64,000 nt of DNA, from IMG/VR virus record IMGVR_UViG_3300025759_000061, positions 1 through 64,000 of that record; one strand, written 5' to 3'. Positions 1 through 64,000 of this stretch are shown here, in pieces. The stretch comes from a virus. The translations under genes were made by a program, and so were the position numbers. Under the pieces are notes generated by a model. The model made no database searches. It had not been told where the DNA came from and worked only from the letters and a program-made list of their open reading frames with translations. Position 1 is the first letter of the stretch. The number at the start of each line of letters is the position of its first letter.

Positions 1-34
1 TAACCTTCCGGCCACACTAATATAGGGTATTGAA

Positions 35-1702
35 ATGGGAATCAGAGAGTATATAACCGAAGAATTATTTGGTTTTGAAATCAAGAAAAAGACTGCTGAT
101 AGAGAAGAGAAGAACAGAAGCTTTGTACCACCGACTGAGGAAGATGGTGCAGTTGTTGTTCAATCTAATCTTACCGGCACGTCTATGGGCACCTTCATTG
201 ATTTGGAAGGTACAACCAAGAGTGAAATTGAGCAGATCACCCGATATCGTGAAGCCTCAACACAGCCTGAACTAGAACGAGCTATTGATCATATCATAAA
301 TGAAGCCATTGTAACAGAAGATAATGGCCATTCTGTGAAGGTCGTATGTGACGAACTGAAACAACCCGACAAAATCAAGAAGAAGATCATAGAGGAATTT
401 GAAGAAATTCTCCGGATGATGAACTTTGGCCAGATCGGACATGACATCTTTAGACGATGGTATGTTGATGGACGTTTCTACTATCACGTCATTATCGATG
501 AGAAGAACCCTAAGAACGGTATTCTTGAACTGAGATATGTCGATCCAAGACGTATCCGGAAAATCAGGGAAATCAACCGTGAGAAGGACCCCAAATCTGG
601 CATTGATATCATCAAGACAGTCCGGGAATATTTTCTATACAATGAAAGAGGATTGCTTGGTTCCCAGACAAACTTGGGTGCCAAGATTGCCGTTGATTCC
701 ATATCCGTTGTAACGTCAGGTCTTGTTGATCCACGTTCCGGTATGGTCATTTCATATATCCAGAAAGCACTCAAGTCCCTGAACGATTTGAGAAGGCTTG
801 AAGACTCCGTTGTTATCTATCGTCTGGTCCGTGCACCTGAAAGACGTATCCATTATGTGGATGTGTCGAACATGACAACAATCAAGGGTGAAGAATACAT
901 CAAGAAGCAGATGCAGCTATATCGTAACAAAGTTGTGTATGATTCTGATACCGGCACGATCCGTGATGACCGAAATATCATGGCCATGCAGGAAGACTAT
1001 TGGGTTCCCCGTAAGGACGGTAAGAATGCCGAAATTGACACCCTACAGGGTGGACAAAACCTTGGTGAGGTGGAAGATGTACGATACTTCAAAAAGAGGC
1101 TGTATGAAGCTCTTAACGTGCCTATCTCCCGTCTTGATCCGGAACAGCAGGGTTTCAACTTTGGTGTTGTGACTGAGATAACCCGTGATGAACTCCACTT
1201 CCATAAATTCATCTCCAGAATGAGAAACAAATTCTCAACCCTGTTTGATGAACTGTTGAGAGTCCAGTGTGTCACAAAGGGAATCTGTACCGAAGAAGAG
1301 TGGGAAGAATTCAAAAACTACATCTGGTATGACTGGATCAAAGACAACAACATTGAAGAAATCAAGGAAGCTGAGTTATTCAGAAACCGTCTTGGTCTCT
1401 TGGCCGATGCTGATCAATACGTGGGCCGATACTTCTCAAAGGAACACATCCAGAAGAAGATTCTCATGTTGGATGATGATGAAATCAAAGAGATGGATAA
1501 ACAGATCGAAAAAGAAGCCAAGGAAGGCAAACTGCCTGCTGATGATGGCTTTGGTAATCCGGTCGTGCCTTCAACGGGTGGTGGACAACCACCCCCACCA
1601 CCAATGGAACCTGAAGGGGAACTACCACCGGAAGGTGAAGAAGCACCACAGGATTCACCACCACCTAAAAAACAACCTGAAAAAGATGAAAAGCCTAAAT
1701 AA
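35..1702 (+). CDS. gp20: Portal vertex protein of head (gp20)
   Basis: Homologue of the T4 gp20 portal, the dodecameric ring at the capsid vertex through which DNA is packaged and to which the neck attaches. The 555-residue length is close to T4 gp20 (524). The central region (about 100-430) has the family pattern, including LRYVDPRRIRKIRE near residue 170 and the stretch around YEALNVPISRLDPEQQGFNFG. The C-terminal tail (about 500-555) is low complexity, rich in Pro and Glu, and ends PK. ATG 35 is preceded by TAGGG. The gene opens a head operon (gp20, core proteins, gp21, gp22, gp23). Its last codons contain the late promoter core CTAAATA for the next gene. Confidence 0.95.
   Translation: MGIREYITEELFGFEIKKKTADREEKNRSFVPPTEEDGAVVVQSNLTGTSMGTFIDLEGTTKSEIEQITRYREASTQPELERAIDHIINEAIVTEDNGHSVKVVCDELKQPDKIKKKIIEEFEEILRMMNFGQIGHDIFRRWYVDGRFYYHVIIDEKNPKNGILELRYVDPRRIRKIREINREKDPKSGIDIIKTVREYFLYNERGLLGSQTNLGAKIAVDSISVVTSGLVDPRSGMVISYIQKALKSLNDLRRLEDSVVIYRLVRAPERRIHYVDVSNMTTIKGEEYIKKQMQLYRNKVVYDSDTGTIRDDRNIMAMQEDYWVPRKDGKNAEIDTLQGGQNLGEVEDVRYFKKRLYEALNVPISRLDPEQQGFNFGVVTEITRDELHFHKFISRMRNKFSTLFDELLRVQCVTKGICTEEEWEEFKNYIWYDWIKDNNIEEIKEAELFRNRLGLLADADQYVGRYFSKEHIQKKILMLDDDEIKEMDKQIEKEAKEGKLPADDGFGNPVVPSTGGGQPPPPPMEPEGELPPEGEEAPQDSPPPKKQPEKDEKPK
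1695..1701 (+). promoter_or_regulatory. Late promoter core CTAAATA
   Basis: CTAAATA overlaps the Pro-Lys-stop codons of gp20 and lies 24 bp before ATG 1725. It resembles the T4 late promoter TATAAATA read by gp55-type sigma factors. Assignment is by recurrence of this core before many genes in the window. Confidence 0.6.
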
Positions 1703-1724
1703 TTCATCATAGGAGAACACAATC

Positions 1725-2525
1725 ATGTCTGTAAAAGAAGCACTTAACAATTTTCTGGAAAAGAACCTGTCTGAAGCCAAGGAAGGCTTTGAGCAGGAAC
1801 TGGGTACTATTGCACTTAGAAAGCTTGATGAAGTGAAATTTGTCGTTGCAAAGGACTGGCTTACCGAAGCTAAAGAGTCTGATGACGATGATGAAGATGA
1901 AGATGATGATGAAGATGAAGATGATGTAGAAGAAGGTTTTACTCAGCACGATTATGAGAAAATGGCAAAACGTGAAGGCAGTGATGTTGCCCATGTTAAA
2001 GGTACTGATTCAAACTCAAAGAGAAAAATCAGAAACATGAAGGCTCGTGATCGTAGAGCTAGTAAGAAAGTTAATGAAGATGAGCAGATCGATGAACATT
2101 CTGTATATAAAGATCATTCTCCAGATAGTGGAAAATCTTTAACTAATAAAGCAACTGTTAAATCTTTCAAAAATGCTGAAAAAAAAGGTGAATTTTTGGG
2201 AAAGCAGACATCTAACCATTGGAAAGATACTGGAAGAACAGATTTGAAGTCTGGTACTCATCGTATCAAGATGGAAAGAGGTAAAGATGGAAAGCCTGTA
2301 AGAAATTATGTAAAAGAAGATGAGCAGATCGATGAACTGGGTGACGAAACTTTGAAGTCTTATAGAGATAAAGCTGATAAAGATATCAAAAGAAGAATTA
2401 ATGATGGAATGAAACAGGGAAATACTCCAGATAAACAAACTAGAGAGTATAATGCTAAATTTAATAAAAAAATTAACAACAGAGTTACTGGAATTAGAAG
2501 AGCATCAAAAGATCATAAAAAATGA
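1725..2525 (+). CDS. Putative prohead core / head-associated protein with acidic segment
   Basis: 266 residues, very charged, no catalytic motif. The N-terminus (about 1-48) shares the pattern N-L-x-EAK...KL-x-EV...DW with the product of 4307-4687. A run of Asp/Glu follows at about 50-68. Two copies of the motif EDEQIDE (about residues 118 and 200) contain I-x-E, the known cleavage signature of T4-type prohead protease gp21. The position between gp20 and gp21 is where T4 has core genes 67/68. Function as an internal core protein processed by gp21 is inferred. It has a strong AGGAG site and ends with an ATGA overlap into the next gene. Confidence 0.6.
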   Translation: MSVKEALNNFLEKNLSEAKEGFEQELGTIALRKLDEVKFVVAKDWLTEAKESDDDDEDEDDDEDEDDVEEGFTQHDYEKMAKREGSDVAHVKGTDSNSKRKIRNMKARDRRASKKVNEDEQIDEHSVYKDHSPDSGKSLTNKATVKSFKNAEKKGEFLGKQTSNHWKDTGRTDLKSGTHRIKMERGKDGKPVRNYVKEDEQIDELGDETLKSYRDKADKDIKRRINDGMKQGNTPDKQTREYNAKFNKKINNRVTGIRRASKDHKK

Positions 2526-3163
2526 AAAAACTCAAGGACATAAGAGAGCAGGCTCCTGCACAGGAAATCAAGCTACTGGGTGAAGCATCCGGTGCTGATC
2601 TGCCTATTATTCTTGTGGCCAAGAGAAAAGCCCTGAGAATGTTTCCTGATGGGCAGATAGTCGGGTTGTATTACATCAAGGCTATTGACCGGTTCATTAC
2701 CGTACCACACACAGTGTTTGGCATGACCTCAGAGGCCAAGTCAACAAAACAGGGTCGTAGTTCTGAAATCGATAATGTCATATCAAAGTATTTTGATGGT
2801 GAGCTTAACATAGGTCAGGCTCGAAAGAAACTCAAGATGCTTGGTGTTATCAACCCTGATCCAATTCTCAGGGAAGAAGACGAAACCATTGATGAGGGTG
2901 TTGCACAGTCAATCACCAAGCTTGCCGGATCAAAGGGTGGTAAGGCCATTGGCCGTGCAGCTACCGGGTATGCTTTGAGAAAAGTCAGGGACAGGCTAGA
3001 AAAAGATAAAACTGAACATGAAAATCAGAAACAAGCTGATCGACCCGGTGTGAAAACTCCAAAAGACAAAAAAATGGCCGGTAAATTCATACCAAAGGAT
3101 AAAGTCCAAAAAGCTGGACGTAAGCTTGGGTTGATTGCATTCAGACGTAAAGAGAAAGACTAA
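2522..3163 (+). CDS. Head-cluster protein of unknown function with I-x-E motif
   Basis: 213 residues. The N-terminal half (about 20-110) is a folded-looking domain and the C-terminal third is highly basic (Lys/Arg-rich, 140-213). The junction carries EEDETIDEG at about residue 120, matching the I-x-E prohead protease signature and the DEQIDE motifs of the upstream gene. This suggests a protein cut during head maturation to release a basic tail, perhaps packaged with DNA; that is inference. ATG overlaps the upstream stop (ATGA). Confidence 0.55.
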   Translation: MKKLKDIREQAPAQEIKLLGEASGADLPIILVAKRKALRMFPDGQIVGLYYIKAIDRFITVPHTVFGMTSEAKSTKQGRSSEIDNVISKYFDGELNIGQARKKLKMLGVINPDPILREEDETIDEGVAQSITKLAGSKGGKAIGRAATGYALRKVRDRLEKDKTEHENQKQADRPGVKTPKDKKMAGKFIPKDKVQKAGRKLGLIAFRRKEKD

Positions 3164-3168
3164 GACCA

Positions 3169-3444
3169 ATGGCTGATAGATTTTCAAGAGATGAAGTTCT
3201 CATAGATTCACCAGCAGCATCTGGATTTGTCATCACGGCAAATGATACAGTTAATCTGGAACAAACAACCCGTGGTATATACGTTGGTGTTGCTGGAGAT
3301 ATTGGTATTCAGTTTTCTGGATATTTTGGACAGTCAAATGTAAATATTTTGTTTACAAATGTTCCTGTTGGTATTCTTCCAGTTCGTGCTGATCGTGTTC
3401 ATGCAGCTAATACAACAGCAACCGGTCTTATTGGTTTATACTAA
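3169..3444 (+). CDS. Spike base protein, RCAP_Rcc01079-like
   Basis: 91 residues. The pattern RGIYVGVAGDIGIQF, a central FTNVPVGILPVRADRV and a terminal TTATGLIGLY match the small spike base protein family seen in Rhodobacter gene transfer agent clusters and alphaproteobacterial phages. Known members sit at the base of head spikes or fibres. It overlaps the downstream LamG-domain gene by one base, consistent with base and adhesin being made together. The location inside the head operon is unusual for a T4-type phage and supports an alphaproteobacterial host. Confidence 0.75.
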   Translation: MADRFSRDEVLIDSPAASGFVITANDTVNLEQTTRGIYVGVAGDIGIQFSGYFGQSNVNILFTNVPVGILPVRADRVHAANTTATGLIGLY

Positions 3445-4280
3445 TGGCTGATCCTTTTTGGAATAATGTTGTAACCCTTTTAAATTTTGAGGGTGCAAAT
3501 AACAGCAACATCAGTGTTAATTCTGCAAATAATGCCAGTCCACCAGAACATTCTGGTGTAGGGTGTGTTATTACTGACGTAAGAAGCAAATTTGGTAGCA
3601 CATCTGTATACATTCCCAATAATGCATATGTTTCAACAGGTCCAAAAAATACAGGTGCCGGTGAAGATTATGAGTTTGGTTCCAGTGATTGGACTGTTGA
3701 AGGTTGGTTCAACATACCAGCAGAAGCCGGTATTCAACATATGGTATTTGCATATGGTAATGATTCACCAACTCCGGATGATATTCCATGGTCTTTAGCA
3801 TATAACACCATTGAGAATACATTTATAGGTTCAGTGAAAATAGGGGACACTACATCTGCTGCAAATACAATGGTATTTGATCTTGATACAGATGGAGCAG
3901 CAACAGGTCCTGCTGGACATTTCAACGACACATTCAGTCACATCCACCTGACTAGAAATGGTGGTAATATCATAATTGGTATAGACGGATTCAATGTGGT
4001 TTCCACGGGTCTTATACCGGCTGATGCTGCACTATACAGATTCATTGATGATGGTGGTGTTACCCCACCGTCAATTGGTGGCTCCCGTTCCGGTCTTGGT
4101 AATATTGCTGATGACCTACCAATGTATGTTGATGAGTTTAGAATTACTAAGGGTGTGGCCAGATACACTGGTGCAACCTATGATGTTCCAACTGCTGCAT
4201 TTTCCACAAGTGGTGGTGGTGGTGGTGCAAGTATATCAGGAAATTATGGAAATAACCTAAGTATAAGAATCGGTTTGTAG
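3444..4280 (+). CDS. LamG/concanavalin A-like domain protein, probable spike or fibre adhesin
   Basis: 278 residues, almost entirely one LamG-like (concanavalin A-like lectin) domain. Recognisable blocks are WTVEGWFN (about 73-80), HLTRNGGNIIIGIDG (about 170-184) and YVDEFRITKGVARYTG (about 230-245), followed by a Gly-rich linker and a short C-terminal NNLSIRIGL. Such domains bind sugars on cell surfaces. Translational coupling to the spike base gene suggests it is the distal part of a head spike or a glycan-binding capsid appendage. No signal peptide is present. Confidence 0.75.
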   Translation: MADPFWNNVVTLLNFEGANNSNISVNSANNASPPEHSGVGCVITDVRSKFGSTSVYIPNNAYVSTGPKNTGAGEDYEFGSSDWTVEGWFNIPAEAGIQHMVFAYGNDSPTPDDIPWSLAYNTIENTFIGSVKIGDTTSAANTMVFDLDTDGAATGPAGHFNDTFSHIHLTRNGGNIIIGIDGFNVVSTGLIPADAALYRFIDDGGVTPPSIGGSRSGLGNIADDLPMYVDEFRITKGVARYTGATYDVPTAAFSTSGGGGGASISGNYGNNLSIRIGL

Positions 4281-4293
4281 AAGAACTTGAAAG

Positions 4294-4301
4294 CATAAAT
4301 A
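4294..4301 (+). promoter_or_regulatory. Late promoter core CATAAATA
   Basis: CATAAATA precedes ATG 4307 by only 5 bp, so the transcript leader would be very short or the promoter would mainly serve gp21. Assigned by similarity to other late cores in the window. Confidence 0.4.
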
Positions 4302-4306
4302 AGAAC

Positions 4307-4687
4307 ATGAACATTGTCAAACACATAACGTCTAACAATCTGGTAGAGGCTAAACAGGAAATCGATGATCTTCTGTTTGAGATGGCTCAACAGAAACTTG
4401 TTGAAGTTCGTAAAATGATATCTGTGTCTGACTGGGTTATTGAAGAAGGCCGGTTCAAGATTGTTCGTGCCAAGGTCCGGAATGGTAAAATTCTGAGACG
4501 GCACAAAGAAGCTGCCATGGATGGCTTCACCATGAGAGGTGGCAAGGTCACCAAGATGTCTCCGACCGAAAGACGGAAGAGACGGCTCTCCCAGAGAAAG
4601 GGTGCTCGTAAGAGAAAAGCCAAGAGAGTGCAAACCAGAGTAAACACAAAGAAGGCCCTTCGTAAAAGAAGAAGCATGGGGATTTAG
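4307..4687 (+). CDS. Putative prohead core protein (gp68-like)
   Basis: 126 residues, immediately before gp21, the position of T4 core gene 68. The N-terminal half (1-45) is an amphipathic helix pattern with LVEAK, QKLVEVRK and SDW that is shared with the 1725-2525 product. The C-terminal third is extremely basic (RRKRRLSQRKGARKRKAKR near residue 84). Proteins of this architecture lie before the prohead protease in other T4-like phages and are taken as scaffold core components. The start follows the first ATG; the stop codon abuts ATG 4688. Confidence 0.6.
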   Translation: MNIVKHITSNNLVEAKQEIDDLLFEMAQQKLVEVRKMISVSDWVIEEGRFKIVRAKVRNGKILRRHKEAAMDGFTMRGGKVTKMSPTERRKRRLSQRKGARKRKAKRVQTRVNTKKALRKRRSMGI

Positions 4688-5350
4688 ATGGCTAAGTTAA
4701 TCAAAGAAGAAATCGACGTGTCCAACATGGACTTCATCGTCGAATCCGTGGGTGGTAAGAAAAACTACTTCATCCGTGGTATCTTTATGCAGTCTGAGCA
4801 GAAGAACCGTAATGGTCGTATCTATCCAAAGTCACTACTCCAGAGAGAAGTGGCCCGATACAACAACAACTATGTGACCGAAAACCGTGCATTCGGTGAA
4901 CTGGGTCATCCAGACTCCCCGACAATCAACCTTCCACTCGTGTCACATGTGATGACCAAGCTTACTGAAGATGGAAACAACTTCATTGGTGAGGCTAAAA
5001 TCCTTGATACACCAAACGGCAAGATTGTCAAGACCCTTATTGATGAGGGTTGTAAAATGGGTGTTTCTTCACGTGGTGTTGGCACACTTAAGGAATCCAA
5101 CGGGTGTAAGCTCGTTCAGGATGATTTCTACCTATCCACAGCAGCCGATATCGTAGCAGACCCATCTGCCCCAGAAGCCTTTGTGCAAGGCATTATGGAA
5201 GGAAAAGATTGGGTTATGTCTCCGAAAGGGTGGACAGAATTCGACTACGACTCTGCCAAGAAAAACCTCAGAGAGGCAAAAATGGCAGATTTCGAAGATC
5301 GGGCAGTAAAAATCTTTGAGAATTTCCTGTCTAAAATACAAAATTCCTAA
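4688..5350 (+). CDS. gp21: Prohead core protease (gp21)
   Basis: Homologue of T4 gp21, the serine protease (peptidase family U9) inside the prohead that degrades the scaffold and trims capsid proteins at I/L-x-E sites. The 220-residue length matches T4 gp21 (212). The catalytic histidine is in GELGHPD (His74) and the nucleophile region is MGVSSRG (Ser127/Ser128). The gene sits between a gp68-like gene and gp22, as in T4. Its stop codon region contains the CTAAATA late core for gp22. Confidence 0.95.
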   Translation: MAKLIKEEIDVSNMDFIVESVGGKKNYFIRGIFMQSEQKNRNGRIYPKSLLQREVARYNNNYVTENRAFGELGHPDSPTINLPLVSHVMTKLTEDGNNFIGEAKILDTPNGKIVKTLIDEGCKMGVSSRGVGTLKESNGCKLVQDDFYLSTAADIVADPSAPEAFVQGIMEGKDWVMSPKGWTEFDYDSAKKNLREAKMADFEDRAVKIFENFLSKIQNS

Positions 5351-5353
5351 ATA
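5347..5353 (+). promoter_or_regulatory. Late promoter core CTAAATA before gp22
   Basis: CTAAATA overlaps the gp21 stop codon and is 27 bp upstream of the gp22 ATG, followed by the strong site AGGAG. It fits late expression of the scaffold. Confidence 0.65.
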
Positions 5354-5379
5354 AAAAGAGAACAATAGGAGATAAACCA

Positions 5380-6513
5380 ATGCCGACTCTTAAAGAAGCA
5401 GCAGCAGACGTTCTTCACGGCAATGTGAAGAAGAAAAAAGGACAGGCCGACAAGGCTGAAAGACTACCGGGTGAGGTTCAAGACCTTGGTAAAGCAGTAG
5501 TGGAACCTGATGAGTCAGAAGGTCCAGATGCTTCCGTTGGTGTTAAAAAAGACTCTTCAAAGTCTTCCACAACCAAAGTAAAGGGTGAAGGCCGTAAGAA
5601 GTCCCAGAGCCTGAAGGGTGATATGCAGGAAGAAGAAGAGCTAGATGAAGACATCCTTGATGAGGATGGAAATCCAATCGATGATGATCCAGAGCTTAAC
5701 GAAGCATATGACGAAGACGATGATGAAGACCTAGAAGAAAACTGGGAAATCGACGTTCCATCTATCGATGATATTGAGCTTGATCTCTCTGAAGACATTG
5801 CAGCCATGTTTGGTGAAGGTGACTTCTCAGATGATTTCATGGAAAGAGTTTCAACAGTATTTGAAGCAGCAGTTCGTGCAAACGTCAAGAGATACGAAAA
5901 TGATCTTAAGGAAGCTTTTGAAGAAGCCCTTGATGACACTGTTGTGAGCATTCAGGAATCACTTGAATCAGATGTTTCAGACTATCTGGAATATGTTGCT
6001 GAGAGTTGGGTTGCAGAAAATGAAGTTGCAATCGAATCTGGTGTACGTAACGAGATTTCGGAAGACTTCATTAACGGTCTGAAGAACCTGTTCACTGAAC
6101 ACTATATCGACATCCCAGATGACAAGGTTGATGTTGTTGAAGAATTGTCTGAAAAGATTGCCGAACTCAAGGAAGAACTTGATGAGCAGATTGAAGTCAA
6201 TGTTGAAATGAACTCTGTGATCAAGGAACATGTAAAAGCTGAAGCATTCTATACGGTTGCAGAAGGTCTTACAGAAACTCAGACAGAAAAACTTCGTACA
6301 CTTGCCGAAGAGATTGATTTCAAAGACTACGAAAGCTTTACAAAGAAGCTTGAGAACGTCAAGGAAAGCTATTTCAGCAAGAAGACTGGTGGATCATCTG
6401 CACGTCAGCTTGATGAAGAAGTAATTCAAAATCCAGAGCTTGGTAAGGTTGAAGATATGTCAGGACGTATGGCAGCATACTCCAGCATGTTGAAAAAGAC
6501 CCGTGCTGAGTAA
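5380..6513 (+). CDS. gp22: Prohead core scaffold protein (gp22)
   Basis: 377 residues in the conserved order gp21-gp22-gp23. The first 130 residues are highly acidic and low complexity. The remainder is predicted helical and coiled, as for T4 gp22, which forms the major internal core and is digested by gp21. The last residues MSGRMAAYSSMLKKTRAE resemble the conserved C-terminal end of gp22 proteins. It is longer than T4 gp22 (269), mainly through the acidic N-terminal extension. Starts after AGGAGATAAACC. Confidence 0.9.
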   Translation: MPTLKEAAADVLHGNVKKKKGQADKAERLPGEVQDLGKAVVEPDESEGPDASVGVKKDSSKSSTTKVKGEGRKKSQSLKGDMQEEEELDEDILDEDGNPIDDDPELNEAYDEDDDEDLEENWEIDVPSIDDIELDLSEDIAAMFGEGDFSDDFMERVSTVFEAAVRANVKRYENDLKEAFEEALDDTVVSIQESLESDVSDYLEYVAESWVAENEVAIESGVRNEISEDFINGLKNLFTEHYIDIPDDKVDVVEELSEKIAELKEELDEQIEVNVEMNSVIKEHVKAEAFYTVAEGLTETQTEKLRTLAEEIDFKDYESFTKKLENVKESYFSKKTGGSSARQLDEEVIQNPELGKVEDMSGRMAAYSSMLKKTRAE

Positions 6514-6527
6514 AGATTCTGAAATCT

Positions 6528-6534
6528 CTAAATA
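6528..6534 (+). promoter_or_regulatory. Late promoter core CTAAATA before gp23
   Basis: CTAAATA lies 57 bp before the major capsid ATG, leaving an A-rich leader and the site GGGAG. This is where T4 also has its strong gene 23 late promoter. Confidence 0.7.
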
Positions 6535-6591
6535 ATTATAACAATAACAGATACAACCGTCGATAAGAACAAAAACAAGGGAGACAAACCA

Positions 6592-7908
6592 ATGTATCTT
6601 ACTGAAGAGCTACAAAACAAATGGGCACCGATTCTAGAGCATGAGTCTGTTAACCCTATTAAAGACCCCTACAGACGGGCTGTTACTGCAATGATTCTTG
6701 AGAATCAGGAAACAGCCATGCTGAAGGAATCTGCACCAACAAACAACTACGGTGATGGTAATATCAATTCATATGACCCTATCCTGATTTCACTTGTTCG
6801 TCGTGCAATGCCTAATCTTATTGCATATGACGTTGCCGGTGTGCAGCCAATGACTGGACCAGTTGGTCTGATCTTTGCAATGAGAAGCAAGTATGTATCA
6901 CAGACTGGTACAGAAGCCCTGTTCAACGAAGCAAACTCACTGTTTGCTGCACAGAACTCTGGTGGTGGACTTACCGGTGTGGGCCTTAACCCTGCTGATG
7001 TTGCTAATACCAACCCAGTATCGGGTGATGCAATCACAACCAACACTGCATTTGGTGTAGGTACAGGGATGTCAACAGCACAGGCTGAAGCTCTTGGTGA
7101 TAGTGCTGGTAACCATTTTGCTGAAATGGCATTTGCAATCGATAAAGTATCGGTTACTGCAAAGAGCCGTGCACTCAAAGCTGAGTACACAATGGAACTT
7201 GCACAGGACCTTAAGGCTATTCATGGTCTTGATGCTGAAACTGAGCTTGCAAACATTCTGTCAACAGAAATCCTTGCAGAAATCAACCGTGAAGTTATCC
7301 GTACAATCTATCACACAGCTACCCGTGGTGCTCAGACGAACACTACAACTGCTGGTACGTTTGACCTCGACACCGACTCAAACGGTCGTTGGTCAGTTGA
7401 AAAATTCAAGGGATTGATTTTCCAGATTGAACGTGAAGCCAATGCTATTGCTCGTGCAACAAGACGTGGTAAGGGTAACGTAATGATCGTTTCCTCTGAC
7501 ATTGCTTCTGCTCTTTCAATGGCTGGTGTTCTGGACTATACCCCAGCACTTAATGCCAACCTGTCAGTTGATGACACAGGCAACACCTTTGCAGGTACAA
7601 TGCACGGTCGTATGAAGGTCTATATTGATCCTTACTTCGGTGGAACAGCAAACGGTGATGAGCTTGTTTGTGTAGGCTACAAGGGTACATCCCCTTACGA
7701 TGCTGGACTGTTCTATTGCCCATACGTTCCTCTCCAGATGGTTCGTGCCGTTGGTGAGAACACCATGCAGCCTAAGATCGGCTTCAAGACACGTTACGGT
7801 ATGGTAGCCAACCCATATGCAACCTCTGCTGGAACTGGTGTGATCGAAGACTTCGTGAACCATGCAAACATCTACTACAGACTTTTCCGGGTGAGGAACT
7901 TGATGTAG
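6592..7908 (+). CDS. gp23: Major capsid protein (gp23)
   Basis: 438 residues, HK97-fold major head protein of the T4 gp23 family. Family signatures include NSYDPILISLVRRAMPNLIAYD split over residues 61-82 and GVQPMTGPVGLIFAMRSKY (about 84-102). The propeptide probably ends after LKE46 (MLKE|SAPTN), an L-x-E prohead protease site as in T4 gp23. It is shorter than T4 gp23 (521), like cyanophage and alphaproteobacterial homologues. A strong factor-independent terminator follows, so transcription is largely closed after this gene. Confidence 0.97.
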   Translation: MYLTEELQNKWAPILEHESVNPIKDPYRRAVTAMILENQETAMLKESAPTNNYGDGNINSYDPILISLVRRAMPNLIAYDVAGVQPMTGPVGLIFAMRSKYVSQTGTEALFNEANSLFAAQNSGGGLTGVGLNPADVANTNPVSGDAITTNTAFGVGTGMSTAQAEALGDSAGNHFAEMAFAIDKVSVTAKSRALKAEYTMELAQDLKAIHGLDAETELANILSTEILAEINREVIRTIYHTATRGAQTNTTTAGTFDLDTDSNGRWSVEKFKGLIFQIEREANAIARATRRGKGNVMIVSSDIASALSMAGVLDYTPALNANLSVDDTGNTFAGTMHGRMKVYIDPYFGGTANGDELVCVGYKGTSPYDAGLFYCPYVPLQMVRAVGENTMQPKIGFKTRYGMVANPYATSAGTGVIEDFVNHANIYYRLFRVRNLM

Positions 7909-7962
7909 TAAGTTATTGATTTCATTCAATAAAAACAAGAAGTGGGTTAACCACTCAAGATT

Positions 7963-7987
7963 AGAAGGGCTTCGGCCCTTCTTTTTT
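7963..7987 (+). terminator. Rho-independent terminator after gp23
   Basis: Perfect 8-bp stem AGAAGGGC / GCCCTTCT with a TTCG tetraloop, followed directly by a T tract. It lies 55 bp after the gp23 stop codon. Confidence 0.9.
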
Positions 7988-8043
7988 ACCCATGACTACA
8001 CTATATTATATACTATATGTAACTTAATGTGGAGAAGGTATCC

Positions 8044-8685
8044 ATGAAAAAGATCAGAACCGGTATCATATACTGCTACCATAACCCAAAGACTGGAAAG
8101 AGATACGTTGGACAAACCATACATCCAAATCAACGTAAGTCTGGACACAAGAGCAAAGCATTGATAGAGGGGTCAGACTACTATTTCCACCGGTCACTGA
8201 GAAAATATGGGATGGAGAATTTTGAGTATATCGTCTTAGAGGATGATGTGCCACATGATCAACTGAATGACCGTGAAAATCATTGGATGGTACACTACAA
8301 TACAATATGGCCCAATGGGTACAATCAGTGTTTTGCCAACTCACTTGATGAAACAGCAATCAACAAAATGTCTGCTACGAAAAAAGCACAATGGAAAGCA
8401 CTACCTGAAGAAGTAAAACTAGAGAGACTTGAAAGACTTCAAAAATCTAGGTTGGGATGTACACAAACAGACTTTCAGAAAAAAGCAGTCCGTAATGCCA
8501 ACCAGATGAAATGGGTTATCACACACCCTGATGGTAAAAAGGAAAATATCACCAACCTTAGAAAATGGTGTATTGATAATGGACTTGGAACGAATGGACA
8601 GTCCAACCTGACCAGAGGAAAATACAAAGGATACTGTGCCTATAAATACACAGAAGAACAGGGAGACGAAAATGTCAATGTATAA
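8044..8685 (+). CDS. Free-standing GIY-YIG homing endonuclease
   Basis: 213 residues. The N-terminal GIY-YIG nuclease domain has GIIYCYHNPKTGKRYVGQT (residues 6-24) and downstream Arg/Glu positions. The C-terminal part (WVITHPDGKKENITNLRKWC then N.LTRGKYKGY) is the DNA-binding NUMOD/helix-turn-helix type typical of Seg-like and intron enzymes. ATG 8044 is chosen over GTG 8029 because GGAGAAGG is properly spaced to it. It interrupts the late region just downstream of the gp23 terminator, a common site for homing genes in T4-like phages. Its 3' end contains a late promoter for the next gene. Confidence 0.9.
   Translation: MKKIRTGIIYCYHNPKTGKRYVGQTIHPNQRKSGHKSKALIEGSDYYFHRSLRKYGMENFEYIVLEDDVPHDQLNDRENHWMVHYNTIWPNGYNQCFANSLDETAINKMSATKKAQWKALPEEVKLERLERLQKSRLGCTQTDFQKKAVRNANQMKWVITHPDGKKENITNLRKWCIDNGLGTNGQSNLTRGKYKGYCAYKYTEEQGDENVNV
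8641..8648 (+). promoter_or_regulatory. Late promoter TATAAATA inside the endonuclease gene
   Basis: An exact T4 late consensus TATAAATA within the last codons of the GIY-YIG gene, 24 bp before ATG 8672. It would allow the downstream virion genes to be transcribed despite the gp23 terminator. Confidence 0.65.
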
Positions 8686-8854
8686 TGCCATGAAACACCA
8701 GCCGAAAGAATACCTTGATCTGGATTTCGGTGACGAAAAACCACAGATTGTTGAGACCAAAGAGACCGGTATGCTGAATGAAGCACATCAGGACCTGACA
8801 GTTAAGAAGACTGATGTTTCACAGTATGCCAGATACATGAGTGGTAAACGATAA
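8672..8854 (+). CDS. Small protein upstream of tail-tube-like gene
   Basis: 60 residues, hydrophilic, no recognised domain. ATG 8672 is preferred over upstream in-frame codons because GGGAGA is 6 bp upstream. It overlaps the end of the endonuclease gene by 14 bp and its stop shares a base with the next ATG (TAATG). Expressed from the late promoter at 8641, so probably a minor virion or assembly protein; this is inference from context. Confidence 0.65.
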   Translation: MSMYNAMKHQPKEYLDLDFGDEKPQIVETKETGMLNEAHQDLTVKKTDVSQYARYMSGKR

Positions 8855-9369
8855 TGTCCCAGAAGATTGGTCTGGCAGACAATCCATCTAACCTGTCACT
8901 GCTACAGGACAACAAGTATAAGTTTGTCATTCCAAACCTTCCCTTTGCAATCTATTTTTGCCAGAGTGTCAACCTGCCGGGTGTGACAACCAGTTCTGCT
9001 GAGATGGCAACACCATTCCATATACAGAAAAGGCATGGTGACCGGCTGATGTATGAACCATTGGTAATCACTGCACAGGTGGATGAAGACCTGAGAGTGT
9101 GGGAAGAAACATACAACTGGTTAATGTCTATCACAACACCTCTTGGTTTTGATCAATACAAGACAAATATCAGAACCGGTGAAATCTACAATGATGGTAT
9201 TCTGGAATTTCACAGGAACTCAAATCTCACCAACCTGAGAATAAAATTCAACGAATGTTGTATAACCGGTATGGGTCCACTTCAAATGTCTACACAAAAA
9301 GACAGACCCGATATCTTAGTTGTTGATATTACTTTAGATTATGACACATTTGAGGTTGAAAGACTATAG
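8854..9369 (+). CDS. Putative tail tube-type virion protein
   Basis: 171 residues. The layout NKYKFVIPNLPFAIYFCQSVNLPG (about residues 20-43), then TPFHIQKRHGDRLMYEPLVITAQVDEDLRVWEE and a C-terminal beta-rich part VVDITLDYDTFEV, matches the tube-fold (gp19/gp48/gp54-like) proteins of T4-like marine phages. Tube-fold proteins stack in the tail or baseplate. Which of these it is cannot be decided from sequence alone. Late promoter control and its position next to head genes support a virion role. Confidence 0.6.
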   Translation: MSQKIGLADNPSNLSLLQDNKYKFVIPNLPFAIYFCQSVNLPGVTTSSAEMATPFHIQKRHGDRLMYEPLVITAQVDEDLRVWEETYNWLMSITTPLGFDQYKTNIRTGEIYNDGILEFHRNSNLTNLRIKFNECCITGMGPLQMSTQKDRPDILVVDITLDYDTFEVERL

Positions 9370-9415
9370 CACAATAGCCACATAATATCAGTGTGTTTTA
9401 ACATTGGTAAATATC

Positions 9416-9862
9416 ATGAGAATCAACAAGATAGATGATTTAGTGGATATGTGGATGGAAGACTCCAAGATACCAGAAATGGACTTGGATAAAAGTAGTC
9501 TTGATGCAGCTAAACTCCACGGAAAATATATGTCGATTCTTGTTCATCACAAATTGCTTGTGAAGAAGATAGGGTCTGAATATAAGAAGGTCAAGCTGGT
9601 GAAGTGGAAATATTACCGGGGTGAACTCAACAACCCGGCTGATCTTCAAAAGTACAATCTCCCCCCAATGCAAAACACAATCATGAAGCAAGACATAGAC
9701 ATATGGCTTGATGCAGACGATGAGCTATGTGGAATTCTCCTGAAAAAAGAATACCATGAGGAAATCGTGGATGCATGTAAGGAGATAATCAAACAACTGG
9801 GTAACCGGCAATGGCAGATCAGAAATGCTATTGAGCATAGAAAGTTCATAAGTGGTGGCTAA
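9416..9862 (+). CDS. uvsY: UvsY recombination, repair and ssDNA-binding mediator
   Basis: 148 residues. Homologue of T4 UvsY, the hexameric mediator that loads UvsX recombinase on gp32-covered single strands. Matching blocks are DLVDMWMEDSKI, LHGKYMSILVHHKL, KLVKWKYYRGEL (T4-like K-W-x-Y-Y-x-G-x-L) and QLGNRQWQIRNAIEHRKF near the end. ATG 9416 is preferred over the TTG 12 bp upstream because homologues start near here, though the ribosome site is weak. It begins the recombination block. Confidence 0.92.
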   Translation: MRINKIDDLVDMWMEDSKIPEMDLDKSSLDAAKLHGKYMSILVHHKLLVKKIGSEYKKVKLVKWKYYRGELNNPADLQKYNLPPMQNTIMKQDIDIWLDADDELCGILLKKEYHEEIVDACKEIIKQLGNRQWQIRNAIEHRKFISGG

Positions 9863-9866
9863 AATT

Positions 9867-10085
9867 ATGTCAGACAGAATAACACAAAAGGCCGTGGTGC
9901 ATCTTTGGATGATAGACGGTGCACATGGGATTTGGACCACACAGTTCGAAACCCATGAATCACATAACAGACAAGAACGGATAAATGACCTGTTGGTTAA
10001 TATAGGCAATTGGATAGAGGTGGACACGGGCTTGTATTTCCAGACTTCAAACATCTCCAGATTGATCATTGAATTCAATGACTGA
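9867..10085 (+). CDS. Small unknown protein between uvsY and uvsW
   Basis: 72 residues, no recognised domain, with IWTTQFETHESHNRQERI in the middle and an alternating hydrophobic pattern suggesting a small alpha/beta fold. It starts just after uvsY and overlaps the next gene by 8 bp, so it is translated within the uvsY-uvsW operon. ATG 9867 is chosen; GTG codons lie 15 bp upstream. Confidence 0.6.
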   Translation: MSDRITQKAVVHLWMIDGAHGIWTTQFETHESHNRQERINDLLVNIGNWIEVDTGLYFQTSNISRLIIEFND

Positions 10086-10347
10086 TAAGATGCAATCAAG
10101 GTTACGTAGATGGGCTAGGGCCGATGTATGGGGTGGCAATGGGGATGCAGGACCTTTCCTTGAAGAGGTGGCCACAACCCTTGATAGCTTGGTTGAGGCA
10201 CTACGAGAGTGTGAGTGTGAACTGAACGGGTATTATCATGTGGAATATGGTGGTGATCACCCACACAGCAGAAAAAAGCTGAAACAGGCAATAGCCTTAA
10301 ATCCTGCAACCCTTGCATTAGCCAAGTTGGAGTCTGGTGATGAGTGA
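10078..10347 (+). CDS. Small unknown protein preceding uvsW
   Basis: 89 residues. Starts with basic MTDKMQSRLRRWARADVW, followed by a helical acidic part and a His-rich patch (YHVEYGGDHPHSRKK). No family recognised. It overlaps uvsW by 8 bp and the previous gene by 8 bp. Confidence 0.6.
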   Translation: MTDKMQSRLRRWARADVWGGNGDAGPFLEEVATTLDSLVEALRECECELNGYYHVEYGGDHPHSRKKLKQAIALNPATLALAKLESGDE

Positions 10348-11830
10348 AACTATCAAGATCAGTAAGATTGATGAGACAAGCCTGAAGGTACATTGCTCAT
10401 TTTCAGTGATGCAGGAGATATCGGAACAATTCACATTCCCGGCAAACAATTCAGCATACAGCCCAGCATTCCAGAGTGGCAAGTGGGACGGTAACATCCG
10501 ATTATTCAACAGACGTGCCCAGACCCTGCCTTTGGGCCTGCTGGACATTCTTGTGGCTTGGGCAGAGCATAATAAAATCAATGTGGAAATAGAAAACGAC
10601 TTCCAGTATGAGAATGAGTTTTCGGCAAAGGAAGCTGTTGAGTTTTTTGACAGTCTGGATATCCCAAAAAAGTACACAAAACGTGACTACCAGATGATGG
10701 GGTTCCTGCACGGGTTCCGGAAGAAGAGATGTATTCTTCTCTCACCCACAAACTCTGGCAAATCCATCATCATGTTCCTGTTGATATGTAAGATACTCAC
10801 ATCCGGTAAAAGTAAGGGTGTGGTGATCGTGCCGACTGTCCAGCTTGTTGAGCAGTTGTATAATGACTTCATGTCATATGGCTTGGATGTAGAAAATCTA
10901 TGCCATCGTGTACATGCAGGCACCGGCATGGGAATCAACACTGATAAGCCCATCACAATAACCACATGGCAGTCCCTTGCCAAACAACCGAAACACTTCC
11001 ATGAGCAGTTTGAATTCCTGATCGGTGATGAGGCACATCATTTCAAAGCCAAAGAGCTTAAGAAGATCATGGACAGTATGCATAATGCTGAGTACCGGAT
11101 AGGTCTGACTGGATCATTAGACGGCTCAGTGGTCCATAAATTAGCCTTGACGGGCATGTTTGGCAAGATCAAGACTCTAGCCAAGTCCCATGAGTTGATC
11201 AAGAGAGGTTTATCATCACAAACCACGGTCAAGGCACTGGTGTTAAAACACCCTAAACAGATATGCACACTGAGAACAACTGAAAAATGGGGTTATCAAC
11301 AGGAGTTGAGCTACCTGTGTCAGTGTGACTATAGGAATAAGTACATTACGAATCTGGCACTGTCTCTGGAAGGAAACAGTCTGATCCTGTTCAACTATGT
11401 TGAGAAGCATGGAAAACTGTTGAAGAAGATGATCGACAAGCACAATAAGGAAGGCAAGCATGTCTTCTACATTTCGGGTGAGACCAAGGTTGAGGAACGG
11501 TTGAAGATCACAGAGTTTGTTAAAAAGAACAACAACTGTATTGTGATTGCCAGCTATGGTACATTCTCTACCGGTATCGATCTACCCACACTTGTCAATT
11601 GCATACTGGCTATTGGGTACAAGAGTCGTATCCGGAACCTACAATCTATTGGCCGTATGTTGAGGAAGTTTGAAGACACCACTGCTACCATATTTGATAT
11701 TGGTGATGATCTGATGTCTTCGACATCAGGTTTCACGAATCATAGTTATTTGCATTTCAGAGAACGTTTGAAGCTTTGGGTTGCAGAGAGGTATAACCTC
11801 AAAACCTACAAAATCAATATTGGAGTCTGA
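10340..11830 (+). CDS. uvsW: UvsW helicase
   Basis: 496 residues. Superfamily 2 helicase homologous to T4 UvsW, which unwinds R-loops and regresses forks to switch replication from origin to recombination mode. The N-terminal UvsW-specific domain (1-110) contains FQSGKWDGNIRLFNRR. Walker A is SPTNSGKS (135-142), Walker B is DEAHH (about 230), motif III is GLTGS, motif V is TGIDLP and motif VI is QSIGRMLR. Length matches T4 UvsW (503). ATG 10340 is preferred over GTG 10337. The gene is followed by a repeat-bearing intergenic region before gene 55. Confidence 0.95.
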   Translation: MSETIKISKIDETSLKVHCSFSVMQEISEQFTFPANNSAYSPAFQSGKWDGNIRLFNRRAQTLPLGLLDILVAWAEHNKINVEIENDFQYENEFSAKEAVEFFDSLDIPKKYTKRDYQMMGFLHGFRKKRCILLSPTNSGKSIIMFLLICKILTSGKSKGVVIVPTVQLVEQLYNDFMSYGLDVENLCHRVHAGTGMGINTDKPITITTWQSLAKQPKHFHEQFEFLIGDEAHHFKAKELKKIMDSMHNAEYRIGLTGSLDGSVVHKLALTGMFGKIKTLAKSHELIKRGLSSQTTVKALVLKHPKQICTLRTTEKWGYQQELSYLCQCDYRNKYITNLALSLEGNSLILFNYVEKHGKLLKKMIDKHNKEGKHVFYISGETKVEERLKITEFVKKNNNCIVIASYGTFSTGIDLPTLVNCILAIGYKSRIRNLQSIGRMLRKFEDTTATIFDIGDDLMSSTSGFTNHSYLHFRERLKLWVAERYNLKTYKINIGV

Positions 11831-11996
11831 TGTGATTTTTGGATTCTGGAGATGAGTCAAGCTACTTAGAAAACCATAACGACTCTATAGAATCTTAAAC
11901 GACTCTATGATCCTTAAAACGGGACAGTATACTATATAACACGACTCTGATGCCTGTCAAGAGGCAAATGAAAAAAAACTTAAAGAAAGTGACATA
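11831..11996 (+). promoter_or_regulatory. Regulatory region upstream of gene 55 with 20-bp-phased repeats
   Basis: 166 bp without a gene. AACGACTCTA occurs at 11878 and 11898, a degenerate AACGGGAC at 11918, and AACACGACTCT at 11938, so the AAC starts are exactly 20 bp apart. A TATACTATATAA segment inside the array could be a -10 region. The layout suggests an activator or repressor array for expression of the late sigma factor. The protein that binds is unknown. Confidence 0.5.
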
Positions 11997-12590
11997 ATGA
12001 CAAAAATAATCAATAAAAAGCCAGAAAGAGACTCAATTGAATCCGATTACATAGACAAGCAGGAATTCTATGAGGTGATAGTTGGCTATAAAGAAGCATG
12101 TACGAAGGCTGAACTGGAAAGTGCTGAGAAACCCCCTATCCCAGAATATTGTGGCAAGGCCATCATGGATATTGCTGAACACTATTCATGGAACCGTAAA
12201 TTTATGGGATATTCATATCGGGATGTTATGGTGAGTGATGCCATCATGGACTGTATCAAATACTTTGACAACTTCAATGAGAAGAAATATAAAAACCCGT
12301 TGGCCTACTTCACACGGATATGCCATTTTGCATTCATAAACCGGATCAACCTTGAAGAGGAAGTCAGATACTCTATGTATAAATCGTTCGACATGACTCT
12401 GAACACAGAAGATGCTTTCATGTTGGATGACGAAACCAATCTGATCAACAACCCGGTGTATGAGCAAATCCAAGAATTCATCCAGAAATTCGAAGATAAG
12501 ATGGAACGTCGAAAACAGAAGAAGAAAGAACGGATGAGAAAAAAACGTGAAGAAGACCGGTTGGCAAAGGAAAACGAACAGAATGAGTAA
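11997..12590 (+). CDS. gp55: Late transcription sigma factor (gp55)
   Basis: 197 residues. Homologue of T4 gp55, the minimal sigma factor that directs host RNA polymerase to TATAAATA late promoters together with the gp45 clamp. It contains the sigma region 2-like core: SYRDVMVSDAIMDCIKYFDNFN and NPLAYFTRICHFAFINRI (about 75-120). The C-terminus is strongly basic then mixed charged. Matching CTAAATA/TATAAATA elements occur throughout the window. Overlaps the gp47 start by 8 bp. Confidence 0.95.
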   Translation: MTKIINKKPERDSIESDYIDKQEFYEVIVGYKEACTKAELESAEKPPIPEYCGKAIMDIAEHYSWNRKFMGYSYRDVMVSDAIMDCIKYFDNFNEKKYKNPLAYFTRICHFAFINRINLEEEVRYSMYKSFDMTLNTEDAFMLDDETNLINNPVYEQIQEFIQKFEDKMERRKQKKKERMRKKREEDRLAKENEQNE

Positions 12591-13656
12591 GCTTGGACTT
12601 ATCACAGACACCCACTACGGTATCCGGAACGATAACGTCAATTTCTACAATTATATGCAGAAGTCGAATGATTATTTCATGAAGCTGTTCAAAACGGCTG
12701 GTGTGAAGACGGTGGTTCATGGTGGTGATCTGGTGGACAGACGGAAGTATATCAATTATTTCACAGCCCACCGGATGAAGACAGATTTCCTTGATCCGTG
12801 GACTAAGGAATTTGATATGCACATCATCCCCGGCAACCACGATGTTTACTACAAGGACACCAACAAGATAAACTCTCTTGATGTTCTCTTGAACGGTTAC
12901 GATATAAACATTGTACACGAGCCATCTGTGATCAATGTGGCTGGCACTAAAATCCTTCTATTGCCATGGATCAATCCAGAGAATGAAGAGAGAGTGTTAC
13001 ATGCAATATCTGAAAAGAAAGCTGAACGAATTATCGGACACTTGGAAATCCAAGGGTTTCAATTCTACCGTGGAGTTGTTAACCGGGATGGACATATGGC
13101 TGATCTTTTTGCTGAGTACAGTAGTGTTTATTCTGGTCACTTTCATCATGCTTCTTCAGAGGGTAATATAACATATCTGGGTGCTGCCTATGAATTCAAC
13201 TGGTTTGATTGTAACGATCCACGGGGTGTGAGCATACTGGATACAGAAACGGGTAAGCTGGAATTCCACCGTAACCCATACAGCATCTTCCAGATATATG
13301 AATACAATGATGAGGCAAACGAGAAGGTCATCAGGAATGACATAGAGACCGGCAAGCTCGAAAAGATGAGAGACAACTATGTCAAGATCATCGTAGCCAA
13401 GAAAACCAACCCAGCCCTTTTGGATACCCTCAGAGACGTGGTTGAATCCTATGATCCTATCGACATCAAGGTGATAGACTCCGACTTCATAACATCAGAG
13501 GATGATGAAGAGGTTGATATTGAGAATATTGAGGATACTCCAACAATAATAGATAAGCATGTTGAAAGAGTTGAGATTGCAGACGATATGAAGACCATGG
13601 TCAAGGACAAACTTCGTTCTGTGTACAATGAAGCAATAGCTTACAACAGTGTGTGA
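12583..13656 (+). CDS. gp47: Recombination endonuclease subunit gp47 (SbcD/Mre11-like)
   Basis: 357 residues. Metallophosphoesterase nuclease of the Mre11/SbcD family, partner of gp46 in processing DNA ends for recombination-dependent replication. Phosphodiesterase motifs are ITDTHYG (6-12), GGDLVDRR (about 47), IPGNHD (about 85) and YSGHFHH (about 180). Length matches T4 gp47 (339). ATG 12583 overlaps gene 55, as commonly seen in this operon. Confidence 0.95.
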   Translation: MSKLGLITDTHYGIRNDNVNFYNYMQKSNDYFMKLFKTAGVKTVVHGGDLVDRRKYINYFTAHRMKTDFLDPWTKEFDMHIIPGNHDVYYKDTNKINSLDVLLNGYDINIVHEPSVINVAGTKILLLPWINPENEERVLHAISEKKAERIIGHLEIQGFQFYRGVVNRDGHMADLFAEYSSVYSGHFHHASSEGNITYLGAAYEFNWFDCNDPRGVSILDTETGKLEFHRNPYSIFQIYEYNDEANEKVIRNDIETGKLEKMRDNYVKIIVAKKTNPALLDTLRDVVESYDPIDIKVIDSDFITSEDDEEVDIENIEDTPTIIDKHVERVEIADDMKTMVKDKLRSVYNEAIAYNSV

Positions 13657-13659
13657 TAG

Positions 13660-15387
13660 ATGATCAAATTCAAAAAAATAAGATGGAAAAATTTCCTTTC
13701 CACCGGCAACTCATTTAATGAGATACGGTTGGATGAATTACCCACTACGTTGATAGTGGGCAAGAACGGTTCTGGCAAGTCTACCATGCTGGATGCAATA
13801 TGCTTTGCACTGTTCGATACACCATTCCGGAAAATTACGGTTGGCTCTCTGGTTAATTCAATCAACAAGAAGGATTGCATTGCTGAGTGTGAGTTCTCTA
13901 TCAATAAGAAGAATTACATGGTCAGACGTGGCCAGAAGCCAAAGGTTTTTGAGGTGTATATTGATGGTGTGCTGCAAAATCAGGAAGCATCAAACTACCA
14001 GAAGGATTTTGAGCAGAACGTCCTGAGAATGAGCAAGGAGTCATTCACCCAGATTGATATTCTGGGGTCTGCTGTTTTCAAACCATTCATGCAGCTTGAA
14101 GCAGCCAAGAGACGTGATGTTATTGAAGACCTGCTTGATATCCAGATATTCTCACTGATGAATTCAATCATCAAGCAGCAGGCAAAGGATAACAAGGAAG
14201 CCTGCCTGATCAAGAAGGAACGGCTGTCACAGATCAAGTCCAAAATCGATATGATCAAAACAAATTTGGCACGGCTTGAGAAATCCAACAAGTCTGAGGA
14301 TGAAGCACGGCTCAATAAGATTGAAGCATTCAGTAAACAGTACGATGAGATGAAGGCTGAGACTGATTTGATTACTCAGAAGATTGCCCAGCACCGGCCA
14401 GCATATAAGAAAGCCAAAGCTGAAGATGAAAAACACCAGAAGAAGATCACACAGTTTGGTAAGGTTATTCGTGATCTGGAAATAAAGGCAGACTTCTGGC
14501 AGGAACAGTATGAGTTTTTCGAGAAGCATCCGGACTCATGTCCATCATGTAAGCAGCATATGGACCCAACCTTGAGAGAATCCAAGATGTTTGATTTAGC
14601 TGCCAAGCTTGATGAGATAGATAAGGGTTCAGTTAGAGCCAATGATTTGATGGTGGAACACCAGAAGGAATCCACAAAGATACAGAAGGCTCTTGTGAAG
14701 TTTCAGAACATGGAACGAGAAGAGGAAGATAAATTCCGGTTGGCTGAATCTATTCGTAGGCAACTGGAGACCATGAAAAAAGAGAAGCCGGTCACCCAGA
14801 CAGGTGATATCATCAAAGATACCCGTAAGGACCTAAAGAAGGCCATACAGGACGGTAAAGAGGAAGCTGGGCTATATGAGGACCTGATGAAGGAAGCAGA
14901 GGTCCTGAAGCTCTCTCTGGGCATGTTGAAGGATGATGGTATCAAGGCCAAGATCATAAATCAGTATCTCCCGGTGATCAACCAGAGGATCAATCACTAT
15001 CTGTCCCTGATGGAATTCTTTGTGTCGTTTGAGTTGGATGAGAATTTCAAGGAAACCATCAAGAGCCGTCATCTGGATAGTTTGTCATATATGAATTTCT
15101 CACAGGGTGAGAAGATGAGAATTGATATGGCACTGATGTTCACATGGAGAGAGATTGCCCGTGGCCGTAATTCTGTATCAACCAATATCCTGATACTGGA
15201 TGAGGTTATGGATTCCTCACTAGATGATGAAGGGAACGAAGAGTTCTTGAATATCATTGAGACAATAGCCAAGTCTTCTAACATATTCGTGATCAGTCAC
15301 AAGGTCCAGTCTATATCGGACAAGTTTGACCGGGTTATAGAATTTGGTAAGAAGGGTAACTTTTCAGAGATTGTTGAAAATGGGTGA
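13660..15387 (+). CDS. gp46: Recombination endonuclease subunit gp46 (SbcC/Rad50-like)
   Basis: 575 residues. SMC-like ATPase partner of gp47. Walker A is GKNGSGKST (34-42). Two coiled-coil arms flank a zinc hook CPSCKQH (about 294). The signature motif is NFSQGEKMRI and Walker B is LILDEVMDSSLD near residue 510. T4 gp46 is 560 residues. It starts three bases after the gp47 stop and overlaps the following small gene. Confidence 0.96.
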   Translation: MIKFKKIRWKNFLSTGNSFNEIRLDELPTTLIVGKNGSGKSTMLDAICFALFDTPFRKITVGSLVNSINKKDCIAECEFSINKKNYMVRRGQKPKVFEVYIDGVLQNQEASNYQKDFEQNVLRMSKESFTQIDILGSAVFKPFMQLEAAKRRDVIEDLLDIQIFSLMNSIIKQQAKDNKEACLIKKERLSQIKSKIDMIKTNLARLEKSNKSEDEARLNKIEAFSKQYDEMKAETDLITQKIAQHRPAYKKAKAEDEKHQKKITQFGKVIRDLEIKADFWQEQYEFFEKHPDSCPSCKQHMDPTLRESKMFDLAAKLDEIDKGSVRANDLMVEHQKESTKIQKALVKFQNMEREEEDKFRLAESIRRQLETMKKEKPVTQTGDIIKDTRKDLKKAIQDGKEEAGLYEDLMKEAEVLKLSLGMLKDDGIKAKIINQYLPVINQRINHYLSLMEFFVSFELDENFKETIKSRHLDSLSYMNFSQGEKMRIDMALMFTWREIARGRNSVSTNILILDEVMDSSLDDEGNEEFLNIIETIAKSSNIFVISHKVQSISDKFDRVIEFGKKGNFSEIVENG

Positions 15388-15580
15388 GAAGTTTATCCAT
15401 CTCAATTTCACAGTAACTAGAGACGGTGTGGATTTTGAAAAACCTGTTGAAAGAGATTATCTGATGAAGAAAAAATGTGAACACTGTAAGAAACTAACTC
15501 CAGACTGGTGCCGGTATAATGGTGGACCTGTTTTATGCTATGAGTGTGTGAAGTTCTTTAGGGATAGGGATGATGAGTAA
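15380..15580 (+). CDS. Small zinc-ribbon-like protein
   Basis: 66 residues. Two Cys pairs, CEHC and CYEC (about 33-61), with an intervening Cys, indicate a single zinc-binding domain. The N-terminal half is FIHLNFTVTRDGVDFEKPVERDY split by strands. ATG 15380 overlaps the gp46 end. It overlaps the release-factor-like gene by 11 bp, so the two are probably co-translated. Function unknown. Confidence 0.65.
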   Translation: MGEKFIHLNFTVTRDGVDFEKPVERDYLMKKKCEHCKKLTPDWCRYNGGPVLCYECVKFFRDRDDE

Positions 15581-15980
15581 GGAAAAAGAACTTCTGTTTA
15601 GCATCACGGAGAGGGATTTCGTATGGTCATATTCCAGAGGGTCTGGTAAGGGTGGACAGAAACGTAACAAGACTGAGAGTGCAGTTCATTGTAAGCATCC
15701 CCCTTCCAATGCCCTTGGGTATTCTGATGAGACCAGATCACAACACAAGAACAAACGGATTGCCTTTGAGAAATGTATTGCCACAAAGGAATTCAAGGCA
15801 TGGCATAAAATAGAGATTGCAAAACACATGGGCACACACCAGATAATGGTGGATAAGGTTGAGGATATGATTCGACCTAAGAATCTAAAAGTGGAGATTT
15901 TCAAAGATGGAAGATGGAACAGTGAAGAGTCCCTATTATCTATATCGGATAGTGAAGAGCAGAACACCGGAAATTTATAA
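15570..15980 (+). CDS. Release factor-like GGQ-domain protein (RF-1/ArfB family)
   Basis: 136 residues. A stand-alone peptidyl-tRNA hydrolase domain of class I release factors with GSGKGGQKRNKTESAV (GGQ at 28-30), followed by HCKHPP and a conserved helical part. Stand-alone GGQ proteins such as ArfB rescue stalled ribosomes without codon recognition. The ArfB-type basic C-terminal tail that enters the mRNA channel is not evident; the end is acidic and Ser-rich. It could act in rescue or as a peptidyl-tRNA hydrolase. It lies immediately before the first tRNA cluster. Confidence 0.85.
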   Translation: MMSKEKELLFSITERDFVWSYSRGSGKGGQKRNKTESAVHCKHPPSNALGYSDETRSQHKNKRIAFEKCIATKEFKAWHKIEIAKHMGTHQIMVDKVEDMIRPKNLKVEIFKDGRWNSEESLLSISDSEEQNTGNL

Positions 15981-16203
15981 TGTGTATCGTAGGGTGCTTG
16001 AGGCTTCTGATGATAGTTGGGAACTGGTTGGTAAGCCTCTTGGGTATTATGGTGAGCTTGAAGCTGAACACGGTGTTGCAGGATTGATCCAAGAAGATTT
16101 GGCTCTGGAACAGAAACTCAAGAAAACGGATGAGTGGATGGCTGAAGGTGATACATTCAGAGTTGTTCCACCATACCGACACCTTATTCAGGAAAATGCT
16201 TGA
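15907..16203 (+). CDS. Unknown small protein overlapping the GGQ gene
   Basis: 98 residues from ATG 15907, which has GTGGAG upstream but overlaps the GGQ gene by 74 bp. A GTG start at 15982 giving 73 residues (YRRVLEASDDSWELV...) would nearly remove the overlap. The sequence is acidic with no recognised domain. It is the last gene before the tRNA cluster. Confidence 0.5.
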   Translation: MEDGTVKSPYYLYRIVKSRTPEIYNVYRRVLEASDDSWELVGKPLGYYGELEAEHGVAGLIQEDLALEQKLKKTDEWMAEGDTFRVVPPYRHLIQENA

Positions 16204-16220
16204 CTTTGTAAAAAAAGTCC

Positions 16221-16227
16221 CTAAATA
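16221..16227 (+). promoter_or_regulatory. Late promoter core CTAAATA before tRNA-Ala
   Basis: CTAAATA stands 14 bp before tRNA-Ala. A TTGACT sixteen bases upstream (16200-16205) could also make TAAATA a sigma70-type -10, so the site may be read by either polymerase form. Confidence 0.5.
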
Positions 16228-16240
16228 CATGTGAAACGAT

Positions 16241-16315
16241 GGGGTGCTAGTGCTAACGGGAACACATTTGGTTTGCAACCAGATATTCGGGGTTCGATTC
16301 CCCGGCACTCCACCA
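16241..16315 (+). tRNA. tRNA-Ala(TGC)
   Basis: Acceptor GGGGTGC pairs with GCACTCC, with A73 and encoded CCA. The anticodon arm is TTTGG-TTTGCAA-CCAGA, and the T-arm has TTCGATT. The 3' CCA overlaps the start of a CATAAATA late promoter core. Confidence 0.92.
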
Positions 16316-16321
16316 TAAATA
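16314..16321 (+). promoter_or_regulatory. Late promoter core CATAAATA
   Basis: CATAAATA directly overlaps the 3' end of tRNA-Ala and precedes ATG 16332 of the small lipoprotein gene. Confidence 0.45.
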
Positions 16322-16331
16322 AAATAGGAAA

Positions 16332-16445
16332 ATGAAAATGAAAGTTTATGCCCTTCTAGCCCTGCTTGCAGTGGCAGTTACTGGAACTGTTCTAACCGGT
16401 TGTGGACCTGCTGGTCCAGTTGGCACTGAAGACCCAGTAAAATAA
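16332..16445 (+). CDS. Tiny lipoprotein with lipobox
   Basis: 37 residues: basic MKMK, a hydrophobic stretch of about 18 residues, then the lipobox LTGC (Cys24) and a short tail GPAGPVGTEDPVK. This fits a lipidated entericidin-like or lysis/exclusion-type small lipoprotein, such as an Rz1-like spanin part or a surface exclusion peptide. No partner is visible nearby. RBS is AGGAA. A late core lies immediately upstream. Confidence 0.7.
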   Translation: MKMKVYALLALLAVAVTGTVLTGCGPAGPVGTEDPVK

Positions 16446-16453
16446 AAAACCTA

Positions 16454-16531
16454 TCTAGGTATGGGAAAGCATGGTAATCCGTCTGGTTTGGGACCAGAAG
16501 ACCGGGGGTTCGAATCCCTCTACCTAGACCA
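16454..16531 (+). tRNA. tRNA-Pro(TGG)
   Basis: Acceptor TCTAGGT pairs with ACCTAGA, with encoded CCA. The anticodon arm is TCTGG-TTTGGGA-CCAGA, and the T-loop is TTCGAAT. Confidence 0.92.
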
Positions 16532-16554
16532 ATTATTGACATGAAAGAAACAGA

Positions 16555-16731
16555 ATGATAAATCTTGATCAAATGCCTTCGAAAGAAGAAATGGATGAAT
16601 TTCAGAATATCGAACTTCGTCTGGAATGTCTGAAGATTGTTGGTGGAACAGAAGCTGTTGGTGTGCCACGTGAGGCCATACAGAAGGCTCAAAGACTTTT
16701 CAATTATGTCAGACATGGAACTGTAGAATAA
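16555..16731 (+). CDS. Small unknown protein in tRNA cluster
   Basis: 58 residues, starting MINLDQMPSKEEMDEF and rich in Glu, with a helical pattern. It lies between tRNA-Pro and tRNA-Gly. No known domain. RBS is weak (AAAGAAACAG). Confidence 0.5.
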   Translation: MINLDQMPSKEEMDEFQNIELRLECLKIVGGTEAVGVPREAIQKAQRLFNYVRHGTVE

Positions 16732-16741
16732 AACGAATAAT

Positions 16742-16815
16742 GCAGGTATAGCATAGTGGCAATGTACTAGCCTTCCAAGCTAAGTAGTGGAGTTCGATTC
16801 TCCATACCTGCTCCA
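16742..16815 (+). tRNA. tRNA-Gly(TCC)
   Basis: Acceptor GCAGGTA pairs with TACCTGC, with U73 (glycine discriminator) and CCA. The anticodon arm is CTAGC-CTTCCAA-GCTAA, with the outermost pair mismatched. Confidence 0.9.
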
Positions 16816-16836
16816 ATTTTTAAGAGAGACATACAA

Positions 16837-16941
16837 ATGCAACGTAAAATGAAACCAATTATTATAGTTGGATCACCTTGGTTTATCAAAACCGGGACCG
16901 GTGCCTTTGTGTGTGCAGGAATAGACGGGACAGCATTGTAA
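16837..16941 (+). CDS. Possible 34-residue peptide
   Basis: ORF MQRKMKPIIIVGSPWFIK... of 34 residues with AAGAGAGA upstream, ending just before a terminator. The size and good ribosome site make translation plausible, but there is no homology evidence. Confidence 0.35.
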   Translation: MQRKMKPIIIVGSPWFIKTGTGAFVCAGIDGTAL

Positions 16942-16962
16942 GCATCCCAACTTCCAGATACA

Positions 16963-17000
16963 GAAGCCCCGGTTGAGAAAATCTCACTGGGGCTTTTTTT
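16963..17000 (+). terminator. Rho-independent terminator
   Basis: Stem AAGCCCC / GGGGCTT with an 18-base loop followed by seven T. It separates the Ala-Pro-Gly tRNA unit from the early promoter at 17005. Confidence 0.85.
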
Positions 17001-17004
17001 ATGC

Positions 17005-17032
17005 TTGACACAGTTTCCCAATCTGCTATTAT
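17005..17032 (+). promoter_or_regulatory. Early promoter (TTGACA-16-TATTAT)
   Basis: TTGACA, 16 bp, then TGC-TATTAT (extended -10), followed by GGGGTCATAGAGAAAGGG. It belongs to the same family as the promoters at 51313, 52590, 53166 and 57896. Drives the 17059 operon. Confidence 0.88.
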
Positions 17033-17058
17033 GGGGTCATAGAGAAAGGGAAAAAACG

Positions 17059-17448
17059 ATGTACACATTTGATGAGAACATTTTCAGTGACATGTACAAG
17101 GAAGCTTTTGGAAGCCGTCCACGTAGTCACCGGTTCTATGACCCAGAAACGTCTGCTGATGAAAAGCAGATCATTTGGGATCAGGTTGCAGAAAGTGCAC
17201 AGGATAGCATTAACGAAGAAGAGTGCTTCCACTATGCTCGTGGGATCGACTTCGAAAACCGGATCACCAAGACCATTGCTCTGGGTGCAAAGGATCGTGA
17301 AGATGCCATCCGGTGGATACTTGATGGGGAAGACCTTGATGAGATGGACTTCCGGTATGGTGGTGGTTACATCTGCTTCCACTTCGGTCTGTCGTATGCA
17401 GACTATGAAGCTGAACTGAAGCAGGTTGTTGAGAAGTTTTTCGTCTGA
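17059..17448 (+). CDS. Unknown early protein
   Basis: 129 residues, acidic, no recognised domain. Features include MYTFDENIFSDMYKEAF at the start and FRYGGGYICFHFGL near residue 105. It is the first gene behind an early promoter and is followed by a run of tiny genes, so it probably acts early in infection. RBS is AGAAAGGG; ATG 17059 is inside the promoter's transcribed region. Confidence 0.7.
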   Translation: MYTFDENIFSDMYKEAFGSRPRSHRFYDPETSADEKQIIWDQVAESAQDSINEEECFHYARGIDFENRITKTIALGAKDREDAIRWILDGEDLDEMDFRYGGGYICFHFGLSYADYEAELKQVVEKFFV

Positions 17449-17458
17449 GAAAGGATTG

Positions 17459-17653
17459 ATGATGGATAATGAATTTGAAGCATACAAAAAGCAGATGCTC
17501 CAAGACCAGTTTGAACGTGGTCAACTGGATCGTCTGACCGGTCTCAATGCACACTACGGGTGTCATTTTGGGATGAGGTCTGAGAAGGAAGAATGTGTGA
17601 AGGAATATATGAGGGGTTATGAAAATCCCCCAGAGGTGGATGATGAAGGTTAA
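17459..17653 (+). CDS. Unknown small early protein
   Basis: 64 residues, mixed charge (MMDNEFEAYKKQML...), with single Cys residues in HYGCHFGM and EECVKEY. RBS is GAGAAAGGA. ATG 17462 is an alternative. Overlaps the next gene by about 11 bp. Confidence 0.6.
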   Translation: MMDNEFEAYKKQMLQDQFERGQLDRLTGLNAHYGCHFGMRSEKEECVKEYMRGYENPPEVDDEG

Positions 17654-17891
17654 GGATATTGCAAATCGGTATCACTTGGTATCAACACCAGCACCCGGTG
17701 ATGGAACAGTCACCATTGCTGATCTTGCCAAGTACACCAAGATGGAAGGTCACCTTGGACAGCACCATTCAGGTGCATTCCATGCCATCATTGATGAATG
17801 GAAGTATGAACTGGTTGAAGCCCATAACGATTTTTATGATGGTTTCACCATCGATTTCAAGGATGGGTCCAACCTGTCGTATTATGTCTGA
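17643..17891 (+). CDS. Unknown small early protein
   Basis: 82 residues starting MKVKDIANRYHLV, with HLGQHHSGAFHAIIDEW in the middle. No recognised family. Tandem ATG codons at 17640 and 17643 are both possible starts. Confidence 0.6.
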   Translation: MKVKDIANRYHLVSTPAPGDGTVTIADLAKYTKMEGHLGQHHSGAFHAIIDEWKYELVEAHNDFYDGFTIDFKDGSNLSYYV

Positions 17892-17901
17892 GAGGTAGAT
17901 A

Positions 17902-18081
17902 ATGAAGATTAAGCTTGAGTTGTGCCCTGTAGGTCTTGCAGAGGGTCTGATGACCAAAGCCCGTGAGTGGGTTGCACAGTCTCAGATGAAGGATGCAGCC
18001 ATACCTGCTGTGATTGCAGAGTATGAAGCCAACAAACTTGGTTTCACGTTATTTGATTGGAAGGTAGATAATGAAGATTAA
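17902..18081 (+). CDS. Small early protein, first copy of a tandem duplication
   Basis: 59 residues. The N-terminus MKIKLELCPVG and the C-terminal AEYEANKLGFTLFDWKV are shared with the next gene, and even the upstream GGTAGATAATGAAGATTAAGC is repeated. Overlaps the second copy by 11 bp. Function unknown. Confidence 0.65.
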   Translation: MKIKLELCPVGLAEGLMTKAREWVAQSQMKDAAIPAVIAEYEANKLGFTLFDWKVDNED

Positions 18082-18262
18082 GCTTGAGTTAGCACCCAAA
18101 GGTGTTGCAGTGGGTATGATGGAAAAAGGTCTTAAATGGTCTGGTCAATCCAAATGGGGTAATACTGGTGGACATATAAATCTGATTATTGCAGAATATG
18201 AAGCCAACAAACTTGGTTTTACTATGTTTGAGGAAAAGGTTGGTTACGATTATGAAACGTAA
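18071..18262 (+). CDS. Small early protein, second copy of a tandem duplication
   Basis: 63 residues, paralogue of the preceding gene: MKIKLELAPKG..., QS in the middle, then AEYEANKLGFTMFEEKV. The divergent centre shows the copies are not recent or are under different selection. Confidence 0.65.
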   Translation: MKIKLELAPKGVAVGMMEKGLKWSGQSKWGNTGGHINLIIAEYEANKLGFTMFEEKVGYDYET

Positions 18263-18569
18263 GGATTGTATAGTCCAGAGAGAACCGAAAAAAGAACTTG
18301 ACAATCGTTGTATTGCATGTAATGGTTCTGGAAAATACGATCATAATGGGTCACCTAAGTGTGATGCCTGTAATGGAACTGGAAGGAAGATGATCATGAC
18401 GTTGGATGAAGATACTGTTGCAGATGTTGCAGAATTTCTGGAAACACTTCGACGTAGTGGTGAAACTAATATGATGGGAGCAGGTCCATATCTCAAGGAA
18501 GAGTTTGGATTTGACAAATACGAAGCCCGTGATTATCTGTTGAATTGGATGACGAATTACGGGAAGTAA
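18252..18569 (+). CDS. DnaJ-type zinc-finger small protein
   Basis: 105 residues. Two CxxCxGxG repeats (CIACNGSG and CDACNGTG, about residues 19-45) form a DnaJ central-type zinc domain. A helical C-terminal domain follows (DTVADVAEFLETLRRSGE, YEARDYLLNWM). No J-domain is present. Such modules bind unfolded protein or act as adaptors; the role here is unknown. ATG 18252 overlaps the preceding gene by 11 bp. Confidence 0.7.
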   Translation: MKRKDCIVQREPKKELDNRCIACNGSGKYDHNGSPKCDACNGTGRKMIMTLDEDTVADVAEFLETLRRSGETNMMGAGPYLKEEFGFDKYEARDYLLNWMTNYGK

Positions 18570-18574
18570 AATAT

Positions 18575-18649
18575 ACACCGGTAGCTCAGTGGTAGAGCAG
18601 GAGTCTCTTAAACTCAAGGCCGTGGGTTCGACCCCCACCCGGTGTACCA
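18575..18649 (+). tRNA. tRNA-Lys(CTT)
   Basis: Acceptor ACACCGG pairs with CCGGTGT, with A73 and CCA. The anticodon loop CTCTTAA gives CTT, with a stem of four pairs plus a mismatch. Next to a second lysine tRNA with an almost identical arm. Confidence 0.85.
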
Positions 18650-18659
18650 AAGAATTAAT

Positions 18660-18734
18660 GGGTCGGTAGCTCAGAGGCAGAGCAGGAGTCTTTTAAACTC
18701 TTGGCCGGGATTTCGAAATTCCCTCGACCCACCA
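18660..18734 (+). tRNA. tRNA-Lys(TTT)
   Basis: Acceptor GGGTCGG pairs with TCGACCC, then ACCA. The anticodon loop CTTTTAA gives TTT. The anticodon arm is nearly the same as in the preceding tRNA-Lys(CTT), suggesting duplication and divergence. Confidence 0.88.
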
Positions 18735-18743
18735 AGTTTATGT

Positions 18744-18817
18744 GAGGGTATAGTGTAGTGGTAACACATCTGCTTCCAAACCAGATGACCGGAGTTCGAT
18801 TCTTCGTACCCTTGCCA
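18744..18817 (+). tRNA. tRNA-Trp(CCA)
   Basis: Acceptor GAGGGTA pairs with TACCCTT, with G73 and CCA. Counting from the D-arm gives stem TCTGC, loop TTCCAAA, stem CCAGA, hence anticodon CCA with a C-C mismatch at 31-39. The tryptophan discriminator G73 supports this over a glycine TCC reading. Confidence 0.75.
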
Positions 18818-18836
18818 AACTATCAGGATGATAAAA

Positions 18837-19001
18837 ATGCTTGACAATGTAATGATGTTTGTGGTATACAGGAAGGACCCTTTTGTGGTCTACAGCATAC
18901 ATCGTACCTTTGCCGGTGCAAGTGATGTCAAGCAACAGAAGGTATCTGAGGGTGAAGACCCATTGAATGTTGAGACATATGGTCTATATGTAAGAAATTA
19001 A
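18837..19001 (+). CDS. Unknown small protein in tRNA cluster
   Basis: 54 residues, MLDNVMMFVVYRKDPFVVYS..., no recognised domain. AGGATGAT upstream. Located between tRNA-Trp and tRNA-Phe. Confidence 0.5.
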   Translation: MLDNVMMFVVYRKDPFVVYSIHRTFAGASDVKQQKVSEGEDPLNVETYGLYVRN

Positions 19002-19005
19002 GAAT

Positions 19006-19081
19006 GCTTCTCTGGTGTAGTCGGTCTGCACGTCTGTTTGAAGAGCAGAAAGTCACAGTTCGATTCTGTGGGGAAGCACCA
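19006..19081 (+). tRNA. tRNA-Phe(GAA)
   Basis: Acceptor GCTTCTC pairs with GGGAAGC, with A73 and CCA. The anticodon arm is TCTGT-TTGAAGA-GCAGA, and the T-loop is TTCGATT. Confidence 0.92.
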
Positions 19082-19098
19082 AAAAAGGTTTTTGTTTT

Positions 19099-19308
19099 AT
19101 GCTGGTTACGGTGACAACAGAAGTGAGACGATGTTATGATTGTCCTCATTTCATTAACCATCCACAAGAAGCCAGTTGTGGATTGGTGCCAAATGGTGGA
19201 TGGGATTATGTGATCAGTCACAGAGTTGCCGAAAAGGAAATTTGGGAAGGTTGTCCCTTGAATAAAGAGGTTGATCATGTCGATGGTAGTTTAAAAATAG
19301 CAAAGTAG
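19099..19308 (+). CDS. Small Cys-containing protein
   Basis: 69 residues with CYDCPHF, then CGLVPNGG and CPL. This four-cysteine spacing fits a small metal-binding or disulfide protein. AAAGG upstream. No family assignment. Confidence 0.55.
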   Translation: MLVTVTTEVRRCYDCPHFINHPQEASCGLVPNGGWDYVISHRVAEKEIWEGCPLNKEVDHVDGSLKIAK

Positions 19309-19329
19309 CCTGTTGATAATCGAGTGCAC

Positions 19330-19412
19330 GGACAGTAGGGTGAAAGCTTAAGGTAGAACGTCAGATAAGCTCTGGAAATATGGGTTCGATTCCCATCCAA
19401 AGACACAACCAA
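19330..19412 (+). pseudogene. tRNA-like remnant
   Basis: A perfect T-arm (ATGGG-TTCGATT-CCCAT, 19380-19396) and a D-arm-like GCTTAAGGTAGAAC are present and the segment runs to ACAACCA. I could not find a 5' partner for the acceptor or a canonical anticodon arm. Probably a decayed tRNA or a tRNA-like element; boundaries are approximate. Confidence 0.35.
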
Positions 19413-19423
19413 GGAAGTTGATC

Positions 19424-19762
19424 ATGAAGTATAAAGAACGTGAATATCGGATAGTGCCGTCTGAAACCAAAATTAATTGTTATTGGGTTCAGTACAGAGA
19501 CAAATCACGTTTCATTCCAAATTTTTGGAAAACTGATGTTGATTATGAGGGTGACGGTCTGTACATACATTGTGTGAAAATCAACTATCCGGATGGAAAA
19601 TCTGCTGAGAAAAGAATTAGGGAGAAGATGGAAGATCACTCACGTTTCTTCAATAGACAAATTAATGATGAGATAAAAGCTTCTATGTTACGTGCATGGG
19701 CCGGTTCCATTGAGCCACGTAAAGTTCCACCGTTTCTCTTTGATGAAGATGAAAAAGAATAA
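19424..19762 (+). CDS. Unknown protein in tRNA cluster
   Basis: 112 residues, MKYKEREYRIVPSE..., basic and aromatic, ending in an acidic DEDEKE tail. No recognised domain. GGAAG upstream sets ATG 19424. Located between the tRNA-like remnant and tRNA-Ile. Confidence 0.6.
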   Translation: MKYKEREYRIVPSETKINCYWVQYRDKSRFIPNFWKTDVDYEGDGLYIHCVKINYPDGKSAEKRIREKMEDHSRFFNRQINDEIKASMLRAWAGSIEPRKVPPFLFDEDEKE

Positions 19763-19763
19763 T

Positions 19764-19837
19764 GGTCCCATCGTCTAAGGGTAAGGCAGTCACCTGATTA
19801 GTGACATATCGGAGTTCGAATCTCTGTGGGACTACCA
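19764..19837 (+). tRNA. tRNA-Ile(GAT)
   Basis: Acceptor GGTCCCA pairs with TGGGACT, with A73 and CCA. The anticodon arm is a perfect GTCAC-CTGATTA-GTGAC giving GAT. Position 37 is U instead of the usual A, which is odd. Confidence 0.8.
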
Positions 19838-19849
19838 AAGACATTTAAT

Positions 19850-19924
19850 GCTCCTGTAGCTCAATGGTAGAGCCGTCTGCTCATAACAGACTGGTTGTTG
19901 GTTCGAATCCAGTCGGGAGCACCA
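19850..19924 (+). tRNA. tRNA with CAT anticodon (elongator Met or Ile2)
   Basis: Acceptor GCTCCTG pairs with CGGGAGC, then ACCA. The anticodon arm is GTCTG-CTCATAA-CAGAC. The paired 1-72 position rules out an initiator. Whether C34 is left as Met or modified to lysidine for Ile ATA codons cannot be read from sequence. Confidence 0.9.
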
Positions 19925-19943
19925 TTTTTGAAAGGTTATGATT

Positions 19944-20225
19944 ATGGAAATTATCATGGGTATTGCTGTGTTTGGATTAATTGTTGGAATCGTTGGGTTG
20001 TTATCTAATGAGTTGACATCAAAAGATAGGAAAATAATTATCAAATCGATTTTTCGTAGACCCAATACAGTGGGATACCGTCCCGATGCCTTGGAATTGT
20101 GTGATAAATTCGAAAAGGTCTCTTATGACAAACACTTGTTTTACCGGATGGTTTTCCTTAATCCGATGAAACTCTATGATGATGAAATCATAGAAGCCGT
20201 GAAGGAACACGAAAATGTTGTATGA
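19944..20225 (+). CDS. Small membrane-anchored protein
   Basis: 93 residues. One N-terminal transmembrane segment (about residues 3-21, IIMGIAVFGLIVGIVGLL) and a charged cytosolic part. ATG 19944 fits GAAAGG upstream better than ATG 19938. Overlaps the next membrane peptide gene by 11 bp, suggesting they work together. Confidence 0.6.
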   Translation: MEIIMGIAVFGLIVGIVGLLSNELTSKDRKIIIKSIFRRPNTVGYRPDALELCDKFEKVSYDKHLFYRMVFLNPMKLYDDEIIEAVKEHENVV

Positions 20226-20391
20226 TCTAACAGTGTGGGGGTGGGTTATCTTGGTGGTCACACATCTCTATGCTATCAGTGTTGGTTTTGTCTGGGCCAT
20301 ATTTTCTGCCGTTGGTGGCAATCCGTTCAAAGATTTCATCATAGCAACCTTCTGGCCAGTGTGGTTATTTTTTGATTGGTTGAGTGGATGA
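20215..20391 (+). CDS. Small inner-membrane protein
   Basis: 58 residues, strongly hydrophobic, with two likely transmembrane segments (about 8-30 and 40-56) and many Trp. Translationally coupled to the preceding TM protein. Holin or superinfection-exclusion roles are possible but unsupported. Confidence 0.6.
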   Translation: MLYDLTVWGWVILVVTHLYAISVGFVWAIFSAVGGNPFKDFIIATFWPVWLFFDWLSG

Positions 20392-20427
20392 TGTCTGATT
20401 ATGTATTGAATATGTTGAATGATGACA

Positions 20428-20434
20428 CTAAATA
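20428..20434 (+). promoter_or_regulatory. Late promoter core CTAAATA before CAT-anticodon tRNAs
   Basis: CTAAATA overlaps the Thr-Lys-stop of a 15-codon ORF (20391-20435) and stands 15 bp before the tRNA at 20449. Confidence 0.5.
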
Positions 20435-20448
20435 GAATAGAACATGAT

Positions 20449-20524
20449 GCCGGTTGGAAGGTAATGGTGATCTTACATCCCTCATAAGGATGCTAACGTG
20501 GTTCGATTCCACGATCCGGCACCA
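20449..20524 (+). tRNA. tRNA with CAT anticodon (second copy)
   Basis: Acceptor GCCGGTT with ATCCGGC (one mismatch), then ACCA. The anticodon arm is CATCC-CTCATAA-GGATG. The D-stem is irregular. One of the two CAT tRNAs here may serve Ile ATA codons. Confidence 0.82.
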
Positions 20525-20532
20525 AACAGTAT

Positions 20533-20607
20533 TGCAGGGTAGAGCAGAAGCAGCTTGCTTGACTCATAATCAAGAGGTCGGTGGTGCAAGTCCATCCCCT
20601 GCAACCA
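20533..20607 (+). tRNA. Initiator-like tRNA-fMet(CAT), atypical
   Basis: Acceptor TGCAGGG pairs with CCCTGCA, then ACCA. The anticodon arm is CTTGA-CTCATAA-TCAAG. Overall it resembles bacterial initiator tRNA (GAGCAG in the D-arm and AGGTCG after the anticodon arm). It has U1-A72 instead of the C1 x A72 mismatch, lacks the three G-C pairs, and its T-loop is TGCAAGT. Confidence 0.65.
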
Positions 20608-20658
20608 ATTTTACAGACTGGATAGACCGGTCTTAACACATAACGAAGGGATTCTTCG

Positions 20659-21705
20659 ATGTCTTATGAATATGATTATTTGGTCTTCATTGGCCGATTC
20701 CAACCTTTCCATGATGGTCACAAAGCAGTTGTTGACCGGGCACTGGAACTCTCCGAAAAAGTAATAATTGTCCTTGGCTCACACAACCAGCCAAGATCAT
20801 TCCGTAACCCGTGGACATCACAGGAACGTCGAGAGATGATTCAATCCTGTTATGCTTTTACAGGTGAACATCGTCTGGAGTTTGTGTTCCAAGAAGATTA
20901 CACATATAATCTGGACAAGTGGCTGGCCTCTATTCAGGGTCAGGTAAACCACATCATCCATAAGAAATGGAAAGCTGGTCCAGTCAATATTGGTCTCATT
21001 GGTCACTCCAAGGACTCATCCTCATTCTATCTCAACCTGTTCCCAAGCTGGGGGTCCGTCAATGTCAAGCAAGACATTGTGATGGATGCAACGTATATCC
21101 GTAAGGATATTTTCAATCCCCGTGTCAGAGGTCTGTTCCCATCCCCGAAAATCTCCATGCCAAAATCCATTGTAACGTGGATAGAGTTGTGGATGGATGA
21201 TTGTACTGAGTCGTTTGAGTTCATTCAGGATGAATACCAGCACCTGATCGATTATAACCAGCAGTGGTCCCATTCCCCATATCCACCAACATTCGTCACG
21301 GTTGATGCCATCGTGGTGCAATCTGGTCATATCCTGTTGGTCAAGAGGGGTGCTATGCCCGGTAAAGGTCAGTGGGCATTGCCCGGTGGGTTCGTCAACC
21401 AGTATGAGAAGCTGAAAGATGCTTCCATCAGGGAGTTGAGAGAAGAAACCAAGCTGAAGGTGCCTGTACCGGTCCTGATAGGGTCACTGGTGGACAGAAA
21501 GACCTTTGATGACCCATACAGGTCACAACGTGGTAGAACCATCACAACAGCCTTTTATTTCCATTTGAGAGATGAACCGAAACTGCCAAAGGTTAAGGGG
21601 TCTGATGATGCCGTCCATGCTGAGTGGGTTCCTCTTGGTGAGCTTGATCGTTCTCAAATGTATGAGGATCATTTTGATATGATAGATGACATGGTGAAAC
21701 TATAG
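20659..21705 (+). CDS. nadM: Bifunctional NMN adenylyltransferase / Nudix hydrolase (NadM-Nudix)
   Basis: 348 residues. The N-terminal nucleotidyltransferase domain joins NMN and ATP to NAD+, with GRFQPFHDGHK (HxGH type, about 12-22) and the C-terminal DATYIRKDIF signature. The C-terminal Nudix domain (about 200-348) has the box GFVNQYEKLKDASIRELREE (G-x5-E-x7-REL-x-EE), likely cleaving ADP-ribose or similar dinucleotides. The same fusion is known in KVP40-type phages. It is followed by nadV with a 41-bp gap, giving a complete route from nicotinamide to NAD+. Confidence 0.95.
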   Translation: MSYEYDYLVFIGRFQPFHDGHKAVVDRALELSEKVIIVLGSHNQPRSFRNPWTSQERREMIQSCYAFTGEHRLEFVFQEDYTYNLDKWLASIQGQVNHIIHKKWKAGPVNIGLIGHSKDSSSFYLNLFPSWGSVNVKQDIVMDATYIRKDIFNPRVRGLFPSPKISMPKSIVTWIELWMDDCTESFEFIQDEYQHLIDYNQQWSHSPYPPTFVTVDAIVVQSGHILLVKRGAMPGKGQWALPGGFVNQYEKLKDASIRELREETKLKVPVPVLIGSLVDRKTFDDPYRSQRGRTITTAFYFHLRDEPKLPKVKGSDDAVHAEWVPLGELDRSQMYEDHFDMIDDMVKL

Positions 21706-21746
21706 GGGATAGACCCCGACAACAAACCGTAATAGGAGATATTACA

Positions 21747-23102
21747 ATGCTTATAAACAATCCGGAACACAGAGTTCCATCAAATTTTATCATGGCAGCA
21801 GACAGTTATAAACACAGTCATGGCCAACTGATTGATCCGAAAATCAAGTACATGAATTCATACGTGGAAGGCCGAAAGTCTGATACGTTTGATGACATGG
21901 TTTATTTCGGTCTCCAAGCATATCTGAAGGCATATTTGTCCAAACCAATTACCAAGATTGATGTGGACTATGTAGAGCAAAGATTAAAGATGCATGGTGT
22001 GCCGTTTGACCGGAAGCCGTGGGATGTCATTGTCAATGAATACAAAGGTCATCTCCCACTGATCATTGAAGCAATTGATGAGGGTTCAGTTGTGCCGTTA
22101 GGGACTCCACTGGTACAGGTCCGGAACACTGATAAAAGATTCCCATGGTTGCCAGCCTTTATTGAAACAGCCCTACATCGTGCAATCTGGTATCCATCCA
22201 CGGTTGCCACGGTATCACGTGAGGTCAAGAAGATCATCTATAAGGGACTTCAGGATACATCTGATGATCCGGATGGGCAGATTGCTTTCAAGCTCCATGA
22301 CTTCGGTGGACGTGGTGCATCATCTGGTGAGAGTGCTATGCTGGGTGGTATGGCCCACCTGATCAACTTCATGGGTACAGACACTGTTGAGGCTGTTGAA
22401 GGTGCATATGCATTTTATGAAGAAGAAATGGCCGGGTTCTCAATCCCTGCTTCTGAACACTCAACCGTGACATGCTGGGGTAGGGACCGTGAGTATGAGA
22501 TGTTTGAACATTTCCTTGATACCTATGCCGGTCCCGGAAAGCTTTATGCTTGTGTGTCAGATAGCTATAATATCTGGGATGCTATCAAGGAAGGGTGGGG
22601 TGGCAAGCTGAAAGATAAGGTCAGGTCTGCTGGTGGTACACTGGTGATCCGTCCAGACTCTGGTGATATTGCACAAGGTATGTTGAAAGTATCTGAAGAG
22701 ATTATGGGAGCTTTTGATCAGTACACCGTGAATAGTAAAGGGTACAAAGTGTTTGAGCCGTGTGTTCGTGCCATCTGGGGTGATGGTTGCACACTTGAGA
22801 CCGTTAGATATGCAGTTGCATTCATGAAACTGAACAAGATCAGTCTTGATAACTGGGCTTTTGGTATGGGTGGTGGCCTGCTCCAGAAGGTCAACCGTGA
22901 CGATCTGTCATTTGCAATGAAGACCAATGCAGCATCATATAATGGCAAACAGTGGTTTGATGTTGTGAAAGACCCTGTGACCGATCACTCTAAAGCCTCA
23001 AAGGGTGGTATCCAACCGGGTCCATTCACCACGAGATATGAAAACGGTAAGATGATGAACACCACAACATTTGCAGAAGTAAGGGAAAGAGCCAAATTAT
23101 GA
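21747..23102 (+). CDS. nadV: Nicotinamide phosphoribosyltransferase (NadV/NAMPT)
   Basis: 451 residues, full length for NAMPT. Converts nicotinamide and PRPP to NMN. Signatures include MAADSYKHSHG near the N-terminus, KLHDFGGRGASS (about 178-189) and VIRPDSGDIAQG (about 300), the PRPP/nicotinamide site. RBS is AGGAG. Together with the NMN adenylyltransferase it reconstitutes NAD+ from the nicotinamide released by NADase-type defences. Overlaps the next gene by 4 bp. Confidence 0.96.
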   Translation: MLINNPEHRVPSNFIMAADSYKHSHGQLIDPKIKYMNSYVEGRKSDTFDDMVYFGLQAYLKAYLSKPITKIDVDYVEQRLKMHGVPFDRKPWDVIVNEYKGHLPLIIEAIDEGSVVPLGTPLVQVRNTDKRFPWLPAFIETALHRAIWYPSTVATVSREVKKIIYKGLQDTSDDPDGQIAFKLHDFGGRGASSGESAMLGGMAHLINFMGTDTVEAVEGAYAFYEEEMAGFSIPASEHSTVTCWGRDREYEMFEHFLDTYAGPGKLYACVSDSYNIWDAIKEGWGGKLKDKVRSAGGTLVIRPDSGDIAQGMLKVSEEIMGAFDQYTVNSKGYKVFEPCVRAIWGDGCTLETVRYAVAFMKLNKISLDNWAFGMGGGLLQKVNRDDLSFAMKTNAASYNGKQWFDVVKDPVTDHSKASKGGIQPGPFTTRYENGKMMNTTTFAEVRERAKL

Positions 23103-23974
23103 AGATATTGATAACAGGTGCTGGTGGATACATAGGTAATCAGCTTGCATATTACCTGTCACGTCCGATGAATCATTCTATTGAACTATATGGATATGAT
23201 AAACACCCAGAAAATGTGATACATAGAAATCTATTCAACATGGTATGGAATACTGATTGTAGGTCACATAAATTGATGAAAGCCGTCAGGTACGATTATA
23301 TATTTCATCTTGCAGGGTCTTCATCAGTGCCGGTTTTCAATGTGGACCCACATCTTGCTTATCTCAACACGGTTCAGGTTAATGAATTGGTTGGGGGTTT
23401 GAGTTGTGATCATTTTGTGATGGTATCTTCTGCCAGTGTGGATGTATCAGATAGTCATTATGCAATCAGTAAATTGATGAGTGAGGAATATTTTGACAGA
23501 AAATGGGATGACAGATACACATACACGTATAGATTGCATAATGTTGCTGGTCATATACCATTATGCAATGCTGTTGAGGATCATGAGCCAGAGACACACC
23601 TGATTCCAAATCTGGTTTCAAATAAACCTTTGACAATCAATGGTGATCCTGATATTGTGAGAGATTATGTTCATGTGTATGACGTGTGTAGGGCATTGGC
23701 TGCTGTGATTCACGGTAGATTTCCCAGACTTGGGGAGCCGTGGTATATCGGAACAGGGGTTGGTAGCTCAATCCATGATGTCCTGAAATCATATCACAGG
23801 GTGACCGGAGAGAAGAAGAAGATTTTGATGGGTGATCTTAGGGTGGGTGACCCGTCATTTCAGGTTAATGATGAGGCATCACTGCCATATATGAAGAACC
23901 TTGATGATATCATCATGGACACGATAGAGGGTTATAAGAGAAATCATTGCATATCACCCTTGACAGTGGCATAA
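23099..23974 (+). CDS. NAD-dependent epimerase/dehydratase (extended SDR)
   Basis: 291 residues. Rossmann fold with GAGGYIGNQL (7-16) and the SDR catalytic region SSASVDVSDSHYAISK (Ser plus YxxxK, about 117-132). Resembles nucleotide-sugar 4-epimerases or dehydratases, though shorter. Translational coupling to nadV (ATGA) links it in expression to NAD+ synthesis, but its substrate is probably a nucleotide sugar as for the 34-46 kb cassette. Confidence 0.88.
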   Translation: MKILITGAGGYIGNQLAYYLSRPMNHSIELYGYDKHPENVIHRNLFNMVWNTDCRSHKLMKAVRYDYIFHLAGSSSVPVFNVDPHLAYLNTVQVNELVGGLSCDHFVMVSSASVDVSDSHYAISKLMSEEYFDRKWDDRYTYTYRLHNVAGHIPLCNAVEDHEPETHLIPNLVSNKPLTINGDPDIVRDYVHVYDVCRALAAVIHGRFPRLGEPWYIGTGVGSSIHDVLKSYHRVTGEKKKILMGDLRVGDPSFQVNDEASLPYMKNLDDIIMDTIEGYKRNHCISPLTVA

Positions 23975-23987
23975 ATCATACTATATC
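23960..23987 (+). promoter_or_regulatory. Sigma70-type promoter for tRNA-Val/Asp
   Basis: TTGACA, 16 bp, TATATC, overlapping the end of the SDR gene and 34 bp before tRNA-Val. A CATAAATA late core follows at 23998. Confidence 0.65.
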
Positions 23988-23997
23988 ATATTGTGTC

Positions 23998-24005
23998 CAT
24001 AAATA
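23998..24005 (+). promoter_or_regulatory. Late promoter core CATAAATA before tRNA-Val
   Basis: CATAAATA is 16 bp before tRNA-Val. With the sigma70-type promoter at 23960 this would give early and late transcription. Confidence 0.45.
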
Positions 24006-24021
24006 TGGATAGGACAGTAAT

Positions 24022-24097
24022 GCCCGGTTAACTCAGTTGGTAGAGTGCCTGTTTTACATGCAGGATGCCGTTGGTTCGATTCCGACACCGGGCACCA
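24022..24097 (+). tRNA. tRNA-Val(TAC)
   Basis: Acceptor GCCCGGT pairs with ACCGGGC, then ACCA. The anticodon arm is CCTGT-TTTACAT-GCAGG, and the T-loop is TTCGATT. Confidence 0.92.
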
Positions 24098-24119
24098 TTT
24101 TCATAATATGAGGTTGTTA

Positions 24120-24293
24120 ATGACTAAAGTATTGATAACAGATAACAGAGAACGAGTCTTCCACCCCACGTCGAAAAATCGTGGCAAGGTTTATCTGGCA
24201 GGTTGCAAGTTCTACGGAACTAAGCAGGGTGCCACTTTCAAACCAGATTGTGGTAGGAGATTTCGTGCAGCACTGAGTGCAATGAAGTATTGA
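24120..24293 (+). CDS. Small basic protein
   Basis: 57 residues, MTKVLITDNRERVFHP..., basic, with two Cys in GCKFYGTK and PDCGRRF. TGAGG upstream sets the start. Located between tRNA-Val and tRNA-Asp. No family. Confidence 0.6.
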   Translation: MTKVLITDNRERVFHPTSKNRGKVYLAGCKFYGTKQGATFKPDCGRRFRAALSAMKY

Positions 24294-24307
24294 ATGAAAC
24301 TGACAAT

Positions 24308-24381
24308 GGGGGCATAGTGTAGTGGTAACATGCCTGATTGTCTATCAGACGTTGGGGGTTCGATTCCCCCTGTCCCTGCCA
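24308..24381 (+). tRNA. tRNA-Asp(GTC)
   Basis: Acceptor GGGGGCA pairs with TGTCCCT (wobbles included), with G73 (aspartate discriminator) and CCA. The anticodon loop TTGTCTA gives GTC; U37 is unusual. Confidence 0.85.
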
Positions 24382-24387
24382 GTTTCC

Positions 24388-24394
24388 CTAAATA
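24388..24394 (+). promoter_or_regulatory. Late promoter core CTAAATA
   Basis: CTAAATA between tRNA-Asp and the small acidic protein gene at 24433, 38 bp upstream of its ATG. Confidence 0.55.
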
Positions 24395-24432
24395 CTAATG
24401 AAACCGACTACTAACAAAAAGGAATGAATACA

Positions 24433-24606
24433 ATGGGTGATACACCTAAAGAAGAAGAAGACGTTTCCGGCCCAGCAGTTAACCCATCTACCTCAGAAGG
24501 TGATGATGTCAAAGGTGATGGTGGTCCAACCCCTACACTAGACAAGAAGACCAACATCACTGGTGGTGGTCATGATTGGGATAAAGAGCCAAAGGGTGGC
24601 CGTTAA
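24433..24606 (+). CDS. Small acidic Gly/Pro-rich protein
   Basis: 57 residues, disordered and acidic (GDTPKEEEDVSGPAV..., GGGHDWDKEPKGG). AAGGA upstream is spaced for ATG 24433 rather than ATG 24424. A late promoter upstream and terminator downstream make it a monocistronic late gene, perhaps a minor virion or DNA-mimic-like protein; this is inference. Confidence 0.6.
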   Translation: MGDTPKEEEDVSGPAVNPSTSEGDDVKGDGGPTPTLDKKTNITGGGHDWDKEPKGGR

Positions 24607-24656
24607 TCCAATCACATAAAGAGCCAAGTTTGGCACTTTAAGTCTTGCAAGTTTAG

Positions 24657-24690
24657 TTAGGGTGGCATTTTTGTCACCCTAATTTCGTTT
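24657..24690 (+). terminator. Rho-independent terminator
   Basis: Stem TTAGGGTG / CACCCTAA with a T-rich loop followed by TTTCGTTT. It closes the small late gene at 24433. Confidence 0.75.
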
Positions 24691-24699
24691 ACAAACAAT

Positions 24700-24779
24700 G
24701 CATCTGTATACCCTCTGGCTACGAACCAGTCGAAAGGTTAACCGGAAACATGTAGGTTCGAATCCTATCAGGTGCTCCA
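24700..24779 (+). tRNA. tRNA-Arg(ACG)-like, D-arm missing
   Basis: Acceptor GCATCTG pairs with CAGGTGC, then TCCA. The anticodon arm CTGG-CTACGAA-CCAG gives ACG, and the T-arm has GTAGG-TTCGAAT-CCTAT. Only about seven bases separate acceptor and anticodon arm, so there is no D-arm. The variable region is enlarged and holds GGTTAACC. The ends match bacterial tRNA-Arg(ACG). Confidence 0.5.
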
Positions 24780-24801
24780 TTTTTTTCTGGAGATGAGTCC
24801 A

Positions 24802-25002
24802 ATGACAAAACTACACCTTAAAGATGCAGTGGGCAACGTCCTTCTGACAATCAATGTAGCCCGTGAGAATCGTATACTAACCGTCTCACCAAGAATTCAT
24901 CTTGACGAAATCAAGAACAGTAATTTCATCCTGCAATGGTCATCAGGACTGTTGGGTGATATTGATTTCAATGACGTTAAGAATATCGATATTGAACGTT
25001 AG
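24802..25002 (+). CDS. Small unknown protein
   Basis: 66 residues, MTKLHLKDAVGNVLLTINVARENRILT..., beta-strand-rich with an acidic C-terminus. CTGGAG upstream sets ATG 24802. Its stop codon shares TTAG with the stop of the convergent minus-strand gene. Confidence 0.6.
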   Translation: MTKLHLKDAVGNVLLTINVARENRILTVSPRIHLDEIKNSNFILQWSSGLLGDIDFNDVKNIDIER

Positions 25003-25193
25003 GATTCGTCGTCTTCTTCTTCAATGACCTGAAGGTGAAGAGTTCCATATCCTTTTTTACCCCAGTACATATTTTTCAGATTGGTTCCGGATATCTCTAA
25101 TACACCGGCAACCGATCTGTCTTCATTGAAGATGCTGATCTTATTGTCTTTGTACGTCACAGTGACTTTTTGATTTTTTTTGTCTATTTGCAT
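24999..25193 (-). CDS. Only minus-strand gene: small protein under a late promoter
   Basis: 64 residues, MQIDKKNQKVTVTYKDNKIS... LHLQVIEEEDDES, beta-rich with an acidic tail. The start is supported by AAAGGTGGG upstream on the minus strand and a CTAAATA late core 19 bp further. It converges on the preceding gene and diverges from the CobT-like gene. The lengthwise resemblance to its convergent neighbour (small beta-strand protein) is notable but not clearly homologous. Confidence 0.65.
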   Translation of the reverse strand: MQIDKKNQKVTVTYKDNKISIFNEDRSVAGVLEISGTNLKNMYWGKKGYGTLHLQVIEEEDDES

Positions 25194-25212
25194 AGTGGCC
25201 CACCTTTCCGTA

Positions 25213-25219
25213 TATTTAG
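25213..25219 (-). promoter_or_regulatory. Minus-strand late promoter core CTAAATA
   Basis: Read on the minus strand as CTAAATA, 19 bp upstream of the minus-strand ATG. It abuts a TTGACA on the plus strand, making a divergent control region for the CobT-like gene. Confidence 0.6.
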
Positions 25220-25222
25220 GTA

Positions 25223-25258
25223 TTGACACGGCTCGAAAAGTCTGATAGCTATATTCAC
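25223..25258 (+). promoter_or_regulatory. Possible promoter of the CobT-like gene
   Basis: TTGACA at 25223-25228 with TAGCTA 17 bp later (25246-25251). Transcription would begin at about the ATG 25259. No ribosome site precedes that ATG, so a leaderless message is possible. Confidence 0.4.
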
Positions 25259-27340
25259 ATGCAAAAATTAAAACAACGTCCCGACACCAAACGATCCCAG
25301 ACACAATTACGTTCCAAGGAAGCCCTTGCACGTATGATGTCCTCTGATGGTCGTTTGACCATTGTCCAGTCCAAGACTGCCAAAACAGCATCCATTGATC
25401 TTGCCAGAAGGGTTATCACAATTCCCAGTTGGGATGTGAGTCCTGAGATATTGGATTTGTTTATAAGTCATGAGGTCTCCCATGCCATTAACACAGACCC
25501 AAAGAAATGGGTTGAATATCAGAAAGAGATAGTCAAAAAAACCAAGGTTAGTTCTTTGGTGGTAAACGACTATTTCCAGATATTGGAAGATGTTCGAATC
25601 AACAATTTCATCAAGAGAATGTATCCCGGTACGAAGAAGGATTTCAATATCGGTGGTGCTGAATTGATGAGTTTGGAATTCTTTTCTGCCCGTGTTGGAT
25701 TTTCATACAACACCAAGAAGAAGCTGTTGATTGAACTGATCTTGTTCAAGGATAAGATTGGTGAGAAAAACATCCGTCTTGAGTTTTCAGACGAAGAACT
25801 AGATATCGTTAATCGTGTTTGGAAAATGAGGACCATGGAAGATGTGAGGGATCGTGCTATTGAAATGATCCTTCGTGAGAAGAAGTTGACCAAGAAACGG
25901 AAGAAACAAAATCCTCTTCCATCATTACCATCTGAAAAATTTGATGGTGAGAGCACTGAGCCTGAGAGCACTGAGCCTGATTTTCCATCTGATGGTGCAG
26001 GTCCAAGTGACACTGAAGAAGATGATGAAGAGCCTGAGAGCACTGAGCCTGATAGCACTGAGCCTGATCTTCCATCTATGTCAGAACCATCTGATGGTGC
26101 AGGTCCAAGTGACACTGAAGAAGATGAAGAAGATGATGAAGATGTTGAACTGGACCGACCAGAAGAGATGTCCATCTTTAATGATCAGTTGGAATCAACA
26201 ATCAATCAATCATCGACACAGAATAGAAAATTTTATAGGGTTCCATCCATCAAATCTGATTGGGAAAAATGTATTGTTGATGATGGTTTCATGGAGCATG
26301 TTAATGGTTGCCCGGAATTGTCAAACTCTAAAAGTGCTGTTTTCGAGAAATGGAAGAAAACAGAGACCCATATTGTAAACTACATGGTCAAGGAATTTAC
26401 AGCCAAACAAGCTGCCCGGTCGTGGGTCAATTCCAAAATCTCCCAGAAGGGGACTCTGAACACCAAAAAGTTGCACAACTACAAGCACAGTGATAAGATT
26501 TTCAATACCAAGAGGGTTTTCAAGAAGGGTAAAAATCACGGGTTTGTGATGATCCTAGACTGGTCTTCATCCATGAGTAGTATCCTGAAATCGGTTCTTG
26601 AGAAATCAATATCTCTTGCAATGTTCTGCCGTCAACTCAGGATACCGTTTGAGATTTACACCTTCAATAGTAAAAGAGGTGGTTACCCGTTTTCCGAAAA
26701 AGAAGCTGATGATATGTTCAATATTGATCAAGGTGCCAAATTCCAGTTGTGGAAAATATTGTCGAGTGATATGAAAATTGAGGATTTCAACAAAGCCTGT
26801 GAGGTTGTTTACACCATGGGTGCAAACAGTGCATATAGACACACAAAGTTGTCTTCTACTCCATTGTTGGGTTCTACGTTAATCTCCCAGAATATTATGC
26901 AACGGTTTCAGAATAGGAACAGCACTGAGGTGAATAACCTGATATTCATAACCGATGGTTGTGCAACAGACAGTTTGAGGAATTCAGAGGGTGCCGTGTT
27001 GAAGAATTTTGTTACATATGATCCAGAGACCAATTATATGTTGAATAACAAATCGATCAGAACTGAAAATGATCTGATTTTGCTTCATCTGAAAGAGAGA
27101 CTGAAAAATGTCAATCTTATTCATATCGATTTGGTGAAAGACCTGAACTATCTGCCTATTGAAAAAAAAGCTCTTGCAACTGAGGATTTCATAGTTCTCG
27201 ACTCCGTGGGATATGACATTGAGTTTGTGGTCTCTCCACGTATCCACATCACATCACATAGTGATAAGATTTTTGATAAGCTGAAGAAGGAACGGATTTT
27301 CATCCGACAATATGTTGATTATATCTCCGATTTGATTTGA
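25259..27340 (+). CDS. CobT-like zincin-VWA protein
   Basis: 693 residues. An N-terminal metalloprotease-like domain has SHEVSHAI (HExxH at 71-75). A middle acidic low-complexity region (about 220-305) has repeated ESTEP and PSDGAGPSDTEED units. A C-terminal von Willebrand A domain has MIDAS DWSSSM (about 434-439) and LIFITDGCATD. This matches phage and bacterial CobT-like proteins that pair with a CobS/MoxR ATPase, here the next gene. A true cobaltochelatase role is unlikely because there is no CobN; the pair may remodel or metallate a protein target. Start ATG 25259 lacks a ribosome site; TTG 25223 is possible. Confidence 0.8.
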   Translation: MQKLKQRPDTKRSQTQLRSKEALARMMSSDGRLTIVQSKTAKTASIDLARRVITIPSWDVSPEILDLFISHEVSHAINTDPKKWVEYQKEIVKKTKVSSLVVNDYFQILEDVRINNFIKRMYPGTKKDFNIGGAELMSLEFFSARVGFSYNTKKKLLIELILFKDKIGEKNIRLEFSDEELDIVNRVWKMRTMEDVRDRAIEMILREKKLTKKRKKQNPLPSLPSEKFDGESTEPESTEPDFPSDGAGPSDTEEDDEEPESTEPDSTEPDLPSMSEPSDGAGPSDTEEDEEDDEDVELDRPEEMSIFNDQLESTINQSSTQNRKFYRVPSIKSDWEKCIVDDGFMEHVNGCPELSNSKSAVFEKWKKTETHIVNYMVKEFTAKQAARSWVNSKISQKGTLNTKKLHNYKHSDKIFNTKRVFKKGKNHGFVMILDWSSSMSSILKSVLEKSISLAMFCRQLRIPFEIYTFNSKRGGYPFSEKEADDMFNIDQGAKFQLWKILSSDMKIEDFNKACEVVYTMGANSAYRHTKLSSTPLLGSTLISQNIMQRFQNRNSTEVNNLIFITDGCATDSLRNSEGAVLKNFVTYDPETNYMLNNKSIRTENDLILLHLKERLKNVNLIHIDLVKDLNYLPIEKKALATEDFIVLDSVGYDIEFVVSPRIHITSHSDKIFDKLKKERIFIRQYVDYISDLI

Positions 27341-27361
27341 CAAACATAAGGACAATGTGCT

Positions 27362-28423
27362 ATGACACAAACCATGAGAAAAGAAAACACAGTTGAAAAA
27401 ATGAGTGCCATGATCGTAGATAAACCAGTCGTTACTATTGGTGAATTCGAAAAGGGGTCATTGATCCCAGTCAAGGTGAATGAATATGTGCCGTTTGGTC
27501 ACTTTCGTGATATTCGGACAATTCTGGAAAGTGGACAGTTCTCACCAATTTTCATATCAGGTGATTCCGGTAATGGGAAAACCATGATGTGTGAACAGGT
27601 TTGTGCACAACTGAATCGTGAGTGTATCGTCACATCATTCGATGAGGAAACCGGTGAAGAAGATTTGATCGGTGGGTTCCGGTTGATTGACGGTAGCACG
27701 GTGTGGGAAGATGGTGCTGCTGTTGTAGCCATGAAACGGGGTGCCGTACTGGTCCTTGATGAGGTTGACATGGGTATGATGAAAATCATGTGCCTGCAAC
27801 AGATGCTGGATGGTCGTCCTATCTACATCAAGAAAATCGGTCAGGTTGTCCAACCTGCTGATGGGTTCATGGTGATTGCCACTGCTAATACAAAGGGTCG
27901 TGGTTCCACTGATAACCGGTATGTTGGGAACAACTATATGAATGAAGCTTTCCTTGAACGGTTTGCTTTCTCATTCGAACAGGACTATCCTAAACGGGTT
28001 ATTGAACACCAGATCGTCATGAACATGATGGAGAAGTTGAAGTTTGTTGATGAGGAATTTGCCACAAACCTCACCATGTGGTCTGAGAAAACCAGAAACG
28101 ATTTTAATGATGGTATCGTTAGTGACCTGATATCGACTCGTAGGTTGGTGCATATTGTCAAAGCATTCACTATTTTCCGTAACAGACGGAAAGCCATAAC
28201 AATTGGTATCAACCGGTTTGATGAGATTACTAAAAACTCATTCATTGAACTGTACTCCAAAATGGATGAACGGATTGATATGAATTACAATAAACCATCT
28301 CCAGATGCTAAACCGGGTGTGGTGGAATATGTTAACACGGTTCAGGAAATCGAGCCTGAGACAACAGAAAGTAATTTCATATTGGGTGATCCACAAGATT
28401 TCAAATTTGTTGAATGGAATTAA
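27362..28423 (+). CDS. cobS: CobS-like MoxR-family AAA+ ATPase
   Basis: 353 residues. Walker A is GDSGNGKTMM (about 62-71), Walker B is AVLVLDEVDMG (about 122-132), sensor 1 is MVIATANT and the arginine finger region is EAFLERFAF. It follows the CobT-like gene by 21 bp, the usual arrangement for MoxR-VWA pairs in which the ATPase acts on or through the VWA protein. CobS homologues are common in T4-like marine phages. Confidence 0.92.
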   Translation: MTQTMRKENTVEKMSAMIVDKPVVTIGEFEKGSLIPVKVNEYVPFGHFRDIRTILESGQFSPIFISGDSGNGKTMMCEQVCAQLNRECIVTSFDEETGEEDLIGGFRLIDGSTVWEDGAAVVAMKRGAVLVLDEVDMGMMKIMCLQQMLDGRPIYIKKIGQVVQPADGFMVIATANTKGRGSTDNRYVGNNYMNEAFLERFAFSFEQDYPKRVIEHQIVMNMMEKLKFVDEEFATNLTMWSEKTRNDFNDGIVSDLISTRRLVHIVKAFTIFRNRRKAITIGINRFDEITKNSFIELYSKMDERIDMNYNKPSPDAKPGVVEYVNTVQEIEPETTESNFILGDPQDFKFVEWN

Positions 28424-28446
28424 TCACCCTCTTCCTGTGATGTGCC

Positions 28447-28454
28447 CATAAATA
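28447..28454 (+). promoter_or_regulatory. Late promoter core CATAAATA
   Basis: CATAAATA just after cobS and 55 bp before ATG 28510 of the glycosyltransferase-like gene. Confidence 0.5.
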
Positions 28455-28509
28455 GATGAGACAAGCCATGTTGGTCTGTCTCATTTATTTTATTAACTGG
28501 TGGATCATA

Positions 28510-29457
28510 ATGGAAGACAAAAAGACTCAATCCCTAAAACCAAAGATGCCTCTCAAGGCTGAAATCCCAAGCACCACTACCAACCTTAACCTACCACCCC
28601 TAAAGGCTCCCGGTGGCTCTCCCAAGCCCGTACAACAGCCACAAGGATTCAAGTTAGAAGTTCCAATAGAAGAACTTCGTAAACGTAAACTCTTTGTGGC
28701 CACTCCGATGTATGGTGGGATGTGCCATGGCCCTTACATGAAAGCATGTCTGGACCTACAGGGACTCTGTATGGCTAATGGTATTGAAATCAGGTTCAGT
28801 TTCCTTTTTAACGAGAGTCTGATTACACGTGCACGTAATTATGTGGTGGATGAATTTCTCCGGTCTGGTATGACACACATGATATTCATCGACTCTGATG
28901 TCCACTTCGATCCAAAGAATGTGTTAGAGTTGCTGGCTATGGATCGTGAGATTATAGGTGCTCCATATCCAAAGAAGTCGATCAACTGGAATAACGTTGC
29001 TGCTGCATTTGCTGCTGCTGAAAAGAATGGTCATGATGCACCAAACCCAGCAATGTTGGAAACACTCGTTGGTGATTACGTGTTCAACCCGGTCCCCGGC
29101 ACTAAGTCGTTTTCCGTTGTTGAACCATTGGAAGTTCTTGAAATTGGAACTGGTTACATGATGATAAAACGTGAGGTGTTCTTGAAATTCAAGGATGCAT
29201 ACCCACATTTGAGATACAAGCCAGATCATAAGGGACAGGCAAATTTTGATGGCTCACGATATATCCATGCATATTTCGACACAGTTATTGATCCGGTGAG
29301 TCATAGGTATCTCAGTGAAGACTATATGTTCTGTCAATACTGGAGAAATATCGGTGGTGCCATCTGGCTATGTCCTTGGATGAAAACCCAGCATATTGGA
29401 ACATATGCATTCACTGGTGATATGAAATCTATTGCAGCAATGACCGGAAGGTTGTAG
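28510..29457 (+). CDS. Glycosyltransferase-like protein (GT-A fold)
   Basis: 315 residues. After a disordered N-terminus (1-60), LFVATPMYGGMCHGPYMK opens a GT-A domain. The metal-binding D-x-D is in MIFIDSDVHFDP (about 140-151), and further blocks are GAPYPKKSINW and the C-terminal SEDYMFCQYWRN. Proteins of this family are recurrent in T4-like phages of alphaproteobacteria and cyanobacteria, presumably glycosylating virion proteins or host surface. ATG 28510 follows GGTGG. Confidence 0.75.
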   Translation: MEDKKTQSLKPKMPLKAEIPSTTTNLNLPPLKAPGGSPKPVQQPQGFKLEVPIEELRKRKLFVATPMYGGMCHGPYMKACLDLQGLCMANGIEIRFSFLFNESLITRARNYVVDEFLRSGMTHMIFIDSDVHFDPKNVLELLAMDREIIGAPYPKKSINWNNVAAAFAAAEKNGHDAPNPAMLETLVGDYVFNPVPGTKSFSVVEPLEVLEIGTGYMMIKREVFLKFKDAYPHLRYKPDHKGQANFDGSRYIHAYFDTVIDPVSHRYLSEDYMFCQYWRNIGGAIWLCPWMKTQHIGTYAFTGDMKSIAAMTGRL

Positions 29458-29486
29458 CAATAAAAAAGAGAGAGAGATGATGAAAA

Positions 29487-30170
29487 ATGATTATTGGTAT
29501 CATAGGATTTATTGGTTCCGGTAAGGGAACTGTGGGTGATATTCTCGTTGAACAGCACGGTTTTGAAAAGATAGCATTTGCAGATACATTGAAAGATGCT
29601 ACTGCTGCTATCTTTGGCTGGCCACGTGAAATGCTGGAAGGGGATACATCCCAATCCAGAGAGTGGAGAGAAGAGGTTGATGAGTTCTGGCAAAAAGAGC
29701 TTGATCTCCCGATTTATAAAGATCATGTGCCGGATTTCACTCCACGGCTTGCCCTACAACTAATGGGTACTGAAGCCGGTCGAAACATTTTCGGCCAGTC
29801 ATTATGGACTTCGGCAACATTGTCACGGATGAAGAGAAATCCAAAACAGAAGGATTTCGTAATTACTGATGTACGATTCCCAAATGAAATAAACTGTATC
29901 AAGGAATGGGGTGGCCAGTGTTATAGGGTGAAACGTGGTGATGATCCAGAATGGTACAGAACTGCTGAAATCCAGAACACATCTACACTGAATAATGTTA
30001 ACGTTAAAGTTGGCAAGACCATGGAAAATCTCTATCCGGATATCCATATATCTGAATGGGCATGGATTGGTCATGAATACACAGGGACCATCTATAATGA
30101 TGGTACTGTTGATGATCTGAAACATGTTGTAGACGGTGTGATTCGTAATTATTGTGAGACAAGTGAATGA
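29487..30170 (+). CDS. gp1: Deoxynucleoside monophosphate kinase (gp1)
   Basis: 227 residues. P-loop GFIGSGKGT (7-15). Homologue of T4 gp1, which phosphorylates dNMPs (including modified ones) to dNDPs. Further family blocks are TPRLALQLMGTEAGR and FVITDVRFPNEI. Length is close to T4 gp1 (241). Overlaps gp45 by 4 bp. Confidence 0.92.
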   Translation: MIIGIIGFIGSGKGTVGDILVEQHGFEKIAFADTLKDATAAIFGWPREMLEGDTSQSREWREEVDEFWQKELDLPIYKDHVPDFTPRLALQLMGTEAGRNIFGQSLWTSATLSRMKRNPKQKDFVITDVRFPNEINCIKEWGGQCYRVKRGDDPEWYRTAEIQNTSTLNNVNVKVGKTMENLYPDIHISEWAWIGHEYTGTIYNDGTVDDLKHVVDGVIRNYCETSE

Positions 30171-30841
30171 TATTATCTAAACGAACAATATCCCTACTGA
30201 AAAATTTCCAATCAATTCAACCAAGCATCCTGCTGATGCCGGGTAACTATATAACCACCCAGTCCGTACAGGGTGACACTGGTGATATAATTGCTTGGGC
30301 AGAAGTTGAGGAAAACTTCCCTATAGAGTTTGGGATACATGATCTATCATCGTTCATTTCCACCATCTCATTGTTTGAAGGTGATCCGGAATTGACGTTT
30401 GAAGATAACTATGTGGAAATCTCTAAAGGAAGAATGAAGTTCAAATTCCACCGTACACCATCCAGCCTGATAAGTTCACCTAAAGATAAACGGGTGAGAC
30501 TGGAAGGTGAATATTCGTTCTCCATAACGAATGAGGACCTGAAACAGGCTGTTAGAATTTCGTCAACAAATAGCTTGCCGTTTCTGAAAATATTGGGGAA
30601 GGGTGGTAAGGTCTATATGGAATCAACATCAGAGTTTACCGATAATTCACTGTCCAGTGAATATGGTGAATATACTGGAGATGGTGATTTTACAACAGCA
30701 TTGAGGTGGGAGAACGTTAGAATACTTCCTATGTCTTATGAGGTGGATATCATCCCATCAAAGTTTGTCAGGTTTCAGACACCAGACCAAAAATTGAACT
30801 ACGTGATTTCTGTTGATGATATTGGAGATGATTATGAGTAA
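30167..30841 (+). CDS. gp45: Sliding clamp (gp45)
   Basis: 224 residues, same length as T4 gp45 (228). Trimeric processivity clamp for DNA polymerase and, in T4, mobile enhancer of gp55-dependent late transcription. Family pattern at the start is LLKNFQSIQPSILL, with SKGRMKFKFHRTPSS in the middle and MSYEVDIIPSKFVRF near the end. Followed by gp44 and gp62, the clamp loader. Confidence 0.93.
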   Translation: MILSKRTISLLKNFQSIQPSILLMPGNYITTQSVQGDTGDIIAWAEVEENFPIEFGIHDLSSFISTISLFEGDPELTFEDNYVEISKGRMKFKFHRTPSSLISSPKDKRVRLEGEYSFSITNEDLKQAVRISSTNSLPFLKILGKGGKVYMESTSEFTDNSLSSEYGEYTGDGDFTTALRWENVRILPMSYEVDIIPSKFVRFQTPDQKLNYVISVDDIGDDYE

Positions 30842-31775
30842 ATATATCTGGTCTGAAGAGAACCGGCCAACCACCATAGAGGATTGTATCCTACCGGCAA
30901 GATTGAAAAAGTCGTTTGAAGAACACGTAGCATCCGGTAATATCCCAAACATGATCCTGACCGGCTCACCCGGTATTGGTAAGACAACAGTTGCACAAGC
31001 TATGTGCAAGGAATTGAATTTGCCGTTCCTGAAGCTGAATTCGTCAAAGGATCGGGGTATTGATATGACTCGTACCAAGATTCCCCAGTATGCATCCACT
31101 GTTCCATTACAGGGTGGTTACAAGGTCATCATCATGGATGAGGCTGATGGTATAACACCAGAGGCACAAGATTCACTCAGGGGTGTGATGGAAGAGTTTC
31201 CAAATAACTGCCGATTCATTTTCACATGTAATAACCCAAAGAGAATTATTGAGGCTCTTCATTCCAGATGCACACTGGTTGATTTTCGTCTCCAGAACGA
31301 TGAGAAGCCAGAGATGGCCAAGCAGTTTTTCAAGCTGTGTGGGGGGCTGTTGGGTAAAAATGAGATAACGTATGATAAACAGGTTCTGGCTAGGGTCATA
31401 AAGAAATACTTCCCAGACTTCAGAAGGACCCTTAATGAGCTTCAGGCCATCACCAAAGGGGGTTCTTTGGATGTAGAGGCATACAAGCACCTTAAAGAAG
31501 TAAGGGACTTCACCGGGCTTGTAGAAGCCATGAAGAACAAGGATTTTCAGAGTATCAGAAGTTGGGCTGTTGACAATTCAGACATAGAAACCAAAGTTGT
31601 GTATCGAAAGATTTACGATGAATTGTCAAAGAACATGCCAGAGGATTCGATCCCCACTGCTGTTATCATCCTAGCCCGGTATCAGTATCAGGATGCCTTT
31701 GTGGCTGATTCAGAAATGAACCTTGTAGCCTGCTTAACTGAGTTGATGATGGATTGTTCAATTGGGAAAAGTTAA
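30834..31775 (+). CDS. gp44: Clamp loader large subunit (gp44)
   Basis: 313 residues. AAA+ ATPase with Walker A GSPGIGKTT (about 42-50), Walker B IIMDEADG (about 101-108), sensor 1 FIFTCNNP and the SRC motif in ALHSRCTL. Loads gp45 with gp62. ATG 30834 overlaps the gp45 end by 8 bp. Confidence 0.95.
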   Translation: MSKYIWSEENRPTTIEDCILPARLKKSFEEHVASGNIPNMILTGSPGIGKTTVAQAMCKELNLPFLKLNSSKDRGIDMTRTKIPQYASTVPLQGGYKVIIMDEADGITPEAQDSLRGVMEEFPNNCRFIFTCNNPKRIIEALHSRCTLVDFRLQNDEKPEMAKQFFKLCGGLLGKNEITYDKQVLARVIKKYFPDFRRTLNELQAITKGGSLDVEAYKHLKEVRDFTGLVEAMKNKDFQSIRSWAVDNSDIETKVVYRKIYDELSKNMPEDSIPTAVIILARYQYQDAFVADSEMNLVACLTELMMDCSIGKS

Positions 31776-32304
31776 GAAGGAATATTTCAAGGCCCAGCAG
31801 TATGCAACCTACAAAGATGATGATTCACGTGTGAATTTCCTGAAGTTTGCCCATAAGCATTCTGACTTCAGGAAATATCTTGCTGATGTTTTTAATCTTC
31901 ATGGGAAGAATATAAGAATTATAGATGGTGTGGAGTTTGATGTGGATATGTATGTCGTGGACCCGGTTAATAATAGTCTGTATGGGTTGATTGAACTTGA
32001 GATGAAACGGCACTGGAAGAAGAGGTGGACGGAACATGAGTCATATATTCACCACCTTCCACGTAAGCTGAAATATCTCAGGGATGATACTCCATATTTG
32101 CAGGTTGTGTCTAACTTGACATATGACAAAGTGTTTACATATACGGGTGATGTAGTTAGAAAATACTGTGATGAGGATATAGGGCCTATTGAGAAGAGGA
32201 ACAGGGATGGTGTTTATGACAGCTACTATGAAATCCCATTGAAAGAGCTTAAGATTTTTGGCAACTGGGATGATTTGGATATCATGTATTTTAGGAGTCT
32301 GTGA
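31762..32304 (+). CDS. Possible PD-(D/E)XK-type protein inserted between clamp loader genes
   Basis: 180 residues from TTG 31762 (no ATG near; GGA upstream; overlaps gp44 by 14 bp). The segment VEFDVDMYVVDP...GLIELEMKRHWKK has the D...ExK spacing of PD-(D/E)XK nucleases, but identification is by eye only. T4 and relatives have gp62 directly after gp44, so this is an insertion. It overlaps gp62 by one base. Function unknown. Confidence 0.55.
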   Translation: MGKVKKEYFKAQQYATYKDDDSRVNFLKFAHKHSDFRKYLADVFNLHGKNIRIIDGVEFDVDMYVVDPVNNSLYGLIELEMKRHWKKRWTEHESYIHHLPRKLKYLRDDTPYLQVVSNLTYDKVFTYTGDVVRKYCDEDIGPIEKRNRDGVYDSYYEIPLKELKIFGNWDDLDIMYFRSL

Positions 32305-32696
32305 TGGACCTGTTCAAGGACATAATTTATAGCATAACCACAAGTGGTGAAAACCTTCTCACATCAGAGAATGAGAAGGAATATAAATCCTATGTAGTGA
32401 ACATGGCTATGTCTATGCAACCAGACTGCCTTCTCTTCGGTAATGAGATGAATATCAACCATCACATTGATAATAAACTACAATATGATTATCTTCTAAA
32501 TACTATTCGTAAATACAAGAGACCACACTTTTGGGCTAAACGTAAAAAGAATGACACCAAGGATAATATTGATGTCATCATTGAATACTATGAGTGTGGT
32601 AAAGATCAAGCTAAAGACATACTCAACCTATTAACAGATGACCAGCTTGAAGATATAATAAGAACAATACAAAAAGGTGGATTGAATAATGGATAA
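32304..32696 (+). CDS. gp62: Clamp loader small subunit (gp62)
   Basis: 130 residues. Matches the shorter cyanophage-type gp62: FGNEMNINHHIDNKLQYDYLL followed by a helical C-terminus with DDQLEDIIRTI. T4 gp62 is 187. The small, fast-evolving subunit is recognised mainly by its position between gp44 and RegA and these blocks. Confidence 0.85.
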   Translation: MDLFKDIIYSITTSGENLLTSENEKEYKSYVVNMAMSMQPDCLLFGNEMNINHHIDNKLQYDYLLNTIRKYKRPHFWAKRKKNDTKDNIDVIIEYYECGKDQAKDILNLLTDDQLEDIIRTIQKGGLNNG

Positions 32697-33183
32697 TAAC
32701 AATGATCTGGTGAACACTTTCATTGAAGTAAGACTACCGAAACCAGATGATTTTTTGAAGGTTAGAGAGACTCTTACACGTATCGGTATCTCATCACATG
32801 ATGAAAAAACCCTATGGCAATCTTGTCACATCCTGAGTAAATATCAAAGAACGAAATATTACATAGTTCACTTCAAGGAACTTTTCATGTTGGATGGGAA
32901 ACCAACCAATTTCTCTGAAGATGATGTGGCTAGAAGGAACACCATTGCCAACATCTTGGCAGAGTGGGGTCTTGTCGAACTTGTTGATCCGGATAAGTCG
33001 AAAGAACCGGTTGTAACCTTGAAGGACCTGAAAATTATCCCACATAGGGATAAAGCCACTTGGAGTCTCGTTCCAAAGTACAATATAGGAAATGGTAATG
33101 ACCATGGCAAAAAAGTTTCAAGTGCAGAAGATTTCCGTACCTTCACAGACCAAATCCAAGAAGATAAAGACGGGAATAGGTAG
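32689..33183 (+). CDS. regA: RegA translational repressor
   Basis: 164 residues. Homologue of T4 RegA, which represses translation of early mRNAs by binding start regions. Strong match across LPKPDDFLKVRETLTRIGI, LWQSCHILSKYQ, YYIVHFKELF and the T4 C-terminal WSLVPKYNIGN. T4 RegA ends there (122 residues); this one has an N-terminal extension of about 10 residues and a C-terminal tail of about 40 that overlaps the next gene. Confidence 0.95.
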   Translation: MDNNNDLVNTFIEVRLPKPDDFLKVRETLTRIGISSHDEKTLWQSCHILSKYQRTKYYIVHFKELFMLDGKPTNFSEDDVARRNTIANILAEWGLVELVDPDKSKEPVVTLKDLKIIPHRDKATWSLVPKYNIGNGNDHGKKVSSAEDFRTFTDQIQEDKDGNR

Positions 33184-33283
33184 TGAGCTTTCACCGGAAA
33201 CGGTAGAGGCACTGAAAGAAGTTGATAGGATGATTGAAAACGGGTGGAAGCTTCTTCATCCCGGCCAAATTTTATTGAAATAA
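33098..33283 (+). CDS. Small basic protein overlapping the regA tail
   Basis: 61 residues from ATG 33098 (alternative 33104), MTMAKKFQVQKISVPSQ..., then a helical ETVEALKEVDRMIENGWKLL. The C-terminal half after the regA stop looks independent and genuine. It overlaps the regA tail by 86 bp in another frame. Function unknown. Confidence 0.55.
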   Translation: MTMAKKFQVQKISVPSQTKSKKIKTGIGSELSPETVEALKEVDRMIENGWKLLHPGQILLK

Positions 33284-33296
33284 CATTGAGGATATT

Positions 33297-33839
33297 ATGG
33301 AAAAAAATGCAAATCTCCCCAAATTGGGAATATATAAGCTTGACCAGTCTTTTGAAGGACCTAAAAAGTCTACACTGGGGGCTGCATGTTTCGACGTGGC
33401 ATTCCAGACAACAGATGGTGTAATACAGTATTACGATAAGCATAACTCACCCATGGAACGGGAACTTAGGGGTAATACCTTGAGGTTCATGCCCGGTGAT
33501 CGAATTCTAGTGCCCACTGGTCTGATTTTTGATATCCCAGAAGGTTACCATCTCAAAGTACATGTCAGGTCCTCTACGGGGATCAAGAAGGGGTTGTGTC
33601 TAGCACACAGCACGGGGATTATTGACTGGGACTATACCGGCCAACTCTACATGCCACTGATGATGAATAGCTCAGATGATGTATCTGGTGTTGACATTGA
33701 ACGTGGTGAACGGTTGTGTCAGATAGAACTGGTCAAGAGTGAAGATTATAAACTCAAACATTTGAAAGAACCACCGGGTCAGAAGACTGATCGTGTGTTG
33801 GGTGATGCTGGTGGATTAGGATCAACAGGAGATAAATGA
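33297..33839 (+). CDS. dut: dUTP diphosphatase (dUTPase)
   Basis: 180 residues. Trimeric dUTPase with the five motifs in order: GAACFDVAF (I), VRSSTGIKKGL (II), GIIDWDYTGQL (III), ERLCQIEL (IV) and RVLGDAGGLGSTG (V). It is longer than the usual 150 because of an insertion after motif I. Hydrolyses dUTP to dUMP, keeping uracil out of DNA and feeding dTMP synthesis. Confidence 0.93.
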   Translation: MEKNANLPKLGIYKLDQSFEGPKKSTLGAACFDVAFQTTDGVIQYYDKHNSPMERELRGNTLRFMPGDRILVPTGLIFDIPEGYHLKVHVRSSTGIKKGLCLAHSTGIIDWDYTGQLYMPLMMNSSDDVSGVDIERGERLCQIELVKSEDYKLKHLKEPPGQKTDRVLGDAGGLGSTGDK

Positions 33840-34435
33840 TCATGACAACAGGTAAAAAGACATTGATTGCAATTGGAGTTGGTCTGTTAATAGCCATTTG
33901 GAGTGTATACTACTTGGCAACCCTTGGGGGTGGACCAGATACTGAAGTTTCCAGCACAGCTATTCCAGCACCAGTAACAGAGCCGGTTGTACCCGGTCCT
34001 GAAGCCACACCAGAGCCGGTTCCAGTAGAACCTACACCAGCACCAGAGCCGGTTGTTGAAGGTGACTGGAAGGTAGAGAACTATTATGGAACATGTGTGC
34101 TCTTCCACAAGAACAACACAAAGGTGACCATCAAGAATGGTAAGTTTGTTGTTGACATTATGGGTCACCCCGATCTTGACAGTGGTTGGTTGGTATTCCG
34201 GAAGGGTGATAAACAGGTTGTCATCTTTCTTAATTTGCAGGAAGGTCTCAGAAACTTGGTAGCTGATGCTACAGATGAACGTATCAGCCTTTTCAGAAAT
34301 GCCGATGAACTGGAAGTTGAAGCTTGGGAATCCACCATCCCGTTTCTGGGTGCTACTAAACTCATGTGGAAGCTTCGGATGGATGGATCAGCAGATGCAT
34401 GGGACAGATACCAAGTATGTCTGGATAATAAATGA
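33836..34435 (+). CDS. Membrane-anchored protein with Pro-rich linker
   Basis: 199 residues. One N-terminal transmembrane anchor (about 8-30), a Pro/Glu/Val-rich linker (about 40-75, repeats of PEPV type) and a C-terminal beta-rich domain (about 80-199, WKVENYYGTCVLF, WLVFRKGDKQVVIF) with two Cys that could form a periplasmic disulfide. The domain resembles invasion-associated-like secreted proteins of alphaproteobacteria in style only. Overlaps dut and the next gene. Confidence 0.65.
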   Translation: MIMTTGKKTLIAIGVGLLIAIWSVYYLATLGGGPDTEVSSTAIPAPVTEPVVPGPEATPEPVPVEPTPAPEPVVEGDWKVENYYGTCVLFHKNNTKVTIKNGKFVVDIMGHPDLDSGWLVFRKGDKQVVIFLNLQEGLRNLVADATDERISLFRNADELEVEAWESTIPFLGATKLMWKLRMDGSADAWDRYQVCLDNK

Positions 34436-35154
34436 GTAGCCCGGTATTGGTGATAACCCCTACGGTTGTGGGGGATCACTTTGAGGATTGTAGACGGTCG
34501 GTCAGAGAGCAGTCATATGGTCATGTGCACCATCTGATGGTTGTTGATGGTCAAGAGCATGTTGCCCGGTACAACAAACGAGCACTGGCACAGGGTTTTA
34601 CCAATATGGATCATCTTCTCATGCTTCCATGGAATGTCGGTAAAGATGATGGAAACTGGTATGGTCATAGAGTGTATGCAGCAGTTCCAAAGTTGATACC
34701 CACATCACGATTCAAGTATGTGTTTTTTCTTGATGAGGATAATGAGTATGCACCGGACCATGTAGAAGAATGTGTCAAGGCTCTTGAGGCTGAACCTGAT
34801 GCATGGATGTCACACTCCAAAAGACAGATCATTGATGAAGATGGTGATGAGGTTATTCTGGACTTATGTGAATCCATATATCCAGAACCAATCTATGGTG
34901 ATAAGAAAAACGGTTATCTGATCGATACATCATCATATTGTTTCAGGGTTGATTATATTCGTAGGTTCTCATATCTATGGGATGCTGAATGGGGTGGTGA
35001 TCGGGAATTCTTACGGAACACTCTTGATCATAAGAGGGTTGCAACCAATCTACACACATTAAGATATAGATTAGCTGGCAATCAAAATTCCGTGACAAAG
35101 AAATTCTTTGAAGTTGGAAATAGGATTATGAATCTTGGAGAAAATTTGACATGA
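34432..35154 (+). CDS. Glycosyltransferase family 2-like (GT-A)
   Basis: 240 residues. N-terminal VLVITPTVVGDHFEDCRRSV and D-x-D region YVFFLDEDNEYAPDHVE (about 97-113) define a GT-A domain; the acceptor region has GGDREFLRNTL. First of a run of sugar genes translated with ATGA overlaps. Confidence 0.75.
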   Translation: MSSPVLVITPTVVGDHFEDCRRSVREQSYGHVHHLMVVDGQEHVARYNKRALAQGFTNMDHLLMLPWNVGKDDGNWYGHRVYAAVPKLIPTSRFKYVFFLDEDNEYAPDHVEECVKALEAEPDAWMSHSKRQIIDEDGDEVILDLCESIYPEPIYGDKKNGYLIDTSSYCFRVDYIRRFSYLWDAEWGGDREFLRNTLDHKRVATNLHTLRYRLAGNQNSVTKKFFEVGNRIMNLGENLT

Positions 35155-36026
35155 AAAATCTAGTAATTGGAGCAATACATGGATACGAGTGGAAGGATGT
35201 CGAGCCTTTTGTCGTATCATTGGAGAATACAGGGTTTGATGGCCACAAGTGCATGATAATCTATACAGCCAAGCAGGCTTTGATTGACAAGCTTGAAGAC
35301 CGGGGGTGGACCCTGTTTGGTCACCAGAAGGCTGAAGATGGTGATGGGGTGACCTATCAGAACGTAGACACCTTTAACATCTGTGTTGACCGTTTCTATC
35401 ACTATTGGGCATTCCTGAAGGATATTCCTGTTGCAAACATTCTGGCATGTGATGTCAAGGATGTTGTATTCCAGTCTGATCCATTTGAACGAGCCAAGGA
35501 AATATATAACGATCCGGATGGTTTGCCGAAAGATACTAAAATCCTATCATCTGGTGAGGGTTTGTTGTATAAGGATGAGCCGTGGGGTTGGAATAATATC
35601 ACACAATCATTTGGTCCACCCATTGCCGATAAATTTTCCAACAAGGAAATTATCAATGCTGGTGTGATCTATGGTGACGGTAGGACAATGTTGGACTTGT
35701 TCCTTCATATCTTCCTAACATCTCGTGGTGCACCATATCATGTGCCGGGTGGGGGTGGCCCAGATCAGGCTGCTTATAACATTGTAGCACCACTGTTCAA
35801 TAACTATATCGTTGCTGATGAGAATGCTTGGGCATGTCAGGCTGGAACAACGGCTGATCCATCCAAGATTGAAGAATTCAGAGATAATCTTGTGTCTACT
35901 GAACCTGTGTGGGATGGTGAGCAGGTCATGAATACACAAGGCAAGCCATATGCAATCGTACACCAATATGATCGGGTGCCGGAATGGAACAAGGTCATGG
36001 ATAAAAAATACAGGGAAACTGAGTAA
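35151..36026 (+). CDS. Glycosyltransferase-like protein (GT-A type)
   Basis: 291 residues. ILACDVKDVVFQSDPF (about 97-112) has the D-x-D-like metal site seen in GT8/GT34-like enzymes, followed by INAGVIYGDGRTMLDLF and GGGGPDQAAYN, the usual acceptor and donor loop pattern. Family assignment is tentative. Overlaps neighbours by 1-4 bp. Confidence 0.65.
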   Translation: MKNLVIGAIHGYEWKDVEPFVVSLENTGFDGHKCMIIYTAKQALIDKLEDRGWTLFGHQKAEDGDGVTYQNVDTFNICVDRFYHYWAFLKDIPVANILACDVKDVVFQSDPFERAKEIYNDPDGLPKDTKILSSGEGLLYKDEPWGWNNITQSFGPPIADKFSNKEIINAGVIYGDGRTMLDLFLHIFLTSRGAPYHVPGGGGPDQAAYNIVAPLFNNYIVADENAWACQAGTTADPSKIEEFRDNLVSTEPVWDGEQVMNTQGKPYAIVHQYDRVPEWNKVMDKKYRETE

Positions 36027-36991
36027 TGAAAGAACTGGGTCAGGCATGGGTGTATATCGAAAGACAGAAGAAGCCCGTATTTAAGGTTCATAAGGATATT
36101 CTGAAACCGTATAAGCTGAAGAAGTTGAAGAAGCTTGAGGTCCAGCCTGATGTTGTTGGAGACCCTACAATATTGATCTGGAAGGGTGATCTGATGGATG
36201 AGGATTTCTCTGTTGAGTATGATCTGCTTCAACCGGGTGGGATGGTGTTTCTCTATGATGTAAACCATGAGAAAGTTTTTCAATGGAGAATGGAGAATTC
36301 ACACACACCTCTGGTCCACACACTTGAGGGTGATATCTGGTTCTGGTACAAGCCAACCGATGATATGAATTTCGTTGATGAGGATATTGCCATGCAGATG
36401 GAAGAAGCCCAGAAAAGAACCTATGAAAAAATCCCTGAACCTACTCCAGATTCATGTCATATCACTGTTGGTATGTTGAAAGAATATGGCAGGGGTGATA
36501 TTTTCATTGAGACTGGAACGTATTTCGGCCTTGGGATAAAGGTTGCCGTGGCTTCAGAAATGTTCAAGGAAATATACTCAATAGAACTGGATGATGATCT
36601 GGCTGAACGTGCAGCAATCATGTTCGAAAGAGAGGCTATGGTCTATTGTGGTGACAGTCCAAAGTGGATTAAAGAGATTGCTATATCTATGCCGGAAGAT
36701 AATCCAAAGCCATTAGCCACGTTCTGGCTTGATGCACATGCATCTGGACCCCTGCCCGGTGGTGAGGATGGTGGGACACCTATTCTATCAGAACTTCGTG
36801 CCATTAAAGAGCATTATGATCCAAACAGTACAATAATAATAGATGACAGAAGACTGTTTGGTTCTGCTGAATGGAACGGAGTCACGGAAGAACAGGCTCT
36901 TACCATCCTCAAGGAAATCAATCCGAATTTCACCTATGAGACAGTTGATGGTGAAATAAGTGCTGATATTCTGGTGGCTTATGTTAAGTAA
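36026..36991 (+). CDS. Two-domain protein with class I SAM methyltransferase domain
   Basis: 321 residues. An N-terminal region (1-140) lacks recognised motifs. The C-terminal domain starts with FIETGTYFGLGIKVAV (SAM-binding motif I), IYSIELDDDLAER (acidic residue binding ribose), GDSPKWI and TFWLDAHASG. This is the pattern of small-molecule or sugar methyltransferases in polysaccharide loci. Confidence 0.7.
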   Translation: MKELGQAWVYIERQKKPVFKVHKDILKPYKLKKLKKLEVQPDVVGDPTILIWKGDLMDEDFSVEYDLLQPGGMVFLYDVNHEKVFQWRMENSHTPLVHTLEGDIWFWYKPTDDMNFVDEDIAMQMEEAQKRTYEKIPEPTPDSCHITVGMLKEYGRGDIFIETGTYFGLGIKVAVASEMFKEIYSIELDDDLAERAAIMFEREAMVYCGDSPKWIKEIAISMPEDNPKPLATFWLDAHASGPLPGGEDGGTPILSELRAIKEHYDPNSTIIIDDRRLFGSAEWNGVTEEQALTILKEINPNFTYETVDGEISADILVAYVK

Positions 36992-37013
36992 TGATCGAAC
37001 ACCAAGGGGTTAT

Positions 37014-37169
37014 ATGATAAACCTCTATATTCTATTACTGTACTATTTCGGCTTTATCTATCAAGGATATTACAAGGTAAGTAAGTTTTCCAAGAAAATC
37101 TGGTTGAAATACTTCTACAAACATGATAAACGAGTGCTTGAATATTCAAAACATATGGATAGAAAATGA
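37014..37169 (+). CDS. Small membrane peptide in glycan cassette
   Basis: 51 residues, hydrophobic and aromatic first half (MINLYILLLYYFGFIYQGYYK) and basic second half. AGGGG upstream. Possible one-TM peptide; translation not certain. Confidence 0.45.
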   Translation: MINLYILLLYYFGFIYQGYYKVSKFSKKIWLKYFYKHDKRVLEYSKHMDRK

Positions 37170-37173
37170 AACT

Positions 37174-38043
37174 ATGAAAAAACTTAGACTTGGATTTTCG
37201 TCAACATTCGGCACGGCTGAAAAATTCTTCACTGGTGTGTTGGGTGAGAGATATCATGTTGAAGTAGTCAAACCCGAAGAGTGTGACTATCTGATTTTCG
37301 GTGATCCGAATTTTGGTGAAGAACACTACAAGTATCAGAACTGTGTCCGTATCCTGTACACGGGTGAGAATTTCCGTCCAAATTACTGGACCTATGACAG
37401 GGCCATAACGTTTGACCATGAGAACTCACCAAAGCATTACAGACTGCCTCTATACGTACCAGAGATGCATATGTACAAGGCAGAGGGTGTTACGAGTGAT
37501 GTTCTACACCTGAATAGTTTGTTGAGCAAAACTGATGCTGATGTGCCGTCCGGGTTCTGTACGTTTGTCCAGTCCAACCCAAACCAGCCTATCCGGAATC
37601 ATTTTGTTGAGACATTGAGTAAATACAAACAGGTTGATTGTGGTGGACCCTTGTTCAATAATATTGGATATGTCCTGCCACGTGATGACCCACGTCACAA
37701 GATGGATTTCGTAAAGCAACGTAAATTCAATATAGCATTTGAGAATGGTACATATCCCGGTTATGTCACTGAGAAGATTCTGGATGCTCTATATGCAGGG
37801 GTGATTCCAATTTATTTCGGTAGCTCGTTTGTCCACCGTGACTTCAATCCAGACAGATTTATCAATGTCCATGACTACACCAATTTCAATGAGGTTGTTG
37901 AGGTGGTCAAGGAAATTGATTCCGATAGAAGCAAGTGGTTGAAGATGGTAAATCAACCCGTGTGGAAAAATAACGTCCCACCAGCTTGTGTGAATACCGA
38001 TAACTTCCTAGATTGGTGGGAGACGTTTGTGCATTATGGATGA
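37174..38043 (+). CDS. Family GT10 alpha-1,3-fucosyltransferase-like
   Basis: 289 residues. The GT10 donor signature KFNIAFENGTYPGYVTEKIL (about 186-205) followed by ALYAGVIPIYFGS is diagnostic of fucosyltransferases acting on LPS or glycans. The N-terminal Rossmann-like half has DYLIFGDPNFG. A fucosyltransferase suggests mimicry or alteration of host surface glycans. Confidence 0.88.
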   Translation: MKKLRLGFSSTFGTAEKFFTGVLGERYHVEVVKPEECDYLIFGDPNFGEEHYKYQNCVRILYTGENFRPNYWTYDRAITFDHENSPKHYRLPLYVPEMHMYKAEGVTSDVLHLNSLLSKTDADVPSGFCTFVQSNPNQPIRNHFVETLSKYKQVDCGGPLFNNIGYVLPRDDPRHKMDFVKQRKFNIAFENGTYPGYVTEKILDALYAGVIPIYFGSSFVHRDFNPDRFINVHDYTNFNEVVEVVKEIDSDRSKWLKMVNQPVWKNNVPPACVNTDNFLDWWETFVHYG

Positions 38044-38053
38044 GGATATGAAA

Positions 38054-38329
38054 ATGGTTACCAAAGCAGAATTCGTTGATATGTGGCTTGATGATCTTCT
38101 AGTAGAGAAGGTCATATCCGTGTCACGGTTTATGACAGATGATGGTCGGGAGAAAATCCGTGAGGTTTACCTGATTAGAGGTCTGTTCTATGTTATGGAA
38201 TGGACCAGTAGTGGTGTGCCGTCTGTGATGTCTGATCTTGTGAATCAGGGTGAGTTTACCTTTGCCCGTGTTGTTCCATACACAAAAACAACAACAGATT
38301 ACAGGATGGTGGAGATTATCAATGACTGA
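38054..38329 (+). CDS. Unknown small protein
   Basis: 91 residues, MVTKAEFVDMWLDDLL..., no recognised domain. GAGG is spaced for ATG 38054; upstream in-frame ATG codons at 38036 and 38048 overlap the fucosyltransferase gene. Overlaps next gene by 8 bp. Confidence 0.6.
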   Translation: MVTKAEFVDMWLDDLLVEKVISVSRFMTDDGREKIREVYLIRGLFYVMEWTSSGVPSVMSDLVNQGEFTFARVVPYTKTTTDYRMVEIIND

Positions 38330-38717
38330 ATTTCAGCTTGATCTTGTGGATTACATAAAAGCACTGCCTGATGAGGATAATGATTGTCCAAATCCATCTG
38401 AGAAATCCACTGTTCTCTTCCGGGTTCTTCATGAGGATCATAGGGATAGACCAACTGTCGATATCTATGCATATGAAGGTGGTGGTGCTGATTATGAAGA
38501 TAATTATGGGCCGGGGCTTGACTATACAGTCGAAGGTGTGTTAGAAGACGGAATCAAGGAAGGCTTCTATGTGATAGAAGGTCTTTATATGGTCTACTCA
38601 ACCGATTATTGTGGTGATGTGGATGCCGACACAGAATTTGACAATATGAGACCGGCTGAACAGAAAGACTGGTATCATTTTGGTGTAAAACCAGAGGATG
38701 GTGGATATGAGCTATAG
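38322..38717 (+). CDS. Unknown acidic protein
   Basis: 131 residues, strongly acidic (GGGADYEDNYGPGLDYTVEG in the middle), with no recognised domain. GGAG upstream of ATG 38322. Overlaps the next gene. Confidence 0.6.
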   Translation: MTEFQLDLVDYIKALPDEDNDCPNPSEKSTVLFRVLHEDHRDRPTVDIYAYEGGGADYEDNYGPGLDYTVEGVLEDGIKEGFYVIEGLYMVYSTDYCGDVDADTEFDNMRPAEQKDWYHFGVKPEDGGYEL

Positions 38718-38964
38718 AGAAACTGTTTCAGAAGCCCGTGAATTTTGGGGTGATGAGTTTGATAGCATGTTTATGACTATTGAAGATTTCACAGATGCAT
38801 GTGAAGAAGGTGCTTTCGTTGATTATGATGGACATGGACAGTGGGTAATTGGTGATCAATTGGTAGGTATGTCTGATGTCATCCATGGTGCTGCCATGCC
38901 GTCGAAGGTCCTGACTGGACAGATTCCAGAGGGTACAACCCATGTGATGTGGTACAATAAATGA
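38707..38964 (+). CDS. Unknown small acidic protein
   Basis: 85 residues, MSYRETVSEAREFWGDEFDSM..., with HGQWVIGDQLVGMSDVI in the middle. No family. Stop overlaps the glycosyltransferase start by 4 bp (ATGA). Confidence 0.6.
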   Translation: MSYRETVSEAREFWGDEFDSMFMTIEDFTDACEEGAFVDYDGHGQWVIGDQLVGMSDVIHGAAMPSKVLTGQIPEGTTHVMWYNK

Positions 38965-39998
38965 ACACTCCAAAAAATATCCTGTTTGTAGTCCACCGGT
39001 ATGCTCCATTTCCGGGTGGTTCTGAATATTACACACAACAAATGGCTGAAGAAGCTCTGGCACGTGGCCACACGGTTACAGTGCTCACAGGAGAGCATAG
39101 GGCCGTTCAGGGTAAGCATAATGGTGTGTGGGTGGTGGATAACCCTACTGAGACGTTAAACCGTCAGTGGGACCTTATTGTGGTCCATGGTGGTGATGTC
39201 CATATGCAGAACATTGTCCACCAACACTCATTCAACATCCGGTCACCAATCCTGTACATGATCATCAAGCCGTCAAACTCTGATATATGTATGCATGGGA
39301 TGAGGTTTTCAGATTTCCTTGGATACTCCACCGTGGCTGATCTGAATCATATTGCCAATGCCGGGTATCTCGACAAGGCAAGAAGAGTCAGACATGGTAT
39401 CAAAATGGGTGATGCTATATCAGCACCTGAAGCTTATATGAATCGTGATTTTGTGAAAGAGGATGTGCCATACTTCGTTTCGGCTGGTGGTTTTTATCCA
39501 CACAAGGCTATGACGGAATTAGCTGATGCTTGGAACTTTTCTCCTATTGATGCTAAACTGGTACTCTATGGATATGGTATGCCTGAGAATGCACCACAAC
39601 AAACTGATCAAGTACGGGTGATCACGGATGCAGAATTTGATGAAGTTCAGTGGGCCATCCACAAATCCAATGGTTATATACTAAATTCCTATGAAGAAGG
39701 GTTTGGGTTGGTTCTGCTTGAGGCTATGTATCATAGTGTGCCATGGTTTGCTCGTAAAACACCGGGTGCTCTCAAACTTCAGAAGCATGGATTCGTGTAT
39801 GACTCAGAACCTGAGTTGATGGAATTTATTGAGTATGTATATCAGGATGATGACAGAGACTGGTGGAACTGTGTGGGTATGGATAATTATTTCAACGAAT
39901 ATGAAGGTTATCGGTATGTGGTTCAGAACCATTCGATAGGTTGCACGGTTGATGATATCGAAGATGTCCTGATCGAACTTGACAAGAGGAAGTGGTGA
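38961..39998 (+). CDS. Glycosyltransferase family 1/4-like (GT-B)
   Basis: 345 residues. N-terminal YAPFPGGSEYYTQQMAEEAL (Gly-rich acceptor loop) and C-terminal E-x7-E motif in NSYEEGFGLVLLEAMY (about 235-250), with GGFYPHKAMTEL marking the start of the donor domain. A retaining GT4 type fits best. Confidence 0.88.
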   Translation: MNTPKNILFVVHRYAPFPGGSEYYTQQMAEEALARGHTVTVLTGEHRAVQGKHNGVWVVDNPTETLNRQWDLIVVHGGDVHMQNIVHQHSFNIRSPILYMIIKPSNSDICMHGMRFSDFLGYSTVADLNHIANAGYLDKARRVRHGIKMGDAISAPEAYMNRDFVKEDVPYFVSAGGFYPHKAMTELADAWNFSPIDAKLVLYGYGMPENAPQQTDQVRVITDAEFDEVQWAIHKSNGYILNSYEEGFGLVLLEAMYHSVPWFARKTPGALKLQKHGFVYDSEPELMEFIEYVYQDDDRDWWNCVGMDNYFNEYEGYRYVVQNHSIGCTVDDIEDVLIELDKRKW

Positions 39999-39999
39999 T

Positions 40000-40800
40000 A
40001 TGTTTATTGGAATTTGTGCAGGTCCGACAACGGACATAGAGACACTTGATAAATGTATCGGGTCGGCTATTAGTCAATTTGATATGCCTCATGGTATGGT
40101 GGCTGTGATTGGTTATAGGGAACTGATCGATCAATCGAAGCATATGGGTTCGTTCTATCCATATTATTATGATGAACCACGAAAGGGTTGGATCACACAG
40201 AAGAAGAATCTTCTGGTCAACGTGGCCCATGAGTATGGATTTGACAAAGTGTGTCTGGTCCATGACTATTATGAATTTCAACCGGATTGGGTTGATAAGA
40301 TATTAAAATGGTGGGATGATAACGATCACATCCAAGTCGTGGTCAATCCAATATACACCATGGAAGGTGAGAGACATTCAGACTGGTTGTTGGATCAGAG
40401 ATTCGTTACGGCTATGTTGGAACGTCAACCACAACTGAGAAACCTTTTCATGCAGGTTGCACCCAATGAAAATGATCCAAAGTATGTCTGTGGTGTGCCG
40501 TATGAAGTTCAAGACATGACAAACATGCAATACATCTCCGGTGGGATGATCACTGCAAACATAGAAGTTCTTCAAGCAATTCCATTGGATGAATCCAGAT
40601 GTTGGGGTGATGAAGAGGATATCGAGTGGTCCCAGAGACTTCGTGGTGCCCGGATCAAGATAGGGTTGTGTATGGACACATACACGAAGTTGTTGAAACC
40701 CAATAAGTGGCACTTGTATGAAATGCCACAAGAAGGGTTGAATGCAATGAGGGATATGTTTATATGCATACCAGTTCCAGAAGGTAAAAAATACTCATGA
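40000..40800 (+). CDS. Glycosyltransferase-like (GT-A)
   Basis: 266 residues. N-terminal beta-alpha pattern (FIGICAGPTTDIETLDKCI), a possible metal site VHDYYEFQPDWVD, and GDEEDIEWSQRL (about 205-216) typical of the GT2 catalytic acidic loop. The D-x-D is not canonical, so the call rests on overall pattern and context. Confidence 0.65.
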   Translation: MFIGICAGPTTDIETLDKCIGSAISQFDMPHGMVAVIGYRELIDQSKHMGSFYPYYYDEPRKGWITQKKNLLVNVAHEYGFDKVCLVHDYYEFQPDWVDKILKWWDDNDHIQVVVNPIYTMEGERHSDWLLDQRFVTAMLERQPQLRNLFMQVAPNENDPKYVCGVPYEVQDMTNMQYISGGMITANIEVLQAIPLDESRCWGDEEDIEWSQRLRGARIKIGLCMDTYTKLLKPNKWHLYEMPQEGLNAMRDMFICIPVPEGKKYS

Positions 40801-41498
40801 AAATATTTGCTATAGGTGACATACACGGAATGTTTAACGTGTATATGAAAGCACGTGAATGGATAGAGACACAGATGGAGCCTGAAGACCATGTGGTGTT
40901 TCTGGGTGATCTGATTGATCGTGGTCCGGAATCTGCATTGGTTGTAAAGTCGGTACGTGAGTGGGAGCCGGTGGGAACCAAGCATGTCGTGATGGGTAAT
41001 CATGAAATGTTCATGTGGGATAGTGGGTTGGAAGACTCATGGATGATGAATGGGGGTAGGGAAACTCTATTCTCATATCAGCAATTGTATACAGATTCTA
41101 AAGCTGAGAGGGAAGCTTTCCTATCGGATGTTGTATGGATGAAAAACCTTCCATACTATGTCACGTTTGGTGACAACCATGAAGTGATCTGTGTTCATTC
41201 CAATTTCCTGCCAGTGTATCTTGAGGGTGAAAATACACCAGAACAGAAGGATACAATGCTGTGGTCCAGAAACTACATGAATGTGCCGGTTCCGGGTGCT
41301 GTTGTTGTCCATGGTCACACACCGATCAGCAAGGAGCCGTATCATCGTGTGATTATACAAACGTTTTTATCAAAGGATGGTGAGTTGAGGGTTGATGAGG
41401 GTCGTCTTAATATTGATGGGGGTGCTGTGTTTGGTGGTAAGCTTTGTGTTGCAGTTTTTGATGATCTGAGATGTGTAGAGGTGAAAACATTTGATTAA
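40797..41498 (+). CDS. PPP-type metallophosphoesterase
   Basis: 233 residues. GDIHGMF (6-12), GDLIDRGPES (about 37-46), GNHEMFM (about 68-74) and VHGHTP (about 165) are the PPP-family metal motifs, as in lambda protein phosphatase and bis-nucleosyl tetraphosphatase. Substrate unknown: phosphoprotein, Ap4A or a sugar phosphate intermediate. Overlaps its neighbours. Confidence 0.88.
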   Translation: MKIFAIGDIHGMFNVYMKAREWIETQMEPEDHVVFLGDLIDRGPESALVVKSVREWEPVGTKHVVMGNHEMFMWDSGLEDSWMMNGGRETLFSYQQLYTDSKAEREAFLSDVVWMKNLPYYVTFGDNHEVICVHSNFLPVYLEGENTPEQKDTMLWSRNYMNVPVPGAVVVHGHTPISKEPYHRVIIQTFLSKDGELRVDEGRLNIDGGAVFGGKLCVAVFDDLRCVEVKTFD

Positions 41499-42876
41499 CA
41501 CATACAACAAGCTTATCATATTCGATCTTGATGGGGTGTTGATAGACTCACGTGAAATCCACTACGAAACCCTGAACATGGCTCTAGCTGAGATAGCTGA
41601 TGACTTTGTTATTACTCGTGAAGAGCATCTATCACGTTATGACGGTTTATCCACATCCAGAAAACTGAAGATGTTGACAGATGAGAAGAATCTGCCAGAA
41701 CATTATCATGGTCATATATGGAGAAGTAAACAACATTACACCAAGGAATTTCTACTGAACAAGACCAAGAAGAACCTGTATCTGATCGGGTTGTGTAGCT
41801 GGATAAAGCTGAACGGCTACAAACTGGCATGTGCTTCAAATGCAATCCGTGAAACGGTTGAAACTTCCCTGAAGTCTCTTGGAATTCTGGAATACTTTGA
41901 CTATATGGTATCTAATCAGGATGTGGAAAGATCGAAGCCATATCCTGACATGTACTGGAAGTGTATGATAGAATGTAATGCAATTCCAGCATCTACAATT
42001 ATCGTTGAGGATTCTCATATCGGTCGTGAAGGTGCAGTGGCTTCCGGTGCACATCTTCTGGAAGTTGAGGACCCACGTGATTTGACACGTGAGAAAATCA
42101 TGAGTCAGATGGAATGGCTCGACATGAAGCAGAGTGGACAGATCAAAATGAAATGGAATGACAATAAGCTGAACGTGTTGATCCCCATGGCCGGAGCCGG
42201 TTCCAGATTTGCTGATGCCGGTTACACGTTTCCAAAGCCATTGATTGAGGTCAAAGGTAAACCAATGATCCAGTTGGTTGTGGAGAACCTTAACATTGAG
42301 GCCAATTTTATCTACATTGTCCAGAAGGAACACTACAAGAAATACAATCTCAAATACATGTTGGAATTGATCACACCGGGTTGTGAGATAATTCAGGTTG
42401 ATGGGGTGACTGAGGGTGCTGCCTGCACGACTCTGTTGGCCAAGAACCTGATCAACAACTCAAATCCACTATTGATCTGTAACTCAGACCAGTATATAGA
42501 GTGGGATTCCAATGAATGTATGTATGCATTCAAGGCTGATGGGATTGATGCCGGGATACTGACATTCAAATCAACACATCCAAAATGGTCATATGCCAAG
42601 GTGGGTGATGATGGATTCGTATCAGAGGTGGCTGAGAAGCAACCAATATCTGACAATGCAACAGTTGGTTTGTATTATTGGTCACATGGTAAGGACTATG
42701 TGAAGTTTGCTGAACAGATGATTGAGAAGGATATCCGGACCAATGGTGAGTTCTATGTGTGCCCTGTCTTTAATCAAGCCATAGAAGCCGGTAAGAAGGT
42801 CCGTGTCAAGCAGATAGACCGTATGTGGGGGATTGGTACTCCGGAAGACCTAAACACGTTCTTGAGGGATAATTAG
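41491..42876 (+). CDS. HAD phosphatase - sugar nucleotidyltransferase fusion
   Basis: 461 residues from TTG 41491, supported by GAGGTG upstream. The N-terminal HAD domain (1-215) has LIIFDLDGVLIDS (8-20), ASNA and the motif IV VEDSHIG. The C-terminal nucleotidyltransferase (about 225-461) has LIPMAGAGSRFADAGYTFPK and SDQYIEW. Together they could dephosphorylate a sugar bisphosphate and activate the sugar-1-phosphate to an NDP-sugar, like the separate GmhB and HddC steps of heptose pathways. Substrate is inferred. Confidence 0.85.
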   Translation: MINTYNKLIIFDLDGVLIDSREIHYETLNMALAEIADDFVITREEHLSRYDGLSTSRKLKMLTDEKNLPEHYHGHIWRSKQHYTKEFLLNKTKKNLYLIGLCSWIKLNGYKLACASNAIRETVETSLKSLGILEYFDYMVSNQDVERSKPYPDMYWKCMIECNAIPASTIIVEDSHIGREGAVASGAHLLEVEDPRDLTREKIMSQMEWLDMKQSGQIKMKWNDNKLNVLIPMAGAGSRFADAGYTFPKPLIEVKGKPMIQLVVENLNIEANFIYIVQKEHYKKYNLKYMLELITPGCEIIQVDGVTEGAACTTLLAKNLINNSNPLLICNSDQYIEWDSNECMYAFKADGIDAGILTFKSTHPKWSYAKVGDDGFVSEVAEKQPISDNATVGLYYWSHGKDYVKFAEQMIEKDIRTNGEFYVCPVFNQAIEAGKKVRVKQIDRMWGIGTPEDLNTFLRDN

Positions 42877-42891
42877 ATGATGAAGCTATGA

Positions 42892-42920
42892 TTGACGAAA
42901 ACCCGGCCCACCTTTATGTA
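42892..42920 (+). promoter_or_regulatory. Sigma70-type promoter
   Basis: TTGACG, 17 bp, TATGTA just after the fusion gene, with ATG 42932 twelve bases downstream of the -10. Confidence 0.5.
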
Positions 42921-42931
42921 TAGGATTGAAC

Positions 42932-43264
42932 ATGACTGAAAAATTTGTAACACCAGAACCACTACCAACACCATATGAACGTGAGCTTCTAACCATCCTT
43001 ATTGAAGAAGCTGCTGAAGTGCAGCAACGTGCTACCAAGATGTTGAGATTTGGTATACACGAAGTTCAACCCGGCCAACCACATACGAACCGGGAACGTC
43101 TGTCTATTGAATTGGGTGATTTGATGGCTGTTATCACAATGTCTCTGGAACCGGATGTGGATTTGATAAATGCAGCAATAGTAGAAAATCAGATTGAAAA
43201 GAAAATTATAAAGCTTGAGAAGTTTATGCAATCAAGTAAGCCAGAGGATGTCGTGGATGACTAA
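42932..43264 (+). CDS. MazG-like NTP pyrophosphohydrolase
   Basis: 110 residues. Helical MazG-type metal site: EEAAEVQQRATKMLRFG (about 23-39) and ELGDLMAVITM (about 66-76), the E-x2-E and E-x2-D pairs. MazG-like phage enzymes cleave NTPs or (p)ppGpp-like nucleotides. Second helix pair is compact; probably a dimer or tetramer. Confidence 0.75.
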   Translation: MTEKFVTPEPLPTPYERELLTILIEEAAEVQQRATKMLRFGIHEVQPGQPHTNRERLSIELGDLMAVITMSLEPDVDLINAAIVENQIEKKIIKLEKFMQSSKPEDVVDD

Positions 43265-43859
43265 AAACATATTCGAGATTGGTGTTAACACCGGCTCAGA
43301 CACACAGCCGTTACTGGACAAATACCCGACACACACATATTACGGATTTGAACCCACACGGGAATTGGTATCCCAAGCATTGTGGCCCAAATTCAATGAC
43401 CCACGAGTCAATATCATCCCAATGGCTGTTGATATTGAGGATGGTTTCAAGACGTTCAATATTGCCGGTCAGGGTGACTGGGGCTGTTCTAGTCTTTATG
43501 AGTTTGATGAGAAAATCCACGAGAAGTGGGAAAACCGGTCAGACTTCAAGATGACTCATTCCTATCCTGTACCGTGTATGAGATTGGAGACGTTCATTGA
43601 AGTGTTCAAAATAGAGGGTGATATTGACTACATGTGGATTGATGCACAAGGTAATGATTACAATGTGCTGCTATCTATGGGCCATTACATAAACGATCTA
43701 AAAGCCGGTCGGCTGGAATGTGCTTACACGGTTGAACTGTATCAGGGTACGGGCAACAATCTGTCTAATGTTACGAAATACTTGGACTTCTGTGGGTTCA
43801 AGTATGATGTAAAACCGGATGACGTGGGTAAGGAATGTAATGTGGAGTTTTATAGATGA
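43257..43859 (+). CDS. FkbM-family methyltransferase-like
   Basis: 200 residues. NIFEIGVNTGSDTQPLL (SAM motif I), YYGFEPTRELVSQ (acidic residue and FkbM-type EP), and MRLETFIEVF...DYMWIDAQGNDYNVL (the FkbM IDxQG block). FkbM enzymes O-methylate sugars or polyketides; consistent with the glycan cassette. Confidence 0.8.
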   Translation: MTKNIFEIGVNTGSDTQPLLDKYPTHTYYGFEPTRELVSQALWPKFNDPRVNIIPMAVDIEDGFKTFNIAGQGDWGCSSLYEFDEKIHEKWENRSDFKMTHSYPVPCMRLETFIEVFKIEGDIDYMWIDAQGNDYNVLLSMGHYINDLKAGRLECAYTVELYQGTGNNLSNVTKYLDFCGFKYDVKPDDVGKECNVEFYR

Positions 43860-44329
43860 AGATATACAGCCATCGTGGAAATCTGGATGGGTCAAACAGA
43901 CAATGGGAAAATCATCCAAGCCAAATCAACAAAGCAATATCTGCTCAATTTAATGTAGAGATTGATTTTTGGTATGTAGAGGGTGAATGTTGGCTTGGCC
44001 ATGACTTTCCGGAACATAAGGTTTCTTGGGATTTCCTTGCCCAGATCAAGTATCAGGTGATTCTACATGCCAAGAATGTTGAAGCATTGGGTTTCCTCTC
44101 AAACAAAGATGCCCACTATTTTTGGCATGATACTGATGATTACACCCTAACATCATGGGGTTGGGTATGGATGCATCCACTTGCCCATTCTACGGGGAAG
44201 GGTTACACAAATATGACGATATTAGCACTGCCTGAAAACTCAGCTTCTGACTTTGATCAGGATTTTTACACAAATATTGGTGGTGTGTGCACAGATTACC
44301 CTGAACGTTGGAGAGAAAAAAGATTATGA
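43856..44329 (+). CDS. Glycerophosphodiester phosphodiesterase-like
   Basis: 157 residues. YSHRGN (4-9) and VEIDFW (about 34-39) with WLGHDFP (about 46-52) match the GDPD catalytic H..E.D..H pattern; TDYPERW near the end is the usual final strand. Shorter than typical GDPD enzymes (about 240), so a minimal barrel or partial protein. ATGA overlap with preceding gene. Confidence 0.7.
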   Translation: MKIYSHRGNLDGSNRQWENHPSQINKAISAQFNVEIDFWYVEGECWLGHDFPEHKVSWDFLAQIKYQVILHAKNVEALGFLSNKDAHYFWHDTDDYTLTSWGWVWMHPLAHSTGKGYTNMTILALPENSASDFDQDFYTNIGGVCTDYPERWREKRL

Positions 44330-45579
44330 TTGTATCTATAATTGGGGCTGGTGGTCATGTGGGGATTCCGTTCTCACTGGTGTGCTCACGTCCAGATAAC
44401 ATTGTGTATGGAATAGACCTGTCTCAGGAACGGGTCAGTCAGTTGAACCGGGGTGAGATGCCTTTCATTGAAGAAGGTGGTCAGGAACAGCTTAAAAAGT
44501 ATGTTGGAAGCAACCTGTTCTTCACAACCGAATACGACTCTCTCAAAAAGTCTGATATTATTGCTATCATGATCGGTACACCGGTTGATGATGAAGGTAA
44601 CCCACGTATTGATGACATCATGGAGTTGGCCGACACAATTGGAACAGCCATTGCCGAAAACATCAAGTCTGGTGGGACCAAGGCCATAATACTAAGATCG
44701 ACAGTTGCACCCGGCACTACACGTCTTTTCAAAAAACGGCTGTTCAATAAGATCAACTACTATGGTGGTGTGCCAATGTTACAGATCAAAAACCGGGTAG
44801 ACGTTTACTTCATCCCAGAACGTGTTGCACAGGGTAAGGGGTTGGTGGAGACTACCAAACACCATTGGATGATTGGGGTCGATCCTGATGAAGAGGGTGT
44901 GGGTGTTCATGCCAAACTTTGGGAGTTCATCAAAACTCTTGGGGTTGTGTATAAATTCATGCCATATGAAGCTGCTGAAATCGGCAAGCTGATGACCAAT
45001 ATGTACCGTTATGTGAATTTTGCATTTGCCAACGAAATGTACATGGTGTGTAAGCAATATGACGTTGATGCATTTGAGATGATTGAGGACTTCAATGAGG
45101 GGTATGAAAGACTTGATGTTCCCAAGCCGGGACCAAACGTGGGTGGGCCGTGCCTATTCAAGGATGGTAAATTCCTTACTACAAAATTTGCTTTCCCTGA
45201 ACTGATAAGCACAGCTTTCCATATCAATGAGAGTATGCCGGAATTTGTTTATGATCAGATGATGATCAAGGCTGCACGTGTTGGAAAAACTATTGACCGG
45301 GTTTTGATTCTTGGTGCTGCTTTCAAGGCTGAGTCTGATGATATTCGAAACTCACTATCATACAAATTCAAGAAGATTTGTAAGAGGCACGGCTTGAAAG
45401 TGACCATGTATGACCCATATGTTGAAGGAATGATCCAAGCTCGTACACATCTTCTGGTGAGTGGTGTGGATGCTGTTGTGGTTATGACACCACACAAGGT
45501 ATTCGATAAAGAATGGTTCCAGTGGCACTTGCCGATGATGTCACCCGGTGTGATTACATACAATCCATGGAAAGAATAG
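44326..45579 (+). CDS. UDP-sugar (glucose/ManNAc-type) 6-dehydrogenase
   Basis: 417 residues. Rossmann motif IIGAGGHVGIPF (4-15), substrate Glu/Lys regions, and catalytic Cys in VGGPCLFKDG (about 270-279). C-terminal domain with LILGAAFKAESDDIRNS. Four-electron oxidation of a UDP-sugar to a uronic acid. Full length. Confidence 0.93.
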   Translation: MIVSIIGAGGHVGIPFSLVCSRPDNIVYGIDLSQERVSQLNRGEMPFIEEGGQEQLKKYVGSNLFFTTEYDSLKKSDIIAIMIGTPVDDEGNPRIDDIMELADTIGTAIAENIKSGGTKAIILRSTVAPGTTRLFKKRLFNKINYYGGVPMLQIKNRVDVYFIPERVAQGKGLVETTKHHWMIGVDPDEEGVGVHAKLWEFIKTLGVVYKFMPYEAAEIGKLMTNMYRYVNFAFANEMYMVCKQYDVDAFEMIEDFNEGYERLDVPKPGPNVGGPCLFKDGKFLTTKFAFPELISTAFHINESMPEFVYDQMMIKAARVGKTIDRVLILGAAFKAESDDIRNSLSYKFKKICKRHGLKVTMYDPYVEGMIQARTHLLVSGVDAVVVMTPHKVFDKEWFQWHLPMMSPGVITYNPWKE

Positions 45580-45581
45580 AC

Positions 45582-46652
45582 ATGAAAAAAATTATAGTGT
45601 GTGGCTCTGATGGCAGTTTGATGAGTCACATCATCAAAACCCTTGGATGGTTCAAGACAGACTACCATATCATGGGGATCGACAATCTGTCCCGGCACGG
45701 TAGACGTAATCAGAACCTGACAGATGATGACTGTTTGTTCATGGAAGCAGACCTGACAAATCGTAGAGTCGTTATGGACCTGTTCACAGCATACCAGCCG
45801 GATGTTATCATTCAGGGTGCTGCAACCATTTACGGTGTTGGGGGCTTCAATAGATTTGCTGCTGATATTTTGGGTCGTGACACAGCTATCAATGCAAACT
45901 GTTTGGAAGCTGCTGCCACATGCACAGATGTTGAGAACTTCGTTTTCATCTCATCGTCTATGGTTTATGAGAGTGTATCTATTGGACTCATTCCTTCACA
46001 TGAATCCCACATGTATGATTACAAGGGCAGTAACATACATCCACCCATTCCAAAGACTGATTATGGTTTGAGTAAGGTGGTGAACGAAAGAATGGTCAGG
46101 GCATACAATAAGCAATATGCTTTACCGTATTCTATCTGGAGACCATTCAATATCATAACACCATATGAAACTGCTGGGGAATCATTGGGTGATTCCCACG
46201 TGTTTGCTGATTTCTTTAACACGATCTTGATGAATAGAGAGCACCGTCTTGACATTATAGGTGATGGAAATCAAGTCCGGTGCTTCACATGGATTGATGA
46301 TGTGATTGAACCAATTATCGATACTCTGGAGCATCCTACAAACACGGCCATGAATATTGGTAACCAAGAGCCAATCACCATGAGAGAATTGGCTATGATT
46401 ATTCGTGAGGTTGGAATGGAGAAGGGTTATCTACCACCTAGTTTTCCACCACTAGAATTCAATACTTCAAAGTCCTATCCGGATGATGTTAAATACAGAG
46501 TACCGGCTGTTGAGAATATCAAACATAAGCTTGGTTGGAAAGCCAAGGTGAAGGTTCGGGAATCTATAAGTAGATGTGCCGACTATTTGATAAGTACATT
46601 ACCCTTATATGAAGATAACTCACTGGGTATAGGAATAAGAGAAGTGGAATAA
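45582..46652 (+). CDS. NAD-dependent nucleotide-sugar epimerase/dehydratase
   Basis: 356 residues. Divergent Rossmann start VCGSDGSLMSHIIK, SDR catalytic SSSMVYES and YGLSK (about 120-165), IWRPFNI and the substrate loop. Last gene of the glycan cassette. The Gly motif is GSDGSLM rather than G-x2-G-x2-G, which is unusual. Confidence 0.88.
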   Translation: MKKIIVCGSDGSLMSHIIKTLGWFKTDYHIMGIDNLSRHGRRNQNLTDDDCLFMEADLTNRRVVMDLFTAYQPDVIIQGAATIYGVGGFNRFAADILGRDTAINANCLEAAATCTDVENFVFISSSMVYESVSIGLIPSHESHMYDYKGSNIHPPIPKTDYGLSKVVNERMVRAYNKQYALPYSIWRPFNIITPYETAGESLGDSHVFADFFNTILMNREHRLDIIGDGNQVRCFTWIDDVIEPIIDTLEHPTNTAMNIGNQEPITMRELAMIIREVGMEKGYLPPSFPPLEFNTSKSYPDDVKYRVPAVENIKHKLGWKAKVKVRESISRCADYLISTLPLYEDNSLGIGIREVE

Positions 46653-46657
46653 TAAAG

Positions 46658-47122
46658 ATGACAAAATCTACAATATTCTTTGTATTGTTCAGTATTTCCA
46701 ATCTTCTAGCAATCTTCTGGTTAGGTTATTTTGACATATACTCATGGATAGCTTCCAAAGACATCACTTATATTTCATTCCTTATCGGGGTTGTCTATAT
46801 GGCAACCCTTCTATCTTTCTTTTTTGAGATTAGATCAGGGAAAAATAGTGATGATGTCTTTGAGTTGCAGATGTTCATTGCAAACCATCTACCAGCACTT
46901 GGGTTGTTGGGGACGGTGATTGGGTTGATGATATCAGTGGAGTCCATATCCACAATCAAGATCGATCCAAATGAGCAGACAGAGATTATTGAGATGATGC
47001 AGAATATCTTCCTAGCACTATCAACGGCTCTTCTGACAACTATTGTTGGGTTGATAACCAGTCTGTTACTCAAGGGGCAATTGGTAGTAATGAACATGGT
47101 GCATTCCCATGAAGTTGAGTAA
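46658..47122 (+). CDS. MotA/TolQ/ExbB-family proton-channel-like membrane protein
   Basis: 154 residues, about four hydrophobic segments (5-25, 37-57, 78-98, 115-138). The family signatures are LPALGLLGTVIGLM (78-91) and ALSTALLTTIVGL (120-132); Thr86 and Thr127/128 occupy the places of the channel threonines in TolQ/ExbB. Shorter than TolQ (230), mainly in the cytoplasmic loop. It overlaps a partner with an ExbD/MotB-like single TM, so the pair could form a proton-driven stator. Confidence 0.8.
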   Translation: MTKSTIFFVLFSISNLLAIFWLGYFDIYSWIASKDITYISFLIGVVYMATLLSFFFEIRSGKNSDDVFELQMFIANHLPALGLLGTVIGLMISVESISTIKIDPNEQTEIIEMMQNIFLALSTALLTTIVGLITSLLLKGQLVVMNMVHSHEVE

Positions 47123-47756
47123 AGAGACTGGGGCCAGCAACATATTTTCAGACATGTTGTTCACTGTCCTGTTCATGGTCATTGTATCGTTCGTTCTGGC
47201 TATTCTGTTGATCAATCCAATATCCAAAGATGAGGGCAACATCATCAAACGTGCTGAGTATTTCATTGAGATGGAATGGCCGGATGATATCGATTGTGAT
47301 GTTGACTTATGGGTGCAGGGTCCCGACAAAGGGAAGCCGATCCATTTCCTGTACCTCAACAACAAATACATGCATCTGGAACGGGATGATCAGGGAATCA
47401 GAACTGATACGTTTAGTCCATCTGGAAGTAAAAGAAAAATTCAAGGTGAAGAAAATCGTGAGGTGTGGACACTGAGAGGGATGGTCCCCGGTGAATACAT
47501 TGTTAATGGACATCTGTATAAATGTAACGGATCAAATGCCTATCAAACTGGTGTACCGATTACCGTGCCGGTTAAACTGAGAGTGGTTAAAATAAACCGG
47601 TATAGGATTGTCCATATGGTTAAAAAGGTTTTCGAGATGACATGGCAGGAAAAAACCTTTGTCAGGTTCAGGTTGGATAATGACGGATTCTTTGTCAATC
47701 AGGGTGATGATTTCATACCAATAGTGAAGCTTGGAGCCGGGGAGACATTACGATGA
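47109..47756 (+). CDS. ExbD/MotB-like single-TM protein with periplasmic beta domain
   Basis: 215 residues. Short cytoplasmic N-terminus, then Asp15 immediately at the start of one transmembrane helix (16-37), as the protonatable Asp in ExbD, TolR and MotB. The periplasmic part (about 50-215) is beta-rich with CDVDLWVQGPDKGKPI, YMHLERDDQG, REVWTLRGMVPGEYIVNGH and no OmpA-like peptidoglycan-binding signature. Overlaps the channel gene by 14 bp and the third gene by 4 bp. Confidence 0.75.
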   Translation: MKLSKETGASNIFSDMLFTVLFMVIVSFVLAILLINPISKDEGNIIKRAEYFIEMEWPDDIDCDVDLWVQGPDKGKPIHFLYLNNKYMHLERDDQGIRTDTFSPSGSKRKIQGEENREVWTLRGMVPGEYIVNGHLYKCNGSNAYQTGVPITVPVKLRVVKINRYRIVHMVKKVFEMTWQEKTFVRFRLDNDGFFVNQGDDFIPIVKLGAGETLR

Positions 47757-48253
47757 TCGATTTTTTGATGGTGATATTCTTCTCGTTCATAGCCTTGTTC
47801 ATTCTTTGGATGATCATGGTGGGTAGGATGTCAACCCATGTTATCATGCTGGGTGTGCTGCTTATTGTGGCTGCTACGGGGAATTACTGGTCACTGATGA
47901 CATACAGGGGTTTCCCCACAACAGCCGTGATGGGTAAAGACAATTCAATGATATGGGCTTCTATCAAGGACCCTACACCCAAAAACCCGGATGGGTTGAT
48001 TTATGTGTGGGTCTATGATCCAGATCGTGAAACCACACGTGTAGAAGAACTGTTGCACCTGAATTTCAACAGTAAGCCACGGGCTTATGAAATCCCATAT
48101 ACGAAAGAAAGTGCCAAGGAACTTAGGGAAGCCATGAAGAAGAAGATGAAGGGTTTTGGTGTCCTGTTGGGTTTGGAACTGGATGGGACGGGTGATAAAA
48201 TACCGAAGCTGAAGATACAGACTATCGATCCCTATGAAATTTTGCCTAAATAG
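47753..48253 (+). CDS. Third membrane protein of the ExbB/ExbD-like cassette
   Basis: 166 residues. Two N-terminal transmembrane helices (about 2-22 and 28-48) and a soluble domain with MIWASIKDPTPKNPDGLIYVWVYDPD and an amphipathic SAKELREAMKKKMKGFG. Not recognised. Its coupling by ATGA to the ExbD-like gene indicates one complex. The stop overlaps a CTAAATA late core. Confidence 0.7.
   Translation: MIDFLMVIFFSFIALFILWMIMVGRMSTHVIMLGVLLIVAATGNYWSLMTYRGFPTTAVMGKDNSMIWASIKDPTPKNPDGLIYVWVYDPDRETTRVEELLHLNFNSKPRAYEIPYTKESAKELREAMKKKMKGFGVLLGLELDGTGDKIPKLKIQTIDPYEILPK
48246..48252 (+). promoter_or_regulatory. Late promoter core CTAAATA
   Basis: CTAAATA in the Pro-Lys-stop of the cassette's last gene. 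Directly followed by a sigma70-type promoter at 48257, so both would drive tRNA-Leu and downstream RNAs. Confidence 0.5.
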
Positions 48254-48256
48254 TTC

Positions 48257-48285
48257 TTGACAAACATGTTGTGTCTCTATATATA
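48257..48285 (+). promoter_or_regulatory. Sigma70-type promoter of second tRNA cluster
   Basis: TTGACA, 17 bp, TATATA, 13 bp before tRNA-Leu. Confidence 0.65.
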
Positions 48286-48298
48286 GATGAATAACAAT

Positions 48299-48374
48299 GC
48301 TCGTGTAGCCCAATGGCAGAGGCACTGGTTTTAGGAACCAGTCAGTGTGAGTTCGACTCTCTCCACGAGCACCA
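48299..48374 (+). tRNA. tRNA-Leu(TAG), class I shape
   Basis: Acceptor GCTCGTG pairs with CACGAGC, then ACCA. The anticodon arm is CTGGT-TTTAGGA-ACCAG. The variable loop is only TCAGT, whereas bacterial leucine tRNAs normally have a long variable arm. Confidence 0.85.
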
Positions 48375-48377
48375 ATT

Positions 48378-48463
48378 ATTTGGTTTGCATCTAGTTAACC
48401 GGTATTACTGAAAGATATCCCTAGAGGGTTGATCTGTTTTAACTGAGTTGGTGTTGACCAAAT
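48378..48463 (+). ncRNA. Possible structured RNA between tRNA-Leu and tRNA-Glu
   Basis: No ORF. Closing stem ATTTGGT (48378-48384) with ACCAAAT (48457-48463), second stem AGTTAA (48393) with TTAACT (48439), and a hairpin CCCTAGAGGG. Folding judged by eye. Confidence 0.35.
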
Positions 48464-48466
48464 TAT

Positions 48467-48544
48467 GCTACTGTCGTCTAACTGGAATAGGATACTTGCC
48501 TTTCAAGCAGGGGAATGCCGGTTCGAATCCGGTCGGTAGTACCA
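48467..48544 (+). tRNA. tRNA-Glu(TTC)
   Basis: Acceptor GCTACTG pairs with CGGTAGT, then ACCA. The anticodon arm is CTTGC-CTTTCAA-GCAGG. D-arm GTCT as in glutamate tRNAs. Confidence 0.9.
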
Positions 48545-48560
48545 ATTTATAGGATATATT

Positions 48561-48731
48561 ATGAAAACAGAATATGAAAAAAAATTAGCTATCATAGAAG
48601 ATAGTTTTACTTCTGGATTTCATGGCACAGTGCCTTATGCTTCTGAGCTTCAAGCTTTATGGAAAGAATTTCCAGAAGAAGCCAAGAAAGGTCTTGCTCA
48701 AGTCACTGGAAAGGTAAAGTTCCCTAAATAA
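48561..48731 (+). CDS. Small unknown protein
   Basis: 56 residues, MKTEYEKKLAIIEDSF..., helical and charged, with AGGATAT upstream. It ends PK-stop over a CTAAATA core. No family. Confidence 0.5.
   Translation: MKTEYEKKLAIIEDSFTSGFHGTVPYASELQALWKEFPEEAKKGLAQVTGKVKFPK
48724..48730 (+). promoter_or_regulatory. Late promoter core CTAAATA
   Basis: CTAAATA overlapping the preceding stop and 29 bp before ATG 48759 of the endonuclease-like gene. Confidence 0.55.
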
Positions 48732-48758
48732 CTGTATAACAGACAGTTAGGGTTAAAT

Positions 48759-49157
48759 ATGTTTGAAAGTAGTGTAAACACAAAAAAACAAGGTGATGTT
48801 GGTCTGGGTTATGCAATATCATATTTCAGTAGACTTGGTTGGGCTGTTTCCATACCATTAACAGATAGTCAAGATTATGACTTGGTTGTAGATGATCCTG
48901 ATAGGGGGTTGAGAAGAGTGTCTATAAAAACAACAAGTCAGAGAAAATCAACCGGTGGTTATGAAGTTGGTTTAAGAGTTTTAGGTGGAAATAGTAAAAA
49001 AAACTATGTACATAAAACTGCTGATCTTGTACAATATGATGATTTATTCGTTTTAACTGAAGAAGGAACGATGTATTTCTTACCAAAACCAAATGTTAAA
49101 AGCAGTATTGTTGTTGGTAAGAAATATGAAAAATACAACATTGGGAACTGCAAGTAA
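48759..49157 (+). CDS. PD-(D/E)XK homing-type endonuclease
   Basis: 132 residues. QGDVGLGYAISYFSRLGW, SIPLTDSQDYDLVVDD (metal Asp) and RRVSIKTT (the x-x-K arm) match the group I intron-associated PD-(D/E)XK endonuclease family. Free-standing here between tRNA genes. Its last 15 bases overlap the start of tRNA-Tyr, so the reading frame ends inside the tRNA gene. Confidence 0.8.
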   Translation: MFESSVNTKKQGDVGLGYAISYFSRLGWAVSIPLTDSQDYDLVVDDPDRGLRRVSIKTTSQRKSTGGYEVGLRVLGGNSKKNYVHKTADLVQYDDLFVLTEEGTMYFLPKPNVKSSIVVGKKYEKYNIGNCK

Positions 49158-49231
49158 GAGTGGATGGTCCACTGACCGGCTGTAAACCGGTTCCTTAAGG
49201 CAAGAGGTTCGATTCCGTCCAGTTCCCACCA
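49143..49231 (+). tRNA. tRNA-Tyr(GTA)
   Basis: Acceptor GGGAACT pairs with AGTTCCC, then ACCA. The anticodon arm is ACCGG-CTGTAAA-CCGGT, and there is a long variable arm with CCTTAAGG, as expected for class II tyrosine tRNA. Confidence 0.92.
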
Positions 49232-49237
49232 AATTCT

Positions 49238-49312
49238 GTCCCCATCGTCTAGTGGTCAGGATGTCGGCTTCTCAAGCCGGTGACAGGGGTTCAAATCCCC
49301 TTGGGGATACCA
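49238..49312 (+). tRNA. tRNA-Glu(CTC)
   Basis: Acceptor GTCCCCA pairs with TGGGGAT, then ACCA. The anticodon arm is TCGGC-TTCTCAA-GCCGG giving CTC. The 5' half is typical of glutamate tRNAs. Confidence 0.88.
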
Positions 49313-49315
49313 AGT

Positions 49316-49417
49316 TTAGATGGGTCTTGAGGGGCTAGTTGCATGGCAAATTCGAACAAAGTGCAACCCTCTGTGTAATAGTGATCATACAGGAAAGACA
49401 GAGAGAGGCCCGTCTAA
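49316..49417 (+). ncRNA. Possible structured RNA in second tRNA cluster
   Basis: 102 bases without an ORF, closed by an 11-bp stem (TTAGATGGGTC with GGCCCGTCTAA). Inside are GTTGCA (49338) with TGCAAC (49362), extended by GAGG/CCTC, and a second hairpin CTGT...ACAG. A multi-branched fold is likely. Identity unknown. Confidence 0.5.
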
Positions 49418-49426
49418 TTTAATTAG

Positions 49427-49500
49427 GCCGATATAGCTCAATGGTAGAGTGCTGCTGTGGTATTGCAGAAATCTGGGTTCAATTCCCTGTGTCGGCACCA
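49427..49500 (+). tRNA. tRNA-Thr(GGT)
   Basis: Acceptor GCCGATA pairs with TGTCGGC, then ACCA. The anticodon arm is CTGCT-GTGGTAT-TGCAG giving GGT with a T-T pair at 31-39. The 5' end closely resembles bacterial tRNA-Thr(GGT). Confidence 0.8.
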
Positions 49501-49520
49501 TGAAAAAAGGAAAAATGGTA

Positions 49521-49790
49521 ATGGATAACGAAGTGCTTATAGAACAGTTGGATGATATTATTGAACAGACTCTCGTGGATTTGTTCTCCAGTATGGTTGT
49601 GAAACAGATGATGGAGAGGTGTGATGACAAGGACGTGGCCTTGCAGCAAATTGCTGAGTGGAAATCCAATACTGATATTGATGATACTGAACTGAATAAA
49701 CGGGTTAATGCATTGAAACAGGAAGTTGTGGACCTGTTGGAGAAGAATTCAAGACTGATTTCGGATATGTTTCGGGATAATTTGCAGTGA
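49521..49790 (+). CDS. Small helical acidic protein
   Basis: 89 residues, MDNEVLIEQLDDIIEQTLVDLF..., heptad-like hydrophobics, likely a coiled coil. AAGGA is spaced for ATG 49521. No family. Confidence 0.6.
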   Translation: MDNEVLIEQLDDIIEQTLVDLFSSMVVKQMMERCDDKDVALQQIAEWKSNTDIDDTELNKRVNALKQEVVDLLEKNSRLISDMFRDNLQ

Positions 49791-49798
49791 TTTAGTGC

Positions 49799-49827
49799 TT
49801 GACACTCACTCACATTAAACCTATATA
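49799..49827 (+). promoter_or_regulatory. Sigma70-type promoter
   Basis: TTGACA, 17 bp, TATATA, with ATG 49840 thirteen bases downstream, giving a very short leader with GGGA. Confidence 0.65.
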
Positions 49828-49839
49828 CGGGATTACAAG

Positions 49840-50067
49840 ATGCTTAACATATTCGTTCTATCGGCAATCGTGCTGGTATCAAATTCAGGTTGGGTAAGGG
49901 GTGAGAAAATTCACCCAAAGCTTACACCAGTGGTTTTTAACTCGTATCAGGAGTGTAGACTCGAAAGACGTAAAGCCCGTGCCTTGTATCGTGAGCACAA
50001 AGAATATCTGAAAGAGAATTACGGGGTTATCAGAATCTCGTTGAAGTGTACAAAAAAGACTAAATAG
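49840..50067 (+). CDS. Small exported or membrane-anchored protein
   Basis: 75 residues. N-terminal hydrophobic MLNIFVLSAIVLVSNSGWV could be a signal peptide; the remainder is basic (ECRLERRKARALYREHKEY). Ends TK-stop over a CTAAATA core. Confidence 0.55.
   Translation: MLNIFVLSAIVLVSNSGWVRGEKIHPKLTPVVFNSYQECRLERRKARALYREHKEYLKENYGVIRISLKCTKKTK
50060..50066 (+). promoter_or_regulatory. Late promoter core CTAAATA before tRNA-Asn
   Basis: CTAAATA in the preceding Thr-Lys-stop, 16 bp before tRNA-Asn. Confidence 0.5.
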
Positions 50068-50082
50068 ATGTAGAAGAATTAT

Positions 50083-50157
50083 TGGACTGTACTCAACTGG
50101 TAAGAGAGCAAGCTGTTAACTTGTTATATGTAGGTTCGAATCCTATCAGTCCAGCCA
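50083..50157 (+). tRNA. tRNA-Asn(GTT)
   Basis: Acceptor TGGACTG pairs with CAGTCCA, with G73 (asparagine discriminator) and CCA. The anticodon arm is CAAG-CTGTTAA-CTTG. Confidence 0.9.
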
Positions 50158-50163
50158 ATTCAT

Positions 50164-50238
50164 GCAAGCATAGTGTAGTGGGTAACACATCAGTTTGTGG
50201 AACTGATATCACAGGTTCAAACCCTGTTGCTTGTACCA
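50164..50238 (+). tRNA. tRNA-His(GTG), no G-1, A73
   Basis: Acceptor GCAAGCA pairs with TGCTTGT, then ACCA. The anticodon arm is TCAGT-TTGTGGA-ACTGA. The base before the acceptor is T and position 73 is A, so the usual G-1:C73 pair is absent, as in some alphaproteobacterial histidine tRNAs. Confidence 0.9.
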
Positions 50239-50266
50239 ATTTATTATGAACATGTGAGATATTCAA

Positions 50267-50515
50267 ATGCCCGTCAGTTACTGGGACATCAAAGAAAATA
50301 TCATAAAACGTATACATGATAGAATTCGTCGGTTGACTTATGTTCCAAATCCAGATATTATGGGTCGTGCAACCTATCTCAAGAAGATAGCTCTTGAAAA
50401 CTTCAATCTTCAATCTGATGTCAAAAATCTTATTGAAGCTGAAAACGTGTATTATGAAAAGGTGAAAGATTATGGACAAGAAGTGGTTGAAGAAATCCCT
50501 CAAAATCATTCCTGA
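50267..50515 (+). CDS. Small helical protein
   Basis: 82 residues, MPVSYWDIKENIIKRIHDR..., with RATYLKKIALENFNL and an acidic C-terminus. No recognised domain. Overlaps the next gene by 44 bp. Confidence 0.55.
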   Translation: MPVSYWDIKENIIKRIHDRIRRLTYVPNPDIMGRATYLKKIALENFNLQSDVKNLIEAENVYYEKVKDYGQEVVEEIPQNHS

Positions 50516-50729
50516 ATTGAACTTGCCGGTGGAATTCACTGGTGAGGACCTACGGTTTTTGATCAAAGCCCTTGTTGGTGATGCAGATCACCCAAACAAC
50601 TGGGGTACGATGATCAGCCTAGCCAAGAATGATGGTCTGATCCAACCTCTGAACGAGTGGGTTCCAATGAAATCCTACCGGTCACATAACCGGAAAACCC
50701 CAAAATATATCCGTCTTGTTGAGAGATGA
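50472..50729 (+). CDS. Small unknown protein
   Basis: 85 residues, starting MDKKWLKKSLKIIPEL and ending with a basic RSHNRKTPKYIRLVER. No family. Coupled to the sulfotransferase-like gene by ATGA. Confidence 0.6.
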   Translation: MDKKWLKKSLKIIPELNLPVEFTGEDLRFLIKALVGDADHPNNWGTMISLAKNDGLIQPLNEWVPMKSYRSHNRKTPKYIRLVER

Positions 50730-51316
50730 TTGATCCACCATGCAGACTCATTGTGGTTGTTGGGATGCCGTCCGGTGGTACTAGCTGTGTTGCCGGGACT
50801 CTCACACACAATGGGTTCTATAACAGGGATACGGGTCCACGGGGGTCCTATCAGTCACCACTGCCATTATCATACTGTCAGGGTCTTTGGGGTCTCCCAT
50901 CAAAAGCTCTGGATGAGGATGATATGGTAGTGGTTGGCCAATGGGCATTGGATCACAAACTAGAGGCTCTTGAACGTGGGTTTGATAAAGCCGTCCAAAA
51001 AATGCCGGGTCCACCAATATGGATGCCTGAGATGTTTGGTCCGAATCCTCTTGGCATTAAGATTGAACCCCTGCTGGTATTCAGGGAGCCACGAGAGAAT
51101 GCCGAATCCATAAAGAATGCTCCACATTTCCATTATGTGAGGGATGCTGAAAAACATGCAGCCCGTGGTCAGATCGAAATTCTGAAATTGCACGAAAAAT
51201 ACAACTGGCCTATTTGGAAATTCGGTAAGGATTCTGATATCATAGAATTGGAACGGTTGTTGAATGTACCCTTACCAAACAAGATTTTTAATCCAGACAG
51301 AATAAAAACTGGTTGA
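50726..51316 (+). CDS. Sulfotransferase-like P-loop protein
   Basis: 196 residues. LIVVVGMPSGGTSCVAGTL (8-26) is the PAPS-binding P-loop type of sulfotransferases, with VFREPRENAESI (about 112-123) as the second nucleotide-binding strand and Arg/Ser pair. It may sulfate a glycan made by the upstream cassette. Stop overlaps the next early promoter. Confidence 0.75.
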   Translation: MIDPPCRLIVVVGMPSGGTSCVAGTLTHNGFYNRDTGPRGSYQSPLPLSYCQGLWGLPSKALDEDDMVVVGQWALDHKLEALERGFDKAVQKMPGPPIWMPEMFGPNPLGIKIEPLLVFREPRENAESIKNAPHFHYVRDAEKHAARGQIEILKLHEKYNWPIWKFGKDSDIIELERLLNVPLPNKIFNPDRIKTG

Positions 51317-51340
51317 CACAGATTCTCTCTATGCTATTAT
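51313..51340 (+). promoter_or_regulatory. Early promoter
   Basis: TTGACA, 16 bp, TGC-TATTAT, then GTAGACATAGAGAGAAAGG. The -35 overlaps the stop of the preceding gene. Confidence 0.9.
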
Positions 51341-51365
51341 GTAGACATAGAGAGAAAGGAAAGTC

Positions 51366-52271
51366 ATGCAAAACGACAAGAAATTCAAGAAAGCATTGTC
51401 AATCTTCTGTAATGAACAGATTGACAATATGCTGCAATTCATGAATGACAAGATGGGTGCTGGTGGTTTTCTGCCGGTCTATCGTAGTGATGATGGTGAG
51501 AAGATCACCTACCACCTTGTTGAGTCCTATCCCAAGGGATATAGCCGGTCACCTTCACGTGCCGGTGTCCACTTTTCCAAAACCAAGGGAAAGCATCTCT
51601 GGATTCGGATGAACCTGAACCAGTTCTTGAGGAACATGAAGAAAGAGTTTGATACCGGTGAGTATGTGGAAACCTTTTTCACGGAATATGAGCACATCAG
51701 AACTGATCCGGTAATCGGTCACTTCAATGGTCACTGGACCAAGGACCTGATGGGAACCCTAGCACATGAGGTTGCCCACATGGTTGAGCACGGGATCGTG
51801 CCATGGGGTGAGTGGTACAAAAAGGGTGTTTCCGAAAACTCATTCACTGAGAATTTCAACTGGGTCCCCGAAGAGCATATCAAAAACCATAATCCGAAGG
51901 TTGGTAAGAAAACCATTAAGGGTCATGGAATTGCCTTCCAGACGATCTATGCAATTCTCCGTGAAGAGTTCGTCAACGGACACGAATCATTCCAGATGCC
52001 TGCCCTTGAAGAGGTGAAGGTCCGGAAGTCAAAGTGGACAGTCAACAGACGTGGTGCTCTTGCCCGGTATTACCTGAATATGAAAGATGGTTCAGTGATC
52101 CATGCCGGTCATATCCGGACACACAGGACCGGTTACAGTGTATACTCACGGGATGGTGAATTCATTGAAAATCAGGATACCATCAGTGGTGCACGGTTGA
52201 TCCTTGAAGAGGATATCCGGTACAAGCTCTCCATCCGGAAAGAGCAGACTTACGAAACTAAGATTTTCTAA
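51366..52271 (+). CDS. Early zinc metallopeptidase-like protein
   Basis: 301 residues. LAHEVAHMVEH gives HExxH at 134-138, and GHGIAFQ provides a third histidine (His187), the SprT/zincin arrangement. The C-terminal part (about 210-301) is beta-rich with Arg/Lys. It is the first gene of the early block behind a strong promoter, so it could cleave or unfold a host target; that is inference. Confidence 0.75.
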   Translation: MQNDKKFKKALSIFCNEQIDNMLQFMNDKMGAGGFLPVYRSDDGEKITYHLVESYPKGYSRSPSRAGVHFSKTKGKHLWIRMNLNQFLRNMKKEFDTGEYVETFFTEYEHIRTDPVIGHFNGHWTKDLMGTLAHEVAHMVEHGIVPWGEWYKKGVSENSFTENFNWVPEEHIKNHNPKVGKKTIKGHGIAFQTIYAILREEFVNGHESFQMPALEEVKVRKSKWTVNRRGALARYYLNMKDGSVIHAGHIRTHRTGYSVYSRDGEFIENQDTISGARLILEEDIRYKLSIRKEQTYETKIF

Positions 52272-52277
52272 AATTAG

Positions 52278-52302
52278 GGGTTGACTTCGGTCAGCCCTTT
52301 TT
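52278..52302 (+). terminator. Terminator overlapping next promoter's -35
   Basis: Stem GGGTTGAC / GTCAGCCC (one G-U) with TTCG loop and five T. The TTGAC of the stem is also the -35 of the promoter at 52281. Confidence 0.75.
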
Positions 52303-52309
52303 GCATTAT
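52281..52309 (+). promoter_or_regulatory. Early promoter overlapping a terminator
   Basis: TTGACT, 17 bp, CATTAT, then GTGGATATAGAGAAAAG. The -35 lies in the terminator stem of the upstream gene. Confidence 0.75.
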
Positions 52310-52343
52310 GTGGATATAGAGAAAAGCAGAAAAGGAACGAGAA

Positions 52344-52580
52344 ATGAATGACTATGGTGTAAAGACTTTCATGAATAAACTTTGGAGTAAAGCTGCTGGT
52401 AAAAAGATTACCGGACAGACTATTGGGGGTGAGTGGTTTACCGGTACAGTTACAAATGTCCGGACCATGTACGGTATTGATCTTCAGATTCAGGTTGAGA
52501 AGGATGATGGTGATATTGAACTGGTCTCTGGTCTGGATGCTGCCAAGGGTGAACGGTTCCTGACAATTGAGGGGTTGTAA
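52344..52580 (+). CDS. Small early protein, SH3-like pattern
   Basis: 78 residues, MNDYGVKTFMNKLWSKAAGK..., followed by strands GEWFTGTVTNVRTMYGIDLQI. The beta-barrel-like pattern is similar in style to other early ORFs here (53219). AGGAACGAG upstream. No family. Confidence 0.6.
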   Translation: MNDYGVKTFMNKLWSKAAGKKITGQTIGGEWFTGTVTNVRTMYGIDLQIQVEKDDGDIELVSGLDAAKGERFLTIEGL

Positions 52581-52589
52581 AAATACCTG

Positions 52590-52617
52590 TTGACTCTCAC
52601 CCATGATCTGCTATTAT
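52590..52617 (+). promoter_or_regulatory. Early promoter
   Basis: TTGACT, 16 bp, TGC-TATTAT, then GTAGATATAGAGAGAAGG. Nearly identical to the one at 53166. Confidence 0.9.
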
Positions 52618-52643
52618 GTAGATATAGAGAGAAGGAAAAAAAC

Positions 52644-52865
52644 ATGAACATCACAACACTGATCAACATTGCCGTAGCAACCCACACAACCCGGTTTGCT
52701 GCACAGAAGGGTATTTTCATTGATAATATGGAACAGCTTGTTACCATGTTGACGGATGCCGGTCACAAGCTCCAGCAGAATTACGGTGACAGGGTTCTTG
52801 TGGACCACTCAGCATGGGTGACGAAACATGGGGTCATCTACCCGGTTTCCGGATGTAACCTCTAA
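52644..52865 (+). CDS. Small early protein
   Basis: 73 residues, MNITTLINIAVATHTTRFA..., mixed, with DRVLVDHSAWVTKHGVIYPV near the end. No family. GAGAAGG upstream. Confidence 0.6.
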   Translation: MNITTLINIAVATHTTRFAAQKGIFIDNMEQLVTMLTDAGHKLQQNYGDRVLVDHSAWVTKHGVIYPVSGCNL

Positions 52866-52882
52866 GAGAGAAAGGATTTTTG

Positions 52883-53155
52883 ATGCCACGTAAGACTTAT
52901 GAAGTTGAGAAGCTGGTTAGTTATGTCAATGGGTTCTGTGCTGCCAAAGGTGGATCACAGGATGCTCGTCAAGCCCTGATGGGGATGTTGGAAGATGTTC
53001 TTCGGTCCACTGGTAATTATGGTGGGTTCCGGTATCTGGTTCAGGAAGAACTGAGTGAGATTGACCTACCGGGTATTCACTGGGATGGTAACAATCCAGA
53101 TTTCGTGAACACAGATGGGACACGGGTCCGGTATCTGGGTTTTGCCCAAAATTGA
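52883..53155 (+). CDS. Small early protein
   Basis: 90 residues, MPRKTYEVEKLVSYVNGF..., helical N-terminal half and GIHWDGNNPDFVNTDGTR near the end. No family. GAGAAAGG upstream. Confidence 0.6.
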   Translation: MPRKTYEVEKLVSYVNGFCAAKGGSQDARQALMGMLEDVLRSTGNYGGFRYLVQEELSEIDLPGIHWDGNNPDFVNTDGTRVRYLGFAQN

Positions 53156-53165
53156 AAATAAGGAG

Positions 53166-53193
53166 TTGACTCTCACCCATGATCTGCTATTAT
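53166..53193 (+). promoter_or_regulatory. Early promoter
   Basis: TTGACT, 16 bp, TGC-TATTAT, then GTAGACATAGAGAGAGAGG. Confidence 0.9.
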
Positions 53194-53218
53194 GTAGACA
53201 TAGAGAGAGAGGAAAGAC

Positions 53219-53428
53219 ATGAAGTTCGAAGTTGGAGAAAAAATTCGGGTGACCGTGTATGAGAATGGTTACTACAAAAGGTCTGGTTATGGTATTGTAA
53301 CCAAGATCAACGAAGAGACTCGTAGGGTTTCTGTTGACTCCAAGGAATTTGGGGGACGTATCCGGTCGTTCTATGAGTGGTCACTCAGTTTGAACAAGGT
53401 TACAAGAAAGCCTCTGCCACACTATTAA
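53219..53428 (+). CDS. Small early protein, SH3-like pattern
   Basis: 69 residues, MKFEVGEKIRVTVYENGYY..., strands with GIVTKINEETRRVSV, fitting a small beta barrel. First gene after the promoter at 53166. No family. Confidence 0.6.
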   Translation: MKFEVGEKIRVTVYENGYYKRSGYGIVTKINEETRRVSVDSKEFGGRIRSFYEWSLSLNKVTRKPLPHY

Positions 53429-53454
53429 ATCAACCCTTTGAGAAAGGAATTGCT

Positions 53455-53838
53455 ATGAAAGAGTTTGAAAACATTTTTGAAGCTGCTGATACAGCCGGTC
53501 GGGAAGCCGTGAGCAAACTGGATGTCCGTCCGATGGTGGTTGGTCATGCTGGGGTCTTCGACTCCAAGATCGATCAGACCAAGCCGGTCTACTATGTTGC
53601 TGATGGGGTGTGTGGGTTTGCATGGGTGAACATCAAGCCCGGTAACTCCAAGTTTGCCAACTGGTTGAAGAAGAAGGGTCTTGCCCGTTCAGACAGTTAC
53701 TACGGTGGTGTCACGATCTGGGTGAGTGAGTTCAATCAGTCCATGCAGAAGAAGGAAGCTTATGCATATGCCTTTGCCAAGGTTGTTGACGAAGCCGGGG
53801 TTGTGAAGCAAGCATATGCATCCAGCCGGATGGACTAA
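53455..53838 (+). CDS. Early unknown protein
   Basis: 127 residues. Helical N-terminus (MKEFENIFEAADTAGREAV), then PVYYVADGVCGFAWVNIKPG, a WVSEFNQSMQKKEAY segment and a C-terminal helix. No recognised family. GAGAAAGGA upstream. Confidence 0.65.
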   Translation: MKEFENIFEAADTAGREAVSKLDVRPMVVGHAGVFDSKIDQTKPVYYVADGVCGFAWVNIKPGNSKFANWLKKKGLARSDSYYGGVTIWVSEFNQSMQKKEAYAYAFAKVVDEAGVVKQAYASSRMD

Positions 53839-53885
53839 CAAGTGTGGGGACTCCGGTCCCCATGGCCATAGAAAGGAATTTGAAT

Positions 53886-54077
53886 ATGAGCAAAGTTGAT
53901 CAAATAGCCCAAGACATTTATGTTGCTGCCATTTCACTGGGAACTGGACTTGCAGACGTTTCTGATGATGAGCTTCAAGAGCTTTTGAATGCTTGTGCTG
54001 AAATGTGCTACAAGTCTGCTGAAGCTTTCGTGAAATATCAAGATAAGAGAAGGTATAGTGATGCAGAAGATTCTTGA
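53886..54077 (+). CDS. Small early acidic protein
   Basis: 63 residues, helical, LADVSDDELQELLNACAEMC in the centre. GAAAGGAA upstream. Overlaps the next tiny gene by 17 bp. Confidence 0.6.
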   Translation: MSKVDQIAQDIYVAAISLGTGLADVSDDELQELLNACAEMCYKSAEAFVKYQDKRRYSDAEDS

Positions 54078-54204
54078 AATTGCCGTGAAGGAACGTCTCA
54101 AAACCCTGATCACTGAACAGTCTATGGGTGAGTGGGATGATAAAACCATTGAAAAGGATGTGGAGTTCTTTTTTGAAGGTCTGAAAGATTTCTTTCCAAC
54201 ATGA
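54061..54204 (+). CDS. Small early protein
   Basis: 47 residues, MQKILEIAVKERLKTLITEQ..., helical, ending KDFFPT. No family. Its stop is 7 bp before the hairpin at 54211. Confidence 0.5.
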   Translation: MQKILEIAVKERLKTLITEQSMGEWDDKTIEKDVEFFFEGLKDFFPT

Positions 54205-54210
54205 AATAAG

Positions 54211-54242
54211 GGGTTGACTTCGGTCAGCCCTTCTGGCATTAT
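54211..54242 (+). promoter_or_regulatory. Early promoter with hairpin over -35
   Basis: TTGACT (54214), 17 bp, CATTAT. GGGTTGAC / GTCAGCCC with TTCG forms the same hairpin as at 52278, but the T tract is interrupted (TTCTGG), so termination is doubtful. Confidence 0.7.
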
Positions 54243-54279
54243 AAGGACATAAAGAGAAAACAGAGAAAGGAAACGAGTT

Positions 54280-54780
54280 ATGGGAATGTATATGTACAAA
54301 GTGACTGGTAAGAAAGTCCTGCTCTCCGATGGTCGTTATGCCCATGTTGCCAAAGCTGCTTACAAACCATTCTTCTACAGCTACAGTGATGATTCTGAAA
54401 AGAAGAACACGAAAATGTACTACAAGACCGGGTGCTACTATGCCGATAAACGTGCCAAGGAAGGTCACATGACCGGTTTGGTCACAGTTGGTACGGATGC
54501 CGGTGATGCAGTGTTTGAGTGGTCTGAGGGGTCCTTCCACGAAGGTATGCTCAACAATGAAGACCGGATGGTCAAGGGTGTGACAGTTGCCGGGAAAAAG
54601 AGGGAATTTACTTGGTTCGACGTTAAGGTCGAGCACGAAGGTAAAACTTTCTACGAACAGATGCTGGGTCGGAATGCTGATGAAGCCTGCTCTGAAGTCA
54701 AGAAGTACCTCTCACGTGAGTTGATGGATGGTGTTGATTGGACCGGGGTTGAGTTCACTGCCCAGCCGATGGGAGCCTGA
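54280..54780 (+). CDS. Early unknown protein
   Basis: 166 residues, basic and aromatic, many Tyr and Lys. KVLLSDGRYAHVAKAAYKPF near the start and FTWFDVKVEHEGKTFYEQM later; two Cys. No family. First gene behind the promoter at 54214. Confidence 0.65.
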   Translation: MGMYMYKVTGKKVLLSDGRYAHVAKAAYKPFFYSYSDDSEKKNTKMYYKTGCYYADKRAKEGHMTGLVTVGTDAGDAVFEWSEGSFHEGMLNNEDRMVKGVTVAGKKREFTWFDVKVEHEGKTFYEQMLGRNADEACSEVKKYLSRELMDGVDWTGVEFTAQPMGA

Positions 54781-54935
54781 TGAAAAACACAGCCAAGGAA
54801 TTGTTAAGGTATGCCATCTGGGTGATCAGAAATCCAGATGGACACACCAAAGACGAAGTAACCGATGCTGCATGTTCATATCTGGATGATATGTATGAGA
54901 CATACGGTATCCTGAATTATCCGGGAGATGACTGA
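54780..54935 (+). CDS. Small early protein
   Basis: 51 residues, MKNTAKELLRYAIWVIRN..., acidic second half. TGATG overlaps on both sides join it to its neighbours. Confidence 0.5.
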   Translation: MKNTAKELLRYAIWVIRNPDGHTKDEVTDAACSYLDDMYETYGILNYPGDD

Positions 54936-55126
54936 TGAGGATCAAGTATGGGATTGAAACCAATGTGGGTAATCACCATCTGATGTTGACTAACAGAGGT
55001 TGGAGTCGAAAAACCGATGGGTTGTTTTTGACAAGGTTCAAATGGATTGCCGAAAACATCCACAAGAACATGTCCAAAAAGGTTTCATGTGAATTGAAGA
55101 TCATGGAGATTATTGAAAATGAATGA
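54935..55126 (+). CDS. Small early basic protein
   Basis: 63 residues, MRIKYGIETNVGNHHLML..., basic, with a WIAENIHKNM helix. No family. Confidence 0.55.
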   Translation: MRIKYGIETNVGNHHLMLTNRGWSRKTDGLFLTRFKWIAENIHKNMSKKVSCELKIMEIIENE

Positions 55127-55424
55127 AGCTAAATTCGACACCTATCATATGCTGGAACTGAGAGAGAAATTTGCCGGGAAGGTCTGGTGCTTTGTTCCGG
55201 TAATCAGTTCAAAATATGCAATATGTCATCTTGGAATTGCCATTGCAAATGAGCCGGGATATTCCCCGGTTCCGATAAGTTGGTGTAACTCAGAGGATTA
55301 TGTAGAGGTCTCTGAGATTGCTGATGACCTGAACAAGGTCCAGCTTCGTTTGGGTGAGGATGAAGCCATGAGGATTGAAGTTTCAACCCATGTAGCTCAA
55401 CGGGAAAAGAATGAAGCTGCTTAA
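55119..55424 (+). CDS. Small early acidic protein
   Basis: 101 residues, MNEAKFDTYHMLELREKFAG..., with VISSKYAICHLGIAIANEPG in the middle and a helical acidic C-terminus. No family. ATG overlaps the preceding stop. Confidence 0.6.
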   Translation: MNEAKFDTYHMLELREKFAGKVWCFVPVISSKYAICHLGIAIANEPGYSPVPISWCNSEDYVEVSEIADDLNKVQLRLGEDEAMRIEVSTHVAQREKNEAA

Positions 55425-55596
55425 GACAGATTGGATGTATTATCCAGCAAAGAGTTTCAGGGGTGGAAAATACAAAATCCACCTCTTGGAAAAGCAACCG
55501 GGTGTTTGGAAGCAACGGTTTGAATATGGCTCCGGTCATGTGACAGAGTGGTGTGCTTCCGGTAAGCCCAATGAAAATAGAATGGAGTTCATATAA
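55411..55596 (+). CDS. Small early basic protein
   Basis: 61 residues, MKLLKTDWMYYPAKSFRG..., aromatic and basic, strand-rich. Overlaps both neighbours. No family. Confidence 0.55.
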   Translation: MKLLKTDWMYYPAKSFRGGKYKIHLLEKQPGVWKQRFEYGSGHVTEWCASGKPNENRMEFI

Positions 55597-56192
55597 TGGT
55601 TAAATCACGATTTCTGAAAAGCTTTGCCATTGGTCTGGGTTTGTTGATGACCACTTTTGCCAGTGTCGGTGCAGAAGGTGTGCCAACATTTCACAACGAG
55701 AGCCATGGTGCTTTTGATGTTGTTGGTTACTGGGGTACTACAACCAAACAGCCAACATGCCAGATCAATACACACTATGCTGATAAGAGCTATGTGAGTT
55801 TCGTCAAGAACGTTATTGATGCTGAGTTCTGGATTGAAATCAATAACAAGGAATGGGATTTCACTGGTGGTGGTATTGGGTTTGAGTTTACAACCGATGT
55901 TGAATTCTACAACTATGACAAGACGTTGGTTCACACAATCCAGAGTGCTCCGTCTATCATAGCCACAAAAGATACTGTGCAACTCCGGAAGATGAATGAT
56001 TGGAACGAAAAAGCACAGGACACTTTCGTAAACTTGTTCCAGTCATCATTTTACCTGAATTTCCGGGATGGTGAGAATGTCTTTATGAAGGGTATGAACT
56101 TGAAAGGTTCTCGAAAAGCTGCATCCAGCTTGTGGGATTGTTTGAAAAAATCAACAGATATTATTTTCCCATACCAGACTGGGAATATGTAA
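55596..56192 (+). CDS. Exported protein with signal peptide
   Basis: 198 residues. Signal peptide: basic MVKSRFLK, hydrophobic core, cleavage around SVGA-EG (about residue 26). Mature beta-rich domain with two Cys near AEFWIEI/QPTCQI and SSLWDCLKK, suggesting a periplasmic disulfide. The fold may resemble host invasion-associated-type periplasmic proteins; not assigned. Confidence 0.65.
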   Translation: MVKSRFLKSFAIGLGLLMTTFASVGAEGVPTFHNESHGAFDVVGYWGTTTKQPTCQINTHYADKSYVSFVKNVIDAEFWIEINNKEWDFTGGGIGFEFTTDVEFYNYDKTLVHTIQSAPSIIATKDTVQLRKMNDWNEKAQDTFVNLFQSSFYLNFRDGENVFMKGMNLKGSRKAASSLWDCLKKSTDIIFPYQTGNM

Positions 56193-56197
56193 AGTCA

Positions 56198-56204
56198 CTA
56201 AATA
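56198..56204 (+). promoter_or_regulatory. Late promoter core CTAAATA before Ser tRNAs
   Basis: CTAAATA 8 bp before tRNA-Ser(TGA). Follows the pattern of late cores in front of tRNA units. Confidence 0.5.
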
Positions 56205-56211
56205 TAGACAT

Positions 56212-56301
56212 GGAAGATTAATCCGGACGGCTCCGGGCACTGCCTTGAAAACAGATGGCACCTTTGTAGGGTGTGGGGTTCGACACCTCAGTCTTCCACC
56301 A
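56212..56301 (+). tRNA. tRNA-Ser(TGA)
   Basis: Class II. Acceptor GGAAGAT pairs with GTCTTCC, then ACCA. The anticodon loop CTTGAAA gives TGA with weak 31-39 pairing; long variable arm CACC/GGTG. Position 73 is A instead of the usual G. Confidence 0.85.
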
Positions 56302-56307
56302 AGTTTT

Positions 56308-56394
56308 GGAGAGTAAACTACCAAGGTTGGTAGGCTGACCTGCTAAGTCAAGTGCACCGAAAGGTGTGGGCTTCGATTGCTCTGCTCTCCACCA
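56308..56394 (+). tRNA. tRNA-Ser(GCT)
   Basis: Class II. Acceptor GGAGAGT pairs with GCTCTCC, then ACCA. The anticodon loop CTGCTAA gives GCT; variable arm CACC-GAAA-GGTG. Confidence 0.9.
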
Positions 56395-56413
56395 TTATCA
56401 TGAGGATTAGATT

Positions 56414-56677
56414 ATGATAGCAAAACACTACACAGTTGAACACATGGTATGGGAACATTGGTGGGAAGAAACAGTGGTTACTGGACTCTGCCATATTGAA
56501 GTTTTTTATCACGGTGGTGGAAGTTTGAAGCATATTGCTGAAGGTACTTTCACATTTTCTGATGATGGTAGAAATAAATTTCATACAGTGTTTGGTGAGA
56601 TATCATGTGATACATCAGGTGTGAGTGGTATTCATTTGCTTCGTGTTGGGAGTTTTGCTAATGACCAAGAAGCTTAA
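56414..56677 (+). CDS. Small unknown protein
   Basis: 87 residues, MIAKHYTVEHMVWEHWWEE..., aromatic, strand-rich (HIEVFYHGGGSLKHI, GTFTFSDDG). No family. Overlaps next gene by 17 bp. Confidence 0.6.
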   Translation: MIAKHYTVEHMVWEHWWEETVVTGLCHIEVFYHGGGSLKHIAEGTFTFSDDGRNKFHTVFGEISCDTSGVSGIHLLRVGSFANDQEA

Positions 56678-56906
56678 GACATTTGGGTGGGGTGATGGTC
56701 GGAAAGAGTGGATAGTTGCAGCCACTACAAAGAAGAGTGCTGCCGAATCCTTCGGGATAACGATGCATGAGTTTCGGAACTATGCCAGTGAAACTGGTAA
56801 TGATGCTGAAATTGAGTTAGCCACGTCTGAGCCGGGTAAGGTTTTCAGATCACCAATTTGCCTATTCAAAGGTAAAGAATACAACTCACGATTCGATAAA
56901 GAATAA
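56661..56906 (+). CDS. Small unknown protein
   Basis: 81 residues, MTKKLKTFGWGDGRKEWIVAAT..., a KSAAESFGITMHEFRNYASE helical part resembling a helix-turn-helix in spacing. No confident family. Confidence 0.6.
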   Translation: MTKKLKTFGWGDGRKEWIVAATTKKSAAESFGITMHEFRNYASETGNDAEIELATSEPGKVFRSPICLFKGKEYNSRFDKE

Positions 56907-56918
56907 GGTCAAGGAAAA

Positions 56919-57791
56919 ATGCTCCCTTTCAAAAAATGGAATTCTCTACAAGAGGCCCGTGCCTCTGATGATGTTCTATATCATGCTACCAGTGAGTATG
57001 TTGTAATCCAGATACTAAAATCGAATTCGTTCAAGCTAGTTCCAGACATTGCAGTTGGTGCAGATGCTGGGCTTGGTAATAGCTCCAAACGTAAAATCTG
57101 GTATCTAAGCACAACACGTCATAAGCTTGGGGGTTACCACAAAGATAATACATGGGGGGTCATGCTGAATCTTGATGGCAACAGAATATCACATAACAAC
57201 AAGATTGTGGCTGTTGATTATTGGGGGGCCAGTTTTGCAGCCGTGGACAGGTCAAAAATGGAAGCAGAAGATAGAGTGCTTTCAGCCAAACCAGAATTAA
57301 AACCGGCAACAAAATTCATCAGGTCTATACATGTCTTGCCTAAATCGAACTGGGTTTCTGATGATCATGAGAAGCAGAGACTCCGTGACATTATGATGTT
57401 AGCAAAGAAAAAAGGTATTCCTCTTTTTCATTATGACGACAGAGAAAATTGGTTGGTACAAAAAAATCCAATTAAGTTGGATATGAACGATTTGAAAAAG
57501 CAAGATAAATCGATTAATACCTCTACTAGACTTGGAAGAAAAGATAAGGGTATTGGTGGCTTGATGGAATTGTTAGTTGCACCTAAGACCACTAAGAACT
57601 TTTCTGACTATGCTAAAAAATGGTTGGATAGAATGAAATATTATGCACATGATTACGAGACTCAGATGTCTGCCGATTTTCATAATGCAAAAACGTCTGA
57701 TGAACTGAAAAGACTCATTCAGGTAATGCACAAAAAGAAGCTGTATTCCCAAAAAGACCTACAAGATTATCTGAAAAAAAAGTGGACGTAA
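56919..57791 (+). CDS. ADP-ribosyltransferase-like protein (tentative)
   Basis: 290 residues. VLYHATSEYVVIQIL (His22) opens a fold with WYLSTTRHKLGGYH (STTR at 64-67) and EAEDRVLS (115-122), spaced like the H/R, S-T and E elements of ADP-ribosyltransferase folds. Similar proteins occur in marine T4-like phages without known function. The C-terminal 100 residues are Lys-rich and helical. Not a homologue of T4 Alt or ModA that I can recognise. Confidence 0.55.
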   Translation: MLPFKKWNSLQEARASDDVLYHATSEYVVIQILKSNSFKLVPDIAVGADAGLGNSSKRKIWYLSTTRHKLGGYHKDNTWGVMLNLDGNRISHNNKIVAVDYWGASFAAVDRSKMEAEDRVLSAKPELKPATKFIRSIHVLPKSNWVSDDHEKQRLRDIMMLAKKKGIPLFHYDDRENWLVQKNPIKLDMNDLKKQDKSINTSTRLGRKDKGIGGLMELLVAPKTTKNFSDYAKKWLDRMKYYAHDYETQMSADFHNAKTSDELKRLIQVMHKKKLYSQKDLQDYLKKKWT

Positions 57792-57796
57792 AATAA

Positions 57797-57885
57797 GGAA
57801 GGTAAACCAGCCGGGGTGCTGGCACTGCTTGGAAAGCAGTTGGTACGGGTAACCGTATGTGGATCGGGACCACTGCCTTCCACCA
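57797..57885 (+). tRNA. tRNA-Ser(GGA)
   Basis: Class II. Acceptor GGAAGGT pairs with GCCTTCC, then ACCA. The anticodon arm is ACTGC-TTGGAAA-GCAGT, and the variable arm is TACGGGTAACCGTA. The T-loop reads ATCGGGA instead of TTCRANT, which is unusual. Confidence 0.85.
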
Positions 57886-57895
57886 AAAATAATGC

Positions 57896-57923
57896 TTGAC
57901 TCCATCCCCTAATCTGCTATTAT
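57896..57923 (+). promoter_or_regulatory. Early promoter
   Basis: TTGACT, 16 bp, TGC-TATTAT, then CTGTATATAGAGAGAAAAC. Drives 57961. Confidence 0.88.
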
Positions 57924-57960
57924 CTGTATATAGAGAGAAAACAGAGAAAGGAAATCAGTC

Positions 57961-58425
57961 ATGAAAGCCACAGTTTATTTCATCCAGTTGTCGGATGCAC
58001 AGGTTGCCAAGATCAACGGTCCAGTTGGTTGTGGTGGTGGTTGGGGTGGTGCAGTTGGTCGGACATATTGGAAAGCCCAGAACAAGGGTGAGTATAAGAA
58101 TGCAGCCCTTCTGGGGATGATCCAGCCAGCAGCCAAGCTGGAAGCATACGATGCAGAAAATGTGTTTCACATGATCCAGAACCATCAAACTCCATGGACT
58201 GCTTCAGAGCACGTTGAAGTTCTCACAGACAAGCCACGGTCGATGATGGTTGGTGACGTGATCGTCTGGGAAGACGGAACTACTGAGGTTGTTGCCAGAT
58301 TCGGGTTTGAGAAGTACGAAGGTGACTTCAAAAAGATGCTGAAGGAACAGTCGGAACTGGGTGCTTACTTCTTCCAGACAACTCTGGATAAAGCCCTTGA
58401 ATATGTTGAGAAGGAAACTGCTTAA
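57961..58425 (+). CDS. Early unknown protein
   Basis: 154 residues. MKATVYFIQLSDAQVAKIN, a Gly-rich CGGGWGGAVGRTYW loop (about 24-37), then SMMVGDVIVWEDGTTEVVARFGF. No family recognised. First and only gene before the next early promoter. Confidence 0.65.
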   Translation: MKATVYFIQLSDAQVAKINGPVGCGGGWGGAVGRTYWKAQNKGEYKNAALLGMIQPAAKLEAYDAENVFHMIQNHQTPWTASEHVEVLTDKPRSMMVGDVIVWEDGTTEVVARFGFEKYEGDFKKMLKEQSELGAYFFQTTLDKALEYVEKETA

Positions 58426-58428
58426 CCC

Positions 58429-58456
58429 TTGACTCTCCCCATGAATGTGATAATAT
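58429..58456 (+). promoter_or_regulatory. Early promoter with palindrome over -10
   Basis: TTGACT, 16 bp, TGA-TAATAT. CCCCATGAA (58437) and TTCATGGGG (58458) form a 9-bp inverted repeat around the -10. Confidence 0.8.
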
Positions 58457-58486
58457 GTTCATGGGGGTTGGCAAAGGAGAGAAAAA

Positions 58487-58669
58487 ATGATGAACAATAT
58501 TCTGCATGGATTTCTGTTGAGTGGTATGCCCATCAGCCAGTATTTCCCAGAGACGATGATGTACTGGGGTGTGACCTTTATTGTCATGATGATGGGAACC
58601 ATGATCTACAATGCCCTGCCAGAGCCTGCACCTGAGTTTATCCGGATAGAGCCGTATATGGAGTTTTAA
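58487..58669 (+). CDS. Small early membrane protein
   Basis: 60 residues, Met-rich, one transmembrane helix (about 26-45, YWGVTFIVMMMGTMIYNAL). GGAG upstream; ATG 58490 is an alternative. Possible exclusion or membrane-targeting peptide. Confidence 0.6.
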   Translation: MMNNILHGFLLSGMPISQYFPETMMYWGVTFIVMMMGTMIYNALPEPAPEFIRIEPYMEF

Positions 58670-58672
58670 AAG

Positions 58673-58803
58673 TTTGGGTTCGTCTAATGAATTCTGGGAA
58701 TGATCACCTAGAATAGGATACCGGTAGTTTTCCGGAGATGGTAGTACCGATTAGAATTTCTAGATAATTCGAAAGGTTAGCCTTGTGCAGCCACCCAAAA
58801 CCA
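58673..58803 (+). ncRNA. tRNA-like structured RNA of unknown type
   Basis: 131 bases. A 7-bp end stem TTTGGGT with ACCCAAA is followed by A and CCA, exactly as a tRNA 3' end. Inside are TCTA/TAGA plus AATTCT/AGAATT and hairpins CCGG-CCGG and AAGG-CCTT. No canonical anticodon or T-arm was found. GTCTAA and AATAGGATAC resemble the D-arm of the phage tRNA-Glu. Confidence 0.45.
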
Positions 58804-58820
58804 ATTATGGAGTTTTGATC

Positions 58821-58991
58821 GTGAGAAAAATAACAGCAAAGTGTATGGGAGACTTGTTAGCAAAAGTCTATGAAAAAAACGGCTGGGTTCGTACCGTGGG
58901 TGAGAGTCGTACAAAACGAGTTCTGGAATATTACGATCTTGCCATGGATCAGAAGAAGAATGTATTTACTGCTATTGAGAAGGGAAGTTGA
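58821..58991 (+). CDS. Small basic protein, GTG start
   Basis: 56 residues from GTG 58821, chosen because GGAG lies 8 bp upstream; ATG 58845 would shorten it to 48. Basic, MRKITAKCMGDLLAKVYEK. Overlaps nothing and lies just after the tRNA-like element. Confidence 0.5.
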   Translation: MRKITAKCMGDLLAKVYEKNGWVRTVGESRTKRVLEYYDLAMDQKKNVFTAIEKGS

Positions 58992-58993
58992 TT

Positions 58994-59443
58994 ATGACAC
59001 ACCTTTACCTTGAACTGGATTCATACACTGAGGTAACACGGGAACGTGATTACTCTGATGATTATTCCGGTGAAGATACATACACAGATTGGACAATTCA
59101 GGGTATCTACTTGGGTAAACCACTGGGTACATCTGGAAGACAGATACCATATGATTTTGATGTCAGTGTGGGTGACACGGTTTACCTGCTATATTCAATC
59201 AATTCCGAAGGTGATAGCTTCTCCCGGAACGATGGAGAGCATTTTGAAGACATTCTGGTGTTCAAGACCCTTGAAAAAGCCCAAGCTGCCAAGAAGGTTC
59301 TTGAGGGGTTTGATAAATCCGGTAATGATCAGATGATAAATCTGACCACCGAATCGGGTGAGACATACAAGTTTTATCCACCATGGTGGGGGTATTTTGA
59401 ACGACTCGATACTCTTGATATTGAAACCATGAGTGTGAAATAG
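58994..59443 (+). CDS. Unknown acidic protein
   Basis: 149 residues, MTHLYLELDSYTEVTRERDYSD..., acidic and aromatic; VGDTVYLLYSINSEGDSFSR in the middle and FYPPWWGYFERL near the end. No family. GGAAG upstream. Confidence 0.6.
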   Translation: MTHLYLELDSYTEVTRERDYSDDYSGEDTYTDWTIQGIYLGKPLGTSGRQIPYDFDVSVGDTVYLLYSINSEGDSFSRNDGEHFEDILVFKTLEKAQAAKKVLEGFDKSGNDQMINLTTESGETYKFYPPWWGYFERLDTLDIETMSVK

Positions 59444-59486
59444 TATATAACCTATCAACAATGAAAAAGTGAACAGGAATTAAAAA

Positions 59487-59978
59487 ATGAAGAAAATTTT
59501 GCTATGCTCCGTTATTGCTACATCTGTATCAATTTTTTCAATGACTGCTATTGCTGGTAATTTCAGTGATGGTGTTGATTGCAATCTCAGCCAATCTGTA
59601 GAAGATCGTTATTGTAATCCAAGAACAGGAGCCAATTACGATCTTGGTGGTGGTAATTCCGGTGGGAATGGTAATTCCGGTGGGAATGGTAATTCCGGTG
59701 GGAATGGTAATTCCGGTGGGAATGGTAACGGAAACGGTAACGGAAACGGTAACGGAAACGGTAATTCCGGTGGGAATGGTAATTCCGGTAATTCCGGTGG
59801 TTCAGGTCCCGGTAACGGAAACGGTAATGCCGGAAATTCTGGAAACGGTGGTGGAAATAACGGTGGTTCAGGTCCCGGTACTGGAAACGGTGGTGGAAAC
59901 AATGGACAGGGTGCCGGAGCCGGAAACGGTAACGGTGGTTCTGGAAACGGTGGTGGAAACGGTAACGGTCGTAAGTAA
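59487..59978 (+). CDS. Secreted Gly/Asn repeat protein
   Basis: 163 residues. Signal peptide MKKILLCSVIATSVSIFSM..., cleavage near AIAG (about residue 23). A short mature head with two Cys (VDCNLSQ, RYCNP) is followed by about 105 residues of Gly/Asn/Ser repeats (GNGNSGG type). DNA carries 18-bp and 12-bp tandem units. The antisense Pro-rich frame is a by-product. Surface, periplasmic or matrix roles are possible. Confidence 0.75.
   Translation: MKKILLCSVIATSVSIFSMTAIAGNFSDGVDCNLSQSVEDRYCNPRTGANYDLGGGNSGGNGNSGGNGNSGGNGNSGGNGNGNGNGNGNGNGNSGGNGNSGNSGGSGPGNGNGNAGNSGNGGGNNGGSGPGTGNGGGNNGQGAGAGNGNGGSGNGGGNGNGRK
59648..59815 (+). repeat. Tandem coding repeat in the Gly/Asn protein
   Basis: Four consecutive copies of the 18-bp unit GGTAATTCCGGTGGGAAT, then three copies of GGTAACGGAAAC, then further imperfect units. 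In frame with the gene. Confidence 0.85.
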
Positions 59979-59990
59979 ATAAACAACAAA

Positions 59991-60066
59991 GTCCCTATAG
60001 CCCAATGGCAGAGGCCACAGCTTTAAACCCTGTTCAGTGTCGGTTCGAATCCGACTAGGGACACCA
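59991..60066 (+). tRNA. tRNA-Leu(TAA), class I shape
   Basis: Acceptor GTCCCTA pairs with TAGGGAC, then ACCA. The anticodon stem ACAGC / CCTGT encloses TTTAAAC giving TAA (31-39 mismatched). The variable loop is TCAGT, identical to that of the TAG leucine tRNA at 48299. Confidence 0.82.
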
Positions 60067-60086
60067 CAAACATGAGAGTATGAGTT

Positions 60087-60278
60087 ATGAGCAAATTTCG
60101 AATTAAGTCTGAATGGGATTTTGGTTGGGAAGATATGATCTTTGATAGCAAGGAAGCTGCCTTGGAACATATGAAACAGGATGAAAATCTCAAGGAATTG
60201 TGTGATGATTATCAGATGTCTGTTGATGAAATTATGGCCAAAAATCTGATCAGCTTTGTTGAATTGAAAGAGATGTAA
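60087..60278 (+). CDS. Small acidic protein
   Basis: 63 residues, MSKFRIKSEWDFGWEDMIFDS..., helical acidic second half. Stop shares a base with the phosphoesterase start (TAATG). Confidence 0.6.
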   Translation: MSKFRIKSEWDFGWEDMIFDSKEAALEHMKQDENLKELCDDYQMSVDEIMAKNLISFVELKEM

Positions 60279-60934
60279 TGAAGATAGCTATCATAGCAGA
60301 CCTTCACTGTGAATTCAGTGAGTGGGTCTGGCCAGATGAAACTGAGTGTGATGTGATCATTAATGCCGGTGATACCCATCCATGGCCACTCCAGAGAGAC
60401 CTGAAACGGAAGTCTTTTCCAGACAAACCTTACATTGAGGTTTTGGGAAACCATGACTATTATGGGCAACAGGAACTGGCCTATTGTTCTTCTGCATACC
60501 GGGTTGATGATACCAAGTTTTTCGGAACAACCCTCTGGACAGATTTGGACCTTGCCCAGTTTGAACTGGTTAAAAATTCTCTGGCAGATAGCAGACAGAT
60601 TGTGAACTACACATATGAGAAGATGGGTGAACTATTCACCAGAGGGTTGGATGACATATTGAAATCCAATGCTGATGTTATTGTCACTCACCACGGCCCT
60701 TCATTCAAATCATGTAGCATAAAATATCAGGGATCACCTTTGAATTGTGGATTTTATTCCTCTCTGGATGATTTTATTCTTGACATGGAGAAACCACCCG
60801 TGTTATGGGTCCACGGACATACACATGATTCTTCTGATTACATGATTGGTAAGACAAGAGTCGTGTGTCACCCAAGGGGATATCCCCATGAGGTCAATCA
60901 CAGAAACTACAAACCGAAAGTGATAGAGATATGA
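60278..60934 (+). CDS. Calcineurin-like metallophosphoesterase
   Basis: 218 residues. IADLHCEF (6-13), NAGDTHPW (about 29), LGNHDYYG (about 54-61), VTHHGPS (about 132) and HGHTHDS (about 175) are the complete metal motifs. Distinct from the PPP-type enzyme at 40797. Substrate unknown. ATGA overlap downstream. Confidence 0.88.
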   Translation: MKIAIIADLHCEFSEWVWPDETECDVIINAGDTHPWPLQRDLKRKSFPDKPYIEVLGNHDYYGQQELAYCSSAYRVDDTKFFGTTLWTDLDLAQFELVKNSLADSRQIVNYTYEKMGELFTRGLDDILKSNADVIVTHHGPSFKSCSIKYQGSPLNCGFYSSLDDFILDMEKPPVLWVHGHTHDSSDYMIGKTRVVCHPRGYPHEVNHRNYKPKVIEI

Positions 60935-61068
60935 AAACATTTATGTTGGTTGGGTTGCTTACTGTATCCTTGATACTATATCTTGGTTTGAAGTGGTTAT
61001 GGGATAATATCGAAGTGAAGGGTGATGACCCCAAACCACCAATTGGAAAGGAAGATCGTGATAGCTGA
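60931..61068 (+). CDS. Small single-TM protein
   Basis: 45 residues: one transmembrane helix (about 4-24) and a charged C-terminal tail ending GKEDRDS. Overlaps the preceding and following genes. Confidence 0.55.
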   Translation: MKTFMLVGLLTVSLILYLGLKWLWDNIEVKGDDPKPPIGKEDRDS

Positions 61069-61183
61069 TTTCACATATCTTCAATGGATATTTGTTACCG
61101 TGGGTATTTACGGTGCATATATAGCAATTCGGCAAATAATTTGGAAACTGGAAAAGAAGGAATATGATAATGAATCCGATTAA
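61058..61183 (+). CDS. Small single-TM protein, GTG start
   Basis: 41 residues from GTG 61058, with AAGGAAG well placed upstream. One transmembrane helix (about 8-27) and a charged tail KLEKKEYDNESD. Overlaps the SPFH gene start. Confidence 0.5.
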   Translation: MIADFTYLQWIFVTVGIYGAYIAIRQIIWKLEKKEYDNESD

Positions 61184-62075
61184 AACAGCACTAGGTGGTA
61201 TTGTGGGGATGTTTGCATTCCTTGCCGTCATTACCGTGGTCTTTGGATCGTGGTATACGATTGATGAAACTGAACGGGGAGTCGTTCTCCGAAATGGAGC
61301 ATTCCAGACAATTGCAGAACCGGGTCTAGGTTTCAAGACTCCGTGGATTGAGGATGTGAACGTTATTTCACTCCAGACACTTTCACGAGAGTGGGAGAAG
61401 ATGCAAGCATACAGCCGGGATCAACAGCCTGCTGATCTTGTTGTATCCGTCACATACAGGGTTCCACCCGGTGATGTCGAAGAGTTGTATCGTCAGTTCA
61501 TCAGCATTGATGGGATGACATCACGTTTGCTGGATCGTAAGATACCGGAAGTTGTGAAGACCGTGTTTGGTCAGTACACAGCAGTATCAGCCGTCCAGAA
61601 CCGTGAAGCCATGGGTGCCCGTATTACGGAGCAAGCAAATGCACGTATTAAGGGTCCGATTGAAATTGTGTCAATCCAGATTGAGAATATTGATTTCTCT
61701 GATGCATACGAAGAATCCATCGAGTCACGTATGAAGGAAGAGGTTGAGGTTGAACGGGTTCGTCAAACAGCAGAACGTCAGAAGATTGAAGCCGAAATCA
61801 CGGTGATCAAAGCTGATGCTGAAGCCAAAGCTGTTATTGCCCGTGCCACTGCTGAAGCCGATGCTATCAGACTCCGTGGTGTTGCCGAAGCATCTGCCAT
61901 TGATGCAAAAGGTAAAGCTATCCAACAGAACCCACAAATCGTGGAACTGACAAAAGCTGAAAAGTGGAATGGTGTTACACCAACAACAGTCCTTCCGAAT
62001 GGTACAATCCCATTCTTGGATGTTGCCAAGCCACGTGCTGATGTTATGACACTGGACCGTTTGCTGAAGCAGTAA
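61170..62075 (+). CDS. SPFH/prohibitin-family membrane protein
   Basis: 301 residues. N-terminal transmembrane anchor (about 8-30), SPFH domain with YTIDETERGVVLRNGAF (about 32-48), FKTPWIEDVNVI and a long helical C-terminus (about 165-270) rich in Ala/Glu. Similar to HflC/HflK and stomatin-like proteins that scaffold membrane domains or regulate FtsH. May stabilise phage membrane proteins or affect lysogeny/proteolysis of host. Preceded by two tiny TM genes. Confidence 0.9.
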   Translation: MNPIKTALGGIVGMFAFLAVITVVFGSWYTIDETERGVVLRNGAFQTIAEPGLGFKTPWIEDVNVISLQTLSREWEKMQAYSRDQQPADLVVSVTYRVPPGDVEELYRQFISIDGMTSRLLDRKIPEVVKTVFGQYTAVSAVQNREAMGARITEQANARIKGPIEIVSIQIENIDFSDAYEESIESRMKEEVEVERVRQTAERQKIEAEITVIKADAEAKAVIARATAEADAIRLRGVAEASAIDAKGKAIQQNPQIVELTKAEKWNGVTPTTVLPNGTIPFLDVAKPRADVMTLDRLLKQ

Positions 62076-62095
62076 AATATCTACATGTCAACAAA

Positions 62096-62123
62096 GGGTG
62101 GGATTTCGGTCCCACCTTTTTTT
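62096..62123 (+). terminator. Rho-independent terminator after SPFH gene
   Basis: Stem GGTGGGA / TCCCACC, loop TTTCGG, followed by seven T. Confidence 0.92.
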
Positions 62124-62129
62124 ATTGCC

Positions 62130-62137
62130 TATAAATA
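62130..62137 (+). promoter_or_regulatory. Late promoter TATAAATA
   Basis: Exact T4 consensus TATAAATA, 18 bp before ATG 62156 of the lysozyme-like gene and directly after a terminator. Confidence 0.75.
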
Positions 62138-62155
62138 CAGGAAGGGAGTGGTTAG

Positions 62156-62584
62156 ATGTCGGACATAGAGGGTTTTAAGGGGTACTGGGACGTGTTTGAG
62201 GCTTCTGAGACACTGGGAGACCCATATCCCCAGTTAACGGCTGCACAGTGGGCCTTAGAGAGTTCTTGGGGTAAGAGAATGTCAGGGAATAACAACCCGT
62301 TTGGCCAGAAGGGCCGGGTTGGTGAGGATGATGTCACGTTCAGGATGACATGGGAGATTATCGACGGTGAACGGGTTGAACGGGAAGAGCCGTTCATGAA
62401 CTACCCATCTTTGTATGATGCCATGCTTGACCGGTACAATAGGTGGATAGTTTTATATAGCCGTGCAGAAAGTGTTGAAGAAGCTATTGACATACTTCTG
62501 GAAAACTGGTATGCAACAGATACAGATTACAAAGAGAAGATTCTTGCAGTGATTGAGACTGCCAAGAAAAACACAGGACCATGA
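62156..62584 (+). CDS. Peptidoglycan hydrolase (GH73 FlgJ-like), probable endolysin or tail lysozyme
   Basis: 142 residues. GDPYPQLTAAQWALESSWGK (catalytic Glu in the ALESSWG motif, about residue 34) and MSGNNNPFGQKG match the FlgJ/GH73 glucosaminidase family. Single domain, no signal peptide, late promoter, so an endolysin or virion lysozyme fits. RBS is GGAAGGGAG. Confidence 0.88.
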   Translation: MSDIEGFKGYWDVFEASETLGDPYPQLTAAQWALESSWGKRMSGNNNPFGQKGRVGEDDVTFRMTWEIIDGERVEREEPFMNYPSLYDAMLDRYNRWIVLYSRAESVEEAIDILLENWYATDTDYKEKILAVIETAKKNTGP

Positions 62585-62607
62585 ACCAATGAATCATTAC
62601 CACGAGC

Positions 62608-62640
62608 TTGACAACCTGTAAGTACAATTCCGTACTTATA
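62608..62640 (+). promoter_or_regulatory. Possible promoter with inverted repeat
   Basis: TTGACA at 62608 with an imperfect -10, plus perfect arms TAAGTAC and GTACTTA (62619-62638). The repeat could be an operator or a leader hairpin just before the ribosome site GGAG. Confidence 0.4.
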
Positions 62641-62650
62641 GGAGACAGAA

Positions 62651-62938
62651 ATGTCTAAAACATATCGTCGAATGGGTAACTGTGACAGGTGGTATAACCG
62701 TCCGTTTACTTATGGTGGTCTTGTCAGAGAAGACCCGGAATTTGATGAAAAGCAGAAACGGGAATTCCATAACGACAAGTTGACTCATTCCAGTGGGAAC
62801 AAGACTTACAAAGCTCTTTGCAAAAAGACTCGTCGTAGCCGGTGGAGATATGATGCAGCCATGATCATGAAAGATGTGGACCATGACTGGATCGAAACAA
62901 AGAAGCTTGAGAAGAAACATATCTGGTCTGTCTGGTGA
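62651..62938 (+). CDS. Small basic unknown protein
   Basis: 95 residues, very basic and aromatic (TYRRMGNCDRWYNRPF, KKTRRSRWRYDAAM), two Cys. Might bind nucleic acid. GGAG upstream. No family. Confidence 0.6.
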   Translation: MSKTYRRMGNCDRWYNRPFTYGGLVREDPEFDEKQKREFHNDKLTHSSGNKTYKALCKKTRRSRWRYDAAMIMKDVDHDWIETKKLEKKHIWSVW

Positions 62939-62945
62939 GTGAGGA

Positions 62946-63545
62946 ATGAATGTGAACCCTTTTGATTTGAAAACATTGGTGTTGAATGCAAACTACCAGC
63001 CGGTAGACTTGTTTCCACTGATGGTGATACCAGTACAGGATGCCGTGGGTAGATGCTACTCCGGTGAGCCGACATGCCGGGTTGAGGTTGAGTATCCAAT
63101 AGAGATTGCCAACCGGAATGCACGGTGGAGCCTTAAGTGGCCGTCCATCATTGTCCGATTTAATACCAACATCTATCATAAAGATCACGTTCATATGAAC
63201 CACACGACTCTGTTCTACAGGGACATGGGGTTATGTGCATATTGTTCAAACCATGTTCCCATCCGGAAGGGTACGATTGATCACGTTCAGCCTATCTCAA
63301 AGGGTGGTAAGAACGTCTGGACAAACGTTGTCTGGTCGTGTGGGACTTGTAATGCCAAGAAAGATAACCATCTTCCAAAGGGTGAGTGGACACCACGAAA
63401 CAGGTTGTGGGTGCCCACATACTGGGACTTGGTGAGACATTGTAAGAAGTTTCCACTAACGGTTTATGACATTAGGTGGATGGATTATCTTCCGGATTGG
63501 GAAGGTGAAATTAGATTATGGGAGAATTATGATGTCAGAGGTTGA
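62946..63545 (+). CDS. HNH endonuclease
   Basis: 199 residues. N-terminal LVLNANYQPVDLFPL typical of a bacterial/phage HNH family. HNH core: CAYCSNHVP (Cys pair), IDHVQPISKGGKNVWTN (catalytic His, Asn) and CGTCNAKKDN (second Cys pair), about residues 98-142. Could be homing or packaging-associated; context does not decide. Confidence 0.88.
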   Translation: MNVNPFDLKTLVLNANYQPVDLFPLMVIPVQDAVGRCYSGEPTCRVEVEYPIEIANRNARWSLKWPSIIVRFNTNIYHKDHVHMNHTTLFYRDMGLCAYCSNHVPIRKGTIDHVQPISKGGKNVWTNVVWSCGTCNAKKDNHLPKGEWTPRNRLWVPTYWDLVRHCKKFPLTVYDIRWMDYLPDWEGEIRLWENYDVRG

Positions 63546-64000
63546 TCGTAGAGGTTTCCTTGGTTTGCTGAGTGCTGTTGGTCTTGCACCGGAAGCCCTG
63601 AAAAATATTGTTGCAGAGAATAGTGTCAAGACCTTTGGCAACACAGTTGCTGGTGGTGCTTCTGGTCTTATTCGATCTATGAGTAGCCAAGAAAAAAACA
63701 GATTCAATCTCCGGAATCTCATCAGAAACAGCAAGGAACAGAATAGTGGGTATGAATTTGATGATAGTTACATACATGATCAAGCAGAGAAGATAGTGAT
63801 TGCACAAAACCCCGGATTATATGAGAAAACATTTGACAAGTACAAAGATAGTGATATGGACTCTATGAAATCATTCTCATCTTCTGTGAAAGACCATTAC
63901 AATAGACAAAAAATATTGGAATCCTCAGAGAAGTTTGAAAGAATGAAGATCACGAAGATGATTGAAATTCTGACTAAAAATGTTAAAAATATCCCATTTC
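63532..64000 (+). CDS. Partial ORF with Tat-like N-terminus, runs off the window
   Basis: At least 156 residues, open at the 3' edge. N-terminus MSEVDRRGFLGLLSAVG has the twin-arginine signal motif D-R-R-G-F-L-G and a hydrophobic stretch. The rest is charged, Ser/Asn/Lys-rich and helical. GGAG is 7 bp upstream of ATG 63532. Family unknown. Confidence 0.6.
   Translation, partial: MSEVDRRGFLGLLSAVGLAPEALKNIVAENSVKTFGNTVAGGASGLIRSMSSQEKNRFNLRNLIRNSKEQNSGYEFDDSYIHDQAEKIVIAQNPGLYEKTFDKYKDSDMDSMKSFSSSVKDHYNRQKILESSEKFERMKITKMIEILTKNVKNIPF

Follow-up and report, generated by a model that had tools for sequence, protein, structure and literature searches.

A three-gene cassette with a MotA/TolQ/ExbB-family channel subunit in phages and bacterial genomes

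Channel proteins of the MotA/TolQ/ExbB families and their MotB/TolR/ExbD partners form 5:2 ion-driven motors. To our knowledge, only a few kinds of ion-driven stators are understood, namely those of the flagellum, the Tol and Ton systems, gliding, and Zorya. Can a phage carry a stator of another kind, and what would it be used for? The question is raised by a locus in a stretch of viral DNA (the window), which comprises the first 64,000 of the 118,833 bases of a virus record. A sequence-only reading of the window described three overlapping genes at 46658-48253 as a stator-like cassette of a T4-type phage. The coordinates are correct, and the likeness to stators is borne out by the channel family of the first protein, the Asp-bearing single-TM partner, and the strict three-gene synteny. 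Our literature search found no paper on the three-gene cassette, though some papers could have been missed; the available parts of PMC10460002 (phage AP-16-3), PMC12429752, and PMC6630229 do not mention it.

The cassette and its genomic surroundings

All three genes are encoded on the plus strand. Gene A (46658..47122) encodes a channel subunit of the MotA/TolQ/ExbB family (154 aa, Pfam PF01618) with a short loop between TM2 and TM3. Gene B (47109..47756) encodes an ExbD/TolR/MotB-like partner of 215 aa with a large periplasmic beta domain. Gene C (47753..48253), whose homologues also follow B, encodes a protein of 166 aa from no known family with a C-terminal domain that is probably periplasmic. 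A overlaps B by 14 nt, and B overlaps C by 4 nt. Hydropathy predicts four TM segments in A of the window, one in B, and two in C, the last in agreement with the earlier description of C as a two-TM protein.

The label “T4-type” is supported for the phage of the window, which has T4-type head genes (matches to portal, scaffold, and major head protein) at 35-7,908. The cassette itself is not T4-specific: the temperate Rhizobium phage 16-3 and phages of 59-69 kb carry it too, and bacterial genomes encode it as well. Positions 37123-46652 of the window are occupied by surface-glycan genes (GT10 fucosyltransferase, GT1, phosphatase, nucleotidyltransferase, FkbM methyltransferase, UDPG dehydrogenase, and epimerase), and 5 nt separate the start of A from the stop of the epimerase gene that closes this run. 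The promoter motif TATAAATA has two matches in the window against 1.8 expected, none of them near the cassette, and sigma-70-like sites are not above chance.

The location of the cassette varies by lineage. Some phages of the group of phage 16-3 (the 16-3 group) carry it a few kb after endolysin-like genes, whereas in window-like contigs and in Pootjesviridae it is found near genes of DNA metabolism: the contigs most similar to the phage of the window have it after a PhoH gene and a PD-(D/E)XK-like gene, and four Pootjesviridae records have it between a gyrA/topoisomerase gene and a late sigma factor gene, beside SbcCD-type genes. A GH19-type endolysin-like gene lies 3-5 kb upstream of the cassette in seven loci (six of the 16-3 group and locus L055); its Pfam match is above the cut-off in L055 and below it in 16-3, and an Rz1-like gene of locus L070 is below the cut-off as well. 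In Rhizobium phage I1_18, a gene with a von Willebrand A domain is located about 2 kb after C (L004:8832-10265).

Recurrence of the trio in phages and bacterial genomes

Searching 50,697 phage records by tblastn, we found A in 16 and B in 27 of them, while C gave no match. All of the B matches and 15 of the 16 A matches belong to Rhizobium or Sinorhizobium phages; the 27 B-positive records annotate the cassette as hypothetical or unnamed proteins. A profile search with B yielded 62 loci in IMG/VR contigs, including a 161,858-base contig (L012) with a B identical to that of the window, and four in genome contigs. By profile, all members of a redundant set of 78 sources have B, while A and C are present in 76 each; the two sources without A are contigs starting inside B, and one case of missing C is explained by a contig end. 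Dropping near-duplicates and B fragments shorter than 150 aa gave 47 representatives, including L076, a prophage-type locus from a Rhizobium genome. All 47 representatives have A, and 45 have C; one of the two remaining loci reaches the contig end, and the other (L055) has a C-like ORF that overlaps B, as judged by eye only.

The three genes recur together, in the same order and on the same strand, in distant loci whose proteins have about 13-38% identity to those of the window, so their co-occurrence is more than chance. Gaps of at most 10 nt separate A from B in 27/47 representatives and B from C in 20/45, with start codons chosen by a script. Wider gaps occur mostly in the 16-3 group, in which other small genes are interposed, some of homing-endonuclease type. 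Genes of the latter type lie between A and B in L007, L009, and L061 and between B and C in L008. The cassette of phage 16-3 consists of p038, p040, and p042; a small hydrophobic protein, p041 (61 aa, L001:6525-6710), is encoded between B and C and is a possible fourth membrane part. Pairwise distances correlate over the whole set (r=0.90 for A/B, 0.95 for B/C, and 0.86 for A/C) and within the 16-3 group of 26 representatives (0.55-0.78); shared phage descent contributes to these correlations.

The idea of a phage-only system was dropped once searches of plasmids and genomes found cellular copies. B is encoded in seven Azospirillum records of a plasmid collection. In genome samples drawn at three taxonomic levels around a Rhizobium genome, it is present in 5/297 (family), 61/385 (class, i.e., alphaproteobacterial genomes), and 15/299 (phylum), with some genomes shared between the samples. 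We examined 39 cellular loci, i.e., 36 regions and L135-L137, leaving out the duplicate L216 and setting aside the protease-bearing L138 and L139 as phage-type. Subtraction of two large multidomain proteins gave 37 cellular loci, near-identical pairs being kept. A is found in 37/37 of them and C in 36/37 (L206 is without C). Conservation of the third gene together with the pair, which the sequence-only reading had set as a test, is thus observed in both phage-type and cellular loci.

The neighbours of eight loci (L135, L137, L182, L188, L192, L194, L195, and L199) were read and look chromosomal; we assume that the remaining cellular loci are not prophages either. Six cellular loci (L184, L186, L188, L189, L201, and L212) have a common lipoprotein-like gene directly after C, in one case with a sub-threshold DUF3108-like match. 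Behind C of L192, a locus of a large genome, there are a metallophosphoesterase and a Ser/Thr kinase with a Usp domain (L192:3746-5931). The large proteins of L217 and L218 (956 and 1,118 aa) hold a B-like domain, and no A or C was found near them.

In a midpoint-rooted FastTree tree of B, the 26 members of the 16-3 group (support 0.994) are placed with 16 cellular loci, and the other 21 phage representatives with the other 21 cellular loci. As phages fall in at least two places of this tree, it suggests at least two exchanges of B between phages and cells.

The three proteins and the accompanying protease

A of the window belongs to the Pfam family MotA_ExbB by its match to PF01618 (E=7e-9, 35.9 bits, the curated cut-off being 22.9), and 38 of the 47 representative A proteins match this family at E<=0.1. 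The best PDB matches of the 47-protein profile of A are ZorA (8qyy, E=8.7e-6) and MotA (8gqy, E=1.1e-5), with weaker matches to TolQ (0.028) and ExbB (0.059). NCBIfam models give 20.9 bits for TolQ and 17.3 bits for ZorA2, both far under the cut-offs (700 for ZorA2). The likeness to ZorA concerns the channel domain; the long cytoplasmic C-terminal tail of ZorA is absent from the 154-aa A, which ends about 16 residues past its last predicted TM segment.

Both threonine motifs reported earlier are present in A of the window: Thr86, of the GTxxG motif in TM3 (codon 46913..46915, plus strand), and Thr128 in TM4 (codon 47039..47041, plus strand). In the aligned representatives, position 86 is T in only 24/47 (N in 21, A in 2), so the claim of both motifs is limited to the window protein and does not describe the phage family as a whole. 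Position 128 is T in 38, N in 6, and S in 3. Cellular A proteins have T at position 86 in 34/37 and at position 128 in 37/37. G85 and G131 are invariant in the 47 representatives, and D35 is D in all 46 ungapped ones. Phage A proteins are 121-180 aa long (47 representatives). Their span from D35 to G85 has a median of 43 (range 41-75) in the 47 phage-type representatives versus 91 (range 42-128) in the 37 cellular loci (p=2.5e-14, uncorrected for relatedness). Thus A shares with MotA/TolQ/ExbB channels the Pfam family, the polar residue at position 128, and the A-B gene order, while phage A differs from them by the short TM2-TM3 span.

B has the trait of ExbD/TolR/MotB partners, namely a single N-terminal TM segment with a conserved Asp. 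This residue, Asp15 (codon 47151..47153, plus strand), the candidate ion-carrying residue, was pointed out in the earlier reading and is D in 47/47 representatives. Also invariant in all 47 are W57, D64, D66, R92, D93, D94, G96, E118, and E181. These nine periplasmic residues are found in 37/37 cellular B proteins, and the Asp15 column has D in 32 and V in 5 of them; by eye, L192 is among the loci with Val.

The periplasmic part of B is indeed beta-rich. The AlphaFold2 model (43 sequences, pLDDT 83) has a helix at residues 10-35 followed by an all-beta domain with 11 strands. Likewise, no peptidoglycan-binding domain of the ZorB type is matched by B (Pfam for window B and the 47 members; PADLOC models), and there is no match to ExbD/TolR or OmpA-type families (Pfam at E<=1 for window B; 23 families listed for the 47 members). 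Unlike the ExbD/TolR/MotB partners, B is predicted to have a TerD-like fold in this part (residues 48-209, 47250..47735, plus strand), as follows from comparison of the model with known structures. The top PDB match by Foldseek is 2qng (E=4.7e-4, with a TM-score of only 0.39 when scaled to query length), and the next is the TerD homologue 2qz7. VIA-align 2, which was run on the match list of Foldseek, aligned 141 residues to TerD 3ibz (Z 11.2, rmsd 3.5). It placed next 2qng (10.6), 2qz7 (10.3), 9a6r (9.7), 2kxt (9.7), and 7jtk (9.6), with Z <=6.0 from rank 7 onward. PDB titles of 2qng, 9a6r, and 7jtk do not name TerD; 2kxt is K. pneumoniae TerD, and its title names calcium binding. The invariant acids of B may bind Ca2+.

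The resemblance to the TerD family thus consists in the predicted fold (Z 9.7-11.2 to three TerD structures). Homology by sequence was rejected, as hhalign and HMM searches against 55 TerD domains performed no better than shuffled or reversed controls, and we therefore claim similarity of fold and not membership in the family. There is no match to Pfam TerD PF02342 and no significant TerD profile match for window B and the 47 members. B also differs from TerD in that it is membrane-anchored, with the domain probably in the periplasm. A viral structure library has no match to B at E<=0.001; in PHROGs, 2/47 B proteins hit the uncharacterised family phrog_1735 (best E 2.7e-5). Weak Pfam rows, i.e., a TcfC E-set in 11/47 (best E 0.026) and DUF2135 in one cellular B (E 0.066), were not used. 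The available part of a stator survey deals with ion transporters, both flagellar and generic, that bear varied appendages, and does not mention TerD (PMC12505986); that of PMC9389320 mentions neither TerD nor a protease, and phages only for an injection bearing.

The constant third protein, C, distinguishes the cassette from the two-part MotA/TolQ/ExbB motors. It has no significant relatives in Pfam, PHROGs, or PDB sequences, and in PHROGs no C protein of the set was matched at E<=0.01. The model of C (pLDDT 72) is weaker than that of B. No fold was assigned to it, the best Foldseek E being 0.52 and the best VIA Z being 5.3, to a helical pair; OB-type rows with Z of about 4 were ignored as too weak.

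A trypsin/HtrA-like protease is encoded near the cassette (up to 5-6 kb) in 30/47 representatives. Phages of the 16-3 group have it just upstream of A (p036 in phage 16-3), and in window-like contigs (e.g., L014, L016, L022-L030, L048, and L049) its start and the stop codon of C overlap. The same partners in two gene orders argue for a functional link between the protease and the cassette. Among the B-positive phage records, 26/27 encode the protease, which corresponds to 18/19 phages after GenBank/RefSeq doubles are joined. In the phage collection as a whole, several “phage” records (e.g., MW462191 and CAKLQF/CAKLQH) resemble bacterial contigs, with cytochrome c biogenesis genes, degQ, and degS, and inflate the counts of protease-positive records.

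The protease is not obligatory for the cassette, because it is absent from the complete record of phage I1_18 (also by profile) and was found neither in the 65-kb and 67-kb contigs G217 and G225 (by profile) nor near any of the 37 cellular cassettes. Conversely, a protease without A or B at E<=1 is encoded by phages phiM9 and KZY1 and, as a weak match (E=4e-4, 40% covered), by LP.1. A profile search of 17 records left 14 without the protease, of which 10 are shorter than 30 kb. As for the window's genome, the protease is encoded about 64 kb from the cassette, near 112,468-113,418 of G000 (computed, equal flanks taken), where it directly follows PhoH and a gene whose PD-(D/E)XK match stays below the threshold. 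Homologues of these two neighbours lie upstream of A on the same strand in 10 of 37 contigs examined, and 4/10 also have the protease after C; many of these 37 contigs are short fragments. Since these neighbours go with the protease in the window's genome and with A elsewhere, the cassette may have moved there while the protease stayed put.

His73 and Ser180 of the catalytic triad are invariant in 27/27 aligned proteases, and Asp103 is present in at least 90%. Inspected by eye, the N-termini look like signal peptides, lipoprotein signals, or TM anchors. The protease of the window's genome resembles DegS/DegP/HtrA in having Trypsin_2 and PDZ domains and matches TIGR02037 with E=6.8e-47. It differs in being phage-encoded and below the curated cut-offs of named NCBIfam HtrA/Deg models, and most 16-3-type copies stop short of the PDZ region. 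The protease is also matched by PADLOC models that include a trypsin-like part (best, RT-Protease_XI, 4.4e-22). According to the available part of PMC10783043, a trypsin-like serine protease and a PhoH protein are common to one cluster of alphaproteobacterial phages; ExbB, MotA, and TolQ do not appear there.

Possible functions of the cassette

Our preferred reading, to which we assign a probability of about 0.4, is that A-B-C is a phage-borne shortened ion-driven stator-type operon that acts on the envelope, most likely to exclude competing phages, and usually does so with the protease. A, probably in five copies, would enclose the TM helices of probably two copies of B, and ion flow past Asp15 of B and the polar residues of A would move B relative to A. 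The periplasm would then be the place of action of the predicted TerD-like, possibly Ca-binding domain of B, and C would be a constant partner in the inner membrane. A phage-encoded protease of exported type probably works alongside the cassette in most of the named phages. Its role would be an energised remodelling or surveillance of the envelope of the infected cell.

This reading is supported by the family of A, the conserved trio with its correlated distances, the conserved Asp, the predicted TerD-like fold, the co-occurrence with the protease, the existence of cellular relatives, and the shorter channel of phages. The incomplete conservation of T86 (24/47), Val at the Asp15 column in 5/37 cellular B proteins, the lack of TerD homology by sequence, and the non-obligatory protease count against it. 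As to function, we regard superinfection exclusion or envelope remodelling as the leading, unproven candidate with modest confidence. It is our first choice because of the neighbouring glycan genes, published proposals on Ter and glycan genes, the precedent of Zorya, and a protease of exported type. According to published proposals, Ter systems may shield phage-infected cells against superinfection, and surface-glycan genes may do likewise (PMC7824862, available part); the proposal on Ter deals with Ter systems and not with B. Zorya is a stator acting in phage defense, and its ZorB binds peptidoglycan (PMC11890865, available part). A bolder version, which we find doubtful, is that A-B-C is a distinct undescribed stator class of Pseudomonadota with a TerD-like periplasmic head. 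Phages would have acquired it on at least two occasions, cut down the cytoplasmic part of the channel, and joined it to an exported HtrA-like protease, producing a proton-powered machine for periplasmic proteolysis that closes the envelope to rival phages.

Several other explanations have to be weighed against exclusion of competing phages. The cassette could be an auxiliary device of transport or envelope homeostasis that, like Tol-Pal or ExbBD, goes on supplying energy to the outer membrane or to an uptake path during consumption of the host. A channel of the TolQ/ExbB/MotA/ZorA type is in line with this, and the presence of the trio in bacterial genomes with few shared neighbours would suit a general envelope function. 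However, bacterial hosts generally carry Tol and Exb already, inspection of the genes beside the cassette revealed no TonB-, Pal-, or TolB-like partner, and the protease is left unexplained, which makes homeostasis unlikely. We are more sceptical of a takeover or poisoning of the host, with the short phage A and B joining host stators (Tol, Exb, or host A-B-C) and jamming or redirecting them. The D35-G85 span of phage A is shorter than in most cellular A proteins, as might be expected of a dominant-negative subunit, but B and C are kept complete with their invariant residues, which a decoy would hardly need. Moreover, only 5/297 genomes from the family of the Rhizobium genome (G003) encode B, and 4/5 of these copies are phage-type with the protease, which means that such hosts usually lack a matching system on the chromosome.

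The endolysin-like gene upstream of the cassette in seven loci brings to mind a lysis module, i.e., a motor- or protease-driven disruptor of the envelope alongside holin, endolysin, and spanin. We hold this to be improbable, since A, B, and C match no lysis family, chromosomal copies of the trio exist, and the cassette is found near PhoH/PD-(D/E)XK-like genes in window-like contigs and near gyrA/topoisomerase and late sigma factor genes in the four Pootjesviridae records. Counter-defense against Zorya, in which the cassette would imitate ZorAB to block or titrate the system of the host, is the least credible explanation and has no specific support: ZorA is among the best profile matches of A, but MotA 8gqy is about as good in the PDB search, the TolQ model scores higher than ZorA2, which itself is far below its cut-off, and neither a ZorB-type domain in B nor the long tail in A was detected.

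The cassette, with its predicted TerD-like domain, points to a family of stators whose periplasmic output is different and which have a third subunit. With the short channels of phages, one can also ask what purpose the cytoplasmic part serves in stators. Because the classical phage 16-3 carries both the trio and the protease, the role of the cassette is directly testable.
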